NCBI RefSeq assembly: GCF_030758615.1
Contig: NZ_CP132381.1
Location: forward strand, 1,798,001 to 1,862,000
DNA: 64,000 nt
Reading direction: 5' to 3'
Source: Gilliamella apis
Lineage (GTDB): Bacteria; Pseudomonadota; Gammaproteobacteria; Enterobacterales; Orbaceae
Of the stretch, positions 1 to 64,000 are shown piece after piece. The notes under the pieces are model-generated. The model worked only from the letters and a program-made list of their open reading frames with translations, was not told the DNA's origin and searched no databases. Every line of letters starts with the position of its first letter. Position 1 is the stretch's first letter. A program made the position numbers and the translations under genes.

Positions 1-1168
1 TCCCTGTCGGACTGACATTGGATTCTAATAATCTACCAGCACAAAAACCTACAGCAGTATTATTCAATCCTCTTTTGAGGTATTGTAAAGATTTATCACC
101 TAATGCAGTATGTCCATCTGAATGTGTATAAAATAGTGTTGACGCTCCCACTGCTACACAGTTATTTTTATCCGTAGGGAAAGTATTAATTATTTTTTTA
201 TCAAAATTGACAGGGCAATCACCAGCCCCTGATGCTACACCAATATGAATATTACTATTTCCAGTTACATTAGTTTGCCCTGCATTTCTGCCTATGGCAA
301 TATTGTTATACCCTGTTGTATTATAACGCATGGTATTATCGCCAAAAGCAGCATTGCGACTACCAGTTACATTATCTCCAGTGCCGTTATTACTAAATAA
401 ACTTTCAAAACCAAAAGCGGTATTATAAACACCATTCTCCATTGAATAGAGTGCTTGATATCCGATTGCGTAGTTATTTTTAACATTAATAGCATTAAAC
501 ATAGCTCTCGGCCCAATTGCAATTAGATTTGTACCTATTGCGCCATTTGGTGTTTCTTCTATTTTACTCAACGCATCCTGTCCAATAGCTTGTATATATC
601 TTCCTGACCGAATAGACATCGAATGATACAAAGCAGGGATTAAAGTACCATCTTTTCTACGAAAGAAGCCATTACAATATTTATTACCTGTATAAACTTT
701 AGTGACAAGATACGTCAAACCACATAAATCAATAAGTTTATCTTTTAAAGTTTCTTCAATCTTACGGAATACATTATCTTCATTTGTTAGACCATCACCA
801 ATAGCGCCAAAATCTTTAACGGAAATATTATCAGCATTTTTATCATGTAGAGTTCTAACAATTGCGTCAGGAAATGAATGTTTTACCATAATGTTGGTAT
901 CATCTATTACATCATAACTAATATTACTTAAATTTGATTGAGTAACATGTTCTAATATTACCTGACTACCTTTAATTGGAGCATTATTAAATACTATTTT
1001 GACACCTAATGGGTTATTTAAACCCGCAATGCGATAATTGTTAACCTGAATACCTTTAACCTTCACAATAAGATTTGATGCATTGACTATTTGGCATAAA
1101 AATGGGAAAACAGCAGTACTACCATCTGCTATATATTCAATTTTGGTTTGTTGCTTAGAGACTGACAC
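1..1168 (-). CDS. Phage tailspike/tail fibre, 3' end outside window
   Basis: Receptor-binding virion protein. The reading frame is open for 389 codons from a GTG at 1166-1168 and runs off the left edge, so the C-terminus is not seen. A Shine-Dalgarno AGGAG lies about 8 nt upstream of the GTG. Order of parts: an N-terminal virion-attachment-like segment (about residues 1-110), a pectate-lyase-type VKDFGAIGDG motif near residue 125, then many NTAxG/AIG-type repeats like those of trimeric tail fibres and YadA-like heads, which often precede an S74 chaperone domain. The start overlaps the stop of the broken gene upstream (TAGTG). The shared VKDFG motif links it to the neighbouring tailspike at 1334-3364. 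The frame is intact as far as visible. Confidence 0.75.
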   Translation of the reverse strand, partial: MSVSKQQTKIEYIADGSTAVFPFLCQIVNASNLIVKVKGIQVNNYRIAGLNNPLGVKIVFNNAPIKGSQVILEHVTQSNLSNISYDVIDDTNIMVKHSFPDAIVRTLHDKNADNISVKDFGAIGDGLTNEDNVFRKIEETLKDKLIDLCGLTYLVTKVYTGNKYCNGFFRRKDGTLIPALYHSMSIRSGRYIQAIGQDALSKIEETPNGAIGTNLIAIGPRAMFNAINVKNNYAIGYQALYSMENGVYNTAFGFESLFSNNGTGDNVTGSRNAAFGDNTMRYNTTGYNNIAIGRNAGQTNVTGNSNIHIGVASGAGDCPVNFDKKIINTFPTDKNNCVAVGASTLFYTHSDGHTALGDKSLQYLKRGLNNTAVGFCAGRLLESNVSPTG

Positions 1169-1314
1169 TATTTATCTCCTTTGGCTTCTAAAGTGTCGAA
1201 AAATTCTGTGCTTTGCTCGGAATAGTTCTACATTGATGCTTTGTGTTTACCTAAATAACAAGCTAAACCAGCTACACTTGGGCGACCTACTTTTTTCTTA
1301 TCGCCCTTTTTCAT
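1168..1314 (-). pseudogene. Terminase small subunit-like fragment with in-frame TAG
   Basis: A 49-codon frame starting ATG at 1312-1314 reads MKKGDKKKVGRPSVAGLACY, continues to Met28, hits TAG at 1228-1230, then continues in the same frame through EFFDTLEAKGDK to a second TAG at 1168-1170. The GRPSVAGLA...FFDTLE arrangement resembles the DNA-binding N-terminus of phage terminase small subunits or related phage DNA-binding proteins. That family match is from memory and moderate. It sits oddly between two tailspike genes. One nonsense change explains the break; an alternative is an unrelated short phage ORF. Confidence 0.5.
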
Positions 1315-1333
1315 AATATTTCCTTAAATTAAC

Positions 1334-3364
1334 TTAAATATACATGATTGCAGGTATTTTTCTTTCTCCTTCACCTAAACTAGGGTTATTTATAATTTTC
1401 CCTTTGTACCACAATGATGCACTACCACCTCCATCAAGATTAAATGCATTCATGCAACCAAGAGCTCTCAATTTTCTAGCTATTTGATCCATTGTACAAC
1501 CAGCAATTCCAGATTTGCCATCAACCGCAAGCAATATATAACTTCCATCATTTTTCTGTCCTAAACACATTCTAGCGGATAAATTTTTAAACCAACCATA
1601 ATGAGTTACCAACTCATATGGAAGCGGGTCATATACCTCACCATCGACAACAAGTGGAGATTGGAATGTAGCTGTTTGCCATGCATTTTCAGCAATGCTA
1701 GCTGAGGCAATCATTAATGGGTTATTGGAACTATAGTTAGGTGTAGAGAAATCGCGACATGTTAATCTATTGTATCTATCAATGACAAGCATGCTACGTG
1801 CCCACCAAAAATTTTCTGTTCCATAAGTATCATATACAGTCCCATTTACAACGATATCACCAAGTTTTTTACTTGGAACATTCCAAGAACTGCTATTCCA
1901 TGCTAGGGTTGCATTATCAATAGATTTCATCCAGTCTGATAGTGTTTTAAAATCAAAGCTATTAGCTGCTTGTTGTATTTTTCGGTAATCATTGACTTGA
2001 AACTCAATAAGGTATGAGGTTGCATCATTAAGATCTGAATCACTCTCTTTTATAATTGGTTCTGAAATATAATCATTTCTTGACGGCTTAATTATATTTA
2101 ATTTTTGCTCATTATAAGTATTTGTTACGTTAGCAGAAGAATCATTTCTAATGGTTTTTATTTCTCCTGAAGCATAGAATTCATTGTTATAGTATTGACC
2201 ATTTGTTACTTCCTTACTAAACCATAATAATGCTGTATTTGTTTTTGCAATATCTGTGTGAAATTTATTATTAAAAATAAAAACACTATCAGTGGATTCA
2301 ATTTTTACGGCTACTGATATACAATGAAATCTACAATCATGTATTCGCCAAAATTTACTTGGATAAGTATTTCCTTTTGTTTGTGCATTGAAATTGGCAT
2401 CACCAATAATAACGGCATAACCTGATTCAATACCACGATCAAATACACAATTGAATAAATCAACATTAACACATCCCGTTGCCCTAATATTACTCGCTCT
2501 TTGGTTAGAAGTTAAATTTGAGTTATGAACTTTTACATCAGTACAGGCCTCTAATTTTATAGTGTCTGTTATTGTACTGGCTGTAATATTATTAATCATA
2601 AGTCCATTACAAAAGTATGCTCTAATCCCGCCATGCTTTAACATCTCCCTATCACGCAATGAACCTGTGATAACCAAATTATCTAAAATTATTTTAGATA
2701 ATCTTGCTGTACTCGTACCAATTAAAGATATACTAGAAGCGACACAATTTGCTATACGGGTATTTAAAATACGAATTTCACTAGCGGCAAATGACATTGT
2801 AGGTTCAATATAGATTCCATTTAGGAATTCTTGAAATTCACAATTGTCGATTAATACGTGATTAGCATTTAGAACAGTTAATCCATTGAATGCTCGGCTC
2901 TTAATCGAAGTAAATTTACAACAACGAATAGAATATCCACTTGTTATGGTACGCGATTGACCAATTTGAAGGCTCGAATGTAAAAAATTCACACCGTTTA
3001 ATTCAACAGGAATATAGATTTGTTCATTATCTTTTGGCGCAATTTTCACTACTAGATTATTAAATGTTACATTTGAAACATTCATTCTACGTCCAATATA
3101 AAAAACCACACTAGGGGAAAGATCTTCATTGTCAGGAGCCTTAAAAGAAACAACGCCAGTGGAAATAAACTGTCTTTTTAATTCAATATCTGACGAAATA
3201 ATATAAGTGCCACTCGGGAATAATAAAATTCCACCATTTTTATACGTTTCATCAATTGCCTTAATAATAGCTAAGGTGTCATCCTGTAGCCCATCCCCTA
3301 CGGCTCCGAAGTCTTTAACTGAAACAATATTTGATTTTTTATCATACTCTTGTGATGAATTCAT
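1334..3364 (-). CDS. Tailspike with C-terminal phosphodiester glycosidase (NAGPA) domain
   Basis: Predicted prophage receptor-binding or depolymerase protein of 676 aa, intact. The N-terminus carries the VKDFGAVGDG motif of pectate-lyase-fold tailspikes, followed by a parallel beta-helix-like stretch rich in N/V/I turns (about residues 40-420). The last 150 residues match the phosphodiester glycosidase family (NAGPA): the DGKSGIAGCT...ARKLRALG region followed by the signature NLDGGGSASL near residue 645 and a conserved ER motif close to the end. The start overlaps the Rz1-like stop by ATGA. The combination suggests cleavage of a phosphodiester-linked surface glycan; that activity is inferred. 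Confidence 0.8.
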   Translation of the reverse strand: MNSSQEYDKKSNIVSVKDFGAVGDGLQDDTLAIIKAIDETYKNGGILLFPSGTYIISSDIELKRQFISTGVVSFKAPDNEDLSPSVVFYIGRRMNVSNVTFNNLVVKIAPKDNEQIYIPVELNGVNFLHSSLQIGQSRTITSGYSIRCCKFTSIKSRAFNGLTVLNANHVLIDNCEFQEFLNGIYIEPTMSFAASEIRILNTRIANCVASSISLIGTSTARLSKIILDNLVITGSLRDREMLKHGGIRAYFCNGLMINNITASTITDTIKLEACTDVKVHNSNLTSNQRASNIRATGCVNVDLFNCVFDRGIESGYAVIIGDANFNAQTKGNTYPSKFWRIHDCRFHCISVAVKIESTDSVFIFNNKFHTDIAKTNTALLWFSKEVTNGQYYNNEFYASGEIKTIRNDSSANVTNTYNEQKLNIIKPSRNDYISEPIIKESDSDLNDATSYLIEFQVNDYRKIQQAANSFDFKTLSDWMKSIDNATLAWNSSSWNVPSKKLGDIVVNGTVYDTYGTENFWWARSMLVIDRYNRLTCRDFSTPNYSSNNPLMIASASIAENAWQTATFQSPLVVDGEVYDPLPYELVTHYGWFKNLSARMCLGQKNDGSYILLAVDGKSGIAGCTMDQIARKLRALGCMNAFNLDGGGSASLWYKGKIINNPSLGEGERKIPAIMYI

Positions 3365-3609
3365 TTAATTATCTCCATAATAGTCATTTTGTCATCATTG
3401 CATTGTCTGAGTTCGTTCAACAACTCAGTGTAAAAAATTGGACACTGTGTCCAAGTTATTCTTTTATTAATATGTGGCTCATTATTTGGCTGTGTTAGCG
3501 AAGCAGTAATATTACATTGATAAACATACTCAGTTTTTGCCATTCCGTATCCAGTCAGAAATATTGCTAGGCATAATTTCATTAGCACAATGATTATTTT
3601 TAAGCGCAT
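3361..3609 (-). CDS. Rz1/LysC-like outer-membrane spanin, lipobox cysteine replaced
   Basis: 82-aa protein nested out of frame with the 3' end of the Rz-like gene (80-bp overlap), the classical Rz/Rz1 arrangement. It has a short hydrophobic leader and a body containing YQC, TWTQC and ELLNELRQCN, similar to LysC/Rz1 proteins of P2-like phages. A functional Rz1 is lipidated on the Cys of an L-[TAS]-G-C box. Here the box reads LTGYG, with TAC at 3547-3549 where TGC/TGT is expected, so lipidation at this position should fail. An intact frame with a missing key residue suggests early decay of the lysis cassette. Confidence 0.6.
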   Translation of the reverse strand: MRLKIIIVLMKLCLAIFLTGYGMAKTEYVYQCNITASLTQPNNEPHINKRITWTQCPIFYTELLNELRQCNDDKMTIMEIIK

Positions 3610-3859
3610 CTTTCATTTGCTCGTGAAGTCGTTTAATTGATATAGCGTCTCGGGCTTTTTCTTGCTCTCGTTGTGCTATGATTTGATTATTTTTTTCGAT
3701 AACTTGCTGTAGTTTTTCCAATTGAGAGGTTAGTTCTGTTAGTTGTTTTTTTGCAGTTTGTTCATCCTCAAAACATTGATAAGCAAAACAGCTAGCAAAA
3801 ACTGTAATAACTAATAGAACTATTGGTGACAATCGATAAATTTGTTTTAATTTATCCAT
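3530..3859 (-). CDS. Rz-like inner-membrane spanin
   Basis: 109-aa protein with one N-terminal transmembrane segment (about residues 10-28, SPIVLLVITVFASCFAY) followed by a long charged coiled coil (about 35-90), the layout of i-spanins that bridge to Rz1 in the periplasm during phage lysis. It is downstream of holin and endolysin on the same strand and contains the Rz1-like gene in another frame at its 3' end. Assigned by architecture and context, as spanins are poorly conserved in sequence. Confidence 0.65.
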   Translation of the reverse strand: MDKLKQIYRLSPIVLLVITVFASCFAYQCFEDEQTAKKQLTELTSQLEKLQQVIEKNNQIIAQREQEKARDAISIKRLHEQMKDALKNNHCANEIMPSNISDWIRNGKN

Positions 3860-3897
3860 TAGACTAACCCATTTAAGTTAACTGTTTTTCCACCCTG

Positions 3898-4296
3898 TTA
3901 AACTTCTGTTAGAACGATTTGACGGTTGTTACTTGAACGAAACCCGATGTGAATCCATTGATTGTGTTCCTGAATTAATTTATCAAACTGAACACCATCA
4001 TCAATGAGTTGCTGACAGATTTATTTAGGTGTTCCAAACGAACTATGGAAATCAACAGCTAGCCCTTTGGTGTGAGAGCTAATTGATACACCGCCCCCTG
4101 CATTTAATACTGGACAACGATATCCAGATGTAATGACGATAGATTTGCCTAGCGCTTTTCTGACTAATTCAAGTTTAATAGCTGTCAGTTGAATATTTGC
4201 CATTAACTCATCTGGTACTCGATTATCTATTTTCAATCGGAGAGCTGTTGTTGAGCGAGTAAATTTATCTAATGTAAAATGCTCTGTTAATTTCAT
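3898..4296 (-). pseudogene. M15 endolysin (L-Ala-D-Glu peptidase type) with nonsense codon
   Basis: The frame starts ATG at 4294-4296, overlapping the holin stop by ATGA, and would encode 132 aa. It matches phage M15 peptidases: ITSGYRCPVLNA, then SSHTKGLAVDFH supplying the first zinc His and Asp. A TAA at 4021-4023 stops translation after residue 91, but the same frame then continues ICQQLIDDG...WIHIGF, which carries the last zinc-ligand His, and ends at 3898-3900. The truncated product would lack that ligand. A single nonsense change inactivates an otherwise complete gene. Confidence 0.8.
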
Positions 4297-4559
4297 TGAT
4301 CATTCCCTCTAGCCTTTTTGATTAGTCTCTCTTCCAGCGCTTTAATTAGCGTTGCACCTGACCAACCAGCCAGCCCAGCAACGCCACCAGCTAATTTGAA
4401 ATCTAGATTGAAATAACTAGCACCCAGCAAAGTGCCAATGCGGAACGTGTCGCCATTCATAATGTGATAGTAATAGCTAGCTAATGAACCTAATAAAGTG
4501 ATAAAAAGTAAATATACAACAACCGTCCAATTGATGTTGTTTGGGTCTTTTATTGGCAT
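4293..4559 (-). CDS. Phage holin, LydA-like
   Basis: 88-aa membrane protein with hydrophobic segments around residues 10-30 and 38-70 and a basic/charged tail (EERLIKKARGN). The GGVAGLAGWSGATLIKALEERL stretch, broken here only in description, resembles LydA-type holins, which make the inner-membrane lesion that releases endolysin. First gene of the lysis cassette holin-endolysin-Rz-Rz1, with a 4-nt overlap to the endolysin. Its frame is intact, unlike its partners. Confidence 0.7.
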   Translation of the reverse strand: MPIKDPNNINWTVVVYLLFITLLGSLASYYYHIMNGDTFRIGTLLGASYFNLDFKLAGGVAGLAGWSGATLIKALEERLIKKARGNDQ

Positions 4560-4676
4560 GACTAAATCTTCATATTAGTTAATAGAAATGACAGCATACT
4601 AGCTAATGATTAGTAGTGTGTGTATCTAGCGTTGCTGTCGATTAGATGTTGAGTGAATTACTCAAAATTTAGGTAT

Positions 4677-4704
4677 AAAAAAGCCCCAGTAGTTAGCTGA
4701 GGCT
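4677..4704 (-). terminator. Rho-independent terminator (minus strand)
   Basis: Imperfect 8-bp hairpin AGCCCCAG/CTGAGGCT with a 7-nt loop, followed on the minus strand by a T-run (AAAAAA on the plus strand at 4677-4682). It follows the broken gene at 4767-5428. Confidence 0.6.
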
Positions 4705-4766
4705 ATTTAGTATAAAATCACATTGAATTAATTAGGTAAAAAATACATTGTCAATTTTCTGTATTA

Positions 4767-5428
4767 TTAAAAATCACAGTCATAATTGATTCCTTCCGAC
4801 TTTAAATAGTCTTTAATTCCATTTATTGAAAATCTTTCTGAATCTTCAACATTAATTATAGGAGTAATAAATTCTTTTTTTAACTCATCCGGCTTAGATG
4901 ATAATAACTCATTATTATGAAACCATTCAACTTTTGATTCATTTTCAAAAGTTGAATACGATATTTCAATATAATTTTCTATTTTACCTGAAATACAATG
5001 GTTTGATTTTTTGTTTAATTCATAAACTAAAGAATTATTATTAGGTGTGAAAAATTCATACACGACTCCGGTGGATGAATTTCTATGAATAGAGTTATTA
5101 TAAAGTTTCAGTGGTATTTTAATTTTATTATTGCCATATTGATTCAAAACAATAAAAGATTTCACTGTTGGATGTTCTGAAATTCTCAGTGGACCGCCAA
5201 TGTTTTCAAGTTGCAATACTCGATCGGTATATATATTTCCTTTTTTAATTAGAGTTTCATTTACTATAAAGAATGGCTCATTGGAGATTTTATCGATTTG
5301 ATACTGTCTTATAGCGAAATATACTAAAAAAATTGTTAAGAAGACATTAACTACAATTGAACATATATTAACTTTTTCGCTTACAGTTAAATTTTTTTTA
5401 TTTTTTTTTTAAATTTATTTTTAGTCAT
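4767..5428 (-). pseudogene. Membrane-anchored protein of unknown function, frameshifted in a poly-A tract
   Basis: The minus-strand frame for the C-terminal part (down to the stop at 4767) is open well upstream of any good start and includes a hydrophobic segment (SIVVNVFLTIFLVYFAI). An ATG at 5426-5428 begins MTKNKFKKK in a frame that is off by one; a run of ten A (5401-5410 as T on the plus strand) separates them. With eleven or eight A residues the two join into about 220 aa with a basic N-terminus, one TM segment and an extracytoplasmic domain. No family recognised. Either a real frameshift, slippage, or a homopolymer sequencing error. Confidence 0.55.
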
Positions 5429-5750
5429 ATTTTAATTGAAACTGAATATGTTATCTTTAAAAATATATATAATTTATATATTATCATGTGGCAGTCATAT
5501 ATCCTATCTAATTATTTACACTGCTGAGTAACAAACTTATTATCATTACCATGATTTATTTCTATTAATAGAATAAATAACTTTTCATAAAATCCATATA
5601 AAATTAAAATTTTTCAGATAAATAGTATTAACTTTTATCATAGGTTAACCTATATTCATAAACATCCACAGGGAGTTGATAAAGTAAAACATCAGCTTTC
5701 GATGAGGGCTTAAATATAACAACTGCTTATTTAAAAAGCAAGGTGATTAT
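5429..5750. other. AT-rich intergenic region
   Basis: About 320 bases with no credible ORF or RNA. It separates the minus-strand membrane protein from plus-strand small genes, so divergent promoters are expected here. I could not single one out with confidence. Confidence 0.5.
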
Positions 5751-5940
5751 ATGGTATTAACTAGAGCTGAGATTCAAAGAAAAAGCGACAGAAAAACGAG
5801 AAGTTAAAGTAAAAGACTTCAAACTACACGTTGATGATATAGCATTAATTGAACAGGCACGTAAAAACCTAAATATAACACAAGCTCAACTTATTATTGA
5901 TGCTGTTAAATTCTATCTTGATAACAAAAAAGCCTCTTAA
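5751..5940 (+). pseudogene. Small ribbon-helix-helix-like phage regulator, frameshifted
   Basis: ATG at 5751 preceded by AAGGTGA. The frame begins MVLTRAEIQRKSD then runs into a stop, while the +1 frame continues KREVKVKDFKLHVDDIALIE and ends in AVKFYLDNKKAS at TAA 5938-5940. Removing one base near A5790 restores a 62-aa protein. The short beta-strand followed by two helices (DDIALIEQARKNL / TQAQLIIDAVKFYL) looks like a CopG/Arc-type DNA-binding fold. Probable prophage transcriptional regulator; function inferred only. Confidence 0.55.
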
Positions 5941-5949
5941 TTGAGGCTT
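5928..5949 (-). terminator. Hairpin overlapping a stop codon
   Basis: AAGCCTC/GAGGCTT perfect 7-bp stem with TTAATT loop, overlapping the TAA of the regulator gene. The T-run lies on the minus strand side (AAAAAA at 5925-5931), so it can terminate leftward transcription. Activity rightward is less clear. Confidence 0.45.
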
Positions 5950-5996
5950 ATCTAATAACCTTAATATATTACAAAATTTAATCTAAAGGAAACTTT

Positions 5997-6378
5997 ATGA
6001 ATAATTATTTTAATAACTCTTTTAAACAAAAAATCATTTTAACCCTTATCACTGCTGTAAGTTCCGCTTTAATTACCCTGATTTTCTCATGTACATTTCA
6101 AAAGTGGGAAAAAAAAGGAAGGTGAAAAATGGTTACAGATTTTGGCTATTGAGAAAAACTATCATGGTAGCGATATAATTTGCCAATATATTAATGATGT
6201 AAAAAATAAAATAAATAATATAGATAATTTAAATTTATTTGATAATAAACTCCTACTACCTGATGCCGTTTTATCTGTTCTATCAATATATAGCTTTAAC
6301 TTGAATAAAACCGGATTATTAAAGAAGGATGACGCTGAGAATACTATCAATTTTCATATCAGTTATAAAACTCAATAA
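5997..6378 (+). pseudogene. Small membrane-anchored protein, frameshifted in an A-run
   Basis: ATG at 5997 with AAAGGA upstream. The frame encodes MNNYFNNSFKQKI, a TM segment (IILTLITAVSSALITLIF) and stops at TGA after WEKKGR. The next frame continues EGEKWLQILAIEKNYHGSD to TAA 6376-6378. The two frames meet at eight A residues (6109-6116); seven would give one protein of about 126 aa with a soluble C-terminal helical domain. No family recognised. Slippage, decay or sequencing error are all possible. Confidence 0.5.
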
Positions 6379-6408
6379 TAATGTTTTCAGAGTCTTCGAC
6401 ATTTAATA

Positions 6409-6552
6409 ATGTACGGATTTAGTCCAAAAACACTTGACGCTTTATTGGAAAATCTAATGACAACAGACAAATACAAAAGAAAAGTTTTAAATTCAGCTAA
6501 TATAGAATTATTCACAAAAATGCAATACAGATTAGCTGAAATATTGAGTTAA
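6409..6552 (+). CDS. Small hypothetical phage ORF (47 aa)
   Basis: ATG 6409 to TAA 6550-6552, beginning MYGFSPKTLDALLENLM and ending RLAEILS; helical and hydrophilic. No Shine-Dalgarno is convincing, so it may be the 3' remnant of a longer gene. A weak hairpin (AAGCCCA...TGTGCTT) follows at about 6556-6580. Not recognised. Confidence 0.3.
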   Translation: MYGFSPKTLDALLENLMTTDKYKRKVLNSANIELFTKMQYRLAEILS

Positions 6553-6679
6553 TAAAAAGCCCAACTATTTTAGTGTGCTTAAATTCTATGCGCTTAAAAC
6601 AGCATCTTAGGTACATTATCCCTTTAAACGTTTAAACAGTCAAGTATTTAATATTAGTTTTATGATAAAAATACCATTT

Positions 6680-7234
6680 TTATACTTGCCGTAATTGTTT
6701 CTTTTCTAGCTGTTGTTTAAACATCAAGTCAATAAAAGCACCGCCGCCAAAATGATCGTGCATTCTTACACCGAAATTAGACCCCAGCATTTTAAAAACA
6801 TCGTATAAGCGATTGTCTATTTAGAAATCATTCAACCAAAGCATGTGATGAACTAAACAAATTAGGTTGGTTCTGCTTACCTCAATCTTATCTTTTCTTG
6901 TTTTTGTAACCCCACCCAACCACTTAATAGCCTCGTCAAACTTACTAGCAAGTAAATCTTGGTAACGTGGTATCTTGAAGTTTTCATAGAATAAAGGAGT
7001 AATGGAATTTTCTATATTTGATACTTTTAGTTTTTGCGTTGCTACAGTTCCGTCGGTTGAAGATTCAATCCCTGTTATTTGATATGGCCACGCTTTATAT
7101 TCATTCCCTTTCCACCAAATAGATTTTGCAGATAAATCATTTTTATCTTTACCGTATTGTTCAATCTCCTCGTCCGAGTATGGAACATCATAGGCATGGA
7201 ATTTCAATATGCCTATATTAAAGTCAGAGCCCAT
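6680..7234 (-). pseudogene. Phage minor tail protein L-like, 5' truncated and interrupted
   Basis: Residues 7-80 resemble lambda gpL-family proteins that act at the tail tip: LKFHAYDVPYSDEEIE, SIWWKGNEYKAWPYQITGIE, and TQKLKVSNIENSI. The true N-terminus is missing: the reading enters from the adjoining gpM fragment at about 7215-7234. An in-frame TAA at 6821-6823 interrupts the frame, which then continues IDNRLYDVFKMLGSNFGVRM to a stop at 6680-6682. The C-terminal part does not look like gpL, so the unit may be a chimera. Non-functional. Confidence 0.6.
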
Positions 7235-7368
7235 TTTTCATTATGAATATTAATTCCAAGTCCAGCTACTTGAGTGTATCCGTCACCAAAATTAACCTCT
7301 CTTACATTTTGACCATATGACATTTCTATTGTGTCTTGTAATTGCGTTTTCCACGTAAATATATCCAT
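7213..7368 (-). pseudogene. Phage minor tail protein M-like, 3' truncated
   Basis: ATG at 7366-7368 with a strong AGGAGGGG Shine-Dalgarno. The 51 codons read MDIFTWKTQLQDTIEM then VREVNFGDGYTQVAGLGIN and EKWALTL; the VxFGDGYxQ motif and the W-alternation are typical of lambda gpM (Phage_min_tail). A full gpM is about 110 aa, so roughly half is gone and the sequence passes directly into gpL-like coding sequence, the signature of an internal deletion. Confidence 0.7.
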
Positions 7369-7406
7369 CGATTCCCCTCCTGTAGATAAGTTTGAACAAA
7401 ATACAT

Positions 7407-9587
7407 TTAATTCCTTGATTGCATCGCTTTGTAAATCGCCCCGTTTTGCGCTAGTGCTTTATCAATGCCTTCTATCACAGCTTGGTTAATGGTTTCCTTA
7501 TATGCCTTAACTAATCGCTGCTTATCTTGTTCCGACTCTCGTTGTTCATTCGACACTGCAATGACTTTCACATTGGTCCTCATATTAACATTCGTTGAGG
7601 AGCTGGAATTTCGAAGATGTGAAAGATTAACATTTCCCTTCACGTACCAACCATTGGCGTAACCATCAATTACTCCACCAGTATAAGCTTGCTGATCCCC
7701 TCCTGTGGCGGCTCAAGCCCCTCCCATGCCTATCCACTTCATTGATGTTTGAATAGCCAGTGCAACTAATAATTTATTAATAATTTCAATAATGTTAGTT
7801 AAAATGGATTTAGTTAATGATTTAAAATCCATTTTCCCTGTTGTTACTAATTCAGTTAATGAATGACTAATTGAGTTCATAGCATTATTAGCAACATCAC
7901 GAAAACCTTTAAATACATTTTGCCGTCTTCTGCAAATTCACACATCCCCACGGTCAAACCAGTTAGCCAATCGCTTTGATTTTGGTCTTCCAGTTGCCAA
8001 CTTTGTTATAGAACCTCTTTTGCATTGTTGTATTCCTCAGTAACCTTACCTATTTCATTCGGGTTATTTGCCCCCTTCAATGCAATATCACGTTGAGAAT
8101 TTGACTCTGACAATTCATTGTATCGACCTGCGTTTTTAGAAGTCATTCCGAAGGTAGCCTGTTCAGCTAGAGATTTAGCAACCAAGTTAGTAGAATACCC
8201 TTGCATTTTGCGAAGCGCTTTTGTGGCTGTTTCGTATTGTGCAATCTCTACACTTAAAGCCGCATTTTTCGCTTGTTGAGTTAATAATGCTGCTTTGTGA
8301 CTAGAATATACTTTTCTTGTGCTGTAAGTTTGCTTTTATCAGTTTTGCTCTAGCTCTTCGATTTGTGCTTGTAAGCCAAAGTATTTTTTGCTCTCAGATG
8401 TGATAGTGTTGACTGTTAACGATTGTTTACGTAATGATTTAAACTGATTCATCAAGCTAATTTCTTGCTGTCTTGATGATTGAAGCATGTCAGTTGTTGA
8501 TGTCCCTCTTCCGCCTCTATCGCTGTTGTTACGCCTAATTGCTGCTGCGACTGTCTTTCTTTTATCATCTGTTGCATATCCTTCACCGGCCGGTTTAAAG
8601 ATTTTATTCGGTTCATCTGCAAGCCGATTCATTTCTTTAATTTCAGCTTCTATTTTCTCATCTCTTGTCATTGACATTTGAGAATAATAAAATTTACTCT
8701 TTTTCGGGTCGATTGCTTTGTTGAAATTCTGTTCCTACGCTTTGAGTATTTCAACCCTGAAAGCTGCATCCCCAGCTTTTGTTGCTATTTCAACTAATGA
8801 ATCAATAAATCATTTTAATTTTTCTGAACCGTTGTTTGATGTTGTGTATAACTTGCTTATTTCTTCAATTAAATTGTTAATTTTTTAGTAGCTTGCAGTG
8901 AATCTGTCTCGACGCGTATATCAGCCATTTGTACTAGAATACTTTGAGCTTGTTTTTCAGTTGTACCAAAATATTCAGCATAATTTTCTATTTTTATCTT
9001 TATGTCAGCAGTGCTTCCTGCGGTCAGCGCATCTGTTGAATCAAGAAAAGCGTTTAAACTTTTAGTTTATTGATGAAGTCAGTTTTAGCTTTATTTGCTA
9101 ATGTCTCTGCAAATATTACTTCTTTTTGCTTTACCGCTACATCTGCAAACAATTGATTGTAATTGTTGATATAAAGCATGCTAGCTTTATATGAGGCCCT
9201 TACCTGCTCAGTGATTTTCTCTTAATCTTTTGATGCAGTGCTAACATTTTTTAATCCGTCAATCTGTTTTCTATAGCTAGCATAAAGTTTGTCACCAGAC
9301 TCAGCAAGTTGTATTCTCGCCACCACAAGCCTTCGTTCTTGTTCTGTAGCTATTCGTGTCGCTTTTGGGTTTTTAACTGCATTTTGATAAACACGCTCAA
9401 ATTCACGCAACTCTTCATCAGTTATATTTAATGAGCGTTTTTTTGCTGCTGTTAATTCATCAGTAGCTGATGCTGCTTCTTCTGTTTTTTTACTGAATGC
9501 ATCTAATTTTCTGCTTGCTTCGTCTACGCTCTGAGTGTTGATTTCAAGCGTAAGAGATTGATTGCTTCTGCCATTTATTTTCTCCAA
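7407..9587 (-). pseudogene. Tape measure protein (gpH-like), heavily degraded
   Basis: One ancestral gene in several frames. The N-terminal 121 codons from ATG 9587 (SVDEASRKLDAFSKKTEEAA, helical and Ala/Lys-rich) stop at TAA 9222-9224, but the frame continues. Further coding blocks occur to 8677, with two in-frame stops around 8735-8825, then 8339-8677, 8006-8206 and a C-terminal block 7407-7643 ending KAYKETINQAVIEGIDKALA. At least two frameshifts and four nonsense codons are visible, and the ancestral length is also reduced. It determines tail length in long-tailed phages. Upstream of gpM and gpL fragments, as in lambda. Confidence 0.75.
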
Positions 9588-9591
9588 ACAT

Positions 9592-9613
9592 AAAAAAACC
9601 GCAATTAGGCGGT
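9592..9613 (-). terminator. Rho-independent terminator (minus strand)
   Basis: ACCGC/GCGGT stem with a 6-nt loop, followed on the minus strand by seven T. It ends the lipoprotein unit starting at 10166. Confidence 0.65.
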
Positions 9614-9749
9614 CTTATTTATTAAGTTTTTGATTAATTGTTTTTAAATACAATAATGAATTTAATGCAAATTAAATAATTTATCGGATTGTATTTGTGA
9701 CAACATATTTTCTCCAGATAATAAAATACTCTATAAATGATTAGTCTAT

Positions 9750-10166
9750 TTAGAACGCAGTTCTATAAATACCATATCCACCATTTAAGGAATGAGCAAT
9801 CCTATATGTTAAAACTTGACTTTTCTCAATATCCCCTTCAACTTCAACCATTCCTCCGCCGCAAATTCCATTTGCCACCATGCTAAAAATTCTTTTCCCT
9901 AAGAGCGGATAAATAACAACTTTTTCCGCAGGGTTTAAATCAGCAATTTTAACTCCGTCAACAAAAAGAGAATCAGAGCAAGCGCTACTTACAAATCCTT
10001 TATCTCTTTTTATAATAACCATTCCTGAATTTTCTTTTTTTACAAAAATATCCTGGTTATATATCCGCTGCTCAGGAACGTTTAATGCCGCATCATTTGA
10101 CACTGGTGACGATGAGCACCCTATCAATGTAAAACCAATTAACCCCAAAAAAACAATTTTTTTCAT
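9750..10166 (-). CDS. Prophage lipoprotein of unknown function
   Basis: About 138 aa with a type II signal peptide: MKKIVFLGLIGFTLIGCSSS, the lipobox LIGC placing the lipidated Cys near residue 17. The start at 10166 is preferred over the ATG three codons upstream because AGGA is then about 9 nt away. The mature part has a Gly-rich ICGGGM segment and ends in GGYGIYRTAF. Its own upstream region and terminator make it look like a moron inserted among tail genes. Surface lipoproteins in such positions are often lysogenic-conversion factors, but I do not recognise this one. Confidence 0.65.
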   Translation of the reverse strand: MKKIVFLGLIGFTLIGCSSSPVSNDAALNVPEQRIYNQDIFVKKENSGMVIIKRDKGFVSSACSDSLFVDGVKIADLNPAEKVVIYPLLGKRIFSMVANGICGGGMVEVEGDIEKSQVLTYRIAHSLNGGYGIYRTAF

Positions 10167-10232
10167 ACCATTCATCCTAATACATTAAATTATTTTTAGG
10201 CAATAGTAAGTTATTTAGGGATTCGGAGCAAT

Positions 10233-10256
10233 AAAAAACCGCCACTAGGCCGGTTT
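10233..10256 (-). terminator. Rho-independent terminator (minus strand)
   Basis: AACCG/CGGTT stem with a slightly asymmetric GC top, followed by a T-run on the minus strand (plus-strand A-run at 10232-10238). It ends the second lipoprotein unit. Confidence 0.6.
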
Positions 10257-10353
10257 ATAATAGTTTTGTATTTTATCTCTGTACCTACAGGGTACATGTT
10301 ATAAAACCCTCGTTAGAGAGTTTTATTTAGAAATTATATTTTTGAATAAAGAA

Positions 10354-10797
10354 TTAATTCATTCTTTTACAGTGCATTAATGTTTTGTTCTTTTTATTAT
10401 ATTCCGAGTCAGTAAACATCTGTGATGTCTCAGTAGTCATTTTAAACTCATCATCTGATATATATTCGAGTTTGTTATAACCAGTTATTTTTGTGTCATC
10501 GAAAGTATTGCTATATTCATCATTTAATTTTTTAAAATCCAGCTTTATTTTTCTATCACTATCGGGCAATTTTACAAATAGAGCATCGTTTTCCTTTATA
10601 TATACAATTAACGATTTTCCTTGATTAACAGGTGTCGAGTAATCCTGAAATAAACCATTTTTCCATTCAGCTTCTTGTGTGCTAGCTGTGCACTCCCAAT
10701 CCCCTACAAGCATCTCCTCAGTTACTTTCTTACCACCTTCATCACCACAACCATACAAACCGAAACAAACTAAACCTAACAATGCAATTCTTTTCAT
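10354..10797 (-). CDS. Prophage lipoprotein of unknown function
   Basis: 147 aa, type II signal peptide MKRIALLGLVCFGLYGCGDE with lipobox LYGC (Cys17) and Asp at +3; in enterobacteria an Asp directly at +2 retains lipoproteins in the inner membrane, here +2 is Gly so outer-membrane sorting is more likely. The mature domain begins with LVGDWECTA, a WxC pattern seen in small lipocalin-like folds, but the match is not strong. GGAG lies 8 nt before ATG. Together with the lipoprotein at 9750 it forms a tandem pair with similar upstream sequences and separate terminators. Confidence 0.65.
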   Translation of the reverse strand: MKRIALLGLVCFGLYGCGDEGGKKVTEEMLVGDWECTASTQEAEWKNGLFQDYSTPVNQGKSLIVYIKENDALFVKLPDSDRKIKLDFKKLNDEYSNTFDDTKITGYNKLEYISDDEFKMTTETSQMFTDSEYNKKNKTLMHCKRMN

Positions 10798-10847
10798 ACC
10801 ATCTCCTTTTTTAGGTAATGGTATTTTATTTAAGAATTAGGAGCAAT

Positions 10848-10868
10848 AAAAAACCACCCGTAGGTGGT
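10848..10868 (-). terminator. Rho-independent terminator (minus strand)
   Basis: Perfect 6-bp stem ACCACC/GGTGGT with CGTA loop, followed on the minus strand by six T. It ends the broken ATPase/nuclease gene that lies to its right. Confidence 0.7.
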
Positions 10869-10889
10869 ATGTGTGAATTTAATGTAATT

Positions 10890-12221
10890 TTAAGGTTTAT
10901 CAGCAAGTTTAGAAATGAATTGTCCGTGAATTTTTTTTAAGTATTCAGTTGCTGAATCTCTTGTTGCTTTATATTTTAGCTGATCACTAATAAACGTATA
11001 TTTAGATCTAGCCTGATTAATTATTTCACCCCACGTATAAATCCAAACGCTATGATTAGGGGGGCAAGTACTAGCCCTCTAGGCCTATTTAACTGATTAA
11101 CAGCATTTTCTACAGAATCATCTAACTCATTTGATACAGCAATAAATATCCATTTAGTTTTACTTTGATCAAACCGTTCATCTTTCGATATAGCTCCAGC
11201 ATAGCCCTTTATTTGTCCAAGAACCTCCTGATCTATTTTTTTTGAAGGTCTCTTAAGCTCTACAACCAAATGTTCAAACTCCCCTTCTCTAGGTTGTAGA
11301 GATGTAGAAAAAACAAATCAACACGTCCTAATTTCCCGTTCGCTTGAATTACTTTATTTGATAAATCAATATCATCTTTTTTAAGAGACGTAATATGCTT
11401 TTCAAGAAGTTCATTTAAAGTATCCTCACTTCCAGCTAGAGCAAAATCTTCTCTAAAAATCCATGATTCTCGCTCCAAAATTTTATGAAGCGGATCTCTT
11501 TCCAGCAAAGTTTTTTTGTCTCTTTATCAAAAAGCAACTGTTCAAGCACTTTAATAAAATTTAATCGGTCAGTTATAATTTATGAGGATTTAATTACTGA
11601 TGATAAAGTTGTTTGCTTTAATAAGTTTGCTAAATCATCCTGCTCTTCTTTTTTTAGCCCCAACACTTCACTTATTATTTTTTGAACTGATTCAGGGTTA
11701 TTTTCAATCGCTTGTTTTAACAAGGTAAAAGTGAATTGTTTACTTTTTTTATTTGCCTTTCAAATTTATCAAGATGATTTGCAACATTAACAGCCAAGAT
11801 ATCAAAAATTTGCCTCTCTGCATTTTTTAAAACAACACTTGATGTCTTCACGATTATAAGGATAGATACCCTCACTAATCCAATTTTCAATAATTTTAGA
11901 TTTATTTTTTAAGTCTTGATCAACAAAATGTTTTTTAATTTTATCTTCAATTATCTCTAAAATTTCATTCGAATCTGGATCTAAATCAGTTTCCAACGTT
12001 CCTGAACTACATAATTCTTTAAAATAATCTGATGCCGCATAAACCGAAATATTTTTTTGATTTACTCTTAGTTTATTTTTTATCTTTCGCTCACCTAAAA
12101 CGAATCCATTTTCATCGCAAAGATGGATAATCTCTTCAGATTTGTTTCTCCATTGAACAATAGATATTTTTAAACTAAATTTTTGGCTACCTACACGGCA
12201 GTAAACTAGAACCTTATACAC
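10890..12221 (-). pseudogene. GHKL-ATPase/PD-(D/E)XK nuclease-type protein, C-terminal part, multiply broken
   Basis: Minus-strand blocks in changing frames assemble into the C-terminal ~430 residues of a large protein family annotated as ATP-binding proteins (Hsp90/GHKL ATPase N-terminus, nuclease-like C-terminus). Visible family landmarks, in order: VQWRNKSEEI, the LDPDSNEILEI/KIKKHFVD region, ENWISEGIYPY, AVNVANHLDKFER, LERDPLHKILERESWIFREDF, EHLVVELKRP with QIKGYAGAISKDERF, and WIYTWGEIINQAR. VVELK is the likely nuclease motif. At least three frameshifts (near 11310, 11500 and 11730) and a stop near 11580 break it, and the ATPase domain is missing. Possibly a former phage-defence gene carried by the prophage; that role is inferred. 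Confidence 0.6.
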
Positions 12222-12277
12222 AATAAACTTTGTTCAGAAACCACTATTCGGTATATCCCTATGTGTATAGGGAACAC

Positions 12278-12517
12278 TTAATCACCACCAAACCTGCGAA
12301 ATTTGGTGATGAACTGAACAAGGTTCTCAGTACCGTTGCACGAGGAAAACGGCGAGCCTTTCGGCTCCCTTGTCCAGCCCACCATAGAAAGGATATAGCT
12401 AGATTTATGTATAAAAGTACCTGACGGTGTGATATATAAATATAAACTTTCAAAATCTGGTAGCTTATACGGCTTATCTTTTGGTTTTGCGGATTCAATT
12501 GCTTTTATTGTTAACAT
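12278..12517 (-). pseudogene. Integrase N-terminal stub fused to Ash/Icd-like fragment
   Basis: From ATG 12517 the first ~34 residues (MLTIKAIESAKPKDKPYKLP, then LYLYITPSG) are the arm-binding N-terminus of a P4-type tyrosine integrase. After PSGT the frame runs into MVGWTREPKGSP (internal ATG at 12385), typical of Ash/Icd-like proteins of P4-type satellites, and ends at 12278. The catalytic domain is absent. It lies 155 bp from the 3' end of tRNA-Arg, marking the attachment end of the prophage. Confidence 0.6.
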
Positions 12518-12672
12518 AATTTACGGTATTTGTGTTGCTTGGCTTGAAAAATACCGTGAAAAGATTGGCGTTGTCAATCGTTTTAGGTCGTAATTAATCG
12601 TTCTAATCTTGTTGATAATCTTTATTTGATAAGGGTTTAATCGTCTTCAATCGGGCTGGATCGTTGTTGAAA

Positions 12673-12749
12673 TGGCGTCCCCTACAGGATTCGAACCTGT
12701 GACCTACGGCTTAGAAGGCCGTTGCTCTATCCAGCTGAGCTAAGGAGAC
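12673..12749 (-). tRNA. tRNA-Arg (UCU)
   Basis: 77-nt cloverleaf on the minus strand: 7-bp acceptor GTCTCCT/AGGGGAC, D-arm with AGCTCAGCTGGATAGAGC, anticodon loop CTTCTAA (anticodon TCT), T-arm CAGGTTCGAATCCTG, and encoded CCA at the 3' end. It is the apparent integration site of the prophage to its left, whose integrase stub lies just downstream of the 3' end. Confidence 0.95.
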
Positions 12750-13056
12750 ATTAAGTAGCAGAATTAATATAACGCAGAGTATTATATAAAGCTATTTTGA
12801 TCCGTCAATGCTTTTTAATCGATTATTAGGTTATATAGTCAAAATATCATCAATTTAATGGCATAATCGCTATATTGAAAATTTTTCTAATAAAAAATCG
12901 GGTATTTTGCTAAAAATAAATAAAAATGTATTTATTATTAAGCCTAAAAAACCCCTTTCCTCAATTTTTTTATATTATTGTTAATTTAGTCTGATTTAAT
13001 TATAAATCATGATAGCAATTCGATTGCTGTATTATCTTAATTGAAATATTAGTCTT
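12750..13056. other. Intergenic region between tRNA-Arg and rep
   Basis: AT-rich, about 300 bases, no ORF. It must contain the tRNA promoter (near 12760-12800). No other structure recognised. Confidence 0.4.
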
Positions 13057-15072
13057 TTATTTAGCATTGGCTATTTGTGCTTTTAGCATAGCTAAACGAC
13101 TTTGCCCTTGTTGCATCTTTTTCTCAGGTGATAATTCATGACGCTGATCTTGCCATACTAAATCGTCTTGAGGAAGTTCAAGTAAAAAGCGACTTGGTTC
13201 TACATAAACTGTTTCACCAAATTGTTTTCTCTGTCGACTAAATGAAAAGGTTAATTCCCGTTGTGCTCGAGTGATGCCAACATAAGCAAGCCGTCGTTCT
13301 TCTTCAATATTATCCTCATCTATACTGGTTTGATGTGGCAATAACCCTTCTGACATGCCAATTAAGTATACATAAGGAAACTCAAGCCCTTTAGAAGCAT
13401 GTAATGTCATTAATTGTACTTGATCCAGTTCTTCTTCTGTTTCATTACGCTCTAACATATCACGCAAGGTAAATCTAGCTACAGCCTGCTCTAAAGTTAA
13501 TCCTTCATCGATATCATCACCCTGTAACATATCATTTAACCAGCTCACCAACTGTTCTACATTACGCATGCGCATTTGCCCAGCCGTTGGCGAAGATGAG
13601 GTTTCATAGATCCAACTTTCATAATGAATACCATGTAAGAGTTCATGAATGGCAGCCATCGGCTCTATATGTGATTTTTCAATCAAAGAATCAAACCAGT
13701 GAATAAAGGTATGCAATGTCTCCATGCGTTTACCTGAAAGTAATTCCGTTAATCCCATATCATGGCTTGCTTGATATAAGCTAACTCCACGATGATTTGC
13801 CCTCTCCCCTAATTTTTGGATGGTTGCAGGTCCAATTTCACGTTTTGGGGTATTAATAATCCGAATAAATGCATTATCATCGTCAGGATTGGTTAATAAT
13901 CGAAGATAGGCCATTAAATCTTTGATTTCAATTCGAGCAAAAAAAGATGTACCGCCTGAAATTCGATAAGGAATTCGATATTGCATTAGCATTTTTTCAA
14001 TTAAACGAGATTGATGGTTACCTCGATACAAAATGGCATATTGACCATATTGGCTATTATTGGCAAATCGATGTCCAATTAAGTCATTAACCACTTTTTC
14101 TGCTTCATGTTCTTCATTATCAGCTGATATAACTTTTAGATGTTCTCCATAACCGAGTTCGGAAAATAATTTCTTTTCAAAGATGTGAGGGTTATTTTCA
14201 ATTAAAATATTGGCAACTTTTAATATTCTTCCTGATGATCGGTAATTTTGTTCTAACTTAATTACTTCTAGTTGAGGAAAGTCCTGCTTGAGTAAAACTA
14301 AATTTTTAGGACGGGCACCACGCCATGAATAAATTGATTGATCATCATCGCCGACAACCGTAAATTTAGCTCGGCTACCTACCAATAATTTAATAAATTC
14401 ATATTGACTAGTATTGGTATCTTGATACTCATCAATTAATAGATAACGAATACGGTTTTGCCATTTTTCTCTAACTTCTTCATTGGTTTTTAATAGCAAT
14501 GTCGGTAATAAAATAAGATCGTCAAAATCTAATATGCTACATGCTTTAAGTTGCTTTTCATAAAGTTGATAACAATGAGCAAATAGCTTTTCTTTATTAG
14601 TTTGTGCTCTCGCCATTGCAATGGTTGAATCAACAATATCATTCTTCCAATTCGAAATAGTTGAACGTAACTGATTAATAAGATCTTTATCACCATCTAA
14701 CCATTGCTGGGTAAGCTCTTTGAGCAAAGCGAATTGATCATGATCATCAAATAGTGAAAAATTAGCTTTAATACCAAGATGTTTATATTCTCGACGTACA
14801 ATATCCAGTCCTAAGGTATGGAAGGTTGAAATTTTTAACCCTCTTGCCTCAGGCTTACTCAACGATTGGGCTATGCGTTCTTTCATTTCCCGAGCCGCTT
14901 TATTAGTAAAAGTAACAGCAACAATATGTCGAGGCAAATATTCTTTTACCCGAATTAAATAAGCAATTTTATTAATAATTACTCGAGTTTTACCTGAACC
15001 CGCACCTGCTAGTACCAGACAAGGCCCTGAAACATATTCGACAGCTTGTTGTTGACTTGAATTTAAACGCAC
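13057..15072 (-). CDS. rep: ATP-dependent DNA helicase Rep
   Basis: SF1A 3'-5' helicase that clears proteins ahead of replication forks and restarts stalled forks. Very close to the enterobacterial Rep: [20 protein letters not shown] followed by Walker [31 protein letters not shown] (Walker B), [34 protein letters not shown] and GITRAQREL. Length about 671 aa fits the family. I set the start at GTG 15070-15072 because family members begin at MRLN; an ATG 20 codons upstream (15132) would add an unconserved leader. dusA lies upstream on the same strand. Confidence 0.95.
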
Positions 15073-15168
15073 AGAAGAGAACCCTAAGTAAAATTGTTCG
15101 CTAGTATATACTGAACCGTCGAGCATGTGCAATCAAGCATACTTCGAAACATCTCATAACATTTGTCG

Positions 15169-16137
15169 CTATTGAATAAAAGTTAATGCTTGTTCAACAA
15201 CTTCTATTCCTACCCCTTTTTTATGGGCATTTTCACTCAAATAGCGTCGCCACTGTTTAGCCCCCTTTCTACCATTAAAGATACCTAAGGTATGACGCAT
15301 AATATGATTGAGCTGAGCGCCTTGAGTTAGCTGCGTTTCAATATAAGGATAAAGTTCTTGTATTGCAGCTATAGGATCAGGAATTGGAGCATCAGAACCA
15401 AAGATTTGTTGATCAATTTGCGTCAATAGAATAGGATTTTGATAAGCCTCACGACCAACCATAACACCATCAACAAAAGTTAAATGCTGCTTGATTTCAT
15501 CAATGGTTTTAATTCCTCCATTTATGGCGATTGTTAGATGAGGATAATCACGTTTCAATTGATATACTCGCTCATAATCAAGTGGTGGCACTTCGCGATT
15601 TTCTTTTGGACTAAGTCCGGAAAGCCAAGCTTTACGAGCATGTACAATAAATGTTTCGCTATAAGGCATGACTTTATCAATAAATTCACATAAAAATTCA
15701 TAACTATCTTGATTATCAATACCAATACGTGTTTTTACCGTAACGGGAATACTAACAGCATTTTGCATGGCATCAATACAATTTGCGACTAAATCAGCTT
15801 TCGCCATTAAACAGGCACCAAACATACCATTTTGTACGCGGTCGGAAGGGCATCCGACATTGAGATTGATTTCGTCATATCCTCGTTCTTCGGCTAATTT
15901 TGCACATTTAGCCAATGCAATAGGATCACTTCCACCTAGTTGAAGACTCAAAGGGTGTTCTTGGCTATTGAAAGCTAAATAATCGCCTTTACCAAATAAA
16001 ATTGCCCCTGTAGTTACCATTTCACTATAAAGTAACGTCTGTTTAGTCAAAATACGATGAAAATAACGACAATGTTTATCCGTCCAATCCAACATGGGAG
16101 CTATTGAAAAACGATTTAATATAGATTTTTTTTGCAA
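15169..16137 (-). CDS. dusA: tRNA-dihydrouridine(20/20a) synthase DusA
   Basis: FMN-dependent enzyme that reduces U20/U20a in the tRNA D-loop using NADPH. 322 aa, full length. Diagnostic features: N-terminal [28 protein letters not shown], the catalytic [12 protein letters not shown] (Cys about residue 96), KTRIGID, the substrate-binding [16 protein letters not shown] typical of DusA, and INGGI plus [13 protein letters not shown] for FMN phosphate binding. First in a rightward-to-leftward pair with rep. Confidence 0.95.
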
Positions 16138-16220
16138 ATTAGCCTCGACATAAAAAAATAAAATGTTATTCTATCCGGCATTTTTTGATAGTACAACAAT
16201 ATATAATGTAAGGAATAAAT

Positions 16221-16595
16221 ATGGATCTTAATCAACCGAAAAGTATTACTATTAATTCAACTGAAATGTTAAAAAAACAGATGAAATTTATAGCAATAAT
16301 GCAACAAATCTATGGAGTTATAATGATAATTATCGGCGCCTTATCTTGTTTAGGGATAATATCTGCTATCATCGGTATTCCGGTAATTTTAGCTGGTGTA
16401 AAACTATTCAAATCAGGCAGCACATTTGGTATGGCTGCAAATTTTGATAACGAACGAAATCTTGTTGAAGCTATTGAAAATTTACATGGCTATTGGAAGT
16501 TTACATTAATTGCTTTTATTTGTTCTATTTTATTTTTCATCATTTATATGATTCTTATAGTAGCGCTTATTTCTTCTATTGGTGGTCACTACTAA
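16221..16595 (+). CDS. Small membrane protein, DUF5362-like
   Basis: 124 aa with three hydrophobic segments (about residues 28-48, 50-64 and 95-118) and a central amphipathic stretch. The overall pattern resembles DUF5362 proteins, whose function is unknown. AAGGAATAAAT precedes the ATG. It stands alone between divergent dusA and convergent bamE and ends at a strong shared terminator. Confidence 0.55.
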   Translation: MDLNQPKSITINSTEMLKKQMKFIAIMQQIYGVIMIIIGALSCLGIISAIIGIPVILAGVKLFKSGSTFGMAANFDNERNLVEAIENLHGYWKFTLIAFICSILFFIIYMILIVALISSIGGHY

Positions 16596-16638
16596 TAGAC
16601 CGATTTAATCGAATTTGACATTGATTGAACATAGACAT

Positions 16639-16671
16639 AAAAAAACCTCGTTATAATAACGAGGTTTTTTT
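16639..16671. terminator. Bidirectional rho-independent terminator
   Basis: AACCTCGTT/AACGAGGTT stem with A/T loop, flanked by an A-run and a T-run, placed between convergent genes (membrane protein on plus, bamE on minus). Confidence 0.85.
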
Positions 16672-16675
16672 GATT

Positions 16676-17143
16676 CTATTCTGATTCCGATTCGAGTTCT
16701 GATGAAGTTTCCGATGATTGTTGATTAGTTAGATTATCATTGTCATCTTCAGACTTAATGTCAATAGGATCTGAAATTTCCTGTTTATTCATTTCCTCTA
16801 ATGACAAAGAACCTTCTAATGTAGAAGTTTTAATATCACTCACTACCCCCATCCCATCAAAATAAACGGCATAAGTGATTTGGCTCACATTACCATGGCG
16901 TGGCTGTTGGCGAAAAACATAATACCAAACATTATCCCCAAAAGATGAGGTTAACATTGGCGATCCCATAATAAATACCACCTGCTCTTTGCTTTGGCCT
17001 ACTTGTAATAATTCTATTGCATCTTTTGTTACATAATTACCTTGATTGATATCAGGTCGATAAACCCAACGATCAACAAGTGAACAACCAGTTAGTAACA
17101 TACTGGTCACAATAGCAAGCGAAATAGATTTACGAAACGGCAT
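16676..17143 (-). CDS. bamE: Outer membrane protein assembly factor BamE
   Basis: Lipoprotein of the BAM complex that folds beta-barrels into the outer membrane. 155 aa: signal peptide with lipobox LTGC (Cys20), then the SmpA/OmlA fold with YRPDINQGNY, LLQVGQSKEQVVFIMGSP and NVWYYVFRQQ. The C-terminal ~35 residues are an acidic Ser/Glu-rich tail (SSETSSELESESE) longer than in E. coli BamE (113 aa). Monocistronic and convergent with the gene at 16221. Confidence 0.92.
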   Translation of the reverse strand: MPFRKSISLAIVTSMLLTGCSLVDRWVYRPDINQGNYVTKDAIELLQVGQSKEQVVFIMGSPMLTSSFGDNVWYYVFRQQPRHGNVSQITYAVYFDGMGVVSDIKTSTLEGSLSLEEMNKQEISDPIDIKSEDDNDNLTNQQSSETSSELESESE

Positions 17144-17353
17144 TTAAAATCATCCATTCAAAAATACAATAAAACTTATTATCGCTGATATTTTAACTAA
17201 GCGCTAGATAAAATAGTAAATTCTTCTCTAAATTTATATTAGAAAGCATTGTTATATTGATGATAATTAATAGGAGTAGATATTTTTCTTCTTATCTTTA
17301 ATCGTAATGCTCTATAATAACTAACTTAATATTAACAATATGACAGGTAAAAA

Positions 17354-17965
17354 ATGAAATTAGATACTATTGAGCAAAAAGCAAGTTACGCAATTGGACT
17401 ACAAATTGGCCAGCAACTGAAAGAGTCGGGCTTAAATAATTTAGAACTTAATGCACTAAAATTAGCTATGGAAGATGTATTAAGTGGTAACCAACCGGCT
17501 TTACCTTTACAAGAATTGCATGATGCTCTTCGTCACGTTCATGAACAAGCTTCTAAAGAAAAAGCGAAGCAAGCTGAAAAAATTGCCCAAGCAGGAAAAG
17601 ACTTTTTAACGGAAAATCTTAAAAAAGACGGCATAAAATCAACTGAATCAGGTTTACAATACGAAATAGTTAAACAAGGTACTGGCGCATATCCAAAAGC
17701 AACTGACCGAGTGCAAGTTCATTATACTGGACAGCTAATCGATGGCACGGTATTTGATAGTTCAGTTGAACGAGGTCAACCGGCTGAATTCCCTGTTAAT
17801 GGTGTTATTCGTGGTTGGGTTGAAGCGTTACAATTAATGCCTGAAGGCTCAAAATGGCGGTTATATATTCCTCAAGAATTAGCTTATGGTTCTCAAGGTG
17901 CAGGAGCGTCGATTCCACCATATAGTACTCTAATTTTTGATGTTGAATTGTTAAAGGTTCTCTAA
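17354..17965 (+). CDS. fklB: FKBP-type peptidyl-prolyl isomerase FklB (FKBP22)
   Basis: Prolyl isomerase and folding helper. 203 aa: N-terminal helical dimerisation domain (residues 1-85, [13 protein letters not shown]) followed by the FKBP domain with [32 protein letters not shown] and [20 protein letters not shown], all active-site positions present. No signal peptide, so cytoplasmic as for E. coli FklB. Confidence 0.93.
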
Positions 17966-17969
17966 TAAA

Positions 17970-17996
17970 AATGGACGTAGATAGCGTCCATTTTTG
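17970..17996. terminator. Rho-independent terminator
   Basis: AATGGACG/CGTCCATT stem, 7-nt loop, with T-run on the plus side and A-run on the minus side, between convergent fklB and the MFS gene. Confidence 0.8.
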
Positions 17997-18002
17997 TTAT
18001 AT

Positions 18003-19196
18003 TTAACTATTACGTATTTTAGGTAAGTAGCAAGTACATAACGCAGCTAACAATAATAAAGCACTGGCTATACCAAAGGCAATAAAGTGATTATGCCATG
18101 TGTCATAGGCCCATCCACCCAACCACGAACCAATCATTGCGCCAATTTGGTGACCTAAATAGGTTAAACCTGAAAGCAAACCAACAATTTTTACACCGTA
18201 AATATCAGCAGATATGGCACTTGATAAAGATAAAGCGCCAGCCCAGACTAACCCACCTAATAAGGCTATGGTATAAAGTTGCCATTGCGTTGCTGCAATA
18301 ACTAATGCTATAAATCCTATACCCCGAACAAAATAGATCATAGCTAATACAAATTTTCGTGGCACAATATCTGAAATATAGCCAAGCAGTAATGTGCTAA
18401 ATATTGCCACCAGACCAATTAAACCTAGTCCAGAAGAACTGGTTATTGAATCAAACCCATGATCCATTAACATAGGAACACCGTGAGTCCCAAGTAAATT
18501 CATGCTAAATCCACAAGTAAACAAACCAAAACTAAGTAGCCAAAAAGGTCGCGTTTTTAAGACTTGACCTAACGTCATTTCAGGTTTTAAATCATGATTA
18601 TTCTCAGTTGTATCAGTATCACTTTTTTTATCTTTCATAATAAAGAGCGCTATCGGTAAAGCTAACAGCATAAAAAATAGTGAAAATGCTATCAATGTAG
18701 TTTGCCATCCATAAAGTGGAATAAAATAAGCAAATACAGGTAACATAACGGCAATGCCCGCCATACTGCCACTCGATAAAATAAACAAGGCCAATCCGCG
18801 ATGTTTGCTAAACCAACGAACAACAATCGGTGTAAAACTTACCGAACCGACAAACGAGGTACCAAAAGATAACGCGATCCCAAAGGATAACAAAAAATTC
18901 CAATAATCAGTTATATTAGCTGCCCAAACAGACGAAATAATAATAATTAGTGAACCTAATAATAATACAAAGCGTGTTCCATATTTGCTAACTAAATAGC
19001 CGGCTATTGGCATCGCAATTCCTGAAAACAGCATACCAATAGCAATAATACTTGATAAAGTACTACGACTAAATTGCAGATCATTGGCGATAGGTAAAAA
19101 GAATACCCCCATACTCATCCGTAATCCGCTTGAGAGCAGTGTTAACAATGCAGCAGCAATAACAATGTTCCATCCAAAATACCATTTACAACACAT
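18003..19196 (-). CDS. MFS transporter, oxalate:formate antiporter/monocarboxylate type
   Basis: About 397 aa with twelve predicted membrane segments in two sixes and a charged central loop (MKDKKSDTDTTENNHD). WNIVIAAALLTLLSSGLRMSMGVFFLPI at the start and RGLALFILSSGSMAG resemble OFA/MCT-family carriers of organic anions; the substrate cannot be read from sequence. The start at ATG 19196 (MCCKWYFGW) is preferred over an upstream in-frame codon because AGGA lies 7 nt before it. Confidence 0.75.
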   Translation of the reverse strand: MCCKWYFGWNIVIAAALLTLLSSGLRMSMGVFFLPIANDLQFSRSTLSSIIAIGMLFSGIAMPIAGYLVSKYGTRFVLLLGSLIIIISSVWAANITDYWNFLLSFGIALSFGTSFVGSVSFTPIVVRWFSKHRGLALFILSSGSMAGIAVMLPVFAYFIPLYGWQTTLIAFSLFFMLLALPIALFIMKDKKSDTDTTENNHDLKPEMTLGQVLKTRPFWLLSFGLFTCGFSMNLLGTHGVPMLMDHGFDSITSSSGLGLIGLVAIFSTLLLGYISDIVPRKFVLAMIYFVRGIGFIALVIAATQWQLYTIALLGGLVWAGALSLSSAISADIYGVKIVGLLSGLTYLGHQIGAMIGSWLGGWAYDTWHNHFIAFGIASALLLLAALCTCYLPKIRNS

Positions 19197-19315
19197 AACG
19201 TATCCTATTTTTATTATAAGAATAATAGGAACAAAGTATAACATTTTGCCTTTTAGCTGGTATATAACTTAATAGTTTTCCGCTATAATATTTGTTTATG
19301 TATATAAGGTGATAA

Positions 19316-20152
<837 letters not shown>

Positions 20153-20158
20153 TATTAA

Positions 20159-20632
<474 letters not shown>

Positions 20633-20792
20633 TATTGTCATATTACAGTTAACCATTGACTTAATATTAAAAAATGAATTCTATAAATCATTTGTTAATT
20701 ATTTGATAAAATATTGGCTTAGTTATTCTTTTTACCTGCGAAAATTGCTAAAATCTGTTCTGATTTTTTAAGATATATACTGAGCATTATTA

Positions 20793-21332
20793 ATGAAAAA
20801 ACATACATTAGAAACCATGATATCTGCTGAAGATATCCAAAAGCGGGTAAATGAAATAGGTCAACAGATAAGTCAAGATTATGCAGGCAGTCAAAATGAG
20901 CTTATTTTAGTTGGTTTGTTAAGAGGTTCTTTTATCTTTATGGCAAATCTAAGCCGAGCAATTAGCGTTGGTCACGAAGTCGACTTTATGACGGCCTCAA
21001 GTTATGGCAATGCAGTGGTAAGTAATAGAGATGTCAAAATTTTAAAAGATTTAGATGAAGATATTCGTGACAAAGATGTACTGATTGTTGAAGATATTAT
21101 TGATACTGGCAATACGCTTAGCAAGGTAATGGCTATTTTAAAACTACGTCATCCTCGTAGTATCGAGATTTGTACATTATTAGATAAACCTTCACGCCGT
21201 GAAGTTGTAGTACCTGTAAAGTATATCGGTTTTTCAATTCCTGACGAGTTTGTAGTAGGTTATGGTATAGATTATGCGCAGCATTATCGCCATTTACCAT
21301 ATATTGGGCATGTAAAATTACTTGAATCCTAA
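20793..21332 (+). CDS. hpt: Hypoxanthine phosphoribosyltransferase
   Basis: Purine salvage: hypoxanthine plus PRPP to IMP. 179 aa, family-typical length. Contains [19 protein letters not shown] segment ([15 protein letters not shown]), the flexible-loop SSYG, the PRPP-binding [11 protein letters not shown] (about 99-109) and [14 protein letters not shown] 160-bp gap from tadA suggests its own promoter. Confidence 0.95.
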
Positions 21333-21349
21333 ACTTTATCGAGGTGTAT

Positions 21350-23068
21350 GTGTCACGATTTTCTCGCTCATTATGCGTACTTTTAATGGTAACAGCCACA
21401 TCAAGTTATGCCGATATGAAGTTATCAATTAAAGGATTGTCGGGAGAACTTGCGGAAAACGTTGATGCACGCATTTCGTTAATCACACCAGATAAAATCA
21501 ATAATTCGTCTAGTTTTAAGCGATATTTTGAAAGTGAAGCACAAAAAGCCCTCCGAGCATTAGGGTATTATTCCCCTACTTTTAGTTACGACGAAAGTGA
21601 TCCTAAAATCCTCGTTGTTAAAGTATCACTTGGCGAACCGGTTAGAATTAAACAATTAAATATTAATATTAATGGTGAAGGTAAACAAGATAAAGATTTT
21701 CAAGAATTATTAGCTAAACAACTGCCTAAAATCGGTGAAATTTTAAATCATGGCACTTACGAAGCATTCAAAAAAGGCTTAGAAAGCTTATCATTAAAAA
21801 AAGGCTATTTTGATGCTGAAATGCCAACCCATCAATTAGCTGTATCTCAATACGATCATCAAGCTTTTTGGAATATCGATTTTAATACCGGTAAACGCTA
21901 TAAGTTTAGCGAGGTTAAATTTCCAGACGCAAAAATTCGCCAAGATTATCTTGCCAACATCGTACCTTTTAAAGAGGGGGATGAATATTCGGCTGAACAG
22001 CTATCATTATTAAACCGACGCCTTAGTTCAACAAACTGGTTTAACTCAGTGGTTGTTACACCGGATTTTCCTAATCTAACAGCAGACAAAGCGTTACCTA
22101 TTGATGTGGTAACCACGCCACGTAAAAAAAATGCCATGGATCTGGGTTTAGGTTTTTCAACAGATAACGGCGTGCATGGTAAAATTGGTTGGAATAAACC
22201 TTGGATCAATAGCCGAGGACATAGTTTTCAAAGTAATTTATCTCTATCATCACCTGAGCAAATTATTACGATGAGTTATAAAATACCTTTGAAAAAATCA
22301 CCTATTGAACAATACTATACCATTCAAGGTGGTTATAAAAAAATTGATAATAATGATACCTACTCGCGCTCTTATACCTTAGGTGCTCTGCGTAATTGGG
22401 ATAACTTTGATGGTTGGCAAACAGCTCTAGGTTTTAATATGTTACATGACGACTTTACTCAAGGGGATGCAAGTTTTAAAACCTTTTTATACTATCCATC
22501 ACTTAGTATTTCGCGTATTCGTAATGACGGTAATTTATTATCTATGTGGGGCGACTCTCAACGTTATTCGGTTGAAGGCGCTGCCGAATCGTTAGGATCT
22601 GATATTAATTTAGTCCGTTTTCAAGCCCAACAAACGTGGATTCGTTCAATTAAACAATCACATCGTTTTATAGCTAGAGGTAATTTCGGCATTATTCAAG
22701 CAAGTAACTTTGATAGAGTGCCACCTTCTTTTAGATTTTTTGCTGGTGGTGATCGCAGTATTCGTGGATACAGCTATCAATCTATCTCACCTAAAGATAA
22801 AAAAGGTAAACTTAAGGGGGCTTCAAAAATGATCACAGGATCAGCGGAATACCAATACAACCTAACCGGTTCTTGGTGGGGTGCTGCTTTTGTTGATACT
22901 GGAGAAGCAATAGATAAAGTCGATACAGCTAAATTTTATACCGGTACCGGCCTAGGTATTCGCTGGGCTTCTCCTGTTGGGCCAATTAAGTTTGATTTAG
23001 CAACACCACTAAATAAAAAAGATAAAGGCTCAATACACCTATATATTGGTTTAGGAAGCGAACTATAA
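21350..23068 (+). CDS. tamA: Translocation and assembly module protein TamA
   Basis: Omp85-family outer-membrane barrel that works with TamB in lipid transport and autotransporter assembly. About 572 aa: signal peptide ending near SSYA, three POTRA domains (to about 255), then a 16-strand barrel with FFAGGDRSIRGYSYQSISP and TGTGLGIRWASPVGPIKFDLA, ending in L. I prefer GTG 21350 (GAGG 5 nt away) over the GTG at 21344, which overlaps the Shine-Dalgarno. tamB follows after 1 nt. Confidence 0.95.
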   Translation: MSRFSRSLCVLLMVTATSSYADMKLSIKGLSGELAENVDARISLITPDKINNSSSFKRYFESEAQKALRALGYYSPTFSYDESDPKILVVKVSLGEPVRIKQLNININGEGKQDKDFQELLAKQLPKIGEILNHGTYEAFKKGLESLSLKKGYFDAEMPTHQLAVSQYDHQAFWNIDFNTGKRYKFSEVKFPDAKIRQDYLANIVPFKEGDEYSAEQLSLLNRRLSSTNWFNSVVVTPDFPNLTADKALPIDVVTTPRKKNAMDLGLGFSTDNGVHGKIGWNKPWINSRGHSFQSNLSLSSPEQIITMSYKIPLKKSPIEQYYTIQGGYKKIDNNDTYSRSYTLGALRNWDNFDGWQTALGFNMLHDDFTQGDASFKTFLYYPSLSISRIRNDGNLLSMWGDSQRYSVEGAAESLGSDINLVRFQAQQTWIRSIKQSHRFIARGNFGIIQASNFDRVPPSFRFFAGGDRSIRGYSYQSISPKDKKGKLKGASKMITGSAEYQYNLTGSWWGAAFVDTGEAIDKVDTAKFYTGTGLGIRWASPVGPIKFDLATPLNKKDKGSIHLYIGLGSEL

Positions 23069-23069
23069 A

Positions 23070-26000
23070 ATGGCAAAAAATCCAATAAGAGCGAAAAAGG
23101 CTGAAAAAATAAAACGAATACGTAAATGGAAAAAACGTAGCATTGTCGTGCTTTCCATTTTTGTTTTCCTTACCACGTTTATAATTTTAATGATTTACAC
23201 CTCTTTAGGTGTAAAACTAACAACCTATGTTCTTAATAAATATTTACCTGAATTAAAAATAGCACAAGTTGAAGGCACATTCCATGATTTACATATTAAA
23301 GGACTGTCACTTGAACTACCTGGTGTCAATGTACAGGTGAAAGATGCAACATTCAAATTGTCTGGTTTATGTTTAATACAGACAAAAATTTGTGTTAAAC
23401 AATTTGATGCTGATGGGGTTAATGTTGTAATTAATACTGACGAAATAGAACTTTCACCTGATGAATCAACGTCAGAAAAACGACAAATAATTAAAACACC
23501 ATTACCTATTGAATTAAAACAAACCCATATTTCAGATGTCATAGTAAAAGTTAACGATATGCAATTTGGTATGTCAGAATTTACAGGCAAAGCTAACTGG
23601 GTCAATGAAAAAATCTATGTATATCCTGCTATTGCTATGGATTTACAGGCAATATTTGCAGATTATCCTGCAAAAAAGTCTAATAACCAGATAGATGATA
23701 ATCTACCGCTTGACCAACAAATTAGGCAACTATTTAATCAACCTTTAATAAACTCACTGCCACAAGTTAGTATTCCACTCGATATTAATGTTACAAGTTT
23801 AACCGGGAGCAATTGGTTATTACACATTGCAGGGCAAGATTATCATTTCAATCAAGTGAATATCAAAACAGAGATGATTAATAATCATATTATGGTTAAA
23901 CATGTCGACACCAATGCAATAACACCTTATGCGAGTGGTCATGCTTATGTATCAGGTGAAATAACCTTAGGTGATAATTGGCCTATTTTTGCTTATGTTA
24001 AGGCCGATACAGAGAAAAATCATCTTAATGGGCAGTTTTCAGGAAACTTATTAGGTAAATTATCAACTTATACTCATATTGCTGGGTTAAATCAAATTGC
24101 TATTGAAGGGCAGATAAATTTTATTGAAAAATATTTACCATTAATTACAAAACTAGAAGGTAAACATATCCAATGGCCAATTGAGGGAACTCCGCAATAT
24201 CAGCTTGATAATTTTGCTATAAGCTTAAATGGCAATGCACAAAAATATAATATGCTTGCTAAAGGTTTGATTAAGGGAGATGACTTACCTGATACCTCTG
24301 TTGATATTATTGGTGATGGTACCAACCAATCTGCCTCTTTTGAGCATGCCAATATCAAGTTCCCACAAGGTGATATTAATCTTACCGGTCAATTAGATTG
24401 GCAAAAAGCTCTTAAATGGGATGCTAGTGTTAAACTTAATAATGTTGATATAACTAAAGAGTTACCAACCTTTCCTATTCGCTTAGCCGGTCAACTAAAA
24501 ACTTCGGGTATGCTCGAAGGTGATTTATGGCATTTAAATATTCCTGATATTGAATTAAAAGGTAACGTAAAACAAGCTAATTTTTCAGCTAATGGCGATC
24601 TATTTATCGATTCTAATCGTACTTTAGTATCAAAAAATTTAACTATGCTTTGGGGAAAAAACCAATTAAATATTAGTGGTTCTACTGACAAAGGTAATTT
24701 AAATAGCCAACTTAATTTAAAGTCTTTGTCATTATTAGCTGATAATCTAAATGGCGCCATCATAGGAAATATTAGAATGACAGGTAATAAAGCCTCACCT
24801 GTTATTGAAAACAATATAAATATTAACGATTTAAATTATGAAAATATTTCAATCGCTAAAGCAAATCTATCAGGCAAAATCCAATACAACGATCAACTTA
24901 GCGGGCAATTGAAGCTAATTGCTCAAAATATCGATATCGCTAACCAAAATATTAAAAAAGCTAATATTGAACTATCAGGTAATGAAGCTCGCCACGCTTT
25001 AAATATAAGTTTTGAAGGTAGCCCATTATCGATGGTAACATCATTGAGTGGACAATTAGATAAACAACAGAACAAATGGACCGCAAATATACCGCATAGT
25101 TTACTTACATTAGCTAATAATAATCGTTGGCAATTAGCTAAACCTATCTCTCTATCTTATGATATTACCAACCACGTTCCAACTATAGGTGCACATTGTT
25201 GGCGTAGCAATAATTCTAGTATTTGTTTAGATAAATCTTTGTCAATAACTAACAATAATCAGACAACTATAACACTAAAAGATATTGATCTTGCTAAATT
25301 ACCTATACCTACTGATGGTGAAACAAAAATTAATGGTTTTATTAATGGCAAAGCAGATATTAAATTCAATGATGCTAGCAAAATTCCAAGTATCAAAGCC
25401 AATATAACCAGTAATAGAGTTTATATTAAACAGATGATCAATAATCAAGCTCTACCAATTCCATTTGATATGTTCAATATCAATGCAGAATTTAATGAAC
25501 AACAAGCTAAATTAGATTGGCGTTTTGGGTTAAATAAATTAGGTAAAATAAATGGTGATCTTTCAATAAATGATCCAACTGGGAAGAAAGATTTAAGTGG
25601 TCAACTCAATATCGATAATTTAGCCCTAGCAATTATTAATCCTCTATTGAGTAAAGATGAATATGCTAATGGCGCCATCAATGGTATGGTTAAATTTTCT
25701 GGTTCTTTAATCGATCCTAGTTTAACCGGTGGTATCAATTTAAAACATAGTGACATAAAATCTAGCCAATTACCAATCGATATCAAATCGGCTATGCTTG
25801 ATATTAAATTCAATGGTAAAACTTCAACAATGAAAGGAATTTTAGCCACTAAATCAGGTAATATTAATATTAATGGCCAAGCCAGTTGGAATAATTTGGA
25901 AAAATGGCAAGCAACCTTAAATGTTAATGGTGCGGCCATGGATGTCACTGTACCACCAATGATTGTCATGTCAGTCATTCCAGATATTAAAATAGAAGCA

Positions 26001-26870
26001 ACACAAGATGAACTGACAATTCTTGGTAAAGTTTCAATTCCTAAAGGTAAAATCACTGTTGATTCGCTTCCACCGTCAAGTATTGATGTGTCACCAGATG
26101 AAGTCATGTTGGATCGAAACCACAAACAGGTTCAAGCACAAAAATTTGGTATGAAAATTAATAGTCATATTGAAATCAATATCGGTGATAAAGTCACGGT
26201 AGATGCTTTTGGTTTGCAAGCCTCATTAAAAGGTAAACTCATTGCAACACAGACGAATAAAGGACTAGACTTACACGGTGAAATATTAATTCCTAACGGT
26301 CGATTTCATGCTTATGGTCAAGACTTAATCATTAATAAAGGCATTATCACTTTTTCTGGTCCAACGGACCAAGCTATGTTAGACATAGAAGCCATTCGTA
26401 ATCCTGAAGCAATGGATAATAGTAATATTACGGCAGGTATTCGCGTTAAAGGATCATCAACAGATCCTAAAATTGAGATTTTCTCCGATCCGGCTATGTC
26501 ACAACAAGAAGCACTCTCTTATCTAATTCGAGGTCAAGGTCTTGATAGTTCTGACCAAAGTGATAATGATATGATGACAGCGTTTTTAGTTGGTGTTGGA
26601 ACCGCCAAAACAGGACAATTTATTGGTGATATAGGTAATGCATTTGGCATTAAGAATCTCTCTTTAGACACTCAAGGGGCAGGAAATAATTCAAAAGTGG
26701 TAGTAAGTGGTTATATATTACCTCATCTACAGCTAAAATATGGTGTAGGTATATTTGACTCACTAGCTACATTTACCTTGCGTTATCGTTTATTGCCAAA
26801 TTTATATGTCGAAGCAGCTTCTGGTATTGCGCAAACACTAGATCTTATCTATCAATTCGAGTTTAATTAA
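23070..26870 (+). CDS. tamB: Translocation and assembly module protein TamB
   Basis: Very large periplasm-spanning AsmA/VPS13-like bridge protein anchored in the inner membrane; partner of TamA. 1266 aa, matching the E. coli length (about 1259). Basic N-terminus (RKWKKRS) and one TM segment (about 25-48), long repetitive beta-rich body, and the conserved C-terminal DUF490 domain with SYLIRGQGLDSSDQSD and LYVEAASGIAQTLDLIYQFE, ending in F-N. Confidence 0.95.
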   Translation: MAKNPIRAKKAEKIKRIRKWKKRSIVVLSIFVFLTTFIILMIYTSLGVKLTTYVLNKYLPELKIAQVEGTFHDLHIKGLSLELPGVNVQVKDATFKLSGLCLIQTKICVKQFDADGVNVVINTDEIELSPDESTSEKRQIIKTPLPIELKQTHISDVIVKVNDMQFGMSEFTGKANWVNEKIYVYPAIAMDLQAIFADYPAKKSNNQIDDNLPLDQQIRQLFNQPLINSLPQVSIPLDINVTSLTGSNWLLHIAGQDYHFNQVNIKTEMINNHIMVKHVDTNAITPYASGHAYVSGEITLGDNWPIFAYVKADTEKNHLNGQFSGNLLGKLSTYTHIAGLNQIAIEGQINFIEKYLPLITKLEGKHIQWPIEGTPQYQLDNFAISLNGNAQKYNMLAKGLIKGDDLPDTSVDIIGDGTNQSASFEHANIKFPQGDINLTGQLDWQKALKWDASVKLNNVDITKELPTFPIRLAGQLKTSGMLEGDLWHLNIPDIELKGNVKQANFSANGDLFIDSNRTLVSKNLTMLWGKNQLNISGSTDKGNLNSQLNLKSLSLLADNLNGAIIGNIRMTGNKASPVIENNININDLNYENISIAKANLSGKIQYNDQLSGQLKLIAQNIDIANQNIKKANIELSGNEARHALNISFEGSPLSMVTSLSGQLDKQQNKWTANIPHSLLTLANNNRWQLAKPISLSYDITNHVPTIGAHCWRSNNSSICLDKSLSITNNNQTTITLKDIDLAKLPIPTDGETKINGFINGKADIKFNDASKIPSIKANITSNRVYIKQMINNQALPIPFDMFNINAEFNEQQAKLDWRFGLNKLGKINGDLSINDPTGKKDLSGQLNIDNLALAIINPLLSKDEYANGAINGMVKFSGSLIDPSLTGGINLKHSDIKSSQLPIDIKSAMLDIKFNGKTSTMKGILATKSGNININGQASWNNLEKWQATLNVNGAAMDVTVPPMIVMSVIPDIKIEATQDELTILGKVSIPKGKITVDSLPPSSIDVSPDEVMLDRNHKQVQAQKFGMKINSHIEINIGDKVTVDAFGLQASLKGKLIATQTNKGLDLHGEILIPNGRFHAYGQDLIINKGIITFSGPTDQAMLDIEAIRNPEAMDNSNITAGIRVKGSSTDPKIEIFSDPAMSQQEALSYLIRGQGLDSSDQSDNDMMTAFLVGVGTAKTGQFIGDIGNAFGIKNLSLDTQGAGNNSKVVVSGYILPHLQLKYGVGIFDSLATFTLRYRLLPNLYVEAASGIAQTLDLIYQFEFN

Positions 26871-26885
26871 TAGTAGTTAATTCGT

Positions 26886-26919
26886 ATTAGTTCGCCAAAA
26901 GTTAAATTGGCGAACTAAT
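26886..26919. terminator. Bidirectional terminator between tamB and mnmD
   Basis: Twelve-bp perfect stem TTAGTTCGCCAA/TTGGCGAACTAA with an 8-nt loop, followed by a T-rich stretch on the plus strand. The genes are convergent. Confidence 0.8.
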
Positions 26920-27633
26920 TTAGATTTTTTGGCCGATTAGCATTTCACGTTTTAGACCAAATCCTTTCCGTTTTTCAACATTAAATCCAGCATTAATTAA
27001 ATTACGTCGGACAAAACCTGCTGCGGTAAAAGTTGCAAATGTTCCTTTTTCTCTCGTTAATTGATAACAACGTTTAAATAAAGATTCATTCCACATATCA
27101 GGATTTTTGGCTGGCGAAAATCCATCAAAAAACCATGCATCAATTAAACTATTTTTTTGAACTAGGAAATCGGCAAAGCAGCTAATATCGTCATAACATA
27201 TCAATAAATTCGTTTCATCTAAACTGCCAACATCGGATTTTATTAAGAAATCTTGCAATTGCTTAGATAATGGCGATAGAGAATCTTCACTATTAATAAC
27301 TTTATCATGAATTTTTGATATTTCACTGGCAGATAAAGGATATTTTTCAACACTAAAAAAATTCAATTTTTTCAAATTACTATTTGGATTTTTCTGTCTA
27401 AATTGTTTAAAAGTTTGCCAAGCAACTAAAAAACTTAAACCTGAACCAAAACCGGTTTCACCAATAGTAAAAGTCTCTTGCTGATGTTGTAAAAATCGCT
27501 CATATAAACAATTCCCTTCAATAAAAACATAACGAGTTTCATCTACTGCACCGTCAGTATTAAAATAGACATCATCAAAGTAACGAGAGAGTGGAATTTC
27601 ATTATCATCCCAAATGATAGTTGATTCGAACAT
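26920..27633 (-). CDS. tRNA (mnm5s2U34)-methyltransferase, stand-alone MnmD
   Basis: SAM-dependent methylation of nm5s2U34 in tRNA. Matches the N-terminal half of E. coli MnmC only: PLSRYFDDVYFN, FTIGETGFGSGLSFL (SAM motif), FFSVEKYPL, IDAWFFDGFSPAKNPDMWN and TFATFTAAGFVRRNL. The FAD-dependent oxidoreductase half (MnmC2, about 400 aa) is absent; the frame stops cleanly at 26920 after KREMLIGQ, followed by a terminator. The start at 27633 is preferred over 27639 from AAAGG spacing. A separate oxidoreductase or another source of nm5U would be needed. Confidence 0.85.
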   Translation of the reverse strand: MFESTIIWDDNEIPLSRYFDDVYFNTDGAVDETRYVFIEGNCLYERFLQHQQETFTIGETGFGSGLSFLVAWQTFKQFRQKNPNSNLKKLNFFSVEKYPLSASEISKIHDKVINSEDSLSPLSKQLQDFLIKSDVGSLDETNLLICYDDISCFADFLVQKNSLIDAWFFDGFSPAKNPDMWNESLFKRCYQLTREKGTFATFTAAGFVRRNLINAGFNVEKRKGFGLKREMLIGQKI

Positions 27634-27719
27634 AAACATCCTTTAAAGCGATATTTAACAAACTGTATATTCATATAGATTACGTATATAATACGCTAAG
27701 TTAACTTATGAGGTAAATT

Positions 27720-28448
27720 ATGGTTTTTCTTTTTCGCTTAATCAGTGTGTTATTTATTGGTATTATAACTTGTGTGCTAGGCGTTATTTTTTGTTTATTC
27801 AATCCTCGTAATCCTAAAAATGTGGCTAGATTTGCCCATCTTTTTAGTTTTTTCTTCAAACCAATTTTAGGTGTAAAGGTTGATACACGTAGACAAGCAA
27901 ATATTAACAATTTAGGCAGTTGCGTATTTATTGCTAATCACCAAAACAACTATGATATGGTGGTTGCTGCTGACATTGTACAACCCAAAACCGTTACAGT
28001 GGGTAAGAAAAGCCTTGCTTTGATTCCCTTTTTTGGACAACTTTATTACTTAACAGGCAATATTTTGATTGACCGTAATAATAAATCAAAAGCTCGAGAC
28101 ACTATTAACTTAGTTGTTAACGAAATAAAAAAACGAGGAATATCTATATGGATGTTCCCCGAAGGTACTCGAAGTCGTGGACGCGGATTATTACCATTTA
28201 AAACTGGTGCCTTTAAAGCTGCTATAGCCGCTGGCGTTCCTATTGTGCCAATTTGCGTATCAGATACCAATAATATAAAACTTAACCGCCTTAATAATGG
28301 CCATATGATCGTTGAGATGCTTCCGCCAATCGAAACCCAAAATCTACGTAAAGAAGATGCTAGAATATTAATGGAACAGTGCTATCAATTGATGACAGAA
28401 AAAATTGCCCAAATTAATTTAGAAGTGACTAAATTAAATAACAAATAA
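27720..28448 (+). CDS. plsC: 1-acyl-sn-glycerol-3-phosphate acyltransferase
   Basis: Inner-membrane enzyme forming phosphatidic acid from lysophosphatidic acid. 242 aa: N-terminal membrane segment (about 1-28), catalytic NHQNNYD (73-79; HX4D type), GKKSLALIPFFGQ, FPEGTRSRG (146-154) and PIVPICV. Followed after 21 nt by cmoM. Confidence 0.93.
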   Translation: MVFLFRLISVLFIGIITCVLGVIFCLFNPRNPKNVARFAHLFSFFFKPILGVKVDTRRQANINNLGSCVFIANHQNNYDMVVAADIVQPKTVTVGKKSLALIPFFGQLYYLTGNILIDRNNKSKARDTINLVVNEIKKRGISIWMFPEGTRSRGRGLLPFKTGAFKAAIAAGVPIVPICVSDTNNIKLNRLNNGHMIVEMLPPIETQNLRKEDARILMEQCYQLMTEKIAQINLEVTKLNNK

Positions 28449-28469
28449 TTGAAATAATAACTCTATACT

Positions 28470-29246
28470 ATGACAAAAATTGATCGTAATTTTGATGATA
28501 TCAGCCATAAATTTGCCAAAAACATTTATGGCACAAACAAAGGTAAGATTCGAGAAGCTATCGTTTGGCAAGAGCTAGAAAATATATTAGCTAGCTATCC
28601 ATCGAATAAACCATTAACTATTTTAGATGCAGGCGGTGGACAAGGTCAGATTGCTTGTCGACTAGCAAAATTAGGTCATAACATTACTGTTTGTGATATT
28701 TCCGAGCAAATGCTGGAATTAGCAAGAAAGCAAGCCGAACAAGAAAATCTAAGTTTAAATTTTATTCATTGCCCTATTCAAGATCTAAAGCAATTCATTA
28801 AAATACAATTTGATATTGTGATTTGTCATGCCGTTTTAGAATGGGTAGCCGATCCAATCCAAATAATACAGTCGCTCAAACAATACCTTAAACAAGATGG
28901 TTATTTGTCATTAATGTTCTATAACTATCACGGGCTATTATTTAAAACAGTGACTTTAGGTAATTTTGGATATACTCAAACCGGTCTTAATAAACGTAAA
29001 AAGAAAACTTTATCTCCCGATTATCCTCGAGATCCAAATCAAGTATATCAATGGTTGAACCAACAAAATTTTGAGATCATCAATAAAATAGGTATTCGAT
29101 TATTTCATGACTATTTAACCAATAAGTCAAAAGCCGAAACACATTTTGAGCAATTATTAGAAATTGAAAAACAGTTTTGCCAAACTGAACCCTATCTCAG
29201 TTTGGCAAGGTATATTTTAGTTACCGCAAAAATTAATAACAACTAA
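28470..29246 (+). CDS. cmoM: tRNA 5-carboxymethoxyuridine methyltransferase CmoM
   Basis: Methylates cmo5U34 to mcmo5U34 in tRNA. 258 aa; nearly motif-for-motif with E. coli CmoM (formerly SmtA): DRNFDDISHKFAKNIYGTNKG-like start, SAM motif LDAGGGQGQ, FHAVLEWVADP-like CHAVLEWVADP, LSLMFYNYHGLL, KKTLSPDYPRDP and FHDYL. Likely cotranscribed with plsC. Confidence 0.93.
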   Translation: MTKIDRNFDDISHKFAKNIYGTNKGKIREAIVWQELENILASYPSNKPLTILDAGGGQGQIACRLAKLGHNITVCDISEQMLELARKQAEQENLSLNFIHCPIQDLKQFIKIQFDIVICHAVLEWVADPIQIIQSLKQYLKQDGYLSLMFYNYHGLLFKTVTLGNFGYTQTGLNKRKKKTLSPDYPRDPNQVYQWLNQQNFEIINKIGIRLFHDYLTNKSKAETHFEQLLEIEKQFCQTEPYLSLARYILVTAKINNN

Positions 29247-29260
29247 TTTAGAGAAAAGAT

Positions 29261-29296
29261 TAGGGGAAGCATATTCCTTTACACTCCCCTATTTTC
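29261..29296. terminator. Weak hairpin between cmoM and gntP-type gene
   Basis: TAGGGGA/TCCCCTA 7-bp stem with a 17-nt loop, then TTTTC on the plus strand; the genes are convergent. The large loop lowers confidence. Confidence 0.4.
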
Positions 29297-30769
29297 TTAG
29301 AAGAAAATGGCATTAACAATTAATAATGTCACTGTTCCTGCAGCCCAAAGTACGGTAGTTGTCATACTCCAAACTTTAATTTGTTCTTTAACTTCAGTAA
29401 CGCCTAGTGAACGATTCACTACCCAAAAATAAGCATCATTGAAATGAGAAAACATAAATGAACCAATAGAGCAGCCTAATCCAGCCATAATCGGATTTAC
29501 CCCCAATGTTCCAATCATTGGTGCAGTAATACTTGCTGCGGTAATCATGGCAACTACACCAGAACCTTGAATTAAGCGAATCAAAGTTGAAATTGTCAAT
29601 GGTAACAAAATACCAGGCACACCAATTTTTACAATATATTCAGCAATAATTTGACCTGTTCCTGAGTCACGTAACACCATTCCTAATGCGCCACCACCGC
29701 CAATAACAAGCAATATAATACCAGCAGAACGAATTGAATTTTCCATTTGATGCACAACATCTTTTCGAGGAAATGAGTTAGTTAATGCCATTATAGCAAT
29801 TAATAAACCAATGCCCACAGCTACAATTGGGTGTCCAATTGTTTTTAACATAATGGCAATAGAATTATCCCATTTCATTTCATTTACTAAAGTAGCGGTT
29901 AATATCAAAATAATCGGAGTGACAATTGGTGCAAACGATGCTAATGCACTTGGTAATTGTTGATCATCTTCTAAATTTTGCGAAGTAACTGTTAGACGTT
30001 CACGGGTAAAATTCTCACCATCCTCCGTAGGAATTTGATAAATACTACGACCAACATGGCGAGTATAAATAAATCCAGCAATAGTAATAGGTATAGCGAC
30101 AACCATTGCCCATAGCATATATTCACCAAGGCCAATACCAAATTGTGAAACTACACCAAATGGTCCTACCGCTGGTGGAATCATACTGTGGCTTATAACA
30201 AGTCCCATAGCCAATGTTGAACCAAGTCCGACTACAGATTTACCGGTACTACGCGAAATAGCTTTCACTAACGGTAATAGAACAATAAATGCTGAATCAC
30301 AAAATACAGCCAAACTCACTAATAAACCGATAATGACTAATGCTAACTCTTCTCTGCCTTTTCCTAAAAGGTTAATAAAAACTTGAGCCATTTTTTGCGC
30401 TGCACCACTCATCTGCAAAACTGACCCCATCATAACGCCAAAGCCAATAACGATCCCTATGTTACCGAGCGTATTACCAAAGCCTTTACTAATCGTTGCG
30501 ATCATAAATTCACCAGGCATACCACCGAGTGAGCCAGTAATTAAAGCGGATATAATCAATGCAGGAAATGCCTGAATTCTTGTTTTCAAAATCATAAATA
30601 GTAACAAAGTAATTGCAACAAGTAGACCGGCAACCATTCGCCAGCTGCTCTTTTCAATACTATGTAAACTTCCTAGATAAAAAACAATTAATCCGACAAC
30701 CACTAAAATAATGCCATTTAATAAGACATAAGGATAAAGTGATTTATTATTATTTTCTTTTTTAGACAT
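29297..30769 (-). CDS. GntP-family gluconate:H+ symporter-like permease
   Basis: About 490 aa with 12-14 hydrophobic segments and the GntP-family signatures: GFGNTLGNIGIVIGFGVMMG, FCDSAFIVLLPL, SHSMIPPAVGP and GSGVVAMITAASITAP. The start ATG 30769 has a strong GGAGG. Third gene of a leftward operon after the four-carbon sugar acid kinase and pdxA2, so the likely substrate is D-threonate, D-erythronate or a related acid; this comes from context. Confidence 0.85.
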   Translation of the reverse strand: MSKKENNNKSLYPYVLLNGIILVVVGLIVFYLGSLHSIEKSSWRMVAGLLVAITLLLFMILKTRIQAFPALIISALITGSLGGMPGEFMIATISKGFGNTLGNIGIVIGFGVMMGSVLQMSGAAQKMAQVFINLLGKGREELALVIIGLLVSLAVFCDSAFIVLLPLVKAISRSTGKSVVGLGSTLAMGLVISHSMIPPAVGPFGVVSQFGIGLGEYMLWAMVVAIPITIAGFIYTRHVGRSIYQIPTEDGENFTRERLTVTSQNLEDDQQLPSALASFAPIVTPIILILTATLVNEMKWDNSIAIMLKTIGHPIVAVGIGLLIAIMALTNSFPRKDVVHQMENSIRSAGIILLVIGGGGALGMVLRDSGTGQIIAEYIVKIGVPGILLPLTISTLIRLIQGSGVVAMITAASITAPMIGTLGVNPIMAGLGCSIGSFMFSHFNDAYFWVVNRSLGVTEVKEQIKVWSMTTTVLWAAGTVTLLIVNAIFF

Positions 30770-30842
30770 ATGCAAACCCTCCTTCGATAATGACATAATC
30801 ATTACCGAAAAATAAATTGTTATAAGTAAGAATAGCTACTTA

Positions 30843-31844
30843 TTAACGTTTGAAATTTGGTGCGTATAGCGCAGCTAAACGTATAGCCTCAATCAAACTT
30901 ACTGGATTAGCGATTCCTTTTCCGGCAATATCATTTGCTGTGCCATGGTCAACAGATGTGCGAAGAATCGGCATTCCATTAGTGATAGAAATGGTACGAT
31001 GAAAATCAACCATTTTCGTTGCGATATGACCTTGGTCATGATACGGAGATAAAACAGCATCATAGCCACCACCCATAGCAAAATGGAAAACACTATCAGC
31101 TGGTTTAGGGCCATTAATATCAATCCCTTGTTTACGAGCCATTTCAATACCTGGTAATAAGACATCATCATCCTCATGACCAAAAAGACCATGTTCTCCG
31201 CAATGTGGATTAATACCGGCAACCGTCATTCTCGGTTTATTGATCCCCAATTTAACCAATGCATCGTTACAACGAATAGCATAATCACAGACTCTTTCTG
31301 GCGTTAATGATTCAATAGCTTTGACCAATGCTAAATGACGAGTTAAGAAAAATACTCTTAAATCTCGAACTTGAAACATAGTAAGTGGGTCTTGACTGCC
31401 AGTAAGATCTGCTAATATCTCGGTATGACCAATATAGTTAACATTACCAGCTTTAAGGGATTCTTTATTGATAGGTGTTGTTGCAATGGCATCAAGTTTT
31501 TTTTCCATAGCAAGCTCAGTGATAACTTTAATATAGTTGAATGCTGCTTGACCACATTGTCCTTCAATTTGGCCAATTTTAAACGTTTCATAATTTAATT
31601 CGCCACACTGAATAAGATTCAATACATTAGGTTTATCTTGTATTTGAGTTAGATCGGTAATTTCATTAATTTGTAAGTTTACTTTTGAAAACTTACACGC
31701 ATCAGCTAACACCTTTTTATCGCCTGTTACCAGTACACATCCATATTCATATGTTTCTGGTGCTGCAATACTTTTCACGACAATTTCAGGGCCTATACCA
31801 GCCGGATCGCCCATAGGAACTCCGATTAAACAACGACGTTTCAT
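30843..31844 (-). CDS. pdxA2: 4-phospho-D-threonate / D-erythronate 3-dehydrogenase PdxA2
   Basis: Metal-dependent NAD dehydrogenase/decarboxylase that turns 4-phospho-D-threonate into dihydroxyacetone phosphate. 333 aa, PdxA fold: GVPMGDPAGIGPEI, TTPINKESLKAG, GHTEILADLTGSQDPLTMF, GINPHCGEHGLFG and LSPYHDQGHIATK with the metal-binding His residues. The PdxA2 assignment over the B6-pathway PdxA comes from its place beside the four-carbon acid kinase and permease. Confidence 0.85.
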   Translation of the reverse strand: MKRRCLIGVPMGDPAGIGPEIVVKSIAAPETYEYGCVLVTGDKKVLADACKFSKVNLQINEITDLTQIQDKPNVLNLIQCGELNYETFKIGQIEGQCGQAAFNYIKVITELAMEKKLDAIATTPINKESLKAGNVNYIGHTEILADLTGSQDPLTMFQVRDLRVFFLTRHLALVKAIESLTPERVCDYAIRCNDALVKLGINKPRMTVAGINPHCGEHGLFGHEDDDVLLPGIEMARKQGIDINGPKPADSVFHFAMGGGYDAVLSPYHDQGHIATKMVDFHRTISITNGMPILRTSVDHGTANDIAGKGIANPVSLIEAIRLAALYAPNFKR

Positions 31845-31919
31845 TTATTACTCCTTTAAAATTACTCAAAATTTGCTCAACTTATGTTGTTTTATCTAAG
31901 TTGAACTAGTTATAAGGTA

Positions 31920-33218
31920 TTAATGCTTCATGCTTTCATGTGATGAAATCTTGGTACTCAAATAGTCGATACAATGAACTAAAGTATTATCGTTACCGAC
32001 AAATCCACCTTTTGTTACTATCGAATAACCATCACATTTCCCTCCGACAAGGTGTCCATAAACCGTTAATGGCTCAACTTCATCTTTAAGTAAGAAACCA
32101 CTACTTCCTAATCGATTTACAACATTTACCGTGACATCTCCACCACTGGTATAAATACCTCTAATAATAGATTCAGGGTGGAATAAGACTTGAGCAGTTA
32201 TTTCGGCAATAGCCTGATTCAAAGTATTACTAATTTCACTCATACTCATATTATTGTTAGCAGCTAACTTAGCTAAATCACAAACATGCTCTGGCATTTC
32301 AACGGTATCAATGCCGATCACATCAAATTGATCAACCTTTTCCAGTAATTTATCTACAATTGGTTTAGCTTTCTTGATGTCTTTAGAAATTTCTATCAAT
32401 TCATCAACCAATATCGTTTCTAACCAAACTTTTCGGTCATATTTCAATTTTCTTATTTGTCTTTGAGTAAGATCAGACACACTGCCTATTGCGACAAACA
32501 CTTTGTTAGCCATCTTTCGTTCTGATGAATAACGTAGATCAGCAAACTGGGCAGTAAATGGCCCCGGATCAACACAAAAAACAGGCAAATTAACATTATT
32601 CGCTGCTTGCGCTATCACACTAATGTCAGTATCCGTAGTCGCATCAAATATGACAATTCGACCACCTTGTTGATATATTTGTTTTAAACGCTGCTCAATT
32701 CTATCTTTACCTTCTAAAACATCCTTGAGAGCAATATGTGAGACTGGATATCGAGACTGGCAACGAAATAATTCTAAAATTGAAGACTCCGTCATCGGAT
32801 TTTTAGGATCATTACGCATTGCTGTATTCTGTAATGGGATACCATTAACTAATAAAGATCCGCCAACACAAATTCGATCACTAGATGGATACACAGGAAC
32901 AACTAAAGCCATTAGATTAGGATCATTGTCGATAACCGCATCAACTTCTGCCCCTAAATTACCTCGCAGCGTGGAGTCTATACGTTTACTAATTAAAGGT
33001 TGATATTTGCTAAACTGGCTTATGCAATCGACAACCCGTGAATACGCCTCTTTATAAGGTATTGAACGTGAATCAGTTGCAAATGAAATCACATCAAATC
33101 TAGAAAGATCTTCATTAAATTTTTCTAAACATGTAATTGCATTAAACCCTTTTTTGCTTAATAAAGCACAGGTAGCATTAGCACCTGTCAAATCATCAGC
33201 TACAACGGCAACTTTCAT
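31920..33218 (-). CDS. Four-carbon acid sugar kinase (DtnK/DenK-like, YgbK family)
   Basis: ATP-dependent 4-phosphorylation of a tetronate. About 432 aa: N-terminal sugar-binding domain (VAVVADDLTGAN at the start, FATDSRSIP, KRIDSTLRGNLGAEVDA) and C-terminal nucleotide-binding domain (YTSGGDVTVNVVNRLG, GKCDGYSIVTKGGFVGND). The start is ATG 33218, 6-9 nt after GAGGAA. First gene of the operon with pdxA2 and the GntP permease; kinase plus PdxA2 is a complete route from D-threonate to DHAP. Confidence 0.88.
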   Translation of the reverse strand: MKVAVVADDLTGANATCALLSKKGFNAITCLEKFNEDLSRFDVISFATDSRSIPYKEAYSRVVDCISQFSKYQPLISKRIDSTLRGNLGAEVDAVIDNDPNLMALVVPVYPSSDRICVGGSLLVNGIPLQNTAMRNDPKNPMTESSILELFRCQSRYPVSHIALKDVLEGKDRIEQRLKQIYQQGGRIVIFDATTDTDISVIAQAANNVNLPVFCVDPGPFTAQFADLRYSSERKMANKVFVAIGSVSDLTQRQIRKLKYDRKVWLETILVDELIEISKDIKKAKPIVDKLLEKVDQFDVIGIDTVEMPEHVCDLAKLAANNNMSMSEISNTLNQAIAEITAQVLFHPESIIRGIYTSGGDVTVNVVNRLGSSGFLLKDEVEPLTVYGHLVGGKCDGYSIVTKGGFVGNDNTLVHCIDYLSTKISSHESMKH

Positions 33219-33302
33219 ATTTTTGCTTCCTCTCAAAAATTAAGCTCAATAAATGAACTTTTTATACATCTACCAAAATTAACTAACTATTAGTTACATC
33301 AC

Positions 33303-34058
33303 TTAATAAATATATTTAATATCCTGTTTTATTAATTGTTTTTCAAAATTACTAGGAAATTGCTTTTCAGTTATAAGATAATTAAATCGATTTAAATCGC
33401 AGATTTTAAAACGACATCTAAGCCCCAATTTACTGCTATCAACCAATAGAACCGATTGAATAGATCTAGATAATGCCATCCATTTACAGTCAGCTTTAAT
33501 CTGTGTAGTGGTCAATGCACCATCTTCTAGATTAAAACCATCCGCACCAATAAAGGCTAAATCAATAACCTGCTCTGATAGATACTTCATGGCTTGAGTG
33601 TTATAAGCTGACGCATTTGTTGTTTGTATTTCACCAGGACAAATAATCGTGTTTACTTCTGGCCGGGAAGATAATTCCAAAGCCACATGTAAATCTAAAG
33701 TAATCACTGTAATTGGAACATTGATATTCAAGGCAAATTCACGCATCGTTGTTCCTGCATCAATAAAAATTACCATCCCTGGTTGTAATAAACTTACCGC
33801 TATTTTCCCTACTCTTTTCTTACCTTCAGAAAATCGATTCTGTTTGATGTTATATAGGGGGGTGCCATTTAAAAAACTTCTTTTTATTTCACCTCCATAC
33901 GATACTTTGATTAATCCTTTTTCTTGTAAAAGTTTTAAGTCCCGTCTGATACTCATATGTGAAACGGAAAATAAATTAGATAGTAAATTGATATTGGCAA
34001 CATCATATTCATCTAAGTACTCTAAAATTCTTTTATATCTTGGTAATTCTTGTTTCAT
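33303..34058 (-). CDS. DeoR/GlpR-family transcriptional repressor
   Basis: 251 aa: N-terminal winged HTH (about residues 5-55, RRDLKLLQEKGLIKVSYGG), then the DeoR sensor domain with IFIDAGTTM, IGADGFNLEDGAL and VLLVDSSKLG. It binds phosphorylated sugars in known members. Directly upstream of the kinase-pdxA2-permease operon on the same strand, so it probably controls it. Confidence 0.88.
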   Translation of the reverse strand: MKQELPRYKRILEYLDEYDVANINLLSNLFSVSHMSIRRDLKLLQEKGLIKVSYGGEIKRSFLNGTPLYNIKQNRFSEGKKRVGKIAVSLLQPGMVIFIDAGTTMREFALNINVPITVITLDLHVALELSSRPEVNTIICPGEIQTTNASAYNTQAMKYLSEQVIDLAFIGADGFNLEDGALTTTQIKADCKWMALSRSIQSVLLVDSSKLGLRCRFKICDLNRFNYLITEKQFPSNFEKQLIKQDIKYIY

Positions 34059-34151
34059 AGTGAGTTTCCCAATTAAGTTGGCGCCATTGTAGTAATAAAA
34101 TAATCAACAAAATGTTAATCTTTTAACACTTTCACAACCCAGTTTAACAAA

Positions 34152-34167
34152 TGTGATCTGAATCAAA
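34152..34167. promoter_or_regulatory. Candidate CRP (cAMP receptor protein) site
   Basis: TGTGATCTGAATCAAA matches the TGTGA-N6-TCACA consensus in 9 of 10 fixed positions, with AAA before the left half. It lies between the divergent deoR-type gene (start 34058) and the SIS-CBS gene (start 34299), suitably placed to control either. Confidence 0.55.
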
Positions 34168-34298
34168 CTTTCACTTTTTCTTGGTTAGTTTTTTGTGAAT
34201 CAATAAAATTATTTTCGGTTTTATGCATACAATTTATGCTTCTATTTTTTCAATCTTCACCAGAGTTAATTTAATTCATAAATAAGGATAATTTGGAT

Positions 34299-35294
34299 AT
34301 GACAACAAAATCAGAAAGTTCTTTGGTAAGCAAAAATGAAACTTTGCAACTTGCCAAACAAGTTTTAAAACAAGAAGCTGCTGCAATAGAAGAAATTGTT
34401 AACTCAATTAATGAAACTTTTTTACATGCAGTAGAATTAATTTTGCATACCAAAGGAAGAGTTATCGTGACAGGAATGGGAAAACCTGGCTATATTGCTC
34501 GTAAACTTTCCGCTACATTTATGAGCACCGGTACTCCGTCTTTTTATTTGCATCCAGCAGAAGCTATTCATGGTGATTTAGGTTGCATTACCAAAGATGA
34601 CACTATTATTGCCCTCTCAAACAGTGGAGAAACAGCCGAAATTATTAATATTTTACCGACCATAAAACAAATTAATATTCCGTTAATCTCAATTTGTGGT
34701 AATCCATTATCAACTTTAGCTCGCTTTGCGACCTACAATTTAGATGCCCATGTATCCAAAGAAGCATGCCCTCTCAATTTAGCACCAACAACAAGTACAA
34801 CGGTAGAATTAGCCTTAACTGATGCATTGGCAATATCAGTGATGCATGCAAAGAAATTCAGCTCACAAGATTTTGCTTTTTATCATCCAGGCGGAAATCT
34901 AGGCCAAATACGTTTAATGACAGTGCAACAGTTAGTTGAAAAACATAATAGAAAGGTTGCTATTACCACAGAAAAATCTATTTCTGACGCTATTTTTGCT
35001 ATGACGAATTCGGGGATAGGCGCTGTTGCGATAGTTGATAACAATAATGTATTACTTGGTATAATTACAGATGGTGATATTCGTAGACAATTACAATACC
35101 AACCTAATTTGTTAGATATTCAAGTTTCTGAGTTAATGATAACCACACCAATAACCATTGAACATAGCCAATATGTATCAGAGGCTTTATATAAAATGGA
35201 ACAACATAAACCTAGGCCAATAACCGTTTTACCTGTGATTGATAATAAAAAACAATTTATTGGCATGATACATATCACAGATATATATCACTAA
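34299..35294 (+). CDS. D-arabinose 5-phosphate isomerase (KpsF/GutQ/KdsD family)
   Basis: Interconverts ribulose 5-phosphate and arabinose 5-phosphate, the precursor of Kdo. About 331 aa: SIS domain (about 45-180: VTGMGKPGYIARKLSATFMS, ALSNSGETAEI, HPGGNLGQI) and two CBS motifs (about 205-331, GIITDGDIRRQL). ATG 34299 is preferred over TTG 34293 from the AAGGA spacing. It could be the housekeeping KdsD feeding the LPS genes just downstream, or a sugar-inducible GutQ-like paralogue. Confidence 0.82.
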   Translation: MTTKSESSLVSKNETLQLAKQVLKQEAAAIEEIVNSINETFLHAVELILHTKGRVIVTGMGKPGYIARKLSATFMSTGTPSFYLHPAEAIHGDLGCITKDDTIIALSNSGETAEIINILPTIKQINIPLISICGNPLSTLARFATYNLDAHVSKEACPLNLAPTTSTTVELALTDALAISVMHAKKFSSQDFAFYHPGGNLGQIRLMTVQQLVEKHNRKVAITTEKSISDAIFAMTNSGIGAVAIVDNNNVLLGIITDGDIRRQLQYQPNLLDIQVSELMITTPITIEHSQYVSEALYKMEQHKPRPITVLPVIDNKKQFIGMIHITDIYH

Positions 35295-35416
35295 ATCAAA
35301 TTTTATGATCATCTAGAAACAACAAACAAAATTAAGATAACTAAAAGAGAACTCGAAAATTTGCCAATAAATCGTTATTATAGTGTCATTAATTTCATTA
35401 GCTAAAGGTTGTAATT

Positions 35417-36343
35417 ATGATAGTTGTTACTGGTGGTGCCGGTTTTATTGGAAGTAATATTGTTAAAGGTTTAAATGATTTAGGCCGAAAAGATATTTTA
35501 GTAGTAGACGATTTAACCGATGGAACTAAATTTGCCAATTTAGCAGATTTAGATATTGCTGATTATATGGATAAAGATGAGTTTATTTCAGCAATAGTCT
35601 CCGGTGAAAATCTGGACATTGAAGTTATTTTTCATCAAGGAGCATGTTCATCTACTACTGAATGGGATGGCAAATTTATGATGGAAAATAATTACAACTA
35701 TTCAAAAGATTTGCTTCATTATTGTTTAGATTTTGATATTCCTTTTTTATACGCTTCTTCCGCCGCAACTTATGGAGGACGCAGTGACAATTTTATTGAA
35801 GATAGAGTTTATGAAAAACCTTTAAATGTATATGGTTATTCAAAGTTTTTATTCGATCAATACGTACGAAAAATTTTACCAAATGCAAATTCGCAAATTT
35901 GCGGTTTCCGTTATTTCAATGTTTATGGACCTCGTGAAAATCATAAAGGTAGCATGGCTAGCGTTGCATATCACTTGAATGAACAAATAACCAAAGGCGA
36001 AAAGCCAAAATTATTTGCTGGTAGTGATAATTTTAGACGTGATTTTATTTACGTTAGCGATGTGGTTGAAGTTAACTTATGGTTCTGGAAAAATAAAGTT
36101 TCTGGCATTTTTAATTGTGGAACTGGTCGTGCAGAATCATTCCAATCGGTTGCTGATGCAGTTTTAGATTATCATAAAAAAGGCGAAATCGATTATATTC
36201 CATTCCCTGAACACTTAAAAGGACGCTATCAAAGCTTTACTCAAGCTGATCTGACTAAATTCAGGAAAACAGGTTGTCCTATTGAGTTCAAAACAGTGTC
36301 TCAAGGAACAACTGAATATATGCAATGGTTAAACCAACAATAA
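35417..36343 (+). CDS. hldD: ADP-L-glycero-D-manno-heptose 6-epimerase
   Basis: Final step of ADP-heptose synthesis for the LPS inner core. 308 aa extended [44 protein letters not shown], catalytic [31 protein letters not shown] and [11 protein letters not shown]. Operon hldD-waaF-waaC with gaps of 10 and 2 nt. Confidence 0.96.
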
Positions 36344-36353
36344 AGGAACCTCA

Positions 36354-37400
36354 ATGAAAACGTTGATTATTGGTCCTTCATGGGTTGGAGACATGATGAT
36401 GTCACAAAGCTTATATCGCACATTAAAACAGTTAGATCCATCTATTGAAATTGATGTGATGGCACCAGCTTGGTGCCGAGCTTTATTAGATAAAATGCCT
36501 GAAGTAAATCAGTCAATCGCTATGCCTATAAGCCATGGTGAGTTTGCTTTAAGCAAACGTTATCAGTTAGGAAAGGAATTACGCAATAATCAATACGATC
36601 AAGCTATCATCTTACCTAACTCTTTTAAATCAGCACTCATTCCTTTTTTTGCTAAAATTGCTAAACGTACTGGTTGGAAAGGTGAGATGCGTTATGGCTT
36701 ATTAAATGATTTACGAGTGCTGGATAAACAAGCCTTTCCATTAATGGTAGAACGCTATGTCGCTCTCGCCTATTCTAAGCAGAATATCCATTCAGCAAAA
36801 GATATACCTCAGCCAATTTTATGGCCAAAACTTAATGTTTTAACCAATGAGGTTGAACAAACATTATCTACATTTAATATTACAAATGATGAGCCATTAA
36901 TTGGTTTTTGCCCAGGAGCCGAATTTGGCCCAGCCAAACGCTGGCCTGATTATCATTATGCAGCATTAGCCGATAAGATAGTTAAACAACACGCTAAAAT
37001 TATTATTTTCGGTTCAGCAAAAGATAAAATAGTTGGCGAACAAATCATTGCTAAAATGAATCATGGAAAACAATGTATTAACCTTGCTGGACAAACGGAA
37101 TTAGGACAAGCAATAAATCTGATTGCTGCGTGTAAAGCTGTCGTCACCAACGACTCAGGACTAATGCATGTAGCAGCAGCGCTGGATAAACCTTTAGTCG
37201 CACTTTATGGGCCAAGTAGTCCTGATTTTACCCCACCACTATCCAATAAAGCAGAAGTAATCCGTTTAATCACTGGCTATCATCGCGTTCGTAAAGGTGA
37301 TGCTGAACAAGGCTATCATCAAAGCCTTATTGATATAAAACCAGATTTAGTATTTGAAACATTAATGAATCTTATCGTTCGCTGTGAAAAGAGCTGTTAA
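36354..37400 (+). CDS. waaF: ADP-heptose:LPS heptosyltransferase II
   Basis: Adds the second L,D-heptose to the LPS core. 348 aa GT9: ILIIGPSWVGDMMMSQSL-like start (TLIIGPSWVGDMMMSQSL), FCPGAEFGPAKRWP, IFGSAKD, NLAGQTELGQAI and VTNDSGLMHVAAALDKPLVALYG. Confidence 0.95.
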   Translation: MKTLIIGPSWVGDMMMSQSLYRTLKQLDPSIEIDVMAPAWCRALLDKMPEVNQSIAMPISHGEFALSKRYQLGKELRNNQYDQAIILPNSFKSALIPFFAKIAKRTGWKGEMRYGLLNDLRVLDKQAFPLMVERYVALAYSKQNIHSAKDIPQPILWPKLNVLTNEVEQTLSTFNITNDEPLIGFCPGAEFGPAKRWPDYHYAALADKIVKQHAKIIIFGSAKDKIVGEQIIAKMNHGKQCINLAGQTELGQAINLIAACKAVVTNDSGLMHVAAALDKPLVALYGPSSPDFTPPLSNKAEVIRLITGYHRVRKGDAEQGYHQSLIDIKPDLVFETLMNLIVRCEKSC

Positions 37401-37402
37401 TT

Positions 37403-38365
37403 ATGCGCGTGTTAATTGTTAAAACTTCATCTATGGGTGATGTATTGCATACTTTACCTGCTTTAACTGATGCTGCTAATAGCATACCTAACATAACATT
37501 TGACTGGGTGGTTGAAGAAAACTTTTGTCAAATTCCCAGTTGGCATTTCGCAGTAGATGACATCATTCCGGTCGCAATCAGGCGTTGGCGAAAAAACTGG
37601 TTCGCTAAGTCTATTCGCCAAGAACGCCATCAATTTATAGCACACTTACAACGTAAACAGTATGATTGCATTATTGATGCTCAAGGGCTAATTAAAAGTG
37701 CGTTTTTAATCACTCGTAAAGCGAAAGGTATTAAACATGGTTTGGATCGCCAAAGCATAAAAGAACCAATTGCTAGTTGGTTTTATGATGTAAAACATCA
37801 TGTCCCTAAGCAAATGCATGCTATTGAACGTGTCCGTATGTTATTTGCTAAAAGTCTTAATTACTCACAACCAGATTCGATTGGTGACTATGCTATTGCT
37901 GATCATTTTTTAACATCATTACCACCTGATAACCAAAAATACTTGATTTTCCTACATGCAACTACCCGGGATGAAAAACATTGGACAGAATCGGCATGGC
38001 GTAATTTAATTGAATTAATTGAGCCTACTGGCCTTAAAATTAAACTTCCATGGGGAGCACCGCATGAACAAGAACGTGCATTGCGATTAGCTCAAGGATT
38101 CGAACACGTTGAAGTATTGCCTAAATTATCTCTCAATGAAATTGCAACGGTTATTGCTGGTGCCAAAGCTGTAGTATCAGTCGATACAGGATTAAGCCAC
38201 TTAACAGCAGCATTAGATAGACCTAATATTACTTTATTTGGTAATACCGATCCGAAGCTTATTGGTGGATATGGAAAAAACCAGCATAGCATCATTTCAG
38301 CAGATAAAATGATGCAAACCATAACAGCTGACGAAGTTTATCAACAGTTAATAACGTTTATTTAA
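37403..38365 (+). CDS. waaC: ADP-heptose:LPS heptosyltransferase I
   Basis: Adds the first heptose to Kdo. 320 aa GT9: MRVLIVKTSSMGDVLHTLPA, WVVEENF, IDAQGLIKSA, LHATTRDEKHW, LPWGAPHEQERA and VSVDTGLSHLTAALDRP. Third gene of the hldD operon, 2 nt after waaF; no O-antigen ligase follows. Confidence 0.95.
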   Translation: MRVLIVKTSSMGDVLHTLPALTDAANSIPNITFDWVVEENFCQIPSWHFAVDDIIPVAIRRWRKNWFAKSIRQERHQFIAHLQRKQYDCIIDAQGLIKSAFLITRKAKGIKHGLDRQSIKEPIASWFYDVKHHVPKQMHAIERVRMLFAKSLNYSQPDSIGDYAIADHFLTSLPPDNQKYLIFLHATTRDEKHWTESAWRNLIELIEPTGLKIKLPWGAPHEQERALRLAQGFEHVEVLPKLSLNEIATVIAGAKAVVSVDTGLSHLTAALDRPNITLFGNTDPKLIGGYGKNQHSIISADKMMQTITADEVYQQLITFI

Positions 38366-38402
38366 ATCATATTTAAATTTTTTTAATCTATAGGATAGTA
38401 AA

Positions 38403-38603
38403 ATGAACAAATACAGTGAGCTAATTCAAGAAAAATACGCACAAATTGGTAGTAATGATTTAGGTTATATTGATGATGCTTTAGGTGCAGTAATGACAGT
38501 TCTCAATGAGATAGTTGATAATCAACAAGTACCAACTGAATTACGAGAAAAAGCCGCATATGCTGCAGCTAATCTACTAATCAGTGATTTTGACGTTAAA
38601 TAA
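38403..38603 (+). CDS. yaeP: UPF0253 family protein YaeP
   Basis: 66 aa, helical, function unknown. Clear match to enterobacterial YaeP: start NKYSELIQEKYAQIGSNDLG, DDALGAVMTVLNEI and the C-terminal EKAAYAAANLLISDF. AGGATAG upstream. It overlaps the 3' end of the convergent sensor kinase gene by 8 nt. Confidence 0.88.
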   Translation: MNKYSELIQEKYAQIGSNDLGYIDDALGAVMTVLNEIVDNQQVPTELREKAAYAAANLLISDFDVK

Positions 38604-40008
38604 CTGTAGGAAGTTTAATAATAAATCGAGTTGATAAATCATCAGATTCGACATGAATATGACCTCTATGCGTGTCGATAATAGATTTAACGATTGCTAA
38701 ACCAATCCCTGTTCCCGAGCTATCTTTACCACTACGGTGCCGTGATTCATCAACTCGATAGAAGCGATCAAAAAGATGTGGTAAATGGCGACTTTCAATC
38801 TTTTTACCTGGATTAGCAATAATAATTTGGATTCGTTTTTGATTTACTTGACTCAAGCTAATTTTAATTGTCTGATTTGCAGGAGTATATCGAATAGCAT
38901 TGGATAATATATTACTTATCGCTCGCCCTAACATCATTTTATCCCCTTCTATATGAGAACAACTACCTTCTATTTCAAAAGTTATATTTTTTTCATCGGC
39001 TAAAGGTTCAAAATACTCACACATCAAACTAATCATTGAATGAAGATCAATATCAATAAGATTAGGAACTAATTGATGATTATCTGCTTGAGCTAAAAAC
39101 AGCATATCAGAAATCATTTGAGACATTTTTTCATACTCTTCTAAATTAGAATATAAAATTTCTCGATATTCATCAGTTGATCGCGCATTATTTAATACTA
39201 TTTGCGTTTGTGTGGTTAAATTAGTAATTGGTGTGCGCATTTCATGAGCAATATCAGCAGTAAAATTGCGTTGCCGATCAAAAACATCTTCCATTCGATG
39301 AAGCATATTATTAAAAGCTTTAACCAAACTAACATATTTCACCGGTACTGACTTGGTTGAAATACGATAATTTAAGCTTTTCATATTAATGCCTTCAATC
39401 TTTTTGATTAAACGGTTAATTGGTTTTTGCGTAAAATATATTGAAATTAATGAACCAATTAAAGCTAAGACACAAGCAATAACGATAAGTAAACCTAAAC
39501 CATTTCTTAGTCGCTTAATAAATTCAAGCTGTAAATCACGGGCTACTGCAACTATTGTCGTATATTGGCGGCCTTCGTCCAACAATACTCTAGAGGCTCC
39601 GATACGATAAGATGATTTATCAATGTTCCAAATTGCAGTGCTATTTTCAGTAATTAAACGATCAAAATGTTCTTGTGATAAAGCAATTGATAAATTTGGA
39701 CCTCGTGTGCGATAGACAATTTTTCCTGAATCATCAATAATATAAACAAATAAATGATGATGACCAGTTAAAATAAGTAAAAGATTTTGAAAGAATTCAT
39801 CACGATTTTCATCGGGTGAATAATAGGTCAGCTCACGCTCGATTGAGGTAATGACAGAATTGAGTTCGGTGACATTTTGCTGAATCGAAATTTTTTCAAA
39901 AGTATGTTCAATAAGATAGCTAAAACAATAAAGTAGCCCACAGGTCAGTAGGCATACAATAAGTGGTATACGAAATGATATGATATTAGTTTTCTTCATC
40001 CAATACAT
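38596..40008 (-). CDS. Sensor histidine kinase, CusS/heavy-metal type
   Basis: 470 aa membrane sensor: TM1 (about 10-32), periplasmic domain (33-168), TM2 (169-192), HAMP, H-box [18 protein letters not shown] (phospho-His about 253), N-box [12 protein letters not shown]-boxes [14 protein letters not shown]. The HAMP-to-H-box and C-terminal sequence are closest to copper/silver sensors CusS/PcoS. It starts inside the response regulator gene (23-nt overlap; a second ATG at 39999 would shorten this). No copper efflux genes lie in the window, so the signal is inferred. Confidence 0.82.
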
Positions 40009-40672
40009 CTAATTTATATCCCATTCCTCGGACTGTATGAATTAATTTCGGTTCAAAATCAGCATCAATCTTATTCCGTAAGCGCCTAATTGCCACATCA
40101 ATAACATTGGTGTCACTGTCAAAATTCATATCCCATACTTGGGATGCGATTAATGATCTAGGAAGCACTTCACCAGGATAACGTAAAAAATATTCCAGTA
40201 ATAAAAACTCTTTATTGGTTAAATCAATTCTTTTATCACCTCTGGTTACTGTTCGTTTAGGTAAGTCCATAACAAGATCAGCAATACTTAATTGATAATT
40301 ATTAACCTGTGGTACATTTCGTCTTAATAATGACTTAACTCTTGCTAATAGTTCAGCAAAAGAAAATGGTTTTACTAAATAATCATCAGCGCCTAAATTT
40401 AGACCTTTAACTTTATCTTCAACACTCCCCATTGCCGTCAGCAGAATAATTTGCGTATCTTTACCAGCTTCACGTAAAGACTGCACTATCTTCCAACCAA
40501 CAATATCGGGAAGCATGACATCAAGAATAATTAAATCATAATCTTCAGTCATTGCTCGATGATAGCCATCTAAGCCATTATCTGTGAGATCAACAATAAA
40601 TCCTGACTCAACTAATCCTTGGCGTAGATATTCACCTGTTTTTTGTTCATCTTCAACAACTAACAATTTCAT
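39986..40672 (-). CDS. OmpR-family response regulator, CusR type
   Basis: 228 aa: receiver with phospho-Asp51 ([11 protein letters not shown]), Lys about 103 in [13 protein letters not shown], and a winged-helix DNA-binding domain ending [15 protein letters not shown]...[12 protein letters not shown]. Highly similar in layout to CusR/CopR/PcoR. Precedes and overlaps its kinase. Confidence 0.88.
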
Positions 40673-40764
40673 ATTGAATATTCCTTAATGTTCTATCAGG
40701 TTATCGAAATTGCATAATGCAGTAATAGGATATATGAAAAAGGGAAATGGCATCATGACAATTT

Positions 40765-40801
40765 AATGACTATTTTGTAATCTAATGGTCATTAAATAGT
40801 C
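40765..40801. promoter_or_regulatory. Interleaved inverted repeats upstream of the response regulator
   Basis: AATGAC (40765-40770) pairs with GTCATT (40788-40793), and GACTATTT (40768-40775) with AAATAGTC (40794-40801). TGACAATTTAATGA just before it recalls, imperfectly, CusR-type boxes. A possible operator for the two-component system or for the transcript at 40827. Confidence 0.3.
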
Positions 40802-40826
40802 GGGTTAGATTTGTTATAGTATCGCC

Positions 40827-40928
40827 ACAATGATTCATGAGGCTAGACAGTATTGTTTCATTGTTTTATTTCCTTTCATCCATTCCTTGCAATTTAATGC
40901 AGCCCTAGTTGATCTAGGGTTTTTTTTT
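40827..40928 (+). ncRNA. Candidate small RNA
   Basis: A strong rho-independent terminator (CCCTAG ttgat CTAGGG then nine T, 40903-40928) lies on the plus strand with no plus-strand gene upstream of it. A TATAGT -10-like box (40815-40820) and weak TTAAAT -35 (40792-40797) predict a start near 40827, giving a transcript of about 100 nt with a pyrimidine-rich middle. No ORF. Not recognised as a known sRNA. Confidence 0.45.
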
Positions 40929-41032
40929 GACTTTAATACTTACTGACGTAAATTTATCCATGGATTACGGCTAATTCACTATAAAACAAATTTCATTTTA
41001 GCAAATTTAACCGTAATTGAATATGGTTGATG

Positions 41033-42130
41033 TTAGTTTTTACGAAGAACAATACCGGTTTCAATATGATCGGTATAAGGAAATTGATCGAACATCGCAA
41101 AATGTTCAATTTGATGCGTTTTAGTAAGTTGTTCTAAATTATTTTTCAACGTATTAGGATTACAAGAAATATAAATAATTCTTTGATAACTTTGGATAAT
41201 CTCAAGCGTATTATCGTCTAATCCTGCTCGTGGAGGATCGACTAATACGGTTTGACATTGATAATCATCTAAATTAATACCCTGCAATCGATTAAATTGT
41301 CGTTCTTTTTTAATTGCACTGGTAAATTCTTCGGCCGATAATCTGGCAATAATTAAGTTATCAATATTATTTACTTTAATATTATGTTGTGCAGAATAAA
41401 CCGATGCTTTTGCGATTTCAGTTGCCAACACCTTCCTAAAATTTTGTGCTAATGCAATCGAAAAATTACCGTTACCACAATAAAATTCGAGAAGATCACC
41501 TTTAGAATCTTTAGTAACCGATATTGCCCACTCCAACATTTTAATGTTGATAGCCGCATTAGGTTGGGTAAAACTGTTTTCCACTTGTCGATAACTAAAG
41601 TTATTATCAAATATGGGTAAAGTCTCATCGACATAATCAACATTTACAGCAATTTTTTGATTACTAGCTCGACCAACCAAATTGGCAATAATACCCCGCT
41701 CCGCTAATTGTTGTTTTAAACGCTCAGCTTCTATTATCCATTGGTCATCTAATTTTTTATGATATAAGAGTGTTATTAATAACTGGCCGCTCAACGTGGA
41801 AAAATAATCAATCTGAAAAAGTTGATGACGCAACTTATCGTTATATTGAAGTAACGGTAAAATTGTTTGCATGGCACGATTAATTAATTGTGATGCAATT
41901 GGGAAACTATCAATTCTTACTCTTTTTTTAGTTTTTTTATCATACATAATATGATAAAGCTCCTCACCGCTATGCCAAATTCTAAATTCAGCTCGCATAC
42001 GATAGTGACTAATTGGTGAAGAGAAAACCTGTAAATCGGGTAATGAAAAATCAGATAATAATTTTTTTAAATTGGTTATTTTATTTTGTAACTGCTGGTT
42101 ATATTTGTCGTTAGAAAAAGATTCTGTCAT
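41033..42130 (-). CDS. trmA: tRNA (uracil-5-)-methyltransferase TrmA
   Basis: Forms m5U54 in the T-loop of tRNA. 365 aa, full length: [44 protein letters not shown] (SAM motif), VDPPRAGLD and the catalytic [13 protein letters not shown] (Cys about 325), ending [13 protein letters not shown]. Monocistronic. Confidence 0.95.
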
Positions 42131-42399
42131 ATTTATAATTCGATCATCAATTTAACTAAAAAGAATAGTATTAAGTTTGCTACCTTGTTATTTTAGTTAT
42201 TTTAGCATAAACCATAAATTATGATAAGTTTAACCATTCATAGTTGGCCAATAAATAATATGGTAATCATGAAAAATTGTTTTTTATTCTTACCTATTTT
42301 CGGCTCTGTTACTTAAAGATTATGTTAGTTAAGGATAAACATTGTAGTTATAACAATTGCCGTTATAATGTGGGACAAAATGATAGATAAAAGAGCACT

Positions 42400-43710
42400 A
42401 TGACTACACAAACTTTTTCCGATTTACAGTTAGATGATATCCTAATTGACAATCTACAAACACAAAATATTAATACACCAACGGTAATCCAAGCACAAAC
42501 TATACCAGTAGCATTAGACGGTAAGGATGTTTTAGGATCGGCTCCAACAGGAACCGGTAAAACCTTAGCTTTTTTGATTCCAGCGGTACAACATTTACTT
42601 GATTTTCCTCGTCGAAAACCAGGACCACCACGAATTTTGATACTAACCCCTACTCGAGAACTCGCAATCCAAATAGCTGAGCAAGCAAAATTGCTTACGC
42701 AATCAACTCACCTAAGTATCGCCACCATTACTGGTGGAGTTGCTTATATGAACCATGCTGAAGTGTTTAGTAAAAATCAAGATATTGTCATAGCCACTAC
42801 GGGTCGATTATTACAGTATATTAAAGAAGAAAACTTCGATTGTCGTGCGGTTGAAATGTTAATATTGGATGAAGCAGATCGCATGTTAGATATGGGATTT
42901 GCTCAGGATGTAGAAACTATCTCTGCAGAAACTCGTTGGCGCAAACAGACGTTACTATTTTCAGCTACACTTGAAGGTGATGGATTACATAGCTTTGCTA
43001 ATCGTATTCTTGAACAACCCGTCGAAATCAATGCCGACCCTTCACGAAAAGAACGAAAAAAGATTTTGCAATTTTATTATCGCGCTGATGATTTTACCCA
43101 TAAAGTTGCATTATTAACGCATTTATTGAAACAAGAAGAAGTGAAAAAAACGATTGTCTTTGTTCGTAAACGGGAAAGAGTACATGAATTAGTAACATTA
43201 CTTCATCAAGCAGGTATTCAAAGTTGTTATCTAGAAGGCGAAATGGTTCAAGCCAAACGTAATGAAGCAATCAAAAGAATTAGTAATGACACCGTAAATG
43301 TGTTGGTTGCAACAGATGTTGCCGCTAGAGGAATAGATATTGACGATATAAGCCATGTTATCAATTTCGATGCGCCTAAAACCGCTGATGTTTACTTACA
43401 TCGCATTGGTCGTACTGCTCGTGCTGGAAAAAAAGGTACCGCAATAATGTTAGTTGAAGCTCACGATAATGAGTTATTACTAAAAATTGAACGTTATATA
43501 CGTGAACCGATTAAATTAAGAACCATTGATGAATTGCGACCAAAAACTAAAGCACCTAAACCTGTGACCAAAAAGAAACCGTCACAAAAAGCTAAACAAA
43601 AAAGTGTAGCTAAAAAGCAAGAAGATACGAAAAAGAAAAAGGTAAAACAGCGTCATCGAGATACTAAAAACAAAGGTAAACCAAAGAAAACGATAATTAA
43701 AACCGAATAA
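42400..43710 (+). CDS. srmB: ATP-dependent RNA helicase SrmB
   Basis: DEAD-box helicase acting early in 50S ribosome assembly. 436 aa: SAPTGTGKT (Walker A), PTRELAIQ, TGGVAYMNHAEVF, LILDEADRMLDMGFAQD, FSATL, FVRKRERVHEL, LEGEMVQAKRNEAI, ATDVAARGIDI and HRIGRTARAG, then a very basic Lys-rich tail with KKRHRDTKNKGK-like end, as in SrmB. Confidence 0.95.
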   Translation: MTTQTFSDLQLDDILIDNLQTQNINTPTVIQAQTIPVALDGKDVLGSAPTGTGKTLAFLIPAVQHLLDFPRRKPGPPRILILTPTRELAIQIAEQAKLLTQSTHLSIATITGGVAYMNHAEVFSKNQDIVIATTGRLLQYIKEENFDCRAVEMLILDEADRMLDMGFAQDVETISAETRWRKQTLLFSATLEGDGLHSFANRILEQPVEINADPSRKERKKILQFYYRADDFTHKVALLTHLLKQEEVKKTIVFVRKRERVHELVTLLHQAGIQSCYLEGEMVQAKRNEAIKRISNDTVNVLVATDVAARGIDIDDISHVINFDAPKTADVYLHRIGRTARAGKKGTAIMLVEAHDNELLLKIERYIREPIKLRTIDELRPKTKAPKPVTKKKPSQKAKQKSVAKKQEDTKKKKVKQRHRDTKNKGKPKKTIIKTE

Positions 43711-43833
43711 TAATTTATTTATCATAGTTTAAACTTATGAAATCAATCGCTGATAACAGCTTGGCGTATTGATACATACTGCTATAATTCACCGCAAATA
43801 AATTACAAATTTAGTTACACAAGGAGACATTTT

Positions 43834-44436
43834 ATGACATTAGTAACTCGTAAGGCACCAGACTTTACTTCATCTGCAGTGCTTGGTTCTGGTGAAATAG
43901 TAAATAATTTTAATTTAGCCGAACATATCAAAGGCAAATATGCAGTCGTATTCTTTTGGCCTATGGATTTTACTTTTGTATGTCCATCAGAAATCATTGC
44001 TTTTGATCACCGTCTTGAAGAATTCAAAAAACGTGGTGTAGAAGTTATTGGTGTATCAATGGATTCTGAATATGTCCATAATGCATGGCGCAATACTCCA
44101 CAAGATAAAGGTGGTATTGGCGAAGTAAAATTCCCTATCGTTGCAGATATCAAACATAGCATTATGCAAGCTTACGGTGTTGAACATCCTGAAGCAGGTG
44201 TTGCACTTCGTGCTTCATTCTTTATTGATAAATCAGGCGTTGTTCGTCATGAAACTATCAATGATCTTCCAATTGGACGTAACGTTGATGAAATGCTACG
44301 TATTGTTGATGCTTTCCAATTCCACGAAGAACATGGTGAAGTTTGTCCTGCACAATGGACTAAAGGTAAACAAGGTATGCAAGCAAATCCAAATGGTGTT
44401 GCTAGCTACTTAAAACAACACGCAAGTGAAATCTAA
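43834..44436 (+). CDS. 2-Cys peroxiredoxin (AhpC/TSA family)
   Basis: Thiol peroxidase reducing peroxides. 200 aa: peroxidatic Cys50 in FTFVCPSE, resolving Cys about 171 in EVCPAQW, and RASFFIDKSG. Length and C-terminus fit typical 2-Cys enzymes (AhpC or Prx C type). AAGGAGA precedes ATG. No ahpF follows, so another reductase probably recycles it. Confidence 0.92.
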   Translation: MTLVTRKAPDFTSSAVLGSGEIVNNFNLAEHIKGKYAVVFFWPMDFTFVCPSEIIAFDHRLEEFKKRGVEVIGVSMDSEYVHNAWRNTPQDKGGIGEVKFPIVADIKHSIMQAYGVEHPEAGVALRASFFIDKSGVVRHETINDLPIGRNVDEMLRIVDAFQFHEEHGEVCPAQWTKGKQGMQANPNGVASYLKQHASEI

Positions 44437-44481
44437 TTTTATTCAAAGTTGATATTTTTACATACCTTTCTTCTAACTTTT

Positions 44482-44507
44482 ACCGGAGTTTAACTCCGGT
44501 TTTTTTA
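44482..44507 (+). terminator. Rho-independent terminator
   Basis: ACCGGAGTT/AACTCCGGT 9-bp stem with a one-nucleotide centre (effective smaller stem), followed by seven T; ends the peroxiredoxin transcript. Confidence 0.85.
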
Positions 44508-44563
44508 TTTTTAAAATGCAAAAAACTTAATTAATATTTTTATTATTAGGGTTTAAATCTATA

Positions 44564-44896
44564 TCAATGTCCTGAAATATTTGAAAAAAGATTAATAATT
44601 ACTACTCCAAAAATAATAAATCCCATACCAATCAATGCAGCAAGATCCAATGACTGTTTTAAAAAAATCCAAGCAATTAAACTAATAATGATAATCCCTA
44701 TTCCCGACCAAATTGCATAAGCAATACCAACCGGTATCGTTTTTAAAGCTAATGATAAAATATAAAAAGAAGCACTATAACCAATTATGGTAATTATTGA
44801 AAAAGTCAGATTAGTAAATCCATTAGATAATTTGAGTGAAGATGTTGCAATCACTTCACAGATAATTGCAGCGAAAAGTAGCAGATATGCGTTCAT
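44564..44896 (-). CDS. SMR-family multidrug efflux protein, EmrE-like
   Basis: 110 aa, four TM helices. The substrate/proton-binding Glu14 is present (AAIICEVIATSSLK), and IPVGIAYAIWSGIG is typical of EmrE-class (drug exporting) rather than guanidinium-exporting SMR proteins. Stands alone. Confidence 0.85.
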   Translation of the reverse strand: MNAYLLLFAAIICEVIATSSLKLSNGFTNLTFSIITIIGYSASFYILSLALKTIPVGIAYAIWSGIGIIIISLIAWIFLKQSLDLAALIGMGFIIFGVVIINLFSNISGH

Positions 44897-45404
44897 AGTT
44901 TTACTCTCAAATTGGTTAAAATTTTAATAAATAGAATATAGACTTGTTATGATATATTTTGTGAACAATTGAGATAATTAAGCGAGCTAAATCGTTAATA
45001 ATTTATGAAATATTACATGTGTAAAATGGTGGCTTTACAATAACTATTAATAACCAATTAATATGAATAGCAATTTGCCACTATTTACAAAAATAAATAC
45101 AAAAAGTCAGCTATTTCTATATGACTTATTCATTATACCTAAAATTTAGTGACTTAGCAGTGCCTTTTTAGATTGTACAAATCTAAAGTTTTTTATTCTA
45201 ATAATAATGTTAATTAATAATATAAATTTCAAAAACGAAAATATGTTATATTTGAATTTGATTGTTAATTTTTTGAAGATCCTTAAAAAGGAAGATGTTT
45301 AATAGTAGATCGTGAAGGAATAACCCTAGACCAATTTATTATTATACAGTGTCATTAAAGTACAAGTTCAGTACAATAACAGAAAGTTACAACGATTTAA
45401 GAGA
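44897..45404. other. AT-rich intergenic region at the edge of a degraded island
   Basis: About 500 bases with no coding sequence I can support. It separates conserved chromosome from the prophage remnants that begin at 45405. No tRNA or attachment-site repeat was found. Confidence 0.4.
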
Positions 45405-45680
45405 ATGAAATTAGTTGCACCTCAAGATTTAAAAAACTACCGCATTTATGTATTAAAACAAAGAAAAGGCGGAAGTGAAGTACTTCTAGAAACGAGAACA
45501 AACACAACAAACTTTGAGCTAGCAAAAGCCGCTTTTTGGCAATTGTATAATACGCACTATGATAATAAGCATCTATTATTAATGACTTGCAATAGCAAAA
45601 AGTTATACATTTATCGTTATCAATCATCTCCCGGCGATGAATGTTATATTTCATCTGATACAGAGTTAAATTATGAATAG
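45405..45680 (+). CDS. Hypothetical protein of a mobile element (91 aa)
   Basis: Soluble 91-aa protein: MKLVAPQDLKNYRIYVLKQR, TRTNTTNFELAKAAFWQLYN, LMTCNSKKLYIYRY and SPGDECYI. The sequence looks conserved rather than random, but I do not recognise the family. Its last codons overlap the start of the next, frameshifted gene (ATGAATAG), suggesting a two-gene unit of plasmid or phage origin. Confidence 0.55.
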   Translation: MKLVAPQDLKNYRIYVLKQRKGGSEVLLETRTNTTNFELAKAAFWQLYNTHYDNKHLLLMTCNSKKLYIYRYQSSPGDECYISSDTELNYE

Positions 45681-45866
45681 AGAAAGACAACGAAAAAATG
45701 AACAAGCTTATCGAGACAGGAACGCTGGACGCCCTCGTTTGCCAGGTAAATATTTAACAGAACAAGAGAGTGAACTCCTCAAAAAATTAGCCACAATCTG
45801 CGGGACTCAAAAAAAGCTATTTTTGCCGGGTTAGAGCTATTAGATGAAAAATTAAAAAAAAGATAA
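45673..45866 (+). pseudogene. Small DNA-binding-like protein, frameshifted in an A-run
   Basis: ATG 45673 starts MNRERQRKNEQAYRDRNAGR, then LTEQESELLKKLATICGTQKK. After seven A (45809-45815) the frame ends at TAG; with eight A it would continue AIFAGLELLDEKLKKR to TAA 45864-45866, total 64 aa. The basic N-terminus plus two helices suggests a small RHH or copy-control-type regulator. Translationally coupled to the gene before it. Confidence 0.5.
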
Positions 45867-46003
45867 AATAATTATTGATTAATCGTTCGCGCAATCAATT
45901 GTAATCACAGAGTTTAGAGATAATTCGATTGATCTGATAGACTCCAGAATCATAGTAAATATACAATTGTGAAAGATTTTAATTTTCCCACTACATCTCA
46001 AGA

Positions 46004-46117
46004 ATGACACTGAATGACGTATCAATCGCAATTTATGCCAACCGAAATCATTTATCTTATAAAAAGATCGCAGAAACAGTCAGTAAAAAAATTTTGAAGA
46101 CAATCATATTAAAATAA
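46004..46117 (+). pseudogene. HTH-like fragment (37 aa)
   Basis: ATG 46004 to TAA 46115-46117: MTLNDVSIAIYANRNHLSYK followed by KIAETVSKKILKT. The DVSIAIYA...SYKKIAETV pattern looks like the start of a helix-turn-helix domain that is then cut short. Low-confidence remnant; the rest of 45867-46174 holds nothing I recognise. Confidence 0.3.
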
Positions 46118-46174
46118 TATTAATAACCGACCAAAACCGAATAAAACCAATTACGGCTGCCATTTTACCACCAC

Positions 46175-47166
46175 TTAGATGTTATTAAATGGATTTTGTC
46201 TAATGGCATCCTCAAAGTGATTGGGTGCAAATTGAGCCTAACGCATTGTCATTTTAATATCTGTATGACCAAGTATTTTTTGCAATAGTAATATATTATC
46301 ACCATTCATCATAAAAAGGTCACAAAGGTATAACGCAAAACATACAATAATTGCTGATCTGGTAACTCTATTTCAGCTCTTTTAATGGCAGAACGGAAAG
46401 CCAAGTAATACGGAGTAAAAAGCTGAACATTTTTTTGGAATTTAATTAAAAAGTTCATCATTTATAGGGACGGGGGTTATGCTTGCCTTAAGTATTAATA
46501 TAGGTAATTTTCCCGTCTTTGACTTGAGAGCTTTTTAAACTTTCAACTGTACTCCATATGGCATCAGTTGCTAAACCAATTTTAACAATGACCGTTAAAT
46601 CTTTTGCTTTGCTCTACTCCGCTGATGCTAGTAACAATTTTATTTGGTCTGGGAGCAGGTACGCCATTTCTTGCTCATCAATTGTAAATTGTCTGATGCG
46701 CTCAACCGGTTTTTTATGTTTCTATTATCCCATTAGTATCAGTTATTAAACATCGATTTTATATAGGCTAACTCAAGGTTTAACGTTCGAGGTACAACGG
46801 TTTTAACTCGTTCTGGGCGATATATTTCACCATTCAGCCGCTTGGTGCGGTAGTCTGTAAAAATTTTCGATGTAAATTTATTAGCTAGTGGATTATTAAT
46901 GCTTTTAGAAATAAATAGCAAACTAGTTTACACATTTTCACCATCACTTAACGCCTTACCACGGGCGTCGAGCCAAATTTCGATTAGAGCTAATAAGCAC
47001 CACCTATCATTTTTTCAGCAATCTAATGCTTAGTTATTGCTTGCTCCTTTATATAGTTTTCGTATGCGGCCTCGCCTTTTGTGACAAACGTTTTTCGAAT
47101 GCACCACCCATCTTCCAGATATTTCTCAAAAAGCCACTTGCCATTTTTTTGTTTTCTGATAGACAT
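46175..47166 (-). pseudogene. Phage tyrosine integrase, multiply broken
   Basis: From ATG 47166: arm-binding domain (KQKNGKWLFEKYLEDG, IRKTFVTKGEAAYENYIKEQ), core-binding domain (KFTSKIFTDYRTKRLNGEIY, PRTLNLELAYIKSMFNN), and catalytic domain fragments (IVKIGLATDAIWSTVESLKS, where the expected Arg of TGARWSE is lost; YVLRYTFVTFFM; LGHTDIKMTMR, stop, AQFAPNHFEDAIRQNP). In the last piece the tyrosine codon of RYA is replaced by TAG. At least four lesions. Typical of P22/P2-type prophage integrases. Confidence 0.75.
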
Positions 47167-47171
47167 AATTG

Positions 47172-47600
47172 TTAGTCGTCGCTATATAAATATTCACAAA
47201 GCCCATTAATATTGAACGTTGATACCGATGTCTTATCGTTAAATGTATATAAAAGATCAAGATCAACAAGATAGTTTTCAAAAGATGATACAAATTTTTC
47301 GTTTTTACAGAGTTTTTTATCAAAAAATATATCTGCATATATATCAACATCTTTTTGAAGAAATTCATCTATGCTACCTTTATAACGGTAATCATGAATT
47401 ATTGATTCATCGGATGAAATTATATTTCTTAATGACATCTTATCGTCAACTTCTATTGGAAAATCACCGAATTTTTTTTCATAATTTTTTTTTGCAATTT
47501 CAGCTAGTTCTCTTAGTACATCGCTTTTATCAGCAAAACTTGGTGATGTAAATAAAATGCATGCAGCCAAAGGTAAAGCTAATGCAATAATTTTTTTCAT
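47172..47600 (-). CDS. Predicted exported protein of unknown function
   Basis: 142 aa with a Sec signal peptide (MKKIIALALPLAACILFTSP, cleavage likely after SFA near residue 24). The mature part is acidic, with two Cys that could pair (KKLCKNE and NGLCEY). No family recognised. Stops 6 bp before the integrase pseudogene start; upstream CTCCC (GGGAG) is a good ribosome binding site. Possible lysogenic-conversion gene. Confidence 0.55.
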   Translation of the reverse strand: MKKIIALALPLAACILFTSPSFADKSDVLRELAEIAKKNYEKKFGDFPIEVDDKMSLRNIISSDESIIHDYRYKGSIDEFLQKDVDIYADIFFDKKLCKNEKFVSSFENYLVDLDLLYTFNDKTSVSTFNINGLCEYLYSDD

Positions 47601-47616
47601 CTCCCTATCCTTATTT

Positions 47617-47880
47617 TTAGTTCTTAAAAATACTATTTTTTAATAGCATATATTCATCATCTGCTATTGCTTCTTCTTTTTTTAATTTCGAAATACGCTT
47701 TAATTTCTCCAAATCATCGTTTGAAAATTCAATAGATTTTTCTATATGTTGTCATTGATGTTAGGGCTTTCTTTACCTGTATATAGCCATTTGAGATTAA
47801 TCCCTGAGAGCTGAAACGCTCGCCGTGTTCTCGTAAAAGCGGTATACCAACCTTGTTCAGTTCACTGCCAAATTGTGATT
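47617..47880 (-). pseudogene. Phage repressor (CI-like) and SHOCT-like fragments
   Basis: In one minus-strand frame: AFQLSGINLKWLYTGKESPN, the end of an HTH domain as in CI-like repressors (GINxxWLxxGxGxP), then a stop. The following frame gives DDLEKLKRISKLKKEEAIAD and DEYMLLKNSIFKN, resembling a SHOCT-type C-terminal tail, ending TAA at 47617. Both are remnants; no intact frame. Confidence 0.4.
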
Positions 47881-47988
47881 GTAGTGATTACACCTATATC
47901 AATATAAGCAAATTCTCAATTTCACTAAGCTGAATTACTAATTTACGGTTAATAATAATAAAATTAAGAAAGTGAATTAATACTTATT

Positions 47989-48189
47989 TCAGTTTTTTCT
48001 TTTTTGATCTAATCGCTGTTCAATTAACTTTTCTTGAATTGATGATCCTGCTGCAATGTTATTTATATTTACTTCCGTATTTACTTTGACCATTAATTTC
48101 ATTTCGTCTTCTGAAAACAAGCTTTTACATAATTGACAGTAAGTTGATAAATAATTAAGAGCATACTCTTTATTTTTATCGAAAATCAA
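47989..48189 (-). CDS. Small hypothetical protein (66 aa)
   Basis: MIFDKNKEYALNYLSTYCQL onward with two Cys in CQLCKSL, and KVNTEVNINNIAAGSSIQEK. GGAG lies 8 nt before the ATG, which supports translation. Not recognised; may be the 5' part of a longer phage gene such as a small terminase-like protein. Confidence 0.4.
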   Translation of the reverse strand: MIFDKNKEYALNYLSTYCQLCKSLFSEDEMKLMVKVNTEVNINNIAAGSSIQEKLIEQRLDQKRKN

Positions 48190-48330
48190 AATAGCTCCAT
48201 CTAGTTCAGAGTTATTTTGATATTAAACATAAATTAATTTATCGTAAAGAAAATTTTTTCTAAAAGCATAATTATAGTAGTTAAAATATGGCAGTTTATA
48301 AAATGCGGATGACGTGTATTTAGGAAATAA

Positions 48331-48639
48331 CTAGTTACTATTAAAACTATCTCTTACTTTAGTTATCAATGTCGCAATCTGATTACCATTTATAACTCGT
48401 TGTACTGCTAATTGATTAGCCATCCGTATTCCATTTAAGTTCTCTATTAATTCTTTAGAGTCAGCTGTTACAATTTCAATGCTAATTCTTCTACTATATT
48501 ATTTAATATAATAGCTGTGTTAAGTATCTGTTTGATTTTCAACAATATTGAAATCACCATAAATTTTTTTTAACTCTGGTTCAGCAATTTTAAATAAACA
48601 TCTTTCAAACTTTATTTTTTCTTTGTTTGTATATGCCAT
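48331..48639 (-). pseudogene. Unknown prophage gene with two in-frame stops
   Basis: ATG 48639 with an excellent AAGGAGG 7 nt upstream. One 103-codon frame reads MAYTNKEKIKFERCLFKIAE, then EPELKKIYGDFNI, two stops (around codons 40 and 47), and resumes RRISIEIVTADSKELIENLN and MANQLAVQRVINGNQIATLI to TAG 48331. No family recognised. Confidence 0.4.
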
Positions 48640-48850
48640 TTTATTACCTCCTTACTAATTCTTTCTAAAAATCAATATAAAAGTTATATCATAAATTTCA
48701 TTTTTGTATAAATAAAGTTGTAATTTTGAACTGTATGACTACACTGCACGAAAACGAAAGATCAACGGAGGATCAAACAATATTTTAAATTCTGACAAAC
48801 TGTATATATATAAAAAAATCTCACAGGTATCGTTATAGAAAGATAGGTCA

Positions 48851-49510
48851 TTATTTCAAATCAGAATCATCAAAAATAGAATAATCGAATTTCCATTTGT
48901 GACTTGGATTTCTATTACATTGCACAATATTTTCACTATAATTTTTATTTATTTTTATTTGTCTAAGTGATAAGTTTCCATCACATTTATGTACATTACA
49001 TTTCCCTGTAATTTTTGTAATAAAAACCGCTCCATATCTATTTGATTCAAGGCTATACCCTAATGGTAAAAGAAGAAAGCGGCATCTAATTAGTAATAAC
49101 CCAATTACAAAAGTTACCGCCAAAATCCCCAAAAACAGTATAAACAGAAAAATCACAAAATAGTTTACATTTAAAATATCTGTAAAAGCATTTGTAAAAA
49201 TGGTTATAATATCAGCTAATAAACCTATAGCACTAATAATACTTATCCATTTTGTTTTTACTGTTTTCCCTACAATACTTAGTTTCTTAATGCTATTTCG
49301 ACTCATAAAACAATCATTTTTAGCAACTTGAGGATTATTGATAACTATTGGACCATAATTATTTCCCAGTATATTGTTATTTATATTATTATCGCCGTTT
49401 ATTTTATTGTGATTTATTATTGATTGATTAAGAGATTTTTGTTTTTCTCCACAATAGCAACAAAATGTTGAATCCAATGGTATCTCTTTTTTACAACAAA
49501 AACATATCAT
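48851..49510 (-). CDS. Zinc-ribbon membrane protein of unknown function
   Basis: 219 aa, intact. N-terminal zinc ribbon with two CxxC knuckles (MICFCCKKEI and FCCYCGEK), an Asn-rich linker (about 35-60), two TM segments (about 88-110 and 118-147), then a cytoplasmic C-terminal domain with CNVHKCDGNLSLRQI and QCNRNPSHKWKFD, where further Cys/His residues could bind a second zinc. Likely a real prophage or island accessory gene. Function unknown. Confidence 0.55.
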   Translation of the reverse strand: MICFCCKKEIPLDSTFCCYCGEKQKSLNQSIINHNKINGDNNINNNILGNNYGPIVINNPQVAKNDCFMSRNSIKKLSIVGKTVKTKWISIISAIGLLADIITIFTNAFTDILNVNYFVIFLFILFLGILAVTFVIGLLLIRCRFLLLPLGYSLESNRYGAVFITKITGKCNVHKCDGNLSLRQIKINKNYSENIVQCNRNPSHKWKFDYSIFDDSDLK

Positions 49511-49592
49511 ATTATCTATACCTAAATTAAGATTAAAAAACAGATGCTAATTACATCTGTTTCGATTATCTCTTATATATAAATATTGCTAA

Positions 49593-50320
49593 TTAATCAA
49601 GTAAATAAGGTTCAAATATTACAATCTCCTCTCCCATCCAATCATTGAGTTGTAAAAACCTGACCTAAAGTGGTTTAATTTCGTTTCGGGCAAATACTTT
49701 TGATGCCTTTTCTGGATCACCAAATCCACTCGTATTTTTAGGAGAGATCCCCATCAGTGATGGTGGTACTCGGTGTGCTGTTAAGACATCATCTTGAATG
49801 ACTGATTTAATATCGATAAAGTTATCTTTAGCTGCAACCCCACCAACTAGAATAAGTTTTAAATCATCCTATTTACCATTAGGAACATACATTAATAAAT
49901 TACGAAAGTTACCTAGTCCGCGACTGTTTGTATCGCCTTTTTTAGTTCATCAATATCTTTTTCATTACGTAATTGATTTGATAAATATAAAATAAATTAG
50001 GCATGCGAATCATTTTTAACATAACGCTGCCTAAATACTATCTCTAGGTTATCCAGCCAAATCGAATTAATGGGAGCTAGAAATTTGGATAATTCATAAA
50101 TGTCTTGATTGATATCAGGCGCTAACATATTCCATATCGGGCCTTTTTGAATTCGTGATCCTCAAAATTTTGATATATGTACCAATATTGGCTTGATTCA
50201 ACGGCTCACGGGTATATTTTGCCAACGTTATTTTTAACCCATCGATTTGCCTCATCATGTTTGCGCGTTTTCCTAAATAACAATTTCCTAAAATTAAATA
50301 ATCATTTTCTATTCGTTCAA
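49593..50320 (-). pseudogene. P2 gpQ-type phage portal protein, degraded
   Basis: Fragments in changing frames align with P2-like portal proteins: LGNCYLGKR, PDINQDIYELSKFLAPINSI, IVFRQRYVKNDSHA stop FILYL, NEKDIDELKKAIQT, GLGNFRNLLMYVPNGK, VAAKDNFIDIKSVIQDDVLT, AHRVPPSLMGISPKN, FGDPEKASKVFARNEIKPL and a final MGEEIVIF to TAA 49593. Several stops and frameshifts. In P2 the portal is the first gene of the head cluster. Only this head gene remains. Confidence 0.7.
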
Positions 50321-50379
50321 ATGATTAGCGAAATAGATACTTATGATGAATAAACGTACTATAATTAATATTATTTTGA

Positions 50380-50448
50380 GAACAGAACAAGGTTAGTCTT
50401 ACCACTCAATGAAACGGCGCTCTTTCTAGCCCTTTACCAGCCCACCAT
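50380..50448 (-). pseudogene. Ash/Icd-like fragment
   Basis: From ATG 50448 the minus strand reads MVGW, stop, RARKSAVSLSGKTNLVLF. MVGW...(K)S(P/A)VS...N plus the surrounding nucleotides resemble the Ash-like stub at 12278-12385 near the other prophage end. A remnant of a P4-type satellite or prophage end. Confidence 0.35.
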
Positions 50449-50715
50449 AAATAGACGTGACTAAGCTTTACGCATAAAAATTCCACTTAAGTGGTTTATA
50501 CACCGTTGAACTAACAAGAGGTCAATCTCGACGTTAAATTTTGCTAGCATTAATCCAATTTAACAAAAGAGTATTTTTATGACAGGGGTTATTTAAGATT
50601 AGGTAAACAGGCAAAATATAAACCATATTAAAAATATAGTTACCGCCACTTAATATTTTTTAAGATTTTATCGGAAGGAAAGGCAACAGGTAAGTTATTG
50701 ATTTTATAGAATTTT

Positions 50716-50733
50716 AATGGTGGGTTGTGAGGG
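50716..50733. repeat. Left attachment site (18-bp direct repeat of tRNA-Lys 3' end)
   Basis: AATGGTGGGTTGTGAGGG here is identical to 59303-59320, which covers the last 16 bases of tRNA-Lys(CUU), including CCA. This is the expected duplicate left by site-specific integration and defines an element of about 8.6 kb. Confidence 0.85.
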
Positions 50734-50792
50734 CATCACTTTAAAAAATATCATATTAATTATATTTAATTAATTTCACCAATTCAACCTAC

Positions 50793-50813
50793 CGTATACA
50801 AAAACGTATACAA
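50793..50813. repeat. Candidate integrase arm-type site, left end
   Basis: A 21-bp sequence, containing GTATACAAAAACGTATAC, identical to 59159-59179 near the right end. It is two copies of CGTATACAA in tandem. One more copy in inverted orientation lies at 59131-59139. Paired placement just inside both att repeats fits integrase or excisionase binding. Confidence 0.6.
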
Positions 50814-50857
50814 TTTTTTCTGTTATATTCATAACAATGTGTTTAGTATAACATAAT

Positions 50858-50883
50858 AAAAAAGGTACTTAATAGTACCTTTC
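50858..50883. terminator. Terminator of the Rep_3 gene
   Basis: AAGGTACT/AGTACCTT perfect 8-bp stem with TAAT loop and a T-run on the minus strand (A-run 50857-50863), 6 bp after the rep stop. Confidence 0.75.
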
Positions 50884-50888
50884 AAAAA

Positions 50889-51869
50889 TCACAAGACTAG
50901 TCCCATACCTATTTTTTTTGCTTTAATATCACTATTTTTTTCTTCCATTTTTCTTTTGTTATAAAATTTTTTATCAGTATTTATTTTTGCTTTATTTTCT
51001 ACATCAGAGTATTTAAAGTTAAAAATAAATTCAATTGCTTCAACATATTTACTGCTATTATATATTTTATTATATCTAACACTTATATTTGTATACTTAT
51101 TAATTTCGTTTACTGCTTTATCAATAACACTTTCTCTAAAAGAATTAAATCTTAAATATTCATTTTTTAAGTCTAAACATTCTTTTAGTTCTTCAATTTT
51201 TATAACTCTTTTTTTAATGTTTTTATATTTAAACTCATTTAACATTTCATAAATTCGTACAGAATGTTTATTTTTAAAATTAACAACATGCTTTAAGTCA
51301 TATTTACTAAAATTATCTTTTAAATCAATAAGATAATTCATAATTTCATTACTAAATGTTATTTCAAAATAGCTTAAATTATTGTAATATTTTTTTGATG
51401 AAATAAATCTAAATTCATGTTTTATTTCATCATTTTTAATTCTCACAACTCTATTAAATAGTGAATCTAACGTTAAATTTATTGTGTTATAAAAGTCACT
51501 TTTTTTAATTTTAAATCTATCACAAAATTCATTAGATTTTATTTGTATTGTTCTTTCGCAAAATTCTTCTCGTGAATCAAGCTTAGATATTGCTAATAAA
51601 ATAATTCTTTGTTCGTTTAAACTTAGCTTATAACTAGCATTAACTAAATAATTACTTTTGTATACAAGTAATTTTTGTTGTTGTTCTTCTGTTTTTACTT
51701 GTCTTATAACATCATTATTTTTTTTATTTTTTGTTTGTTCTGCGCTCGTTGTTATAACACTGTTTTTAGCAACTGCTTCATCAAATTCTTTAATTATTTC
51801 ATTATCAAAATCAATATCATCATCATCATCAAATAAATCAAAAGCATTATTACTATTATCTATTATCAT
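50889..51869 (-). CDS. Rep_3-family plasmid replication initiator
   Basis: Binds iterons and starts replication. 326 aa, intact. An acidic N-terminal tail (FDDDDDIDFDN) precedes two winged-helix domains. WH1 begins KSNYLVNASYKLSLNEQRI, the signature of RepA/RepB-type initiators; WH2 includes HVVNFKNKHSVRIYEMLNEF and LDLKNEYLRFNSFRESVI; C-terminal basic tail. Six iterons lie directly upstream and a TTGACA promoter between. Very AT-rich codons (mainly AAA, AAT, TTA), unlike host genes. It indicates that the integrated element can replicate as an episome. Confidence 0.85.
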   Translation of the reverse strand: MIIDNSNNAFDLFDDDDDIDFDNEIIKEFDEAVAKNSVITTSAEQTKNKKNNDVIRQVKTEEQQQKLLVYKSNYLVNASYKLSLNEQRIILLAISKLDSREEFCERTIQIKSNEFCDRFKIKKSDFYNTINLTLDSLFNRVVRIKNDEIKHEFRFISSKKYYNNLSYFEITFSNEIMNYLIDLKDNFSKYDLKHVVNFKNKHSVRIYEMLNEFKYKNIKKRVIKIEELKECLDLKNEYLRFNSFRESVIDKAVNEINKYTNISVRYNKIYNSSKYVEAIEFIFNFKYSDVENKAKINTDKKFYNKRKMEEKNSDIKAKKIGMGLVL

Positions 51870-51904
51870 AATTATTCTCCATTTTTTATTGTTTTTATAA
51901 TTTT

Positions 51905-51932
51905 GTTATAAAAAAATATATGTGTTTGTCAA
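51905..51932 (-). promoter_or_regulatory. Promoter of the Rep_3 gene
   Basis: On the minus strand TTGACA (51927-51932), 16-bp spacer, TATAAC (51905-51910), 36 bp before the ATG. It lies between the iterons and the gene, so Rep binding could autoregulate it. Confidence 0.65.
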
Positions 51933-51961
51933 CATAAAAACAAATTTATTTTTGTCATGCA

Positions 51962-52090
51962 GTTAGTTTTTTATGTCATGTGGTTAGTTTTTGTTGTTAT
52001 GTAGGTTAGTTTTTTATGTTGTATTAGTTAGTTTTTGTTGTTGTGTAGTTAGTTTTTTGTGTCGTTCAAGTTAGTTTTTTATGTCAACAT
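51962..52090. repeat. Iteron array (six direct repeats), replication origin
   Basis: Six copies beginning GTTAGTTTTT at 51962, 51983, 52005, 52027, 52048 and 52070, spaced 21-22 bp, that is two helical turns. The second half of each unit alternates between a TATGTCATGT-like and a GTTGTTATGT-like form. Placement upstream of a Rep_3 gene is typical of iteron origins. Confidence 0.88.
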
Positions 52091-52255
52091 GATTTTTAAA
52101 CCCTTACGCTAAAAGGCTTTGTAATATGTCTAAATATATAAACAAGTAATAAATAAATAAAAATAGAAAATATAAACACTTTAAAAAATAAGACTTGTAT
52201 ATAAAAATAATGTCGTAATTTTTTTACAAAAAATCACGTCATGTTACCAACCCCC

Positions 52256-52369
52256 AAACCCCCACGCATGGGGGCTTATCTTCTTGCGAAGAGTATTTTA
52301 TTTATTTTTTTGTTTTTTGTTTAGATTCGCTTCTAGCGAATCTCAAGCCCCCATTCACCGATGTGAATG
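52256..52369. other. Cluster of alternative hairpins near the origin
   Basis: A locally GC-rich island in an otherwise ~20% GC element. Hairpins: CCCCCA/TGGGGG (52259-52274), TCTTC/GAAGA (52279-52292), AGATTCGCT/AGCGAATCT (52323-52343) and CATTCAC/GTGAATG (52352-52369). ATGGGGGCTT (52268-52277) is also perfectly complementary to AAGCCCCCAT (52345-52354), so the first and last hairpins compete with a long-range 10-bp pairing. Could be part of the origin, a single-strand initiation site, or a regulatory RNA upstream of the primase-like gene. Confidence 0.55.
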
Positions 52370-52390
52370 AGGTATAACAATAAAAAAGAA

Positions 52391-52428
52391 TTGGCGACAA
52401 CAAAAACTAACCACATAACATAAAAACT
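52391..52428 (-). repeat. Two inverted iteron-like units
   Basis: Read on the minus strand, AGTTTTTATGTTATGTG (52412-52428) is followed by GTTAGTTTTTGTTGT, nearly matching two successive units of the main iteron array but in opposite orientation. They end 13 bp before the -35 box of the primase-like gene, so Rep may repress it. Confidence 0.6.
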
Positions 52429-52432
52429 TTTG

Positions 52433-52489
52433 AAGTTGTGTTGACAATATTAAAAAAATGAATAAATAAATATATATACATAATAAAAA
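52433..52489 (+). promoter_or_regulatory. 57-bp promoter/leader repeat, copy 1
   Basis: Begins AAGTTGTGTTGACAATATTA with a consensus TTGACA (-35) at 52441-52446, followed by an AT-only stretch containing TAAATA/TATATA -10 candidates. The whole 57 bp is identical, in inverted orientation, to 56162-56218. Drives the primase-like gene. Confidence 0.7.
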
Positions 52490-52511
52490 TAACAAAAAAA
52501 GGAGTGTATAT

Positions 52512-53408
52512 ATGTATACGTTTGATGATTGTGAAACAACAATAAATGAAGTTCTGGAAGCAGAACATTTTATTATTACAAAAATTAAAAAAGACAAGTT
52601 TTTTAAAAATCCATTAATTACAGAATCCAAAATTGCAAATTATTTAATTACACATAAAGAACTAATTAAAAAATTAAGAATTTTAAACAATAAAAAAAAG
52701 TGGAATATTTATATAAAGCCCATTAATCGTTTTTTTTACTACATGATTTTAGATGAAGTAGAAATAAAAAAATTAGATGAAATAAAAAAGTTACTTAGCT
52801 CAATTTTTATAAACTTAGTTGTATATACAAGTAAAACTCACTGTCAAGTTTTATTAAAACTTGACAAATTAGTTTTAAAAGAAGAAGATTATTTATTAAT
52901 ATACAAATATTTAATTAAAAAATATAGTAAAACTAAAAAAGAAAATGAGCATGGTTTTTATTGTTTTTTTGATGATTTTGTTATTAATAATTTTACTGAT
53001 GAAGAAATAAATGAAGATGATGAAAAAGAAAAATTTAGAATTTACGCAACTTATATTAGACAAACATATCATATTGATTTATTAGTAAAAAGAATTAAAA
53101 AACTTATAAAAGAAGAAAAAATAGAAGAAACAATAGACACACAAAATGAAGATAGAACAACTATAACAAAAGAAAAATGGAAAGAAAAATTAAAAATTAT
53201 TGATATTAAACATAAAGATATAACAGGTTTTGACAAATACTTGCTAATTATAAAAGAATTATTGAAAGAAAATTATAATAAAAATGATTTAATAAATTTT
53301 ATTCAAAAAAATATTATAAAAAATAATGAATTAGATGTTATTGATTTAGTAAATAAAGCATTTAATGAGTTAGCTAAAACAAAACCAAAAAAATTTAAAA
53401 TAAAGTAA
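52512..53408 (+). CDS. RepB-type AEP primase-like protein
   Basis: 298 aa, intact, with AAAGGAG 8 nt before ATG. The middle resembles the RepB-primase/AEP family: WNIYIKPINRFFYYMILDEV (normally NIYxxP...LLDDL), then LVVYTSKTHCQVLLKL (normally VVxTSPGxxQxWxxL, the SxH-type catalytic motif), then EHGFYCFFDDFVIN (normally HFGRLPGFTN). The catalytic acidic pair would be the D-E of LDEV. The C-terminus is Lys/Glu-rich and helical. It would make primers at the element's origin. This is a distant match; a helicase-less replication protein of another fold cannot be excluded. Confidence 0.55.
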   Translation: MYTFDDCETTINEVLEAEHFIITKIKKDKFFKNPLITESKIANYLITHKELIKKLRILNNKKKWNIYIKPINRFFYYMILDEVEIKKLDEIKKLLSSIFINLVVYTSKTHCQVLLKLDKLVLKEEDYLLIYKYLIKKYSKTKKENEHGFYCFFDDFVINNFTDEEINEDDEKEKFRIYATYIRQTYHIDLLVKRIKKLIKEEKIEETIDTQNEDRTTITKEKWKEKLKIIDIKHKDITGFDKYLLIIKELLKENYNKNDLINFIQKNIIKNNELDVIDLVNKAFNELAKTKPKKFKIK

Positions 53409-53430
53409 TTTAAACCTTTTTAACAATATT

Positions 53431-53455
53431 AAACCCTTATAAAATAAGGGTTTTT
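53431..53455. terminator. Bidirectional terminator
   Basis: AAACCCTTAT/ATAAGGGTTT perfect 10-bp stem with AAA loop, followed by T-run, between the convergent primase-like and recombinase genes. A second hairpin, AAAATAAC/GTTATTTT, follows at 53490-53508. Confidence 0.75.
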
Positions 53456-53534
53456 AAATTCCGCTACGCTTCTAATCTTCAAAAACAACAAAATAACTTC
53501 GTTATTTTATTATTTTTAAAGATTGCTATATTAA

Positions 53535-54653
53535 TTAATACGGTCTAAACGTTTTATCATTATTTAATGCTTTGTTTTTATTATAAATATAAGTAAAATC
53601 TCTATTTTTTGTGTGTTTAATTTTATGTGTTGCAGTAGCAGAAAAACTTTTATTACGTGTTCCGTGCTGATAATTGCCATACTCAACTTGGCTTTTATCT
53701 GTTCTATGCCCCAAAAACTTTGCAATTGTATCATCATCAATTTTTGATTTTTTTAAGTCACTGGCTACTTTATGACGAAAACTATAAAGTGACACATCAC
53801 TTTTATATTTTCTATAAAAAATTTTAGTTAAACTATTATAATCTTTCTCTGATTGTTTAATTTCGTATTTTTTACCACTAAAATTACTTCTAACAATTTT
53901 TATAAAAAATTGTTTATATAAATCACTTTCAAAATCAACACTTACTTTACATGTTCTTAGTTTTTGTCCCGCATAATCATTAACTTTAACGCCACAAATT
54001 GTCGCTTCAATATAATATTTTTTATCAATTTTAATTGCTTTTAATTCTATACCATTTTTAAACTCTGCTGGTCTTAGCCCAAAAAGACTATATACTAATA
54101 ACTGTTCTGTATATTTATTTTTTTGTTTTTCGGAAAGTTCATTTATAATTTTTTCAATATTTTCAAGTTTTTTTAATGTCTTTTTTTTACTATTATTTTT
54201 GTTTAATTTTGGTTTTTGTTTATTAATAGCAAATTGTTCTTTAAATAAGACCGAAAGTTTAAAAGCTTCATCAGTTAATTTAATCATATCTTCCATATTT
54301 TTTTGTTTTCGTGCGTTATCGCTACGCTTTTGTAATTCTTTAATTTCACTAATTAAACCAAATTTTAAAGATGCTTTGTACAAGTCATAACATGCTATAG
54401 TTTTTGCTTTATGCAGTAATAAATTAACTTCATTTTTTTCAATATTATTATTTTTTAATAATCTTTTATAAGTATTCAAATATTGTTTATATGTTTTTTC
54501 ATTTTTAGTCGTATGTAAATCTAACTCGTCTAAAATTTGATTAATATAATAATTTTTACAAAGTCCTAATGGTCTTTTTGAATCTAATGCCAGTACTTCA
54601 GCTTTTAATTCATAAAATTCTAGCAAGTCTTTTTGTTGTTTTGTTAGCTCCAT
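53535..54653 (-). CDS. Second tyrosine recombinase of the element
   Basis: 372 aa, intact. The C-terminal half carries tyrosine recombinase motifs: LFGLRPAEF (catalytic Arg I), SLYSFRHKVASDL (Arg II, with Tyr where His is usual), FLGHRTDKSQVEYGNYQHG (GH and the candidate nucleophile Tyr of YGNY). The N-terminal half is a long, basic, helical region (KKKTLKKLENIEKII) unlike the P4-type integrase of the same element. With its palindrome-rich upstream region it could resolve dimers or invert/insert DNA. Different from the tRNA-directed integrase at 57877. Confidence 0.75.
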   Translation of the reverse strand: MELTKQQKDLLEFYELKAEVLALDSKRPLGLCKNYYINQILDELDLHTTKNEKTYKQYLNTYKRLLKNNNIEKNEVNLLLHKAKTIACYDLYKASLKFGLISEIKELQKRSDNARKQKNMEDMIKLTDEAFKLSVLFKEQFAINKQKPKLNKNNSKKKTLKKLENIEKIINELSEKQKNKYTEQLLVYSLFGLRPAEFKNGIELKAIKIDKKYYIEATICGVKVNDYAGQKLRTCKVSVDFESDLYKQFFIKIVRSNFSGKKYEIKQSEKDYNSLTKIFYRKYKSDVSLYSFRHKVASDLKKSKIDDDTIAKFLGHRTDKSQVEYGNYQHGTRNKSFSATATHKIKHTKNRDFTYIYNKNKALNNDKTFRPY

Positions 54654-54691
54654 AATGCCCCCTTATCATTTCAATTAACTTTTTTGTTTTA

Positions 54692-55028
54692 TTTTTTAGC
54701 TGTTTTGCTAAAAAAATAGAGTTTTGAGGGCATATTAAGCATTGTAAATACAAGCAAAGCTTGTATTGTTCGCTATATTGTTTTTATTATTTTTTTATTT
54801 TTCGCTACAGCATCAAATTAAAAAAATAATAAAAAAAACATGCTCAAATTATTTTGATTTCGCAAAGTTCACTAACTCGTTTCACTTGTTCGTTCTCAAT
54901 GCTCATCACAATAATGGGTAAGTTCGAGCTCATCGCTCGTCAATTTTTTTACTTTTCGTCTCACTTCAAAGTAAAAAAACTGAACACTTACCACCTTATT
55001 CAGACAAATTGTTTTGTCTGAATAAGGT
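54692..55028. other. Palindrome-rich noncoding region upstream of the second recombinase
   Basis: No gene from 54654 to 55161. Perfect inverted repeats: TTTTTTAGC/GCTAAAAAA (54693-54715), AATACAAGC/GCTTGTATT (54747-54767), a T/A-rich 15-bp pair around 54781-54835, TTTTTTTACTTT/AAAGTAAAAAAA (54944-54979), and a 16-bp ACCTTATTCAGACAAA pair with a TTGT loop (54993-55028). The segment 54861-54940 is less AT-rich and unexplained. Candidates are recombination core sites, a resolution site or a transfer/replication origin. Confidence 0.55.
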
Positions 55029-55161
55029 ATTTATAATTGTCTAATTTAATGAAAAAATTTTGTCGGATTTTATACCCTCAACATATACTTTTTTATTAAT
55101 TTTTTGCGTTTTGTCAACACCCAAAACACACAAATTAATAATAAAAATTACATAAAAAAAG

Positions 55162-55190
55162 CAAAAAAAAGGCACTAACAAGTACCTAAT
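55162..55190 (-). terminator. Terminator after the DnaQ-like gene
   Basis: AGGCACT/AGTACCT 7-bp stem (one wobble) with AACA loop, then eight T on the minus strand. Confidence 0.7.
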
Positions 55191-55206
55191 TTTTTATTTT
55201 TTATGT

Positions 55207-55764
55207 TTATTTTTGATTTATTTTTTTGATTATTTTGCTTGTCATCAAACAATCATTTAATGCTTTATATGTTCTATTTTTTTGCTCATTTAAAAGTTTA
55301 AATTCATCATCTTTATAATAATGTGTATATGCAGTTAGAAGAGATTGGAAAGTATAATTACCATAATCTTTATTCCAGTCTTTATATACATTGTTTGAAA
55401 ATAAATTCATTACACATTTAGCATCAAAATTTATTAATTCAAGTTTATTAATATTCAATGTACTTTTTAAAATATCTAATAAAAATGATGCGTTATAAAT
55501 GTATACTTTTTTATTACATAAAATACTTTTTAAATCATCATAAATATCTAAAAATGTGGGTGAATTTTTAACAATTTCATCAGTTATTTTGTGAATTTGT
55601 ATAGCAGAATCAGATATATTCTTTTTGGGTTTTACAAGTGTGTTTAATAAAACTTTTTCATTGTTATTTACTATTGCTATTTCTACAATTTCATCATCAA
55701 AATTTTCATTTAACCCCATTGTATGTGCATGCATAACTAAATATTCTTTATTGTTTTTATTCAT
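55207..55764 (-). CDS. DnaQ-fold pseudo-exonuclease
   Basis: 185 aa, intact. The fold signature of DEDDh 3'-5' exonucleases is clear: YLVMHAHTMGLNENFDDEIV against the usual FxDTETTGLxPxxDEIIEIA, then VYIYNASFLLDILKS against HNAxFDxxxL, and NRTYKALNDCLMTSKII against HxALDDAxxTxxI. The catalytic residues are nearly all replaced: motif I D and E by His and His, motif II Asp by Leu, motif III His by Tyr; only the last Asp (ALND) remains. The frame is intact and the replacements are not nonsense, so it may be a non-catalytic nucleic-acid-binding protein. Confidence 0.7.
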   Translation of the reverse strand: MNKNNKEYLVMHAHTMGLNENFDDEIVEIAIVNNNEKVLLNTLVKPKKNISDSAIQIHKITDEIVKNSPTFLDIYDDLKSILCNKKVYIYNASFLLDILKSTLNINKLELINFDAKCVMNLFSNNVYKDWNKDYGNYTFQSLLTAYTHYYKDDEFKLLNEQKNRTYKALNDCLMTSKIIKKINQK

Positions 55765-55861
55765 AAAATATCCTCTTTTTTATTATTGTTATTATTAATA
55801 TTTAATAAAAATATTATTTAATTTTTATTTAATCAAAATTATTTTTTGTAAAAATTTGAAT

Positions 55862-55890
55862 AAAAAAAAGACACAATTAAGTGTCTTTTT
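55862..55890. terminator. Bidirectional terminator
   Basis: AAAAGACAC/GTGTCTTTT perfect 9-bp stem, 6-nt loop, T-runs on both strands, between the small membrane protein gene and the DnaQ-like gene. Confidence 0.75.
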
Positions 55891-55900
55891 AATAATTTTT

Positions 55901-56137
55901 TTATTTAATTTTTTTAGCTTTTTCTATTGCTCTATTAATCAATTTTTGTTCACGTAATTCTTTCATTTGTTTATTTTCATCAAATTTATTTCGTTTAACT
56001 CTGCTTTCAACGTATTTTTGCCATGCTTCTTCTTCATCCTGATCTCTTATATCAGCTCCGCAACTTTTTAAAATTAGTAAAAAAGCCCAGCCCAAAAAAA
56101 ACACAATAATACCTAAATTTATAAATGTTAATTCCAT
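55901..56137 (-). CDS. Small single-pass membrane protein
   Basis: 78 aa: one TM segment at residues 5-24 (FINLGIIVFFLGWAFLLILK), then a highly charged helical cytoplasmic part (DEEEAWQKYVESRVKRNKFD). Driven by the second copy of the 57-bp promoter/leader; GAGG precedes the ATG. Unknown function; comparable in form to exclusion or immunity proteins and to phage-satellite membrane proteins, but that is only analogy. Confidence 0.55.
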   Translation of the reverse strand: MELTFINLGIIVFFLGWAFLLILKSCGADIRDQDEEEAWQKYVESRVKRNKFDENKQMKELREQKLINRAIEKAKKIK

Positions 56138-56161
56138 ATATATATACCTCTTTTTTTATTG

Positions 56162-56218
56162 TTTTTATTATGTATATATATTTATTTATTCATTTTTTTA
56201 ATATTGTCAACACAACTT
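56162..56218 (-). promoter_or_regulatory. 57-bp promoter/leader repeat, copy 2 (inverted)
   Basis: Reverse complement is identical over all 57 bp to 52433-52489, with TTGACA at 56205-56210. It reads leftward into the small membrane protein gene at 56137. The match to copy 1 extends imperfectly into the A-rich ribosome-binding-site region. Confidence 0.7.
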
Positions 56219-56328
56219 AAAAAGTTTTTTTGTCGTATAAGCAAATAAATCATTTTTTATACTTATTATTTATAAGTTGTTACTTTTTAATATTTTTTTT
56301 GAAAGATTTGAACGATCAGTCACACCCT

Positions 56329-56353
56329 TTATGATAGAAATAAACTATCATAA
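56329..56353. promoter_or_regulatory. Operator-like inverted repeat
   Basis: TTATGATAG/CTATCATAA perfect 9-bp inverted repeat separated by 7 bp, in the divergent region between the genes starting at 56137 and 56440. Its symmetry suits a dimeric repressor, perhaps the AlpA-like protein or a host regulator. Confidence 0.45.
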
Positions 56354-56439
56354 TATATTAAATTGATCTGCAAAACCGATCGATATATAATTTATTTATT
56401 TTTATTTAACTTAAATTTTTCAAAAAAAAGGAGGCGAAA

Positions 56440-56880
56440 ATGCCTTACAGTTATAGTGGTGTCGTTAAAGATATTCAATATCAAATAGAAAAACAAAAAC
56501 AAAGATTGGCTTATACCATTCCAGCCGATGATGGTAGTGAAGAATATGAAAAAAAAGTTAAGATGATGACAAATCAAATTGCTAATTATCAATTAAATAT
56601 TCAAAATGATACAGAAGTCATTTATAACTTATTGTTTCAAAGGGATTTTTTACTAATAGCAATTAATCAATTTTTAACAGAGACTGATCATCAAACAAAG
56701 CAATTTTTTATTAATTTTTTGAATAAAGTTAAATCAGAAAAAGAAGCTGATGAACAATATAAACAAAAATTCAAAAACTGGGTTTATCAAGAAAATTTTT
56801 CAGAAAAACTAATTTGGGAAGTTAAAAACCCTGACAAAATCAAACATAACCCAGTTCTAAATTTTCCTAATTTTCAATAA
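56440..56880 (+). CDS. Soluble helical protein of unknown function
   Basis: 146 aa, intact, with a strong AAGGAGG ribosome binding site. Starts MPYSYSGVVKDIQYQIEKQK, has a coiled-coil-like first half and a second half with NWVYQENFSEKLIWEVKNPD. No family recognised. First of two plus-strand genes; the next starts 17 nt on, so they are probably cotranscribed. Confidence 0.55.
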   Translation: MPYSYSGVVKDIQYQIEKQKQRLAYTIPADDGSEEYEKKVKMMTNQIANYQLNIQNDTEVIYNLLFQRDFLLIAINQFLTETDHQTKQFFINFLNKVKSEKEADEQYKQKFKNWVYQENFSEKLIWEVKNPDKIKHNPVLNFPNFQ

Positions 56881-56897
56881 TATAAGGATAAAAGGTA

Positions 56898-57284
56898 ATG
56901 AGCTATAATGGAATAGATGATCTAATTATTAATTATGAAAAAACTCAACAAGAACAACAGAAACAACAGCTAGAGCAACAAAAAATTGAAGAACAAAAAA
57001 AATTAGAACTTAAAAAAAAATTAGAGAAAAATAGAATTGAACAACAAAAAGCAATTTGTAGAAAAAACTTAATATTTTGGTTATTAATTTTTGTTTTTGA
57101 GTATTTATTAACTACATTTATATTTAGTTCAATTTTTAATACAGCTAATCCAATAAAAATAATAAAAATTTTTGCAGGTCTGGGATCTGGTACACAAATG
57201 TTTGTTTTTGTTGGTTTTTACTTATTTGCTACAGGTATTATTTGTTGGGCGTTAAGTTATATAATTGTAAGACCTGACAAATAA
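56898..57284 (+). CDS. Coiled-coil membrane protein of unknown function
   Basis: 128 aa. Residues 12-52 form a Gln/Lys/Glu-rich coiled coil (EKTQQEQQKQQLEQQKIEEQ), followed by two TM segments (about 58-76 and 95-122). Partner of the preceding soluble gene. Unknown function; the pairing of a soluble and a membrane protein in a mobile element is compatible with, but does not show, a defence, exclusion or immunity role. Confidence 0.55.
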   Translation: MSYNGIDDLIINYEKTQQEQQKQQLEQQKIEEQKKLELKKKLEKNRIEQQKAICRKNLIFWLLIFVFEYLLTTFIFSSIFNTANPIKIIKIFAGLGSGTQMFVFVGFYLFATGIICWALSYIIVRPDK

Positions 57285-57310
57285 CAAAAAAACATCTTAA
57301 CAATAATATA

Positions 57311-57332
57311 AAAGAGGGTTTACCCTCTTTTT
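57311..57332. terminator. Bidirectional terminator
   Basis: AAAGAGGGT/ACCCTCTTT perfect 9-bp stem with a TT centre (effective smaller stem), T-run on the plus side; it lies between convergent genes and overlaps the stop region of the AlpA-like gene. Confidence 0.7.
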
Positions 57333-57832
57333 CATAAGACTTTTTTTAATATAAGTTTTTTTGAAGATGAATTATCTTTTTTTGGTAAAACTTCATTTAA
57401 AACAATATATTTTTCTACATTACCAGCAAAAAACAAATCAACTTCATCAATTTTTATACACGGCATAACAAAACCTTTATTAGTTAAAAAATTATGTTTA
57501 TATTTTTGTAATTCTTTTAAAGCTGTTTGTTTAGTAATCAATCTATTTATATCTAATTCTTTTTCTAAATTTTGCGTATTCTCAACAACAATTTTATCTT
57601 CATTTGCATCATAAAAACTATTAAATCTGGGTCTGTTATATAGCCAATCTTTTATTTCTTCATACAAAAAACACATCTTTTTTTTACCAATCTGTATTGG
57701 TTTAGGTAGTTTAATAGTCTCATCATTCAACCATCTATAAATTGTAGATTCATTACAACCAAGTGCATTAGCAAGCTCCGCAAAACTTATTGTTTGTATA
57801 GATACTTTAAAATCTGATAAGTATTTTTTCAT
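57332..57832 (-). CDS. AlpA-like HTH regulator/excisionase
   Basis: About 166 aa from ATG 57832. Residues 10-65 contain a MerR/AlpA-type HTH: SFAELANALGCNESTIYRWL, then KPIQIGKKKMCFLYEEIKDW, as in AlpA proteins that switch on integrase genes in P4-type elements and PICIs. The C-terminal ~90 residues are not recognised and make it longer than classic AlpA (about 70 aa). It ends 44 bp upstream of the integrase start on the same strand reading; in fact it lies downstream of the integrase gene, which is transcribed first. Confidence 0.65.
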   Translation of the reverse strand: MKKYLSDFKVSIQTISFAELANALGCNESTIYRWLNDETIKLPKPIQIGKKKMCFLYEEIKDWLYNRPRFNSFYDANEDKIVVENTQNLEKELDINRLITKQTALKELQKYKHNFLTNKGFVMPCIKIDEVDLFFAGNVEKYIVLNEVLPKKDNSSSKKLILKKVL

Positions 57833-57876
57833 AAAAAACATTCGAAATAACAATAAATAACATATTAAATATAATA

Positions 57877-59112
57877 TTACAAAATTGAAATATTACTAGC
57901 TTTTTCAACATAATTACTCCACCATATCATTAATTCGAATCGTTTATCAATATATTTAGCATTGTTATAAATCGCCCTGACCTTATTTTTATCTACATGC
58001 GATAATGATATTTCAATTAGATCTTGATGAAATTCTAAACTTTCATTTAATACAGTTGAAGCAATAGATCTGAAACCATGAGCAACTAATTTGTCCTTAT
58101 AACCGATTCTTTTAAGCATTGTATTAACTGTTTCTTTGCTAGTATGCTTGTTTTTATCATTTAAATATTTTCTATTTATAAATACATATTTATAGTTGGG
58201 TGGTGTTATAGCTTTCATTTTTTCTAAAATTTTTAAAGCTTGTGGAGATAATGGCACTATATGCTCTCTGCGCATTTTCATATTATCATTCGGAATAATC
58301 CATAATTTTTTTATAAAATCAATATCTGACCACTTCGCTGTAGCCGCTTCGCTTGGTCTAACCATAGTTAAAAGCTGAAAATAAGCAAGTAATTTAGTTT
58401 GTTGTGTAGCGGGATATTCATTAATAGCTTTTAGAATTAATGGTAACTCATCTGGCGGTAAAGTTGGCATATTTTTAGATCTATGTGTGACAAATTTTAG
58501 CTTATCAAACTTATTATATTCAATAAATCCCATTGTTTTAGCATATTCAAAAACTCGACCTATAACTTGGCAGATTCGGTTTACTAAATCTGTCTTATTT
58601 TGATTAATAAGTGGCTGTAAATATTCTCTAAAGTCTGCTGGTATTAATTCATTTACATTTTTATTAACTAAATTTTCATGAATAAGAATATGATTTACTA
58701 TTATATTTGTGTTTCTTCTAAATGTTCCTTGTGTAATTTCTCCTAGATCTAAAAAATTCAATTTTTGATGATTTACCCATTCCCAAAATATATTTACAAA
58801 TTTAAATTTTTCTTCTTTTTGTTTTTGTTCTTCTTGTAGTTCGTTGATGTTTACGGGATCTATACCATTTGATATTAGGGTTTTAAATTCATCTCTTATT
58901 TCTCTAGCTTCGGCAAGAGAAATGAAAGGATATTCCCCCAAGCTTAGCTGATTAGGCTTTTTTGTATCGGGTCTTAAATATCTAAACCGCCAAATTTTAG
59001 ACCCACTTCTTTTTACTAATATAGATAAACTATTACCGTCACTTGCTTCATAATTTTTATCTTTAATTTTTAAATTTTTAATTTTTAGGTCTGTCAATTT
59101 GTTAATTGCCAC
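57877..59112 (-). CDS. P4-type tyrosine integrase of the AT-rich element
   Basis: 411 aa, intact, GTG start at 59112. N-terminal arm-binding domain (DUF4102: NKLTDLKIKNLKIKDKNYEA, LGEYPFISLAEAREIRDEF), SAM-like core-binding domain (about 100-200), catalytic domain with MVRPSEAATAKWSDI (Arg I), AHGFRSIASTVLNE (HxxR), LSHVDKNKVRAIYNNAKY (H and nucleophile Tyr). It sits about 190 bp from tRNA-Lys(CUU), the att site. The CGTATACAA repeats lie just upstream of its start and may bind it. Confidence 0.9.
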   Translation of the reverse strand: MAINKLTDLKIKNLKIKDKNYEASDGNSLSILVKRSGSKIWRFRYLRPDTKKPNQLSLGEYPFISLAEAREIRDEFKTLISNGIDPVNINELQEEQKQKEEKFKFVNIFWEWVNHQKLNFLDLGEITQGTFRRNTNIIVNHILIHENLVNKNVNELIPADFREYLQPLINQNKTDLVNRICQVIGRVFEYAKTMGFIEYNKFDKLKFVTHRSKNMPTLPPDELPLILKAINEYPATQQTKLLAYFQLLTMVRPSEAATAKWSDIDFIKKLWIIPNDNMKMRREHIVPLSPQALKILEKMKAITPPNYKYVFINRKYLNDKNKHTSKETVNTMLKRIGYKDKLVAHGFRSIASTVLNESLEFHQDLIEISLSHVDKNKVRAIYNNAKYIDKRFELMIWWSNYVEKASNISIL

Positions 59113-59130
59113 AAGCTTTCCCTACCATAT

Positions 59131-59179
59131 TTGTATACGTTTATATGAATATTATAAGCGTATACAAAAACGTATACAA
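59131..59179. repeat. Integrase arm-type repeats, right end
   Basis: TTGTATACG (59131-59139) is followed, in inverted orientation, by two tandem CGTATACAA units (59159-59179) identical to 50793-50813. Located between the integrase start and the tRNA, so they may also control the integrase promoter. Confidence 0.6.
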
Positions 59180-59302
59180 ATGCATATGCAATTTAGTGCA
59201 ATTTGACGCAATTTTACGCAATGAAATGCAAGTAATGTTTTCAGCACAAAGCCTTGTGCTACAAGGAATTTTTAATGATTATACATGAAGTTAAAAAAGA
59301 GG

Positions 59303-59320
59303 AATGGTGGGTTGTGAGGG
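59303..59320. repeat. Right attachment site (18-bp repeat within tRNA-Lys)
   Basis: AATGGTGGGTTGTGAGGG, identical to 50716-50733. Covers the CCA end and acceptor strand of tRNA-Lys. Confidence 0.85.
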
Positions 59321-59380
59321 GATCGAACCCGCGACCAATTGATTAAGAGTCAACTGCTCTACCGACTGAGCTAACAACCC
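59305..59380 (-). tRNA. tRNA-Lys (CUU)
   Basis: 76-nt cloverleaf on the minus strand: acceptor GGGTTGT/ACAACCC, D-arm AGCTCAGTCGGTAGAGC, anticodon loop CTCTTAA (anticodon CTT), T-arm GGGTTCGATCCCC, encoded CCA. Integration site of the AT-rich element, which lies on its 3' side. Confidence 0.93.
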
Positions 59381-59485
59381 ACTAAAGGAATAAAAGCTAT
59401 TGTATAGAAGTTTAGGTTTTAATGCAAATACTCTAAAATAAATACAGCCTAACTAACTAATTTTAAAAAATAAATTATTTTTTAA

Positions 59486-59800
59486 TTACATAGTTAAATG
59501 CAAACCTACAATACCAACCACAATTATAGTAAGACCGAATATTCGACTAAAATTTTTCGGTTCCTTAAAAATAAACATATTAGCCAATACTGCACCTGAA
59601 GTACCTAGCCCTACCCATACTGGATACACAATACTTAAATCCAGATACTTTAATGAAAAATAAAATAATGAAAACGAAATAAAAAAACCGCCCCAATATA
59701 GCGTTAATCGGAATAAATTTTTTTGTTGTGAATAAAGTTTAAGACCTATAGCACCAATAACTTCAAATATTGCAGCAGTTAAAATAAATAACCATCCCAT
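59486..59800 (-). CDS. SMR-family transporter subunit, paired type
   Basis: 104 aa, four TM helices, conserved Glu13 (AAIFEVIGAIGLK). YPVWVGLGTSGAVLA replaces the EmrE motif. Second gene of a pair with 59825-60148; such adjacent, dissimilar SMR genes usually form heterodimers (YkkCD, MdtIJ-like). Substrate unknown. Confidence 0.8.
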   Translation of the reverse strand: MGWLFILTAAIFEVIGAIGLKLYSQQKNLFRLTLYWGGFFISFSLFYFSLKYLDLSIVYPVWVGLGTSGAVLANMFIFKEPKNFSRIFGLTIIVVGIVGLHLTM

Positions 59801-59824
59801 ATGATATATCCAAATTTTAGTTAA

Positions 59825-60148
59825 TTAGCTATCAGCTCGTTTAAGTTGCACAACACCAATAATAATTAATGCAACAAAAAATATTTCAATAAGTTTGATT
59901 TCTTTACCAAACAAGACCATATCTATAACTAATGAACCAATCGCACCTACACCAGAAAAAATCGCATACACTGTACCTGTAGGAATAGTCTTACATGCAC
60001 TGGTTAAAAAGGTAAAATCAACAACGATTACCATTATGACAATAACCCAATGCCACCACTGACTTGCAGTAGTGAAACCAAATACCCAACACAATTCAAA
60101 AAAGCAGGTGAGAACAACAAATGCCCACTCTTTATTCCTGCTGTTCAT
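59825..60148 (-). CDS. SMR-family transporter subunit, paired type
   Basis: 107 aa, four TM helices, conserved Glu18 (TCFFELCWVFGFTTA), IPTGTVYAIFSGVGAIGS in helix 3. First gene of the pair, 24 nt before its partner. ELCW-type first helices occur in YkkC/guanidinium-related SMR proteins, but no guanidine riboswitch is visible upstream. Confidence 0.8.
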   Translation of the reverse strand: MNSRNKEWAFVVLTCFFELCWVFGFTTASQWWHWVIVIMVIVVDFTFLTSACKTIPTGTVYAIFSGVGAIGSLVIDMVLFGKEIKLIEIFFVALIIIGVVQLKRADS

Positions 60149-60761
60149 AACGACCTCATCGATTAATTATTTTCAATTTTTATTGCTTAGTATTGTCTTT
60201 TCATTAATGTGTTCAATGAAACAAATGATGGTTCGCAAACAAGAACGTTTGCCACCTAAAGATTATGATGTTTATGCAGAAAAACAATTCAACCTTATAT
60301 AAATTGCAAGATAATTATTGAAATATTTTTGTAATATTTCATTATCATTTTTTATCCTGCATAAATAATTTTATAACGAAGGATAAAAAATGGCAAGTCT
60401 ATAATTATTGATAATTCAATGCTTTTAAATAACTTTCTTATTAAGAATAAGATATTTTGAAACCTTCATTTAGCCAATCTTGTTATTATTAAGAAACCTA
60501 TCAAAAGCTGTAATTGCATTTTTCAATTTTAATTTAGATAGTTTGCTTGTAACCCAATTATCAAGGCAAGTTAGGAATATTAAAATAAATTAATTTATAA
60601 AATATTTTGAGGAAAGGGGTTTTTTTAAAATAAAATCAATATAGAATACAAAACTTGGCACTTTATTTAACTCTGAGAATCAAAACAAATAAGGTCCATT
60701 GAATAAACTTATTTAATACTGCGATTAAAGAATAAATCAAATAAATCAAAAGGAATCGACA
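60149..60761. other. Intergenic region upstream of the yjiH-type operon
   Basis: About 610 bases, AT-rich. A 31-codon ORF (60207-60302) lacks a ribosome binding site and I do not support it. No RNA gene or clear operator recognised; promoters for both flanking operons must lie here. Confidence 0.4.
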
Positions 60762-61418
60762 ATGTCAAAAAAATCGGACAATGAATTTAAAGTCGGCATA
60801 AAGGCTTATGTGTCACTTATTGTGGCCATACTGTTCTTTTCCGGACTATTTTATAACGTAGATGGAAAAGCTTGGTTAGGCGCATTTGATTTTACCAGTT
60901 TAAGTGGTAAGTTTGGTACAATGCTCCATCCGGAGAAAAATACATTTGTTGGTGAAGGTGGTAATAGCGCCAGAGCCGGCTTTATTTTCGCTCTTTCATT
61001 AATTCCAACTGTAATGCTTGCATTAGGTGTCTTAGAAATCTTTACCCACTATGGTACGATCCGTGCGGCTCACAAATTGTTAACACCATTACTTAAACCT
61101 ATATTAGGCGTTCCGGGTAAAACAGGTTTGGCATTAATTACGGATTTACAAAGTACTGATGCTGGTGCGGTGTTAACCAAAGAATTATACGATGAAAAAC
61201 AGATCACTAAAAAAGATCTCGTCATTATTAGTGCATGGCAATATTCTGGTGCAGGGTTAATAAATAACTATTTTTCTATTGGCTCAGCGCTTTTTGCGTC
61301 GATGTCTGTTGCAATATTTACGCCATTGGTCATTATGATTGTATTGAAATTTGTCGGTGCAATTTTTGTCCGCCTTGTATTAAATTCAGTTTACAAAAAG
61401 GATTTCATCAATGAGTAA
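60762..61418 (+). CDS. Nucleoside-recognition (Gate) domain membrane protein, YjiH-like
   Basis: 218 aa inner-membrane protein with about five TM helices and the Gate motif region LKPILGVPGKTGLALITDLQ and STDAGAV. Resembles E. coli YjiH (about 227 aa). Overlaps the YjiG-like gene by 8 nt. Pairs of YjiH/YjiG probably form one transporter; in E. coli they sit with isoaspartyl dipeptidase IadA, here with an M20 amidohydrolase instead. Confidence 0.8.
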   Translation: MSKKSDNEFKVGIKAYVSLIVAILFFSGLFYNVDGKAWLGAFDFTSLSGKFGTMLHPEKNTFVGEGGNSARAGFIFALSLIPTVMLALGVLEIFTHYGTIRAAHKLLTPLLKPILGVPGKTGLALITDLQSTDAGAVLTKELYDEKQITKKDLVIISAWQYSGAGLINNYFSIGSALFASMSVAIFTPLVIMIVLKFVGAIFVRLVLNSVYKKDFINE

Positions 61419-61884
61419 TTCAAGCAATCAAAAACAGACTAACAACCCTTTAGATATTTTTGTAATTGGCGCTCGTAAGGGCTTTAATATTGCCATTAAC
61501 AATTTAATGCCAAATATTATTATGGCATTTGTTATTACCGAAATCTTAAAAAGACTCGGTCTAATGCAATTAATTGGTGAAGTATTTGCCCCAGTCATGG
61601 GACTATTTGGATTACCTGGTGAAGCAATTACCGTTTTATTGACAGCTTGGTTATCAGCTTCCGCTGGAACTGGTGTTGCTGTAAATTTAATTAGTGGTGG
61701 TATTCTCACTGGTACTGATATCACTATTATAGCACCAGCTATCTTCTTAATGGGCTCACAATTACAATATATGGGCCGTCTACTTGGTGTAGCTGATGTG
61801 CCTAAAAAATATTGGCCACTATTAATGATTAATAGTATTGTTAATGCGTTAATAGCTATGATCATTATGCGATTTATTGTGTGA
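61411..61884 (+). CDS. YjiG-like (SpmB/Gate domain) membrane protein
   Basis: 157 aa with about four TM helices: ARKGFNIAINNLMPNIIMAF, LTAWLSASAGTGVAVNLISG and GSQLQYMGRLLGVADVPKK. Matches YjiG in length (about 153 aa) and position next to YjiH. Likely a subunit of the same transporter; the substrate is probably a peptide or acyl-amino acid, inferred from the hydrolase that follows. Confidence 0.8.
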   Translation: MSNSSNQKQTNNPLDIFVIGARKGFNIAINNLMPNIIMAFVITEILKRLGLMQLIGEVFAPVMGLFGLPGEAITVLLTAWLSASAGTGVAVNLISGGILTGTDITIIAPAIFLMGSQLQYMGRLLGVADVPKKYWPLLMINSIVNALIAMIIMRFIV

Positions 61885-61898
61885 TAAAGGAGATATCT

Positions 61899-62999
61899 AT
61901 GTCGAATGTACTCGAGCACTATCACTACTTGCACCAAATTCCTGAGCTAGGATTTGAAGAAGTTAAAACATCAAACTATATAGCAAATAAACTAGAAGAA
62001 GCTGGCTATAAAGTAACCCGTAATATAAATAATACTACGGGTATTGTTGCAGAATATGACACTGGTAAATCAGGTCCTGTACTGGCATTACGTGCGGATA
62101 TGGATGCCTTAGGACACATTATTGATGGCCAACATTGTGCCAGACACACTTGTGGCCACGATGGCCATTCATCAATGTTATTGACCGCAGCTCAAGAGCT
62201 TATCAAAGAAGGAAATATCAAAAAAGGTAAACTAAAATTGATTTTTCAACCAGCTGAAGAGTTAGGTTCTGGTGCACTGGCTATGATTGAAGGCGGTGCA
62301 ATTGATGATGTTGATATGATCATCGGTTTACATGTTCGCCCTAAAGATGAATGCCCTAAAGGCTTTGCATCAGCTGCTATGTTCTATTCCGCTTCAACCA
62401 CAGTTGAAGTAGATATTCATGGTATTCCTGCTCATGGGGCAAGACCTCATTTAGGCGTTAACGCTTTAGATGCGGCAACTATGGCTATTCAAGCAGTAAA
62501 TACCATTCATCTTGCTCCTAGTTTAACGTATAGCGTCAAAGCAACACGTTGTATATGTGATGCAGGTGTAACAAATGCTATTCCGTCAGAGGCTTATGTT
62601 TGTTGGGATTTACGAGCACCAACCAACCCAGCTATGGATGAATTAAAAGCCAAAACACTCAAAGCGATTGAATTAAGTGTAGCATCCATTGGTGCTAAAG
62701 CTGATATCAAAGTATCGAAAGAAATTCCAGCAGCCGAAATAGACGATGAAGTAACTAAAATCATTGCTGAATCTATTACCGATGTACTCGGAAAAGAGGG
62801 ATTAAAAGATCCTATTTTCACACCTGGTGGCGAAGATTTCTTCAATTATCCACGTGAAAGAGATGTAAAATCTGGTTTTTGGGGCTTAGGTGTCGATTTA
62901 ACACCAGGTTTACATCATCCTGATATGACTTTTGATACATCAGCATTAGAAAATGGTGTAAAAATTACTAAAACTTGTGCTTTGAAGGTTTTAGGTTAA
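61899..62999 (+). CDS. M20-family amidohydrolase (aminoacylase/HipO type)
   Basis: About 366 aa, start ATG 61899 with AGGAG 8 nt upstream. Zinc site motifs: ADMDALGHI, ARHTCGHDGHSSMLLTAA, FQPAEELGSGALAMIEGG (catalytic Glu and metal ligand), GLHVRP, HGARPHLGVNALD and TPGGEDFFNY. Removes acyl or similar groups from amino acids or peptides; substrate unknown. Third gene of the transporter operon, 14 nt after yjiG. Confidence 0.88.
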   Translation: MSNVLEHYHYLHQIPELGFEEVKTSNYIANKLEEAGYKVTRNINNTTGIVAEYDTGKSGPVLALRADMDALGHIIDGQHCARHTCGHDGHSSMLLTAAQELIKEGNIKKGKLKLIFQPAEELGSGALAMIEGGAIDDVDMIIGLHVRPKDECPKGFASAAMFYSASTTVEVDIHGIPAHGARPHLGVNALDAATMAIQAVNTIHLAPSLTYSVKATRCICDAGVTNAIPSEAYVCWDLRAPTNPAMDELKAKTLKAIELSVASIGAKADIKVSKEIPAAEIDDEVTKIIAESITDVLGKEGLKDPIFTPGGEDFFNYPRERDVKSGFWGLGVDLTPGLHHPDMTFDTSALENGVKITKTCALKVLG

Positions 63000-63008
63000 G
63001 CGAATAAA

Positions 63009-63037
63009 TCCGCCGATTACTTCGGCGGTTCCTTGTA
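63009..63037 (+). terminator. Hairpin after the M20 gene
   Basis: CCGCCG/CGGCGG 6-bp GC stem, loop ATTACTT, followed by TTCCTTG. The T-tract is weak, but it lies between convergent genes. Confidence 0.55.
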
Positions 63038-63046
63038 AATAATACT

Positions 63047-64000
63047 TTAAAATGAGATGTTAGTATTAATAAATAGCGTTCTACCTGGTTCATTATAAGT
63101 TGCTGCACCAGCTCCAATAACAGTTATATCACCATTTCGTGATTTTCTTACTGTTGAAGAATTACCTTCTCTAAATAAACGTTTATTAAACAAATTATCA
63201 ACACCAGCAGTAAATGTAAAATGCTTGTTAAATTGATATTGCCCACTTAGATTTAAAAGAGCATAAGGGCTTAGTTGATTAGTTGAACTATCAGTAAGTT
63301 TATCACCAAAATAATCATATTTTCTCGGTCGTTGTTTACCATACCAAGTAACAGCAGTTAACAATGAAAATTTGTCAGTTGCTTGCCAATCTATTGAAGA
63401 ATTTATAGTGTATTTTGGAATGATTGACAAATAATCACCCGTTTTTTTATTTTTTGACTGCCACATCCAAGTTAGATTATTACGAAAATTAATTTTTGAA
63501 GTAACAGGAATAGTTAAACTACCTTCCAGTCCTTCAACCACCGATTTAGGTACATTTTGCCACTGAAAAATATTAGAATTTGTATTACCTTCAGTTTGCC
63601 CAATGGGACTCATACCAGAATCTATTTTATTATGATAATCATTACGGAAATAAGTTAAGCCAACAATTAAGCCTTCATTATTGTGAAACTCTAAACCAAT
63701 TTCTTTATTTACACTTGTTTCCGCTTTTAAGTTTTTGTTACCTATTAAGTAGCAACTACCACCCGCACCATAACAGCCTTGTCCACGACTATAAAGCAGA
63801 TAATTAGGGTTAGTTTGATATAAATTAGGTGCTTTATAGGCTCTAGCAATACCCAGTTTTAAACTAAAATAATCACCTATTTCCTGAAATAAGTTCAAAC
63901 CTGGACTCCAGTTACTACCTGATTGACTTTGATGATTATAGCGTATCGTTGGTGTCAGCATAGTAGTTTGAGTCAGTTCGATATTATCCTCAACAAAAAC
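63047..64000 (-). CDS. TonB-dependent siderophore receptor, FepA-like, 5' end outside window
   Basis: C-terminal 317 codons, open to the right edge. Outer-membrane beta-barrel with typical features: AYKAPNLYQTNPNYLLYSRG, GNKNLKAETSVNKEIGLEF, GVDNLFNKRLFREGN and the C-terminal phenylalanine (FINTNISF). The YSRGQGC...GSCYLIGN loop with two Cys is like FepA/PirA/BfrA catecholate receptors. Ferric catecholate uptake is likely. Confidence 0.82.
   Translation of the reverse strand, partial: VFVEDNIELTQTTMLTPTIRYNHQSQSGSNWSPGLNLFQEIGDYFSLKLGIARAYKAPNLYQTNPNYLLYSRGQGCYGAGGSCYLIGNKNLKAETSVNKEIGLEFHNNEGLIVGLTYFRNDYHNKIDSGMSPIGQTEGNTNSNIFQWQNVPKSVVEGLEGSLTIPVTSKINFRNNLTWMWQSKNKKTGDYLSIIPKYTINSSIDWQATDKFSLLTAVTWYGKQRPRKYDYFGDKLTDSSTNQLSPYALLNLSGQYQFNKHFTFTAGVDNLFNKRLFREGNSSTVRKSRNGDITVIGAGAATYNEPGRTLFINTNISF

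Follow-up and report, generated by a model that had tools for sequence, protein, structure and literature searches.

A compact element in tRNA-Lys of Gilliamella apis with an iteron replication module, probably an integrative plasmid

Within the window, the whole 64-kb stretch of Gilliamella apis DNA analyzed (64,000 nucleotides), an element of 8,587 bp sits in the 3' end of the gene for tRNA-Lys(CTT) flanked by two copies of an 18-bp core; the tRNA gene remains intact, and relatives have the site empty. Judged from its gene content, we consider it with good confidence to be an integrative plasmid, one of a small family in the bee-gut genus Gilliamella, which would excise, replicate from iterons and resolve its multimers with a second recombinase (Rec2). 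The original prediction had described a compact integrative element with iteron replication in tRNA-Lys: identical 18-bp repeats, an adjacent P4-type integrase, a Rep_3 initiator with iterons, an AlpA-like gene, a second recombinase and three orphan genes, in DNA more AT-rich than the flanks and devoid of capsid, packaging and relaxase genes. All of these were recovered, and attL/attR, an empty attB and the backbone in two further genomes support the element as a whole.

Features of the element (window coordinates, strand, description):
50716..50733, no strand: attL, 18-bp direct repeat, identical to 59303-59320
50793..50813, plus: arm-type site CGTATACAAAAACGTATACAA, left end (putative role), exact copy at 59159-59179
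50889..51869, minus: Rep_3 replication initiator, 326 aa (PF01051, Rep3_N, 106 bits; PF21205, Rep3_C, 50 bits)
51900..52510, no strand: probable oriV, AT-rich, with the AAAAACTAAC iteron cluster
52418..52513, plus: putative promoter/leader stretch of the primase-like gene, inverted repeat of 56138-56233 (93%)
52512..53408, plus: RepB-primase-like protein, 298 aa (BLASTP to the Pra-s52 protein; synteny)
53535..54653, minus: Rec2, second tyrosine recombinase, 372 aa (PF00589)
54918..55028, minus: structured leader upstream of rec2, palindromic hairpin and three-way junction (model match, covariation)
55112..55117, minus: TTGACA, possible -35 of a putative rec2 promoter, conserved with the Pra-s52 and App6-5 elements
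55207..55764, minus: DnaQ/DEDDh exonuclease-family protein, 185 aa (PF00929, 44 bits)
55901..56137, minus: 78-aa orphan (phrog_27855, unknown function, E 3e-5)
56138..56233, minus: putative promoter/leader stretch of the 78-aa gene, inverted copy of 52418-52513
56440..56880, plus: 146-aa orphan, homologue at the corresponding end of the App6-5 element
56898..57284, plus: 128-aa orphan (ORF), C-terminal half hydrophobic as judged by eye
57332..57853, minus: AlpA-like protein, probable excisionase/regulator, 173 aa (PF05930)
57877..59112, minus: P4-type tyrosine integrase (Int), 411 aa (PF00589, PF13356, PRK09692)
59159..59191, plus: arm-type sites, right end (putative role), repeats
59303..59320, no strand: attR, 18-bp repeat, overlapping the 3' end of tRNA-Lys
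59305..59380, minus: tRNA-Lys(CTT), target gene, intact (ARAGORN; Rfam tRNA 67 bits)

Ends, target site and integration genes

The 18-bp repeat AATGGTGGGTTGTGAGGG starts at 50716 and 59303, and its 15-mer core GGTGGGTTGTGAGGG has two exact copies within the 64-kb window (50719 and 59306) and three matches with up to 3 mismatches allowed, against 0.27 expected. As in other elements that integrate into the 3' end of a tRNA gene, the att sites are direct repeats and the tRNA gene is intact. Among the six genomes whose tRNA-Lys(CTT) site was examined, two (G018 and G025) carry an empty attB, in which sequence matching the left flank of attL runs straight into tRNA-Lys (scores of 145 and 105, respectively; shuffled control at most 71, n = 50). 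The G+C content is 0.231 in the element versus 0.336 and 0.335 in the left and right flank.

Int scores 89.5 bits with PF00589 and 74 bits with Arm-DNA-bind_3, while its 286.8 bits with PRK09692 lie under that model's own cut-off of 434; identity amounts to 78% in the relative of App6-5 (G033) and 44% in that of Pra-s52 (G027). The AlpA-like protein (PF05930 29.9 bits, cut-off 21) is 52% identical over 126 aa to its App6-5 counterpart. The arm-type site found at both ends also occurs near the right end in G030 and App6-5 and, with two mismatches, at the left end of the latter. Int would insert the element into tRNA-Lys and excise it as a circle, with AlpA acting as putative excisionase or regulator.

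P4-like satellites and PICIs likewise combine a P4-type integrase, an AlpA-like protein and a tRNA site. Together with the size of 8.6 kb, this likeness would fit a phage satellite of this type whose interior was swapped for a plasmid replicon, a reading that we regard as very improbable. The element differs from these satellites in its iteron plasmid replicon, and its nine ORFs contain no convincing capsid-size or capsid-remodelling, packaging, phage-interference or D5-type primase-helicase family. Five viral-contig scans, which are sensitive to close relatives only and took as queries a Rec2 alignment and four proteins (Rep, DnaQ-like, primase-like and 146-aa), returned no relative, and Rec2 found no match in 50,697 phage records.

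Replication module and relatives in other Gilliamella genomes

The iteron AAAAACTAAC occurs nine times in the whole window, seven times within the element: six copies lie at 51962-52079 (minus strand) with a spacing of 21/22 bp, and the seventh is inverted at 52402-52411 (plus strand). Nine copies compare with 0.64 expected in the window, at least nine being reached in none of 100 shuffles, while a longer degenerate iteron pattern gave four matches versus 1.13 expected and was equalled in 4 of 100 shuffles. Rep shares 45% identity with the Rep of Pra-s52 across 201 aa, and repeats of other sequence, likewise spaced by 21 bp, lie upstream of the latter. What characterizes an iteron (theta) replicon, a Rep_3 initiator with clustered iterons at helical spacing, is therefore found here. 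DnaA boxes showed no excess (four one-mismatch matches versus 4.2 expected in an 11.9-kb stretch); a clear DnaA box is not present in every iteron plasmid. Rep_3 would bind the iterons and drive theta replication of the excised form, probably assisted by the RepB-type primase-like protein.

The primase-like gene is recognized through its relatives: the syntenic proteins match RepB_primase (PF16793) with 56 and 37.5 bits, whereas the window's own protein yields no Pfam match above 11 bits. Against the PF16793-positive protein of Pra-s52 it gives a BLASTP E of 6e-5 (24% over 111 aa), and both genes lie in the same position and on the same strand, between iterons and Rec2. An AlphaFold model from a three-row alignment reached a poor pLDDT of 44, and a plasmid search with this protein as query gave no match.

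The predicted co-occurrence of the gene set, rather than independent scattering, is supported by the presence of the backbone in two other Gilliamella genomes. Gilliamella App6-5 has a relative in tRNA-Lys with the identical 18-bp att, arm sites, Int, AlpA and a homologue of the 146-aa protein; a Rep fragment adjoining a transposase, the primase and Rec2 are located on separate contigs, which we assign to a single element. Pra-s52 harbors a complete element between 16-bp repeats, one of them in tRNA-Arg(TCG), with Rep, repeats, RepB primase, Rec2, DotA/TraY, AlpA and Int. It follows that these genes travel together and that the relatives form a family rather than a chance mixture. In G030 the right end is shared while Rep and Rec2 have no match and the contig ends there; ends and core may therefore separate. 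The divergent primase-like protein, the lack of a DnaA box excess, the split App6-5 element and the ends in G030 are among the points that speak against the integrative-plasmid reading.

Cargo appears to vary by member: the window's element has small orphans besides a degenerate DnaQ-like protein, the sisters an orphan DotA/TraY. The DnaQ/DEDDh-family gene had gone unmentioned in the original prediction; the first catalytic motif of its product is replaced, the D-x-E of epsilon aligning to H12-A-H14. The 146-aa protein, present in 2 of 44 Orbaceae genomes including its own, is 44-46% identical to that of App6-5 over about 100 aa, and the 128-aa protein gave only matches at E >0.01 in domain and profile searches. 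Weak PHROG matches were set aside, among them those of the AlpA-like HTH to a terminase small subunit (E 0.0016), of the 146-aa protein to a tail protein (E 0.059) and of Rep to a virion protein (E 0.074).

The degenerate DnaQ-like and divergent primase-like proteins could also indicate a stranded plasmid, i.e., a formerly mobile element now fixed as an inactive island. We judge this unlikely: each of the nine reading frames is open, the two ends carry identical copies of the 18-bp repeat and of a 21-bp arm site, and two relatives have an empty site, which fits a recent arrival. As an integrative plasmid, the element would represent a compact Gilliamella line that joins a conserved backbone to cargo that can be exchanged, its phage-type integrase being accompanied by iteron replication, a primase-like gene and a second recombinase.

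Known systems and possible helper-dependent transfer

As described in the literature, SGI1 has a tyrosine integrase, inserts into trmE at its 3' end and requires its iteron oriV and rep for replication; the element shares the integrase type and an iteron oriV with Rep. Further likenesses are an HTH_17-type protein encoded ahead of rep and, putatively for the element, a replication that stabilizes it in the helper's presence. In contrast, SGI1 measures 42.4 kb (the element 8.6 kb), uses trmE instead of tRNA-Lys, is mobilized by IncA/IncC plasmids and carries mobilization and T4SS genes, whereas among the nine ORFs of the element no relaxase or known mobilization gene family was recognized; this comparison follows published descriptions, not sequences. 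The element in turn has a RepB-like primase and Rec2, and the gene families differ by profile search. The trmE site and SGI1 backbone that define the SGI1 family are both lacking, as judged from the tRNA-Lys site and the gene families. BcenGI2 of Burkholderia cenocepacia, compared by its entry in the table of a review on integrative and mobilizable elements (IMEs), also combines Rep_3 with a tyrosine integrase at a tRNA 3' end (tRNA-Ala); by description it is classed as an IME and, unlike the element, has a toxin-antitoxin.

By these descriptions, Rep_3 together with tRNA integration is already known in kind. The original suggestion of an undescribed element family was consequently too strong at that level, since SGI1 and BcenGI2 combine the same two modules; this particular family did not turn up in literature searches aimed at it. 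The element may serve as a small, tractable counterpart of SGI1 for asking why integrated elements retain plasmid replication.

Transfer would most likely be helper-dependent. Compatible with an integrative plasmid is a more tentative reading, to which we give roughly one chance in three, of the element as an SGI1-like satellite that exploits an IncI-like (type IVB) conjugative element: on helper entry it would excise, replicate and ride on the mating pore, the DotA/TraY of the sisters replacing a helper subunit. Both the Pra-s52 and App6-5 elements encode a full-length DotA/TraY (TIGR04346 363 and 350 bits, cut-off 100), the sole such match in either genome at E 1e-10. A further genome of the genus (G029) has TraO_IncI1, DotH and DotA/TraY genes, and the 1008-aa protein of its transfer region has no homologue in Pra-s52 and App6-5. 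T4SS parts encoded by SGI1 and by its helper are reported to substitute for one another. On the other hand, the window element has neither DotA/TraY nor a recognized relaxase, DotA/TraY could serve exclusion instead, and a TraU role of the 1008-aa protein, which has no family match itself, is guessed from where its gene lies and how large it is. The orphan DotA/TraY genes hint at a conjugative-satellite life and turn helper-dependent transfer into a concrete question.

Rec2, its structured leader and small plasmids

The PF00589 score of Rec2 (27.7 bits) barely exceeds the cut-off of 27.1. R194, R293, H316 and Y325, which we take to be the catalytic Arg, Arg, His and Tyr, are invariant in all ten sequences, and the first box-II His is replaced by Tyr (Y290) in the same ten. 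Rec2 is 51-52% identical to the Pra-s52 and App6-5 proteins, whose own records were the sole ones returned by a genome-contig scan, and about 30% identical to proteins of 2.3-3.8 kb plasmids. It matched 29 of 72,556 plasmid records; among the 25 matches listed, 23 fall at 2.3-3.8 kb and the remaining two at 6 and 82.5 kb. No solved structure matched the profile at E 0.01. By association, Rec2 would resolve circle multimers at the palindromic site upstream of rec2.

Rep_3 annotation is absent from the small rec plasmids inspected. RNAI-like (ColE1-type) matches were detected in three of five at E <=5 (L062, L059, L081), scoring 25.9-36.2 bits and thus all under the Rfam gathering score of 47; none appeared in L079 and L080 at E <=5 or in L058-L061 at E <=0.1. 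These matches suggest replication without a Rep protein, the recombinase not being the initiator there. The idea of the recombinase as initiator of these tiny plasmids was dropped on account of the sub-threshold matches, though it is not refuted by them.

The noncoding, covarying structure upstream of rec2 accompanies a single recombinase family across Gilliamella, Enterobacteriaceae and Tatumella. It is common to the Gilliamella elements and the rec genes on enterobacterial plasmids of 2.3-3.8 kb (e.g., NZ_AP025661 and NC_002070, pPZG500), which differ from the element as free circles. Since MAFFT put the 3' part wrongly in some rows, both with all leaders and with eight plasmid leaders, five plasmid sequences that did align were chosen for the model, with a structure hand-written from single-sequence folds; built from these alone, it recovers the element's leader with 50.7 bits. 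The leader has a fold z-score of -8.3. The structure shows strong covariation, with pairs counted over 12 of 15 strong loci, leaving out L063, L082 and the split L060; L063 and L082 score the same as L058 and L061 in the model search. With strict filters, one leader was found in 394 whole genomes; the known positives G000 and G033 were missed, rendering the negatives uninformative. Rfam 15 returned no leader match in window 50000-60000 at E <=0.5, only the tRNA and an isrK-like match elsewhere, and on the L079 plasmid leader a single one (Clostridiales-1, 19.7 bits, E 1.7, gathering score 48).

With no accepted Rfam match in these searches, the leader is an unexpected part with a testable role; it may control Rec2 synthesis or action. 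By analogy with integron integrases and attC, the fold might be a working recombination part, RNA or folded single-stranded DNA, read by Rec2 to set site or timing, and Rec2 plus fold a new type of portable plasmid-stability module on ColE1-like and iteron plasmids, a speculation to which we attach a low probability.

The leader search gave 31 matches in total. Sixteen strong rows represent 15 loci, as the start of its record cuts one plasmid's match in two; the other 15 rows are weak (E 0.03-0.64), and several of them hit the same hairpin on its reverse strand. The weak match in L074 was rejected as lying inside another recombinase ORF, while that in L072, which precedes a distant rec gene and shares its strand, remains a lead.

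Anatomy of the element and its integration site

The 8,587-bp AT-rich element in tRNA-Lys(CTT) is probably an integrative plasmid. The anatomy originally predicted for 50716..59320, i.e., the repeats, the overlap with tRNA-Lys, the gene set, and the AT-richness, was borne out. The main features are:

50716 and 59303: 18-bp repeat AATGGTGGGTTGTGAGGG, the right one reaching into the 3' end of tRNA-Lys(CTT)
51962-52079: six iterons
53535..54653, minus strand: Rec2, the second tyrosine recombinase
54918..55028, minus strand: folded leader upstream of rec2
55207-55764: DnaQ-like protein
57877..59112, minus strand: Int, a P4-type integrase
59305-59380, minus strand: tRNA-Lys(CTT)

The 15-bp core of the repeat occurs exactly twice in the whole window, and the G+C content is 23.1% inside the element versus 33.6% in window 1-46000 and 33.5% in the right flank. 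Nine ORFs (counted from 78 aa up) cover 74% of the element: Rep_3, primase-like, Rec2, DnaQ-like, 78 aa, 146 aa, 128 aa, AlpA-like, and Int. The 21-bp sequence CGTATACAAAAACGTATACAA is present near each end in the same orientation, a placement fitting putative arm sites of the integrase or an excisionase.

Among 35 fetched loci tested, the tRNA-Lys(CTT) site was complete in 12, representing two loci for each of six genomes. In two of these (G018 and G025), the left-flank sequence of the window adjoins tRNA-Lys directly, with local scores of 145 and 105 compared with a maximum of 71 in 50 shuffles. By this comparison both are empty sites, as the original prediction had implied for related strains. 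A third genome (G030) carries the element's own right end beside tRNA-Lys (score 143) with an identical arm site, the contig ending there, and in the remaining three (G032, G005, and G026) the tRNA is flanked by other DNA.

Left of the element, the 4.5-kb stretch 46100-50640 is unmatched at the corresponding place in G018 and is perhaps an older, decayed insertion; it includes a short ORF (46739-46921), which we take to resemble a phage integrase fragment. An isrK-like sRNA match lies at 50476-50550 on the minus strand (33.8 bits versus a gathering score of 50).

Replication genes, sister elements, and mode of life

The initiator contains both Rep_3 domains. The six iterons are spaced 21 or 22 bp apart, equal to two helical turns, and a seventh, inverted, sits ahead of the primase-like gene, supporting the presumed iteron system. 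No DnaA box stands out in the element region. A 96-bp promoter/leader stretch precedes the primase-like gene and recurs as an inverted copy (93%) before the 78-aa gene.

Rep matches were obtained in 4 of 99 genomes, own included, two of them broken or fragmentary. Rec2 is present in 3 of 44 Orbaceae genomes, own included; its profile passed E 1e-10 in 8 of 394 genomes of the order, with full-length matches only in the same three. The other two are Gilliamella sp. Pra-s52 (G027) and App6-5 (G033). The Pra-s52 element spans ~13.3 kb between AATGGCGCACCCGAAG repeats, one located at the 3' end of tRNA-Arg(TCG), and its RepB primase matches PF16793 at 56 bits. Since the ends are shared, we infer that the four App6-5 contigs belong to one element. 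Across these genomes, the backbone is conserved in three strains, own included.

Gene content of the sister elements
Pra-s52: 190-aa gene, Rep_3, repeats (21-bp spacing), 144- and 98-aa genes, RepB primase, Rec2, DotA/TraY, small genes, AlpA-like, Int
App6-5, contig 1: tRNA-Lys, Int (78% identity to window Int), AlpA-like, 146-aa homologue
App6-5, contig 2: left end, same 18-bp att, 190-aa gene
App6-5, contig 3: primase, Rec2, DotA/TraY
App6-5, contig 4: Rep_3 fragment next to transposase

The primase-like protein is the least secure homology of the element because the search of 44 genomes returned only itself; pairwise BLASTP with the Pra-s52 RepB primase gave E 6e-5 over 111 aa. In a further genome (G003), a broken Rep_3 gene (L051 5448-6106) adjoins tRNA-Ser and is perhaps the remains of another family member.

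Sequence comparison establishes the place in the tRNA gene, the empty sites, and the backbone conserved in three strains. Judged by protein families, Int and AlpA would excise the element, Rep_3 would drive theta replication, the RepB-like protein would prime it, and Rec2 may resolve multimers at hairpin P0 of the leader. The DnaQ-like protein is probably not a nuclease: its first catalytic motif has become H-x-H, with H-A-H aligned to the catalytic D-x-E residues of epsilon.

A helper-dependent (satellite) life is a reasonable, if tentative, rival or complement to the integrative plasmid. Both sister elements carry a DotA/TraY gene (L048 15804-18473, L050 3064-5748), their genomes hold no DotA/TraY match beyond the element's own, and both lack a homologue of the 1008-aa protein from the transfer region of G029, where TraO_IncI1, DotH, and DotA/TraY genes are present. 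The window element, however, has no DotA/TraY gene. In G029, another Gilliamella genome, assembled as one contig, Bacteroides-type MobB, MobC, and TraG-like conjugation genes (L105 5289-8555 and 12407-14932) adjoin the IncI-like transfer region.

As an integrative plasmid, the element is of a known kind, given that Rep_3 occurs in SGI1 and BcenGI2, the latter at tRNA-Ala, according to a passage of an IME review (PMC5704250), and that the iteron oriV and rep of SGI1 were necessary for replication, as an excerpt of PMC7433901 states. The window element resembles SGI1 in Rep_3 and its probable iteron oriV with rep, and BcenGI2 in Rep_3 at a tRNA gene. The original view that no described family fits is consequently too strong for the kind of element; this particular family, like the Rec2 leader, was not met in searches of the open-licence literature.

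Rec2 and its folded leader

By tblastn, Rec2 relatives appeared in 29 of 72,556 plasmid records (18 of these matches covering 80% or more of the query), all predicted non-mobilisable. Among the matches listed, 23 of 25 Rec2 plasmids measure 2.3-3.8 kb (Klebsiella, Citrobacter, Escherichia, Enterobacter, Tatumella, and Pseudoalteromonas), the two larger ones being a 6-kb plasmid from Paracoccus and an 82.5-kb plasmid from Polaromonas. One E. coli plasmid of 2,345 bp has no annotated gene other than the recombinase. XerC/XerD and a phage integrase are named among genes found with ColE1 plasmids in a passage of PMC5864857; sub-threshold RNAI-like matches (Rfam, E up to 5) occurred in three of five plasmids (L062, L059, and L081).

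Small plasmids of Enterobacteriaceae and Tatumella (L058-L064, L068, L078, L079, L081, and L082; 2.3-3.8 kb) share with the window, Pra-s52, and App6-5 one design upstream of rec, in which a palindromic hairpin (P0) is followed by a stem (P1) enclosing hairpins P2 and P3. Single-sequence minimum-energy folds deviate in P1-P3 for L060, L062, L068, L078, and L079. A covariance model built on five plasmid sequences and run on 402 kb, its E-values being rough, retrieved the window leader at 50.7 bits (E 8e-9), Pra-s52 at 41.6, and App6-5 at 38.7 bits; L058, L062, and L078, plasmids held out of the model, scored 52-54 bits. A sequence-only model of the same alignment recovered these held-out plasmids (28-35 bits) as well as Pra-s52 (22.6 bits) and missed the window and App6-5 leaders, its best window match (9.5 bits) lying elsewhere.

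In 12 leaders, counted on an alignment fitted to the structure, which flatters the figures, 94.6% of cells paired versus 74.5% when shuffled and 43-50% when slid; both-side changes affected 23 of 33 pairs versus 13.4 in shuffles (0/500 reaching 23), and the less decisive pair types numbered 39 versus 32.3 (15/500). With arms picked by eye in 10 sequences, cognate compared with swapped arms paired at 97% vs 62% (P1), 94% vs 73% (P3), and 96% vs 45% (P0), cognate values reached in 0 of 5000 permutations. The window leader folds with a z of -8.3. Rfam gave no match there up to E 0.5 and a single chance-level match (E 1.7) on one plasmid leader.

The best-conserved letters of the leader are those in the outer arms of P0, which would fit a recombinase core site. 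In P1-P3 it is pairing, not sequence, that is kept, which would fit a functional fold. With a TTGACA box, conserved with Pra-s52 and App6-5, as the putative -35 element, transcription of rec2 would include the entire fold.

Distant plasmid recombinase loci (L065, L066, L067, and L080) yielded no leader-model match up to E 1. Six loci taken from five genomes of the order were searched separately and gave three weak matches: L073 (E 0.09), L074 (E 0.002), rejected for lying inside another recombinase ORF, and L072 2467-2554 on the minus strand (19 bits, E 0.008). The last, in another Enterobacterales genome, has a perfect 13-bp palindrome and is separated by 133 bases from the distant rec ORF that follows it on that strand. 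Beyond the three-way junction there seems, by eye, to be another long pairing, both in the window (54800-54916, minus strand) and at the same place in plasmids, e.g., TTGCC/GGCAA in the plasmids and ATTATTGTGAT/ATCAAAATAAT in the window.
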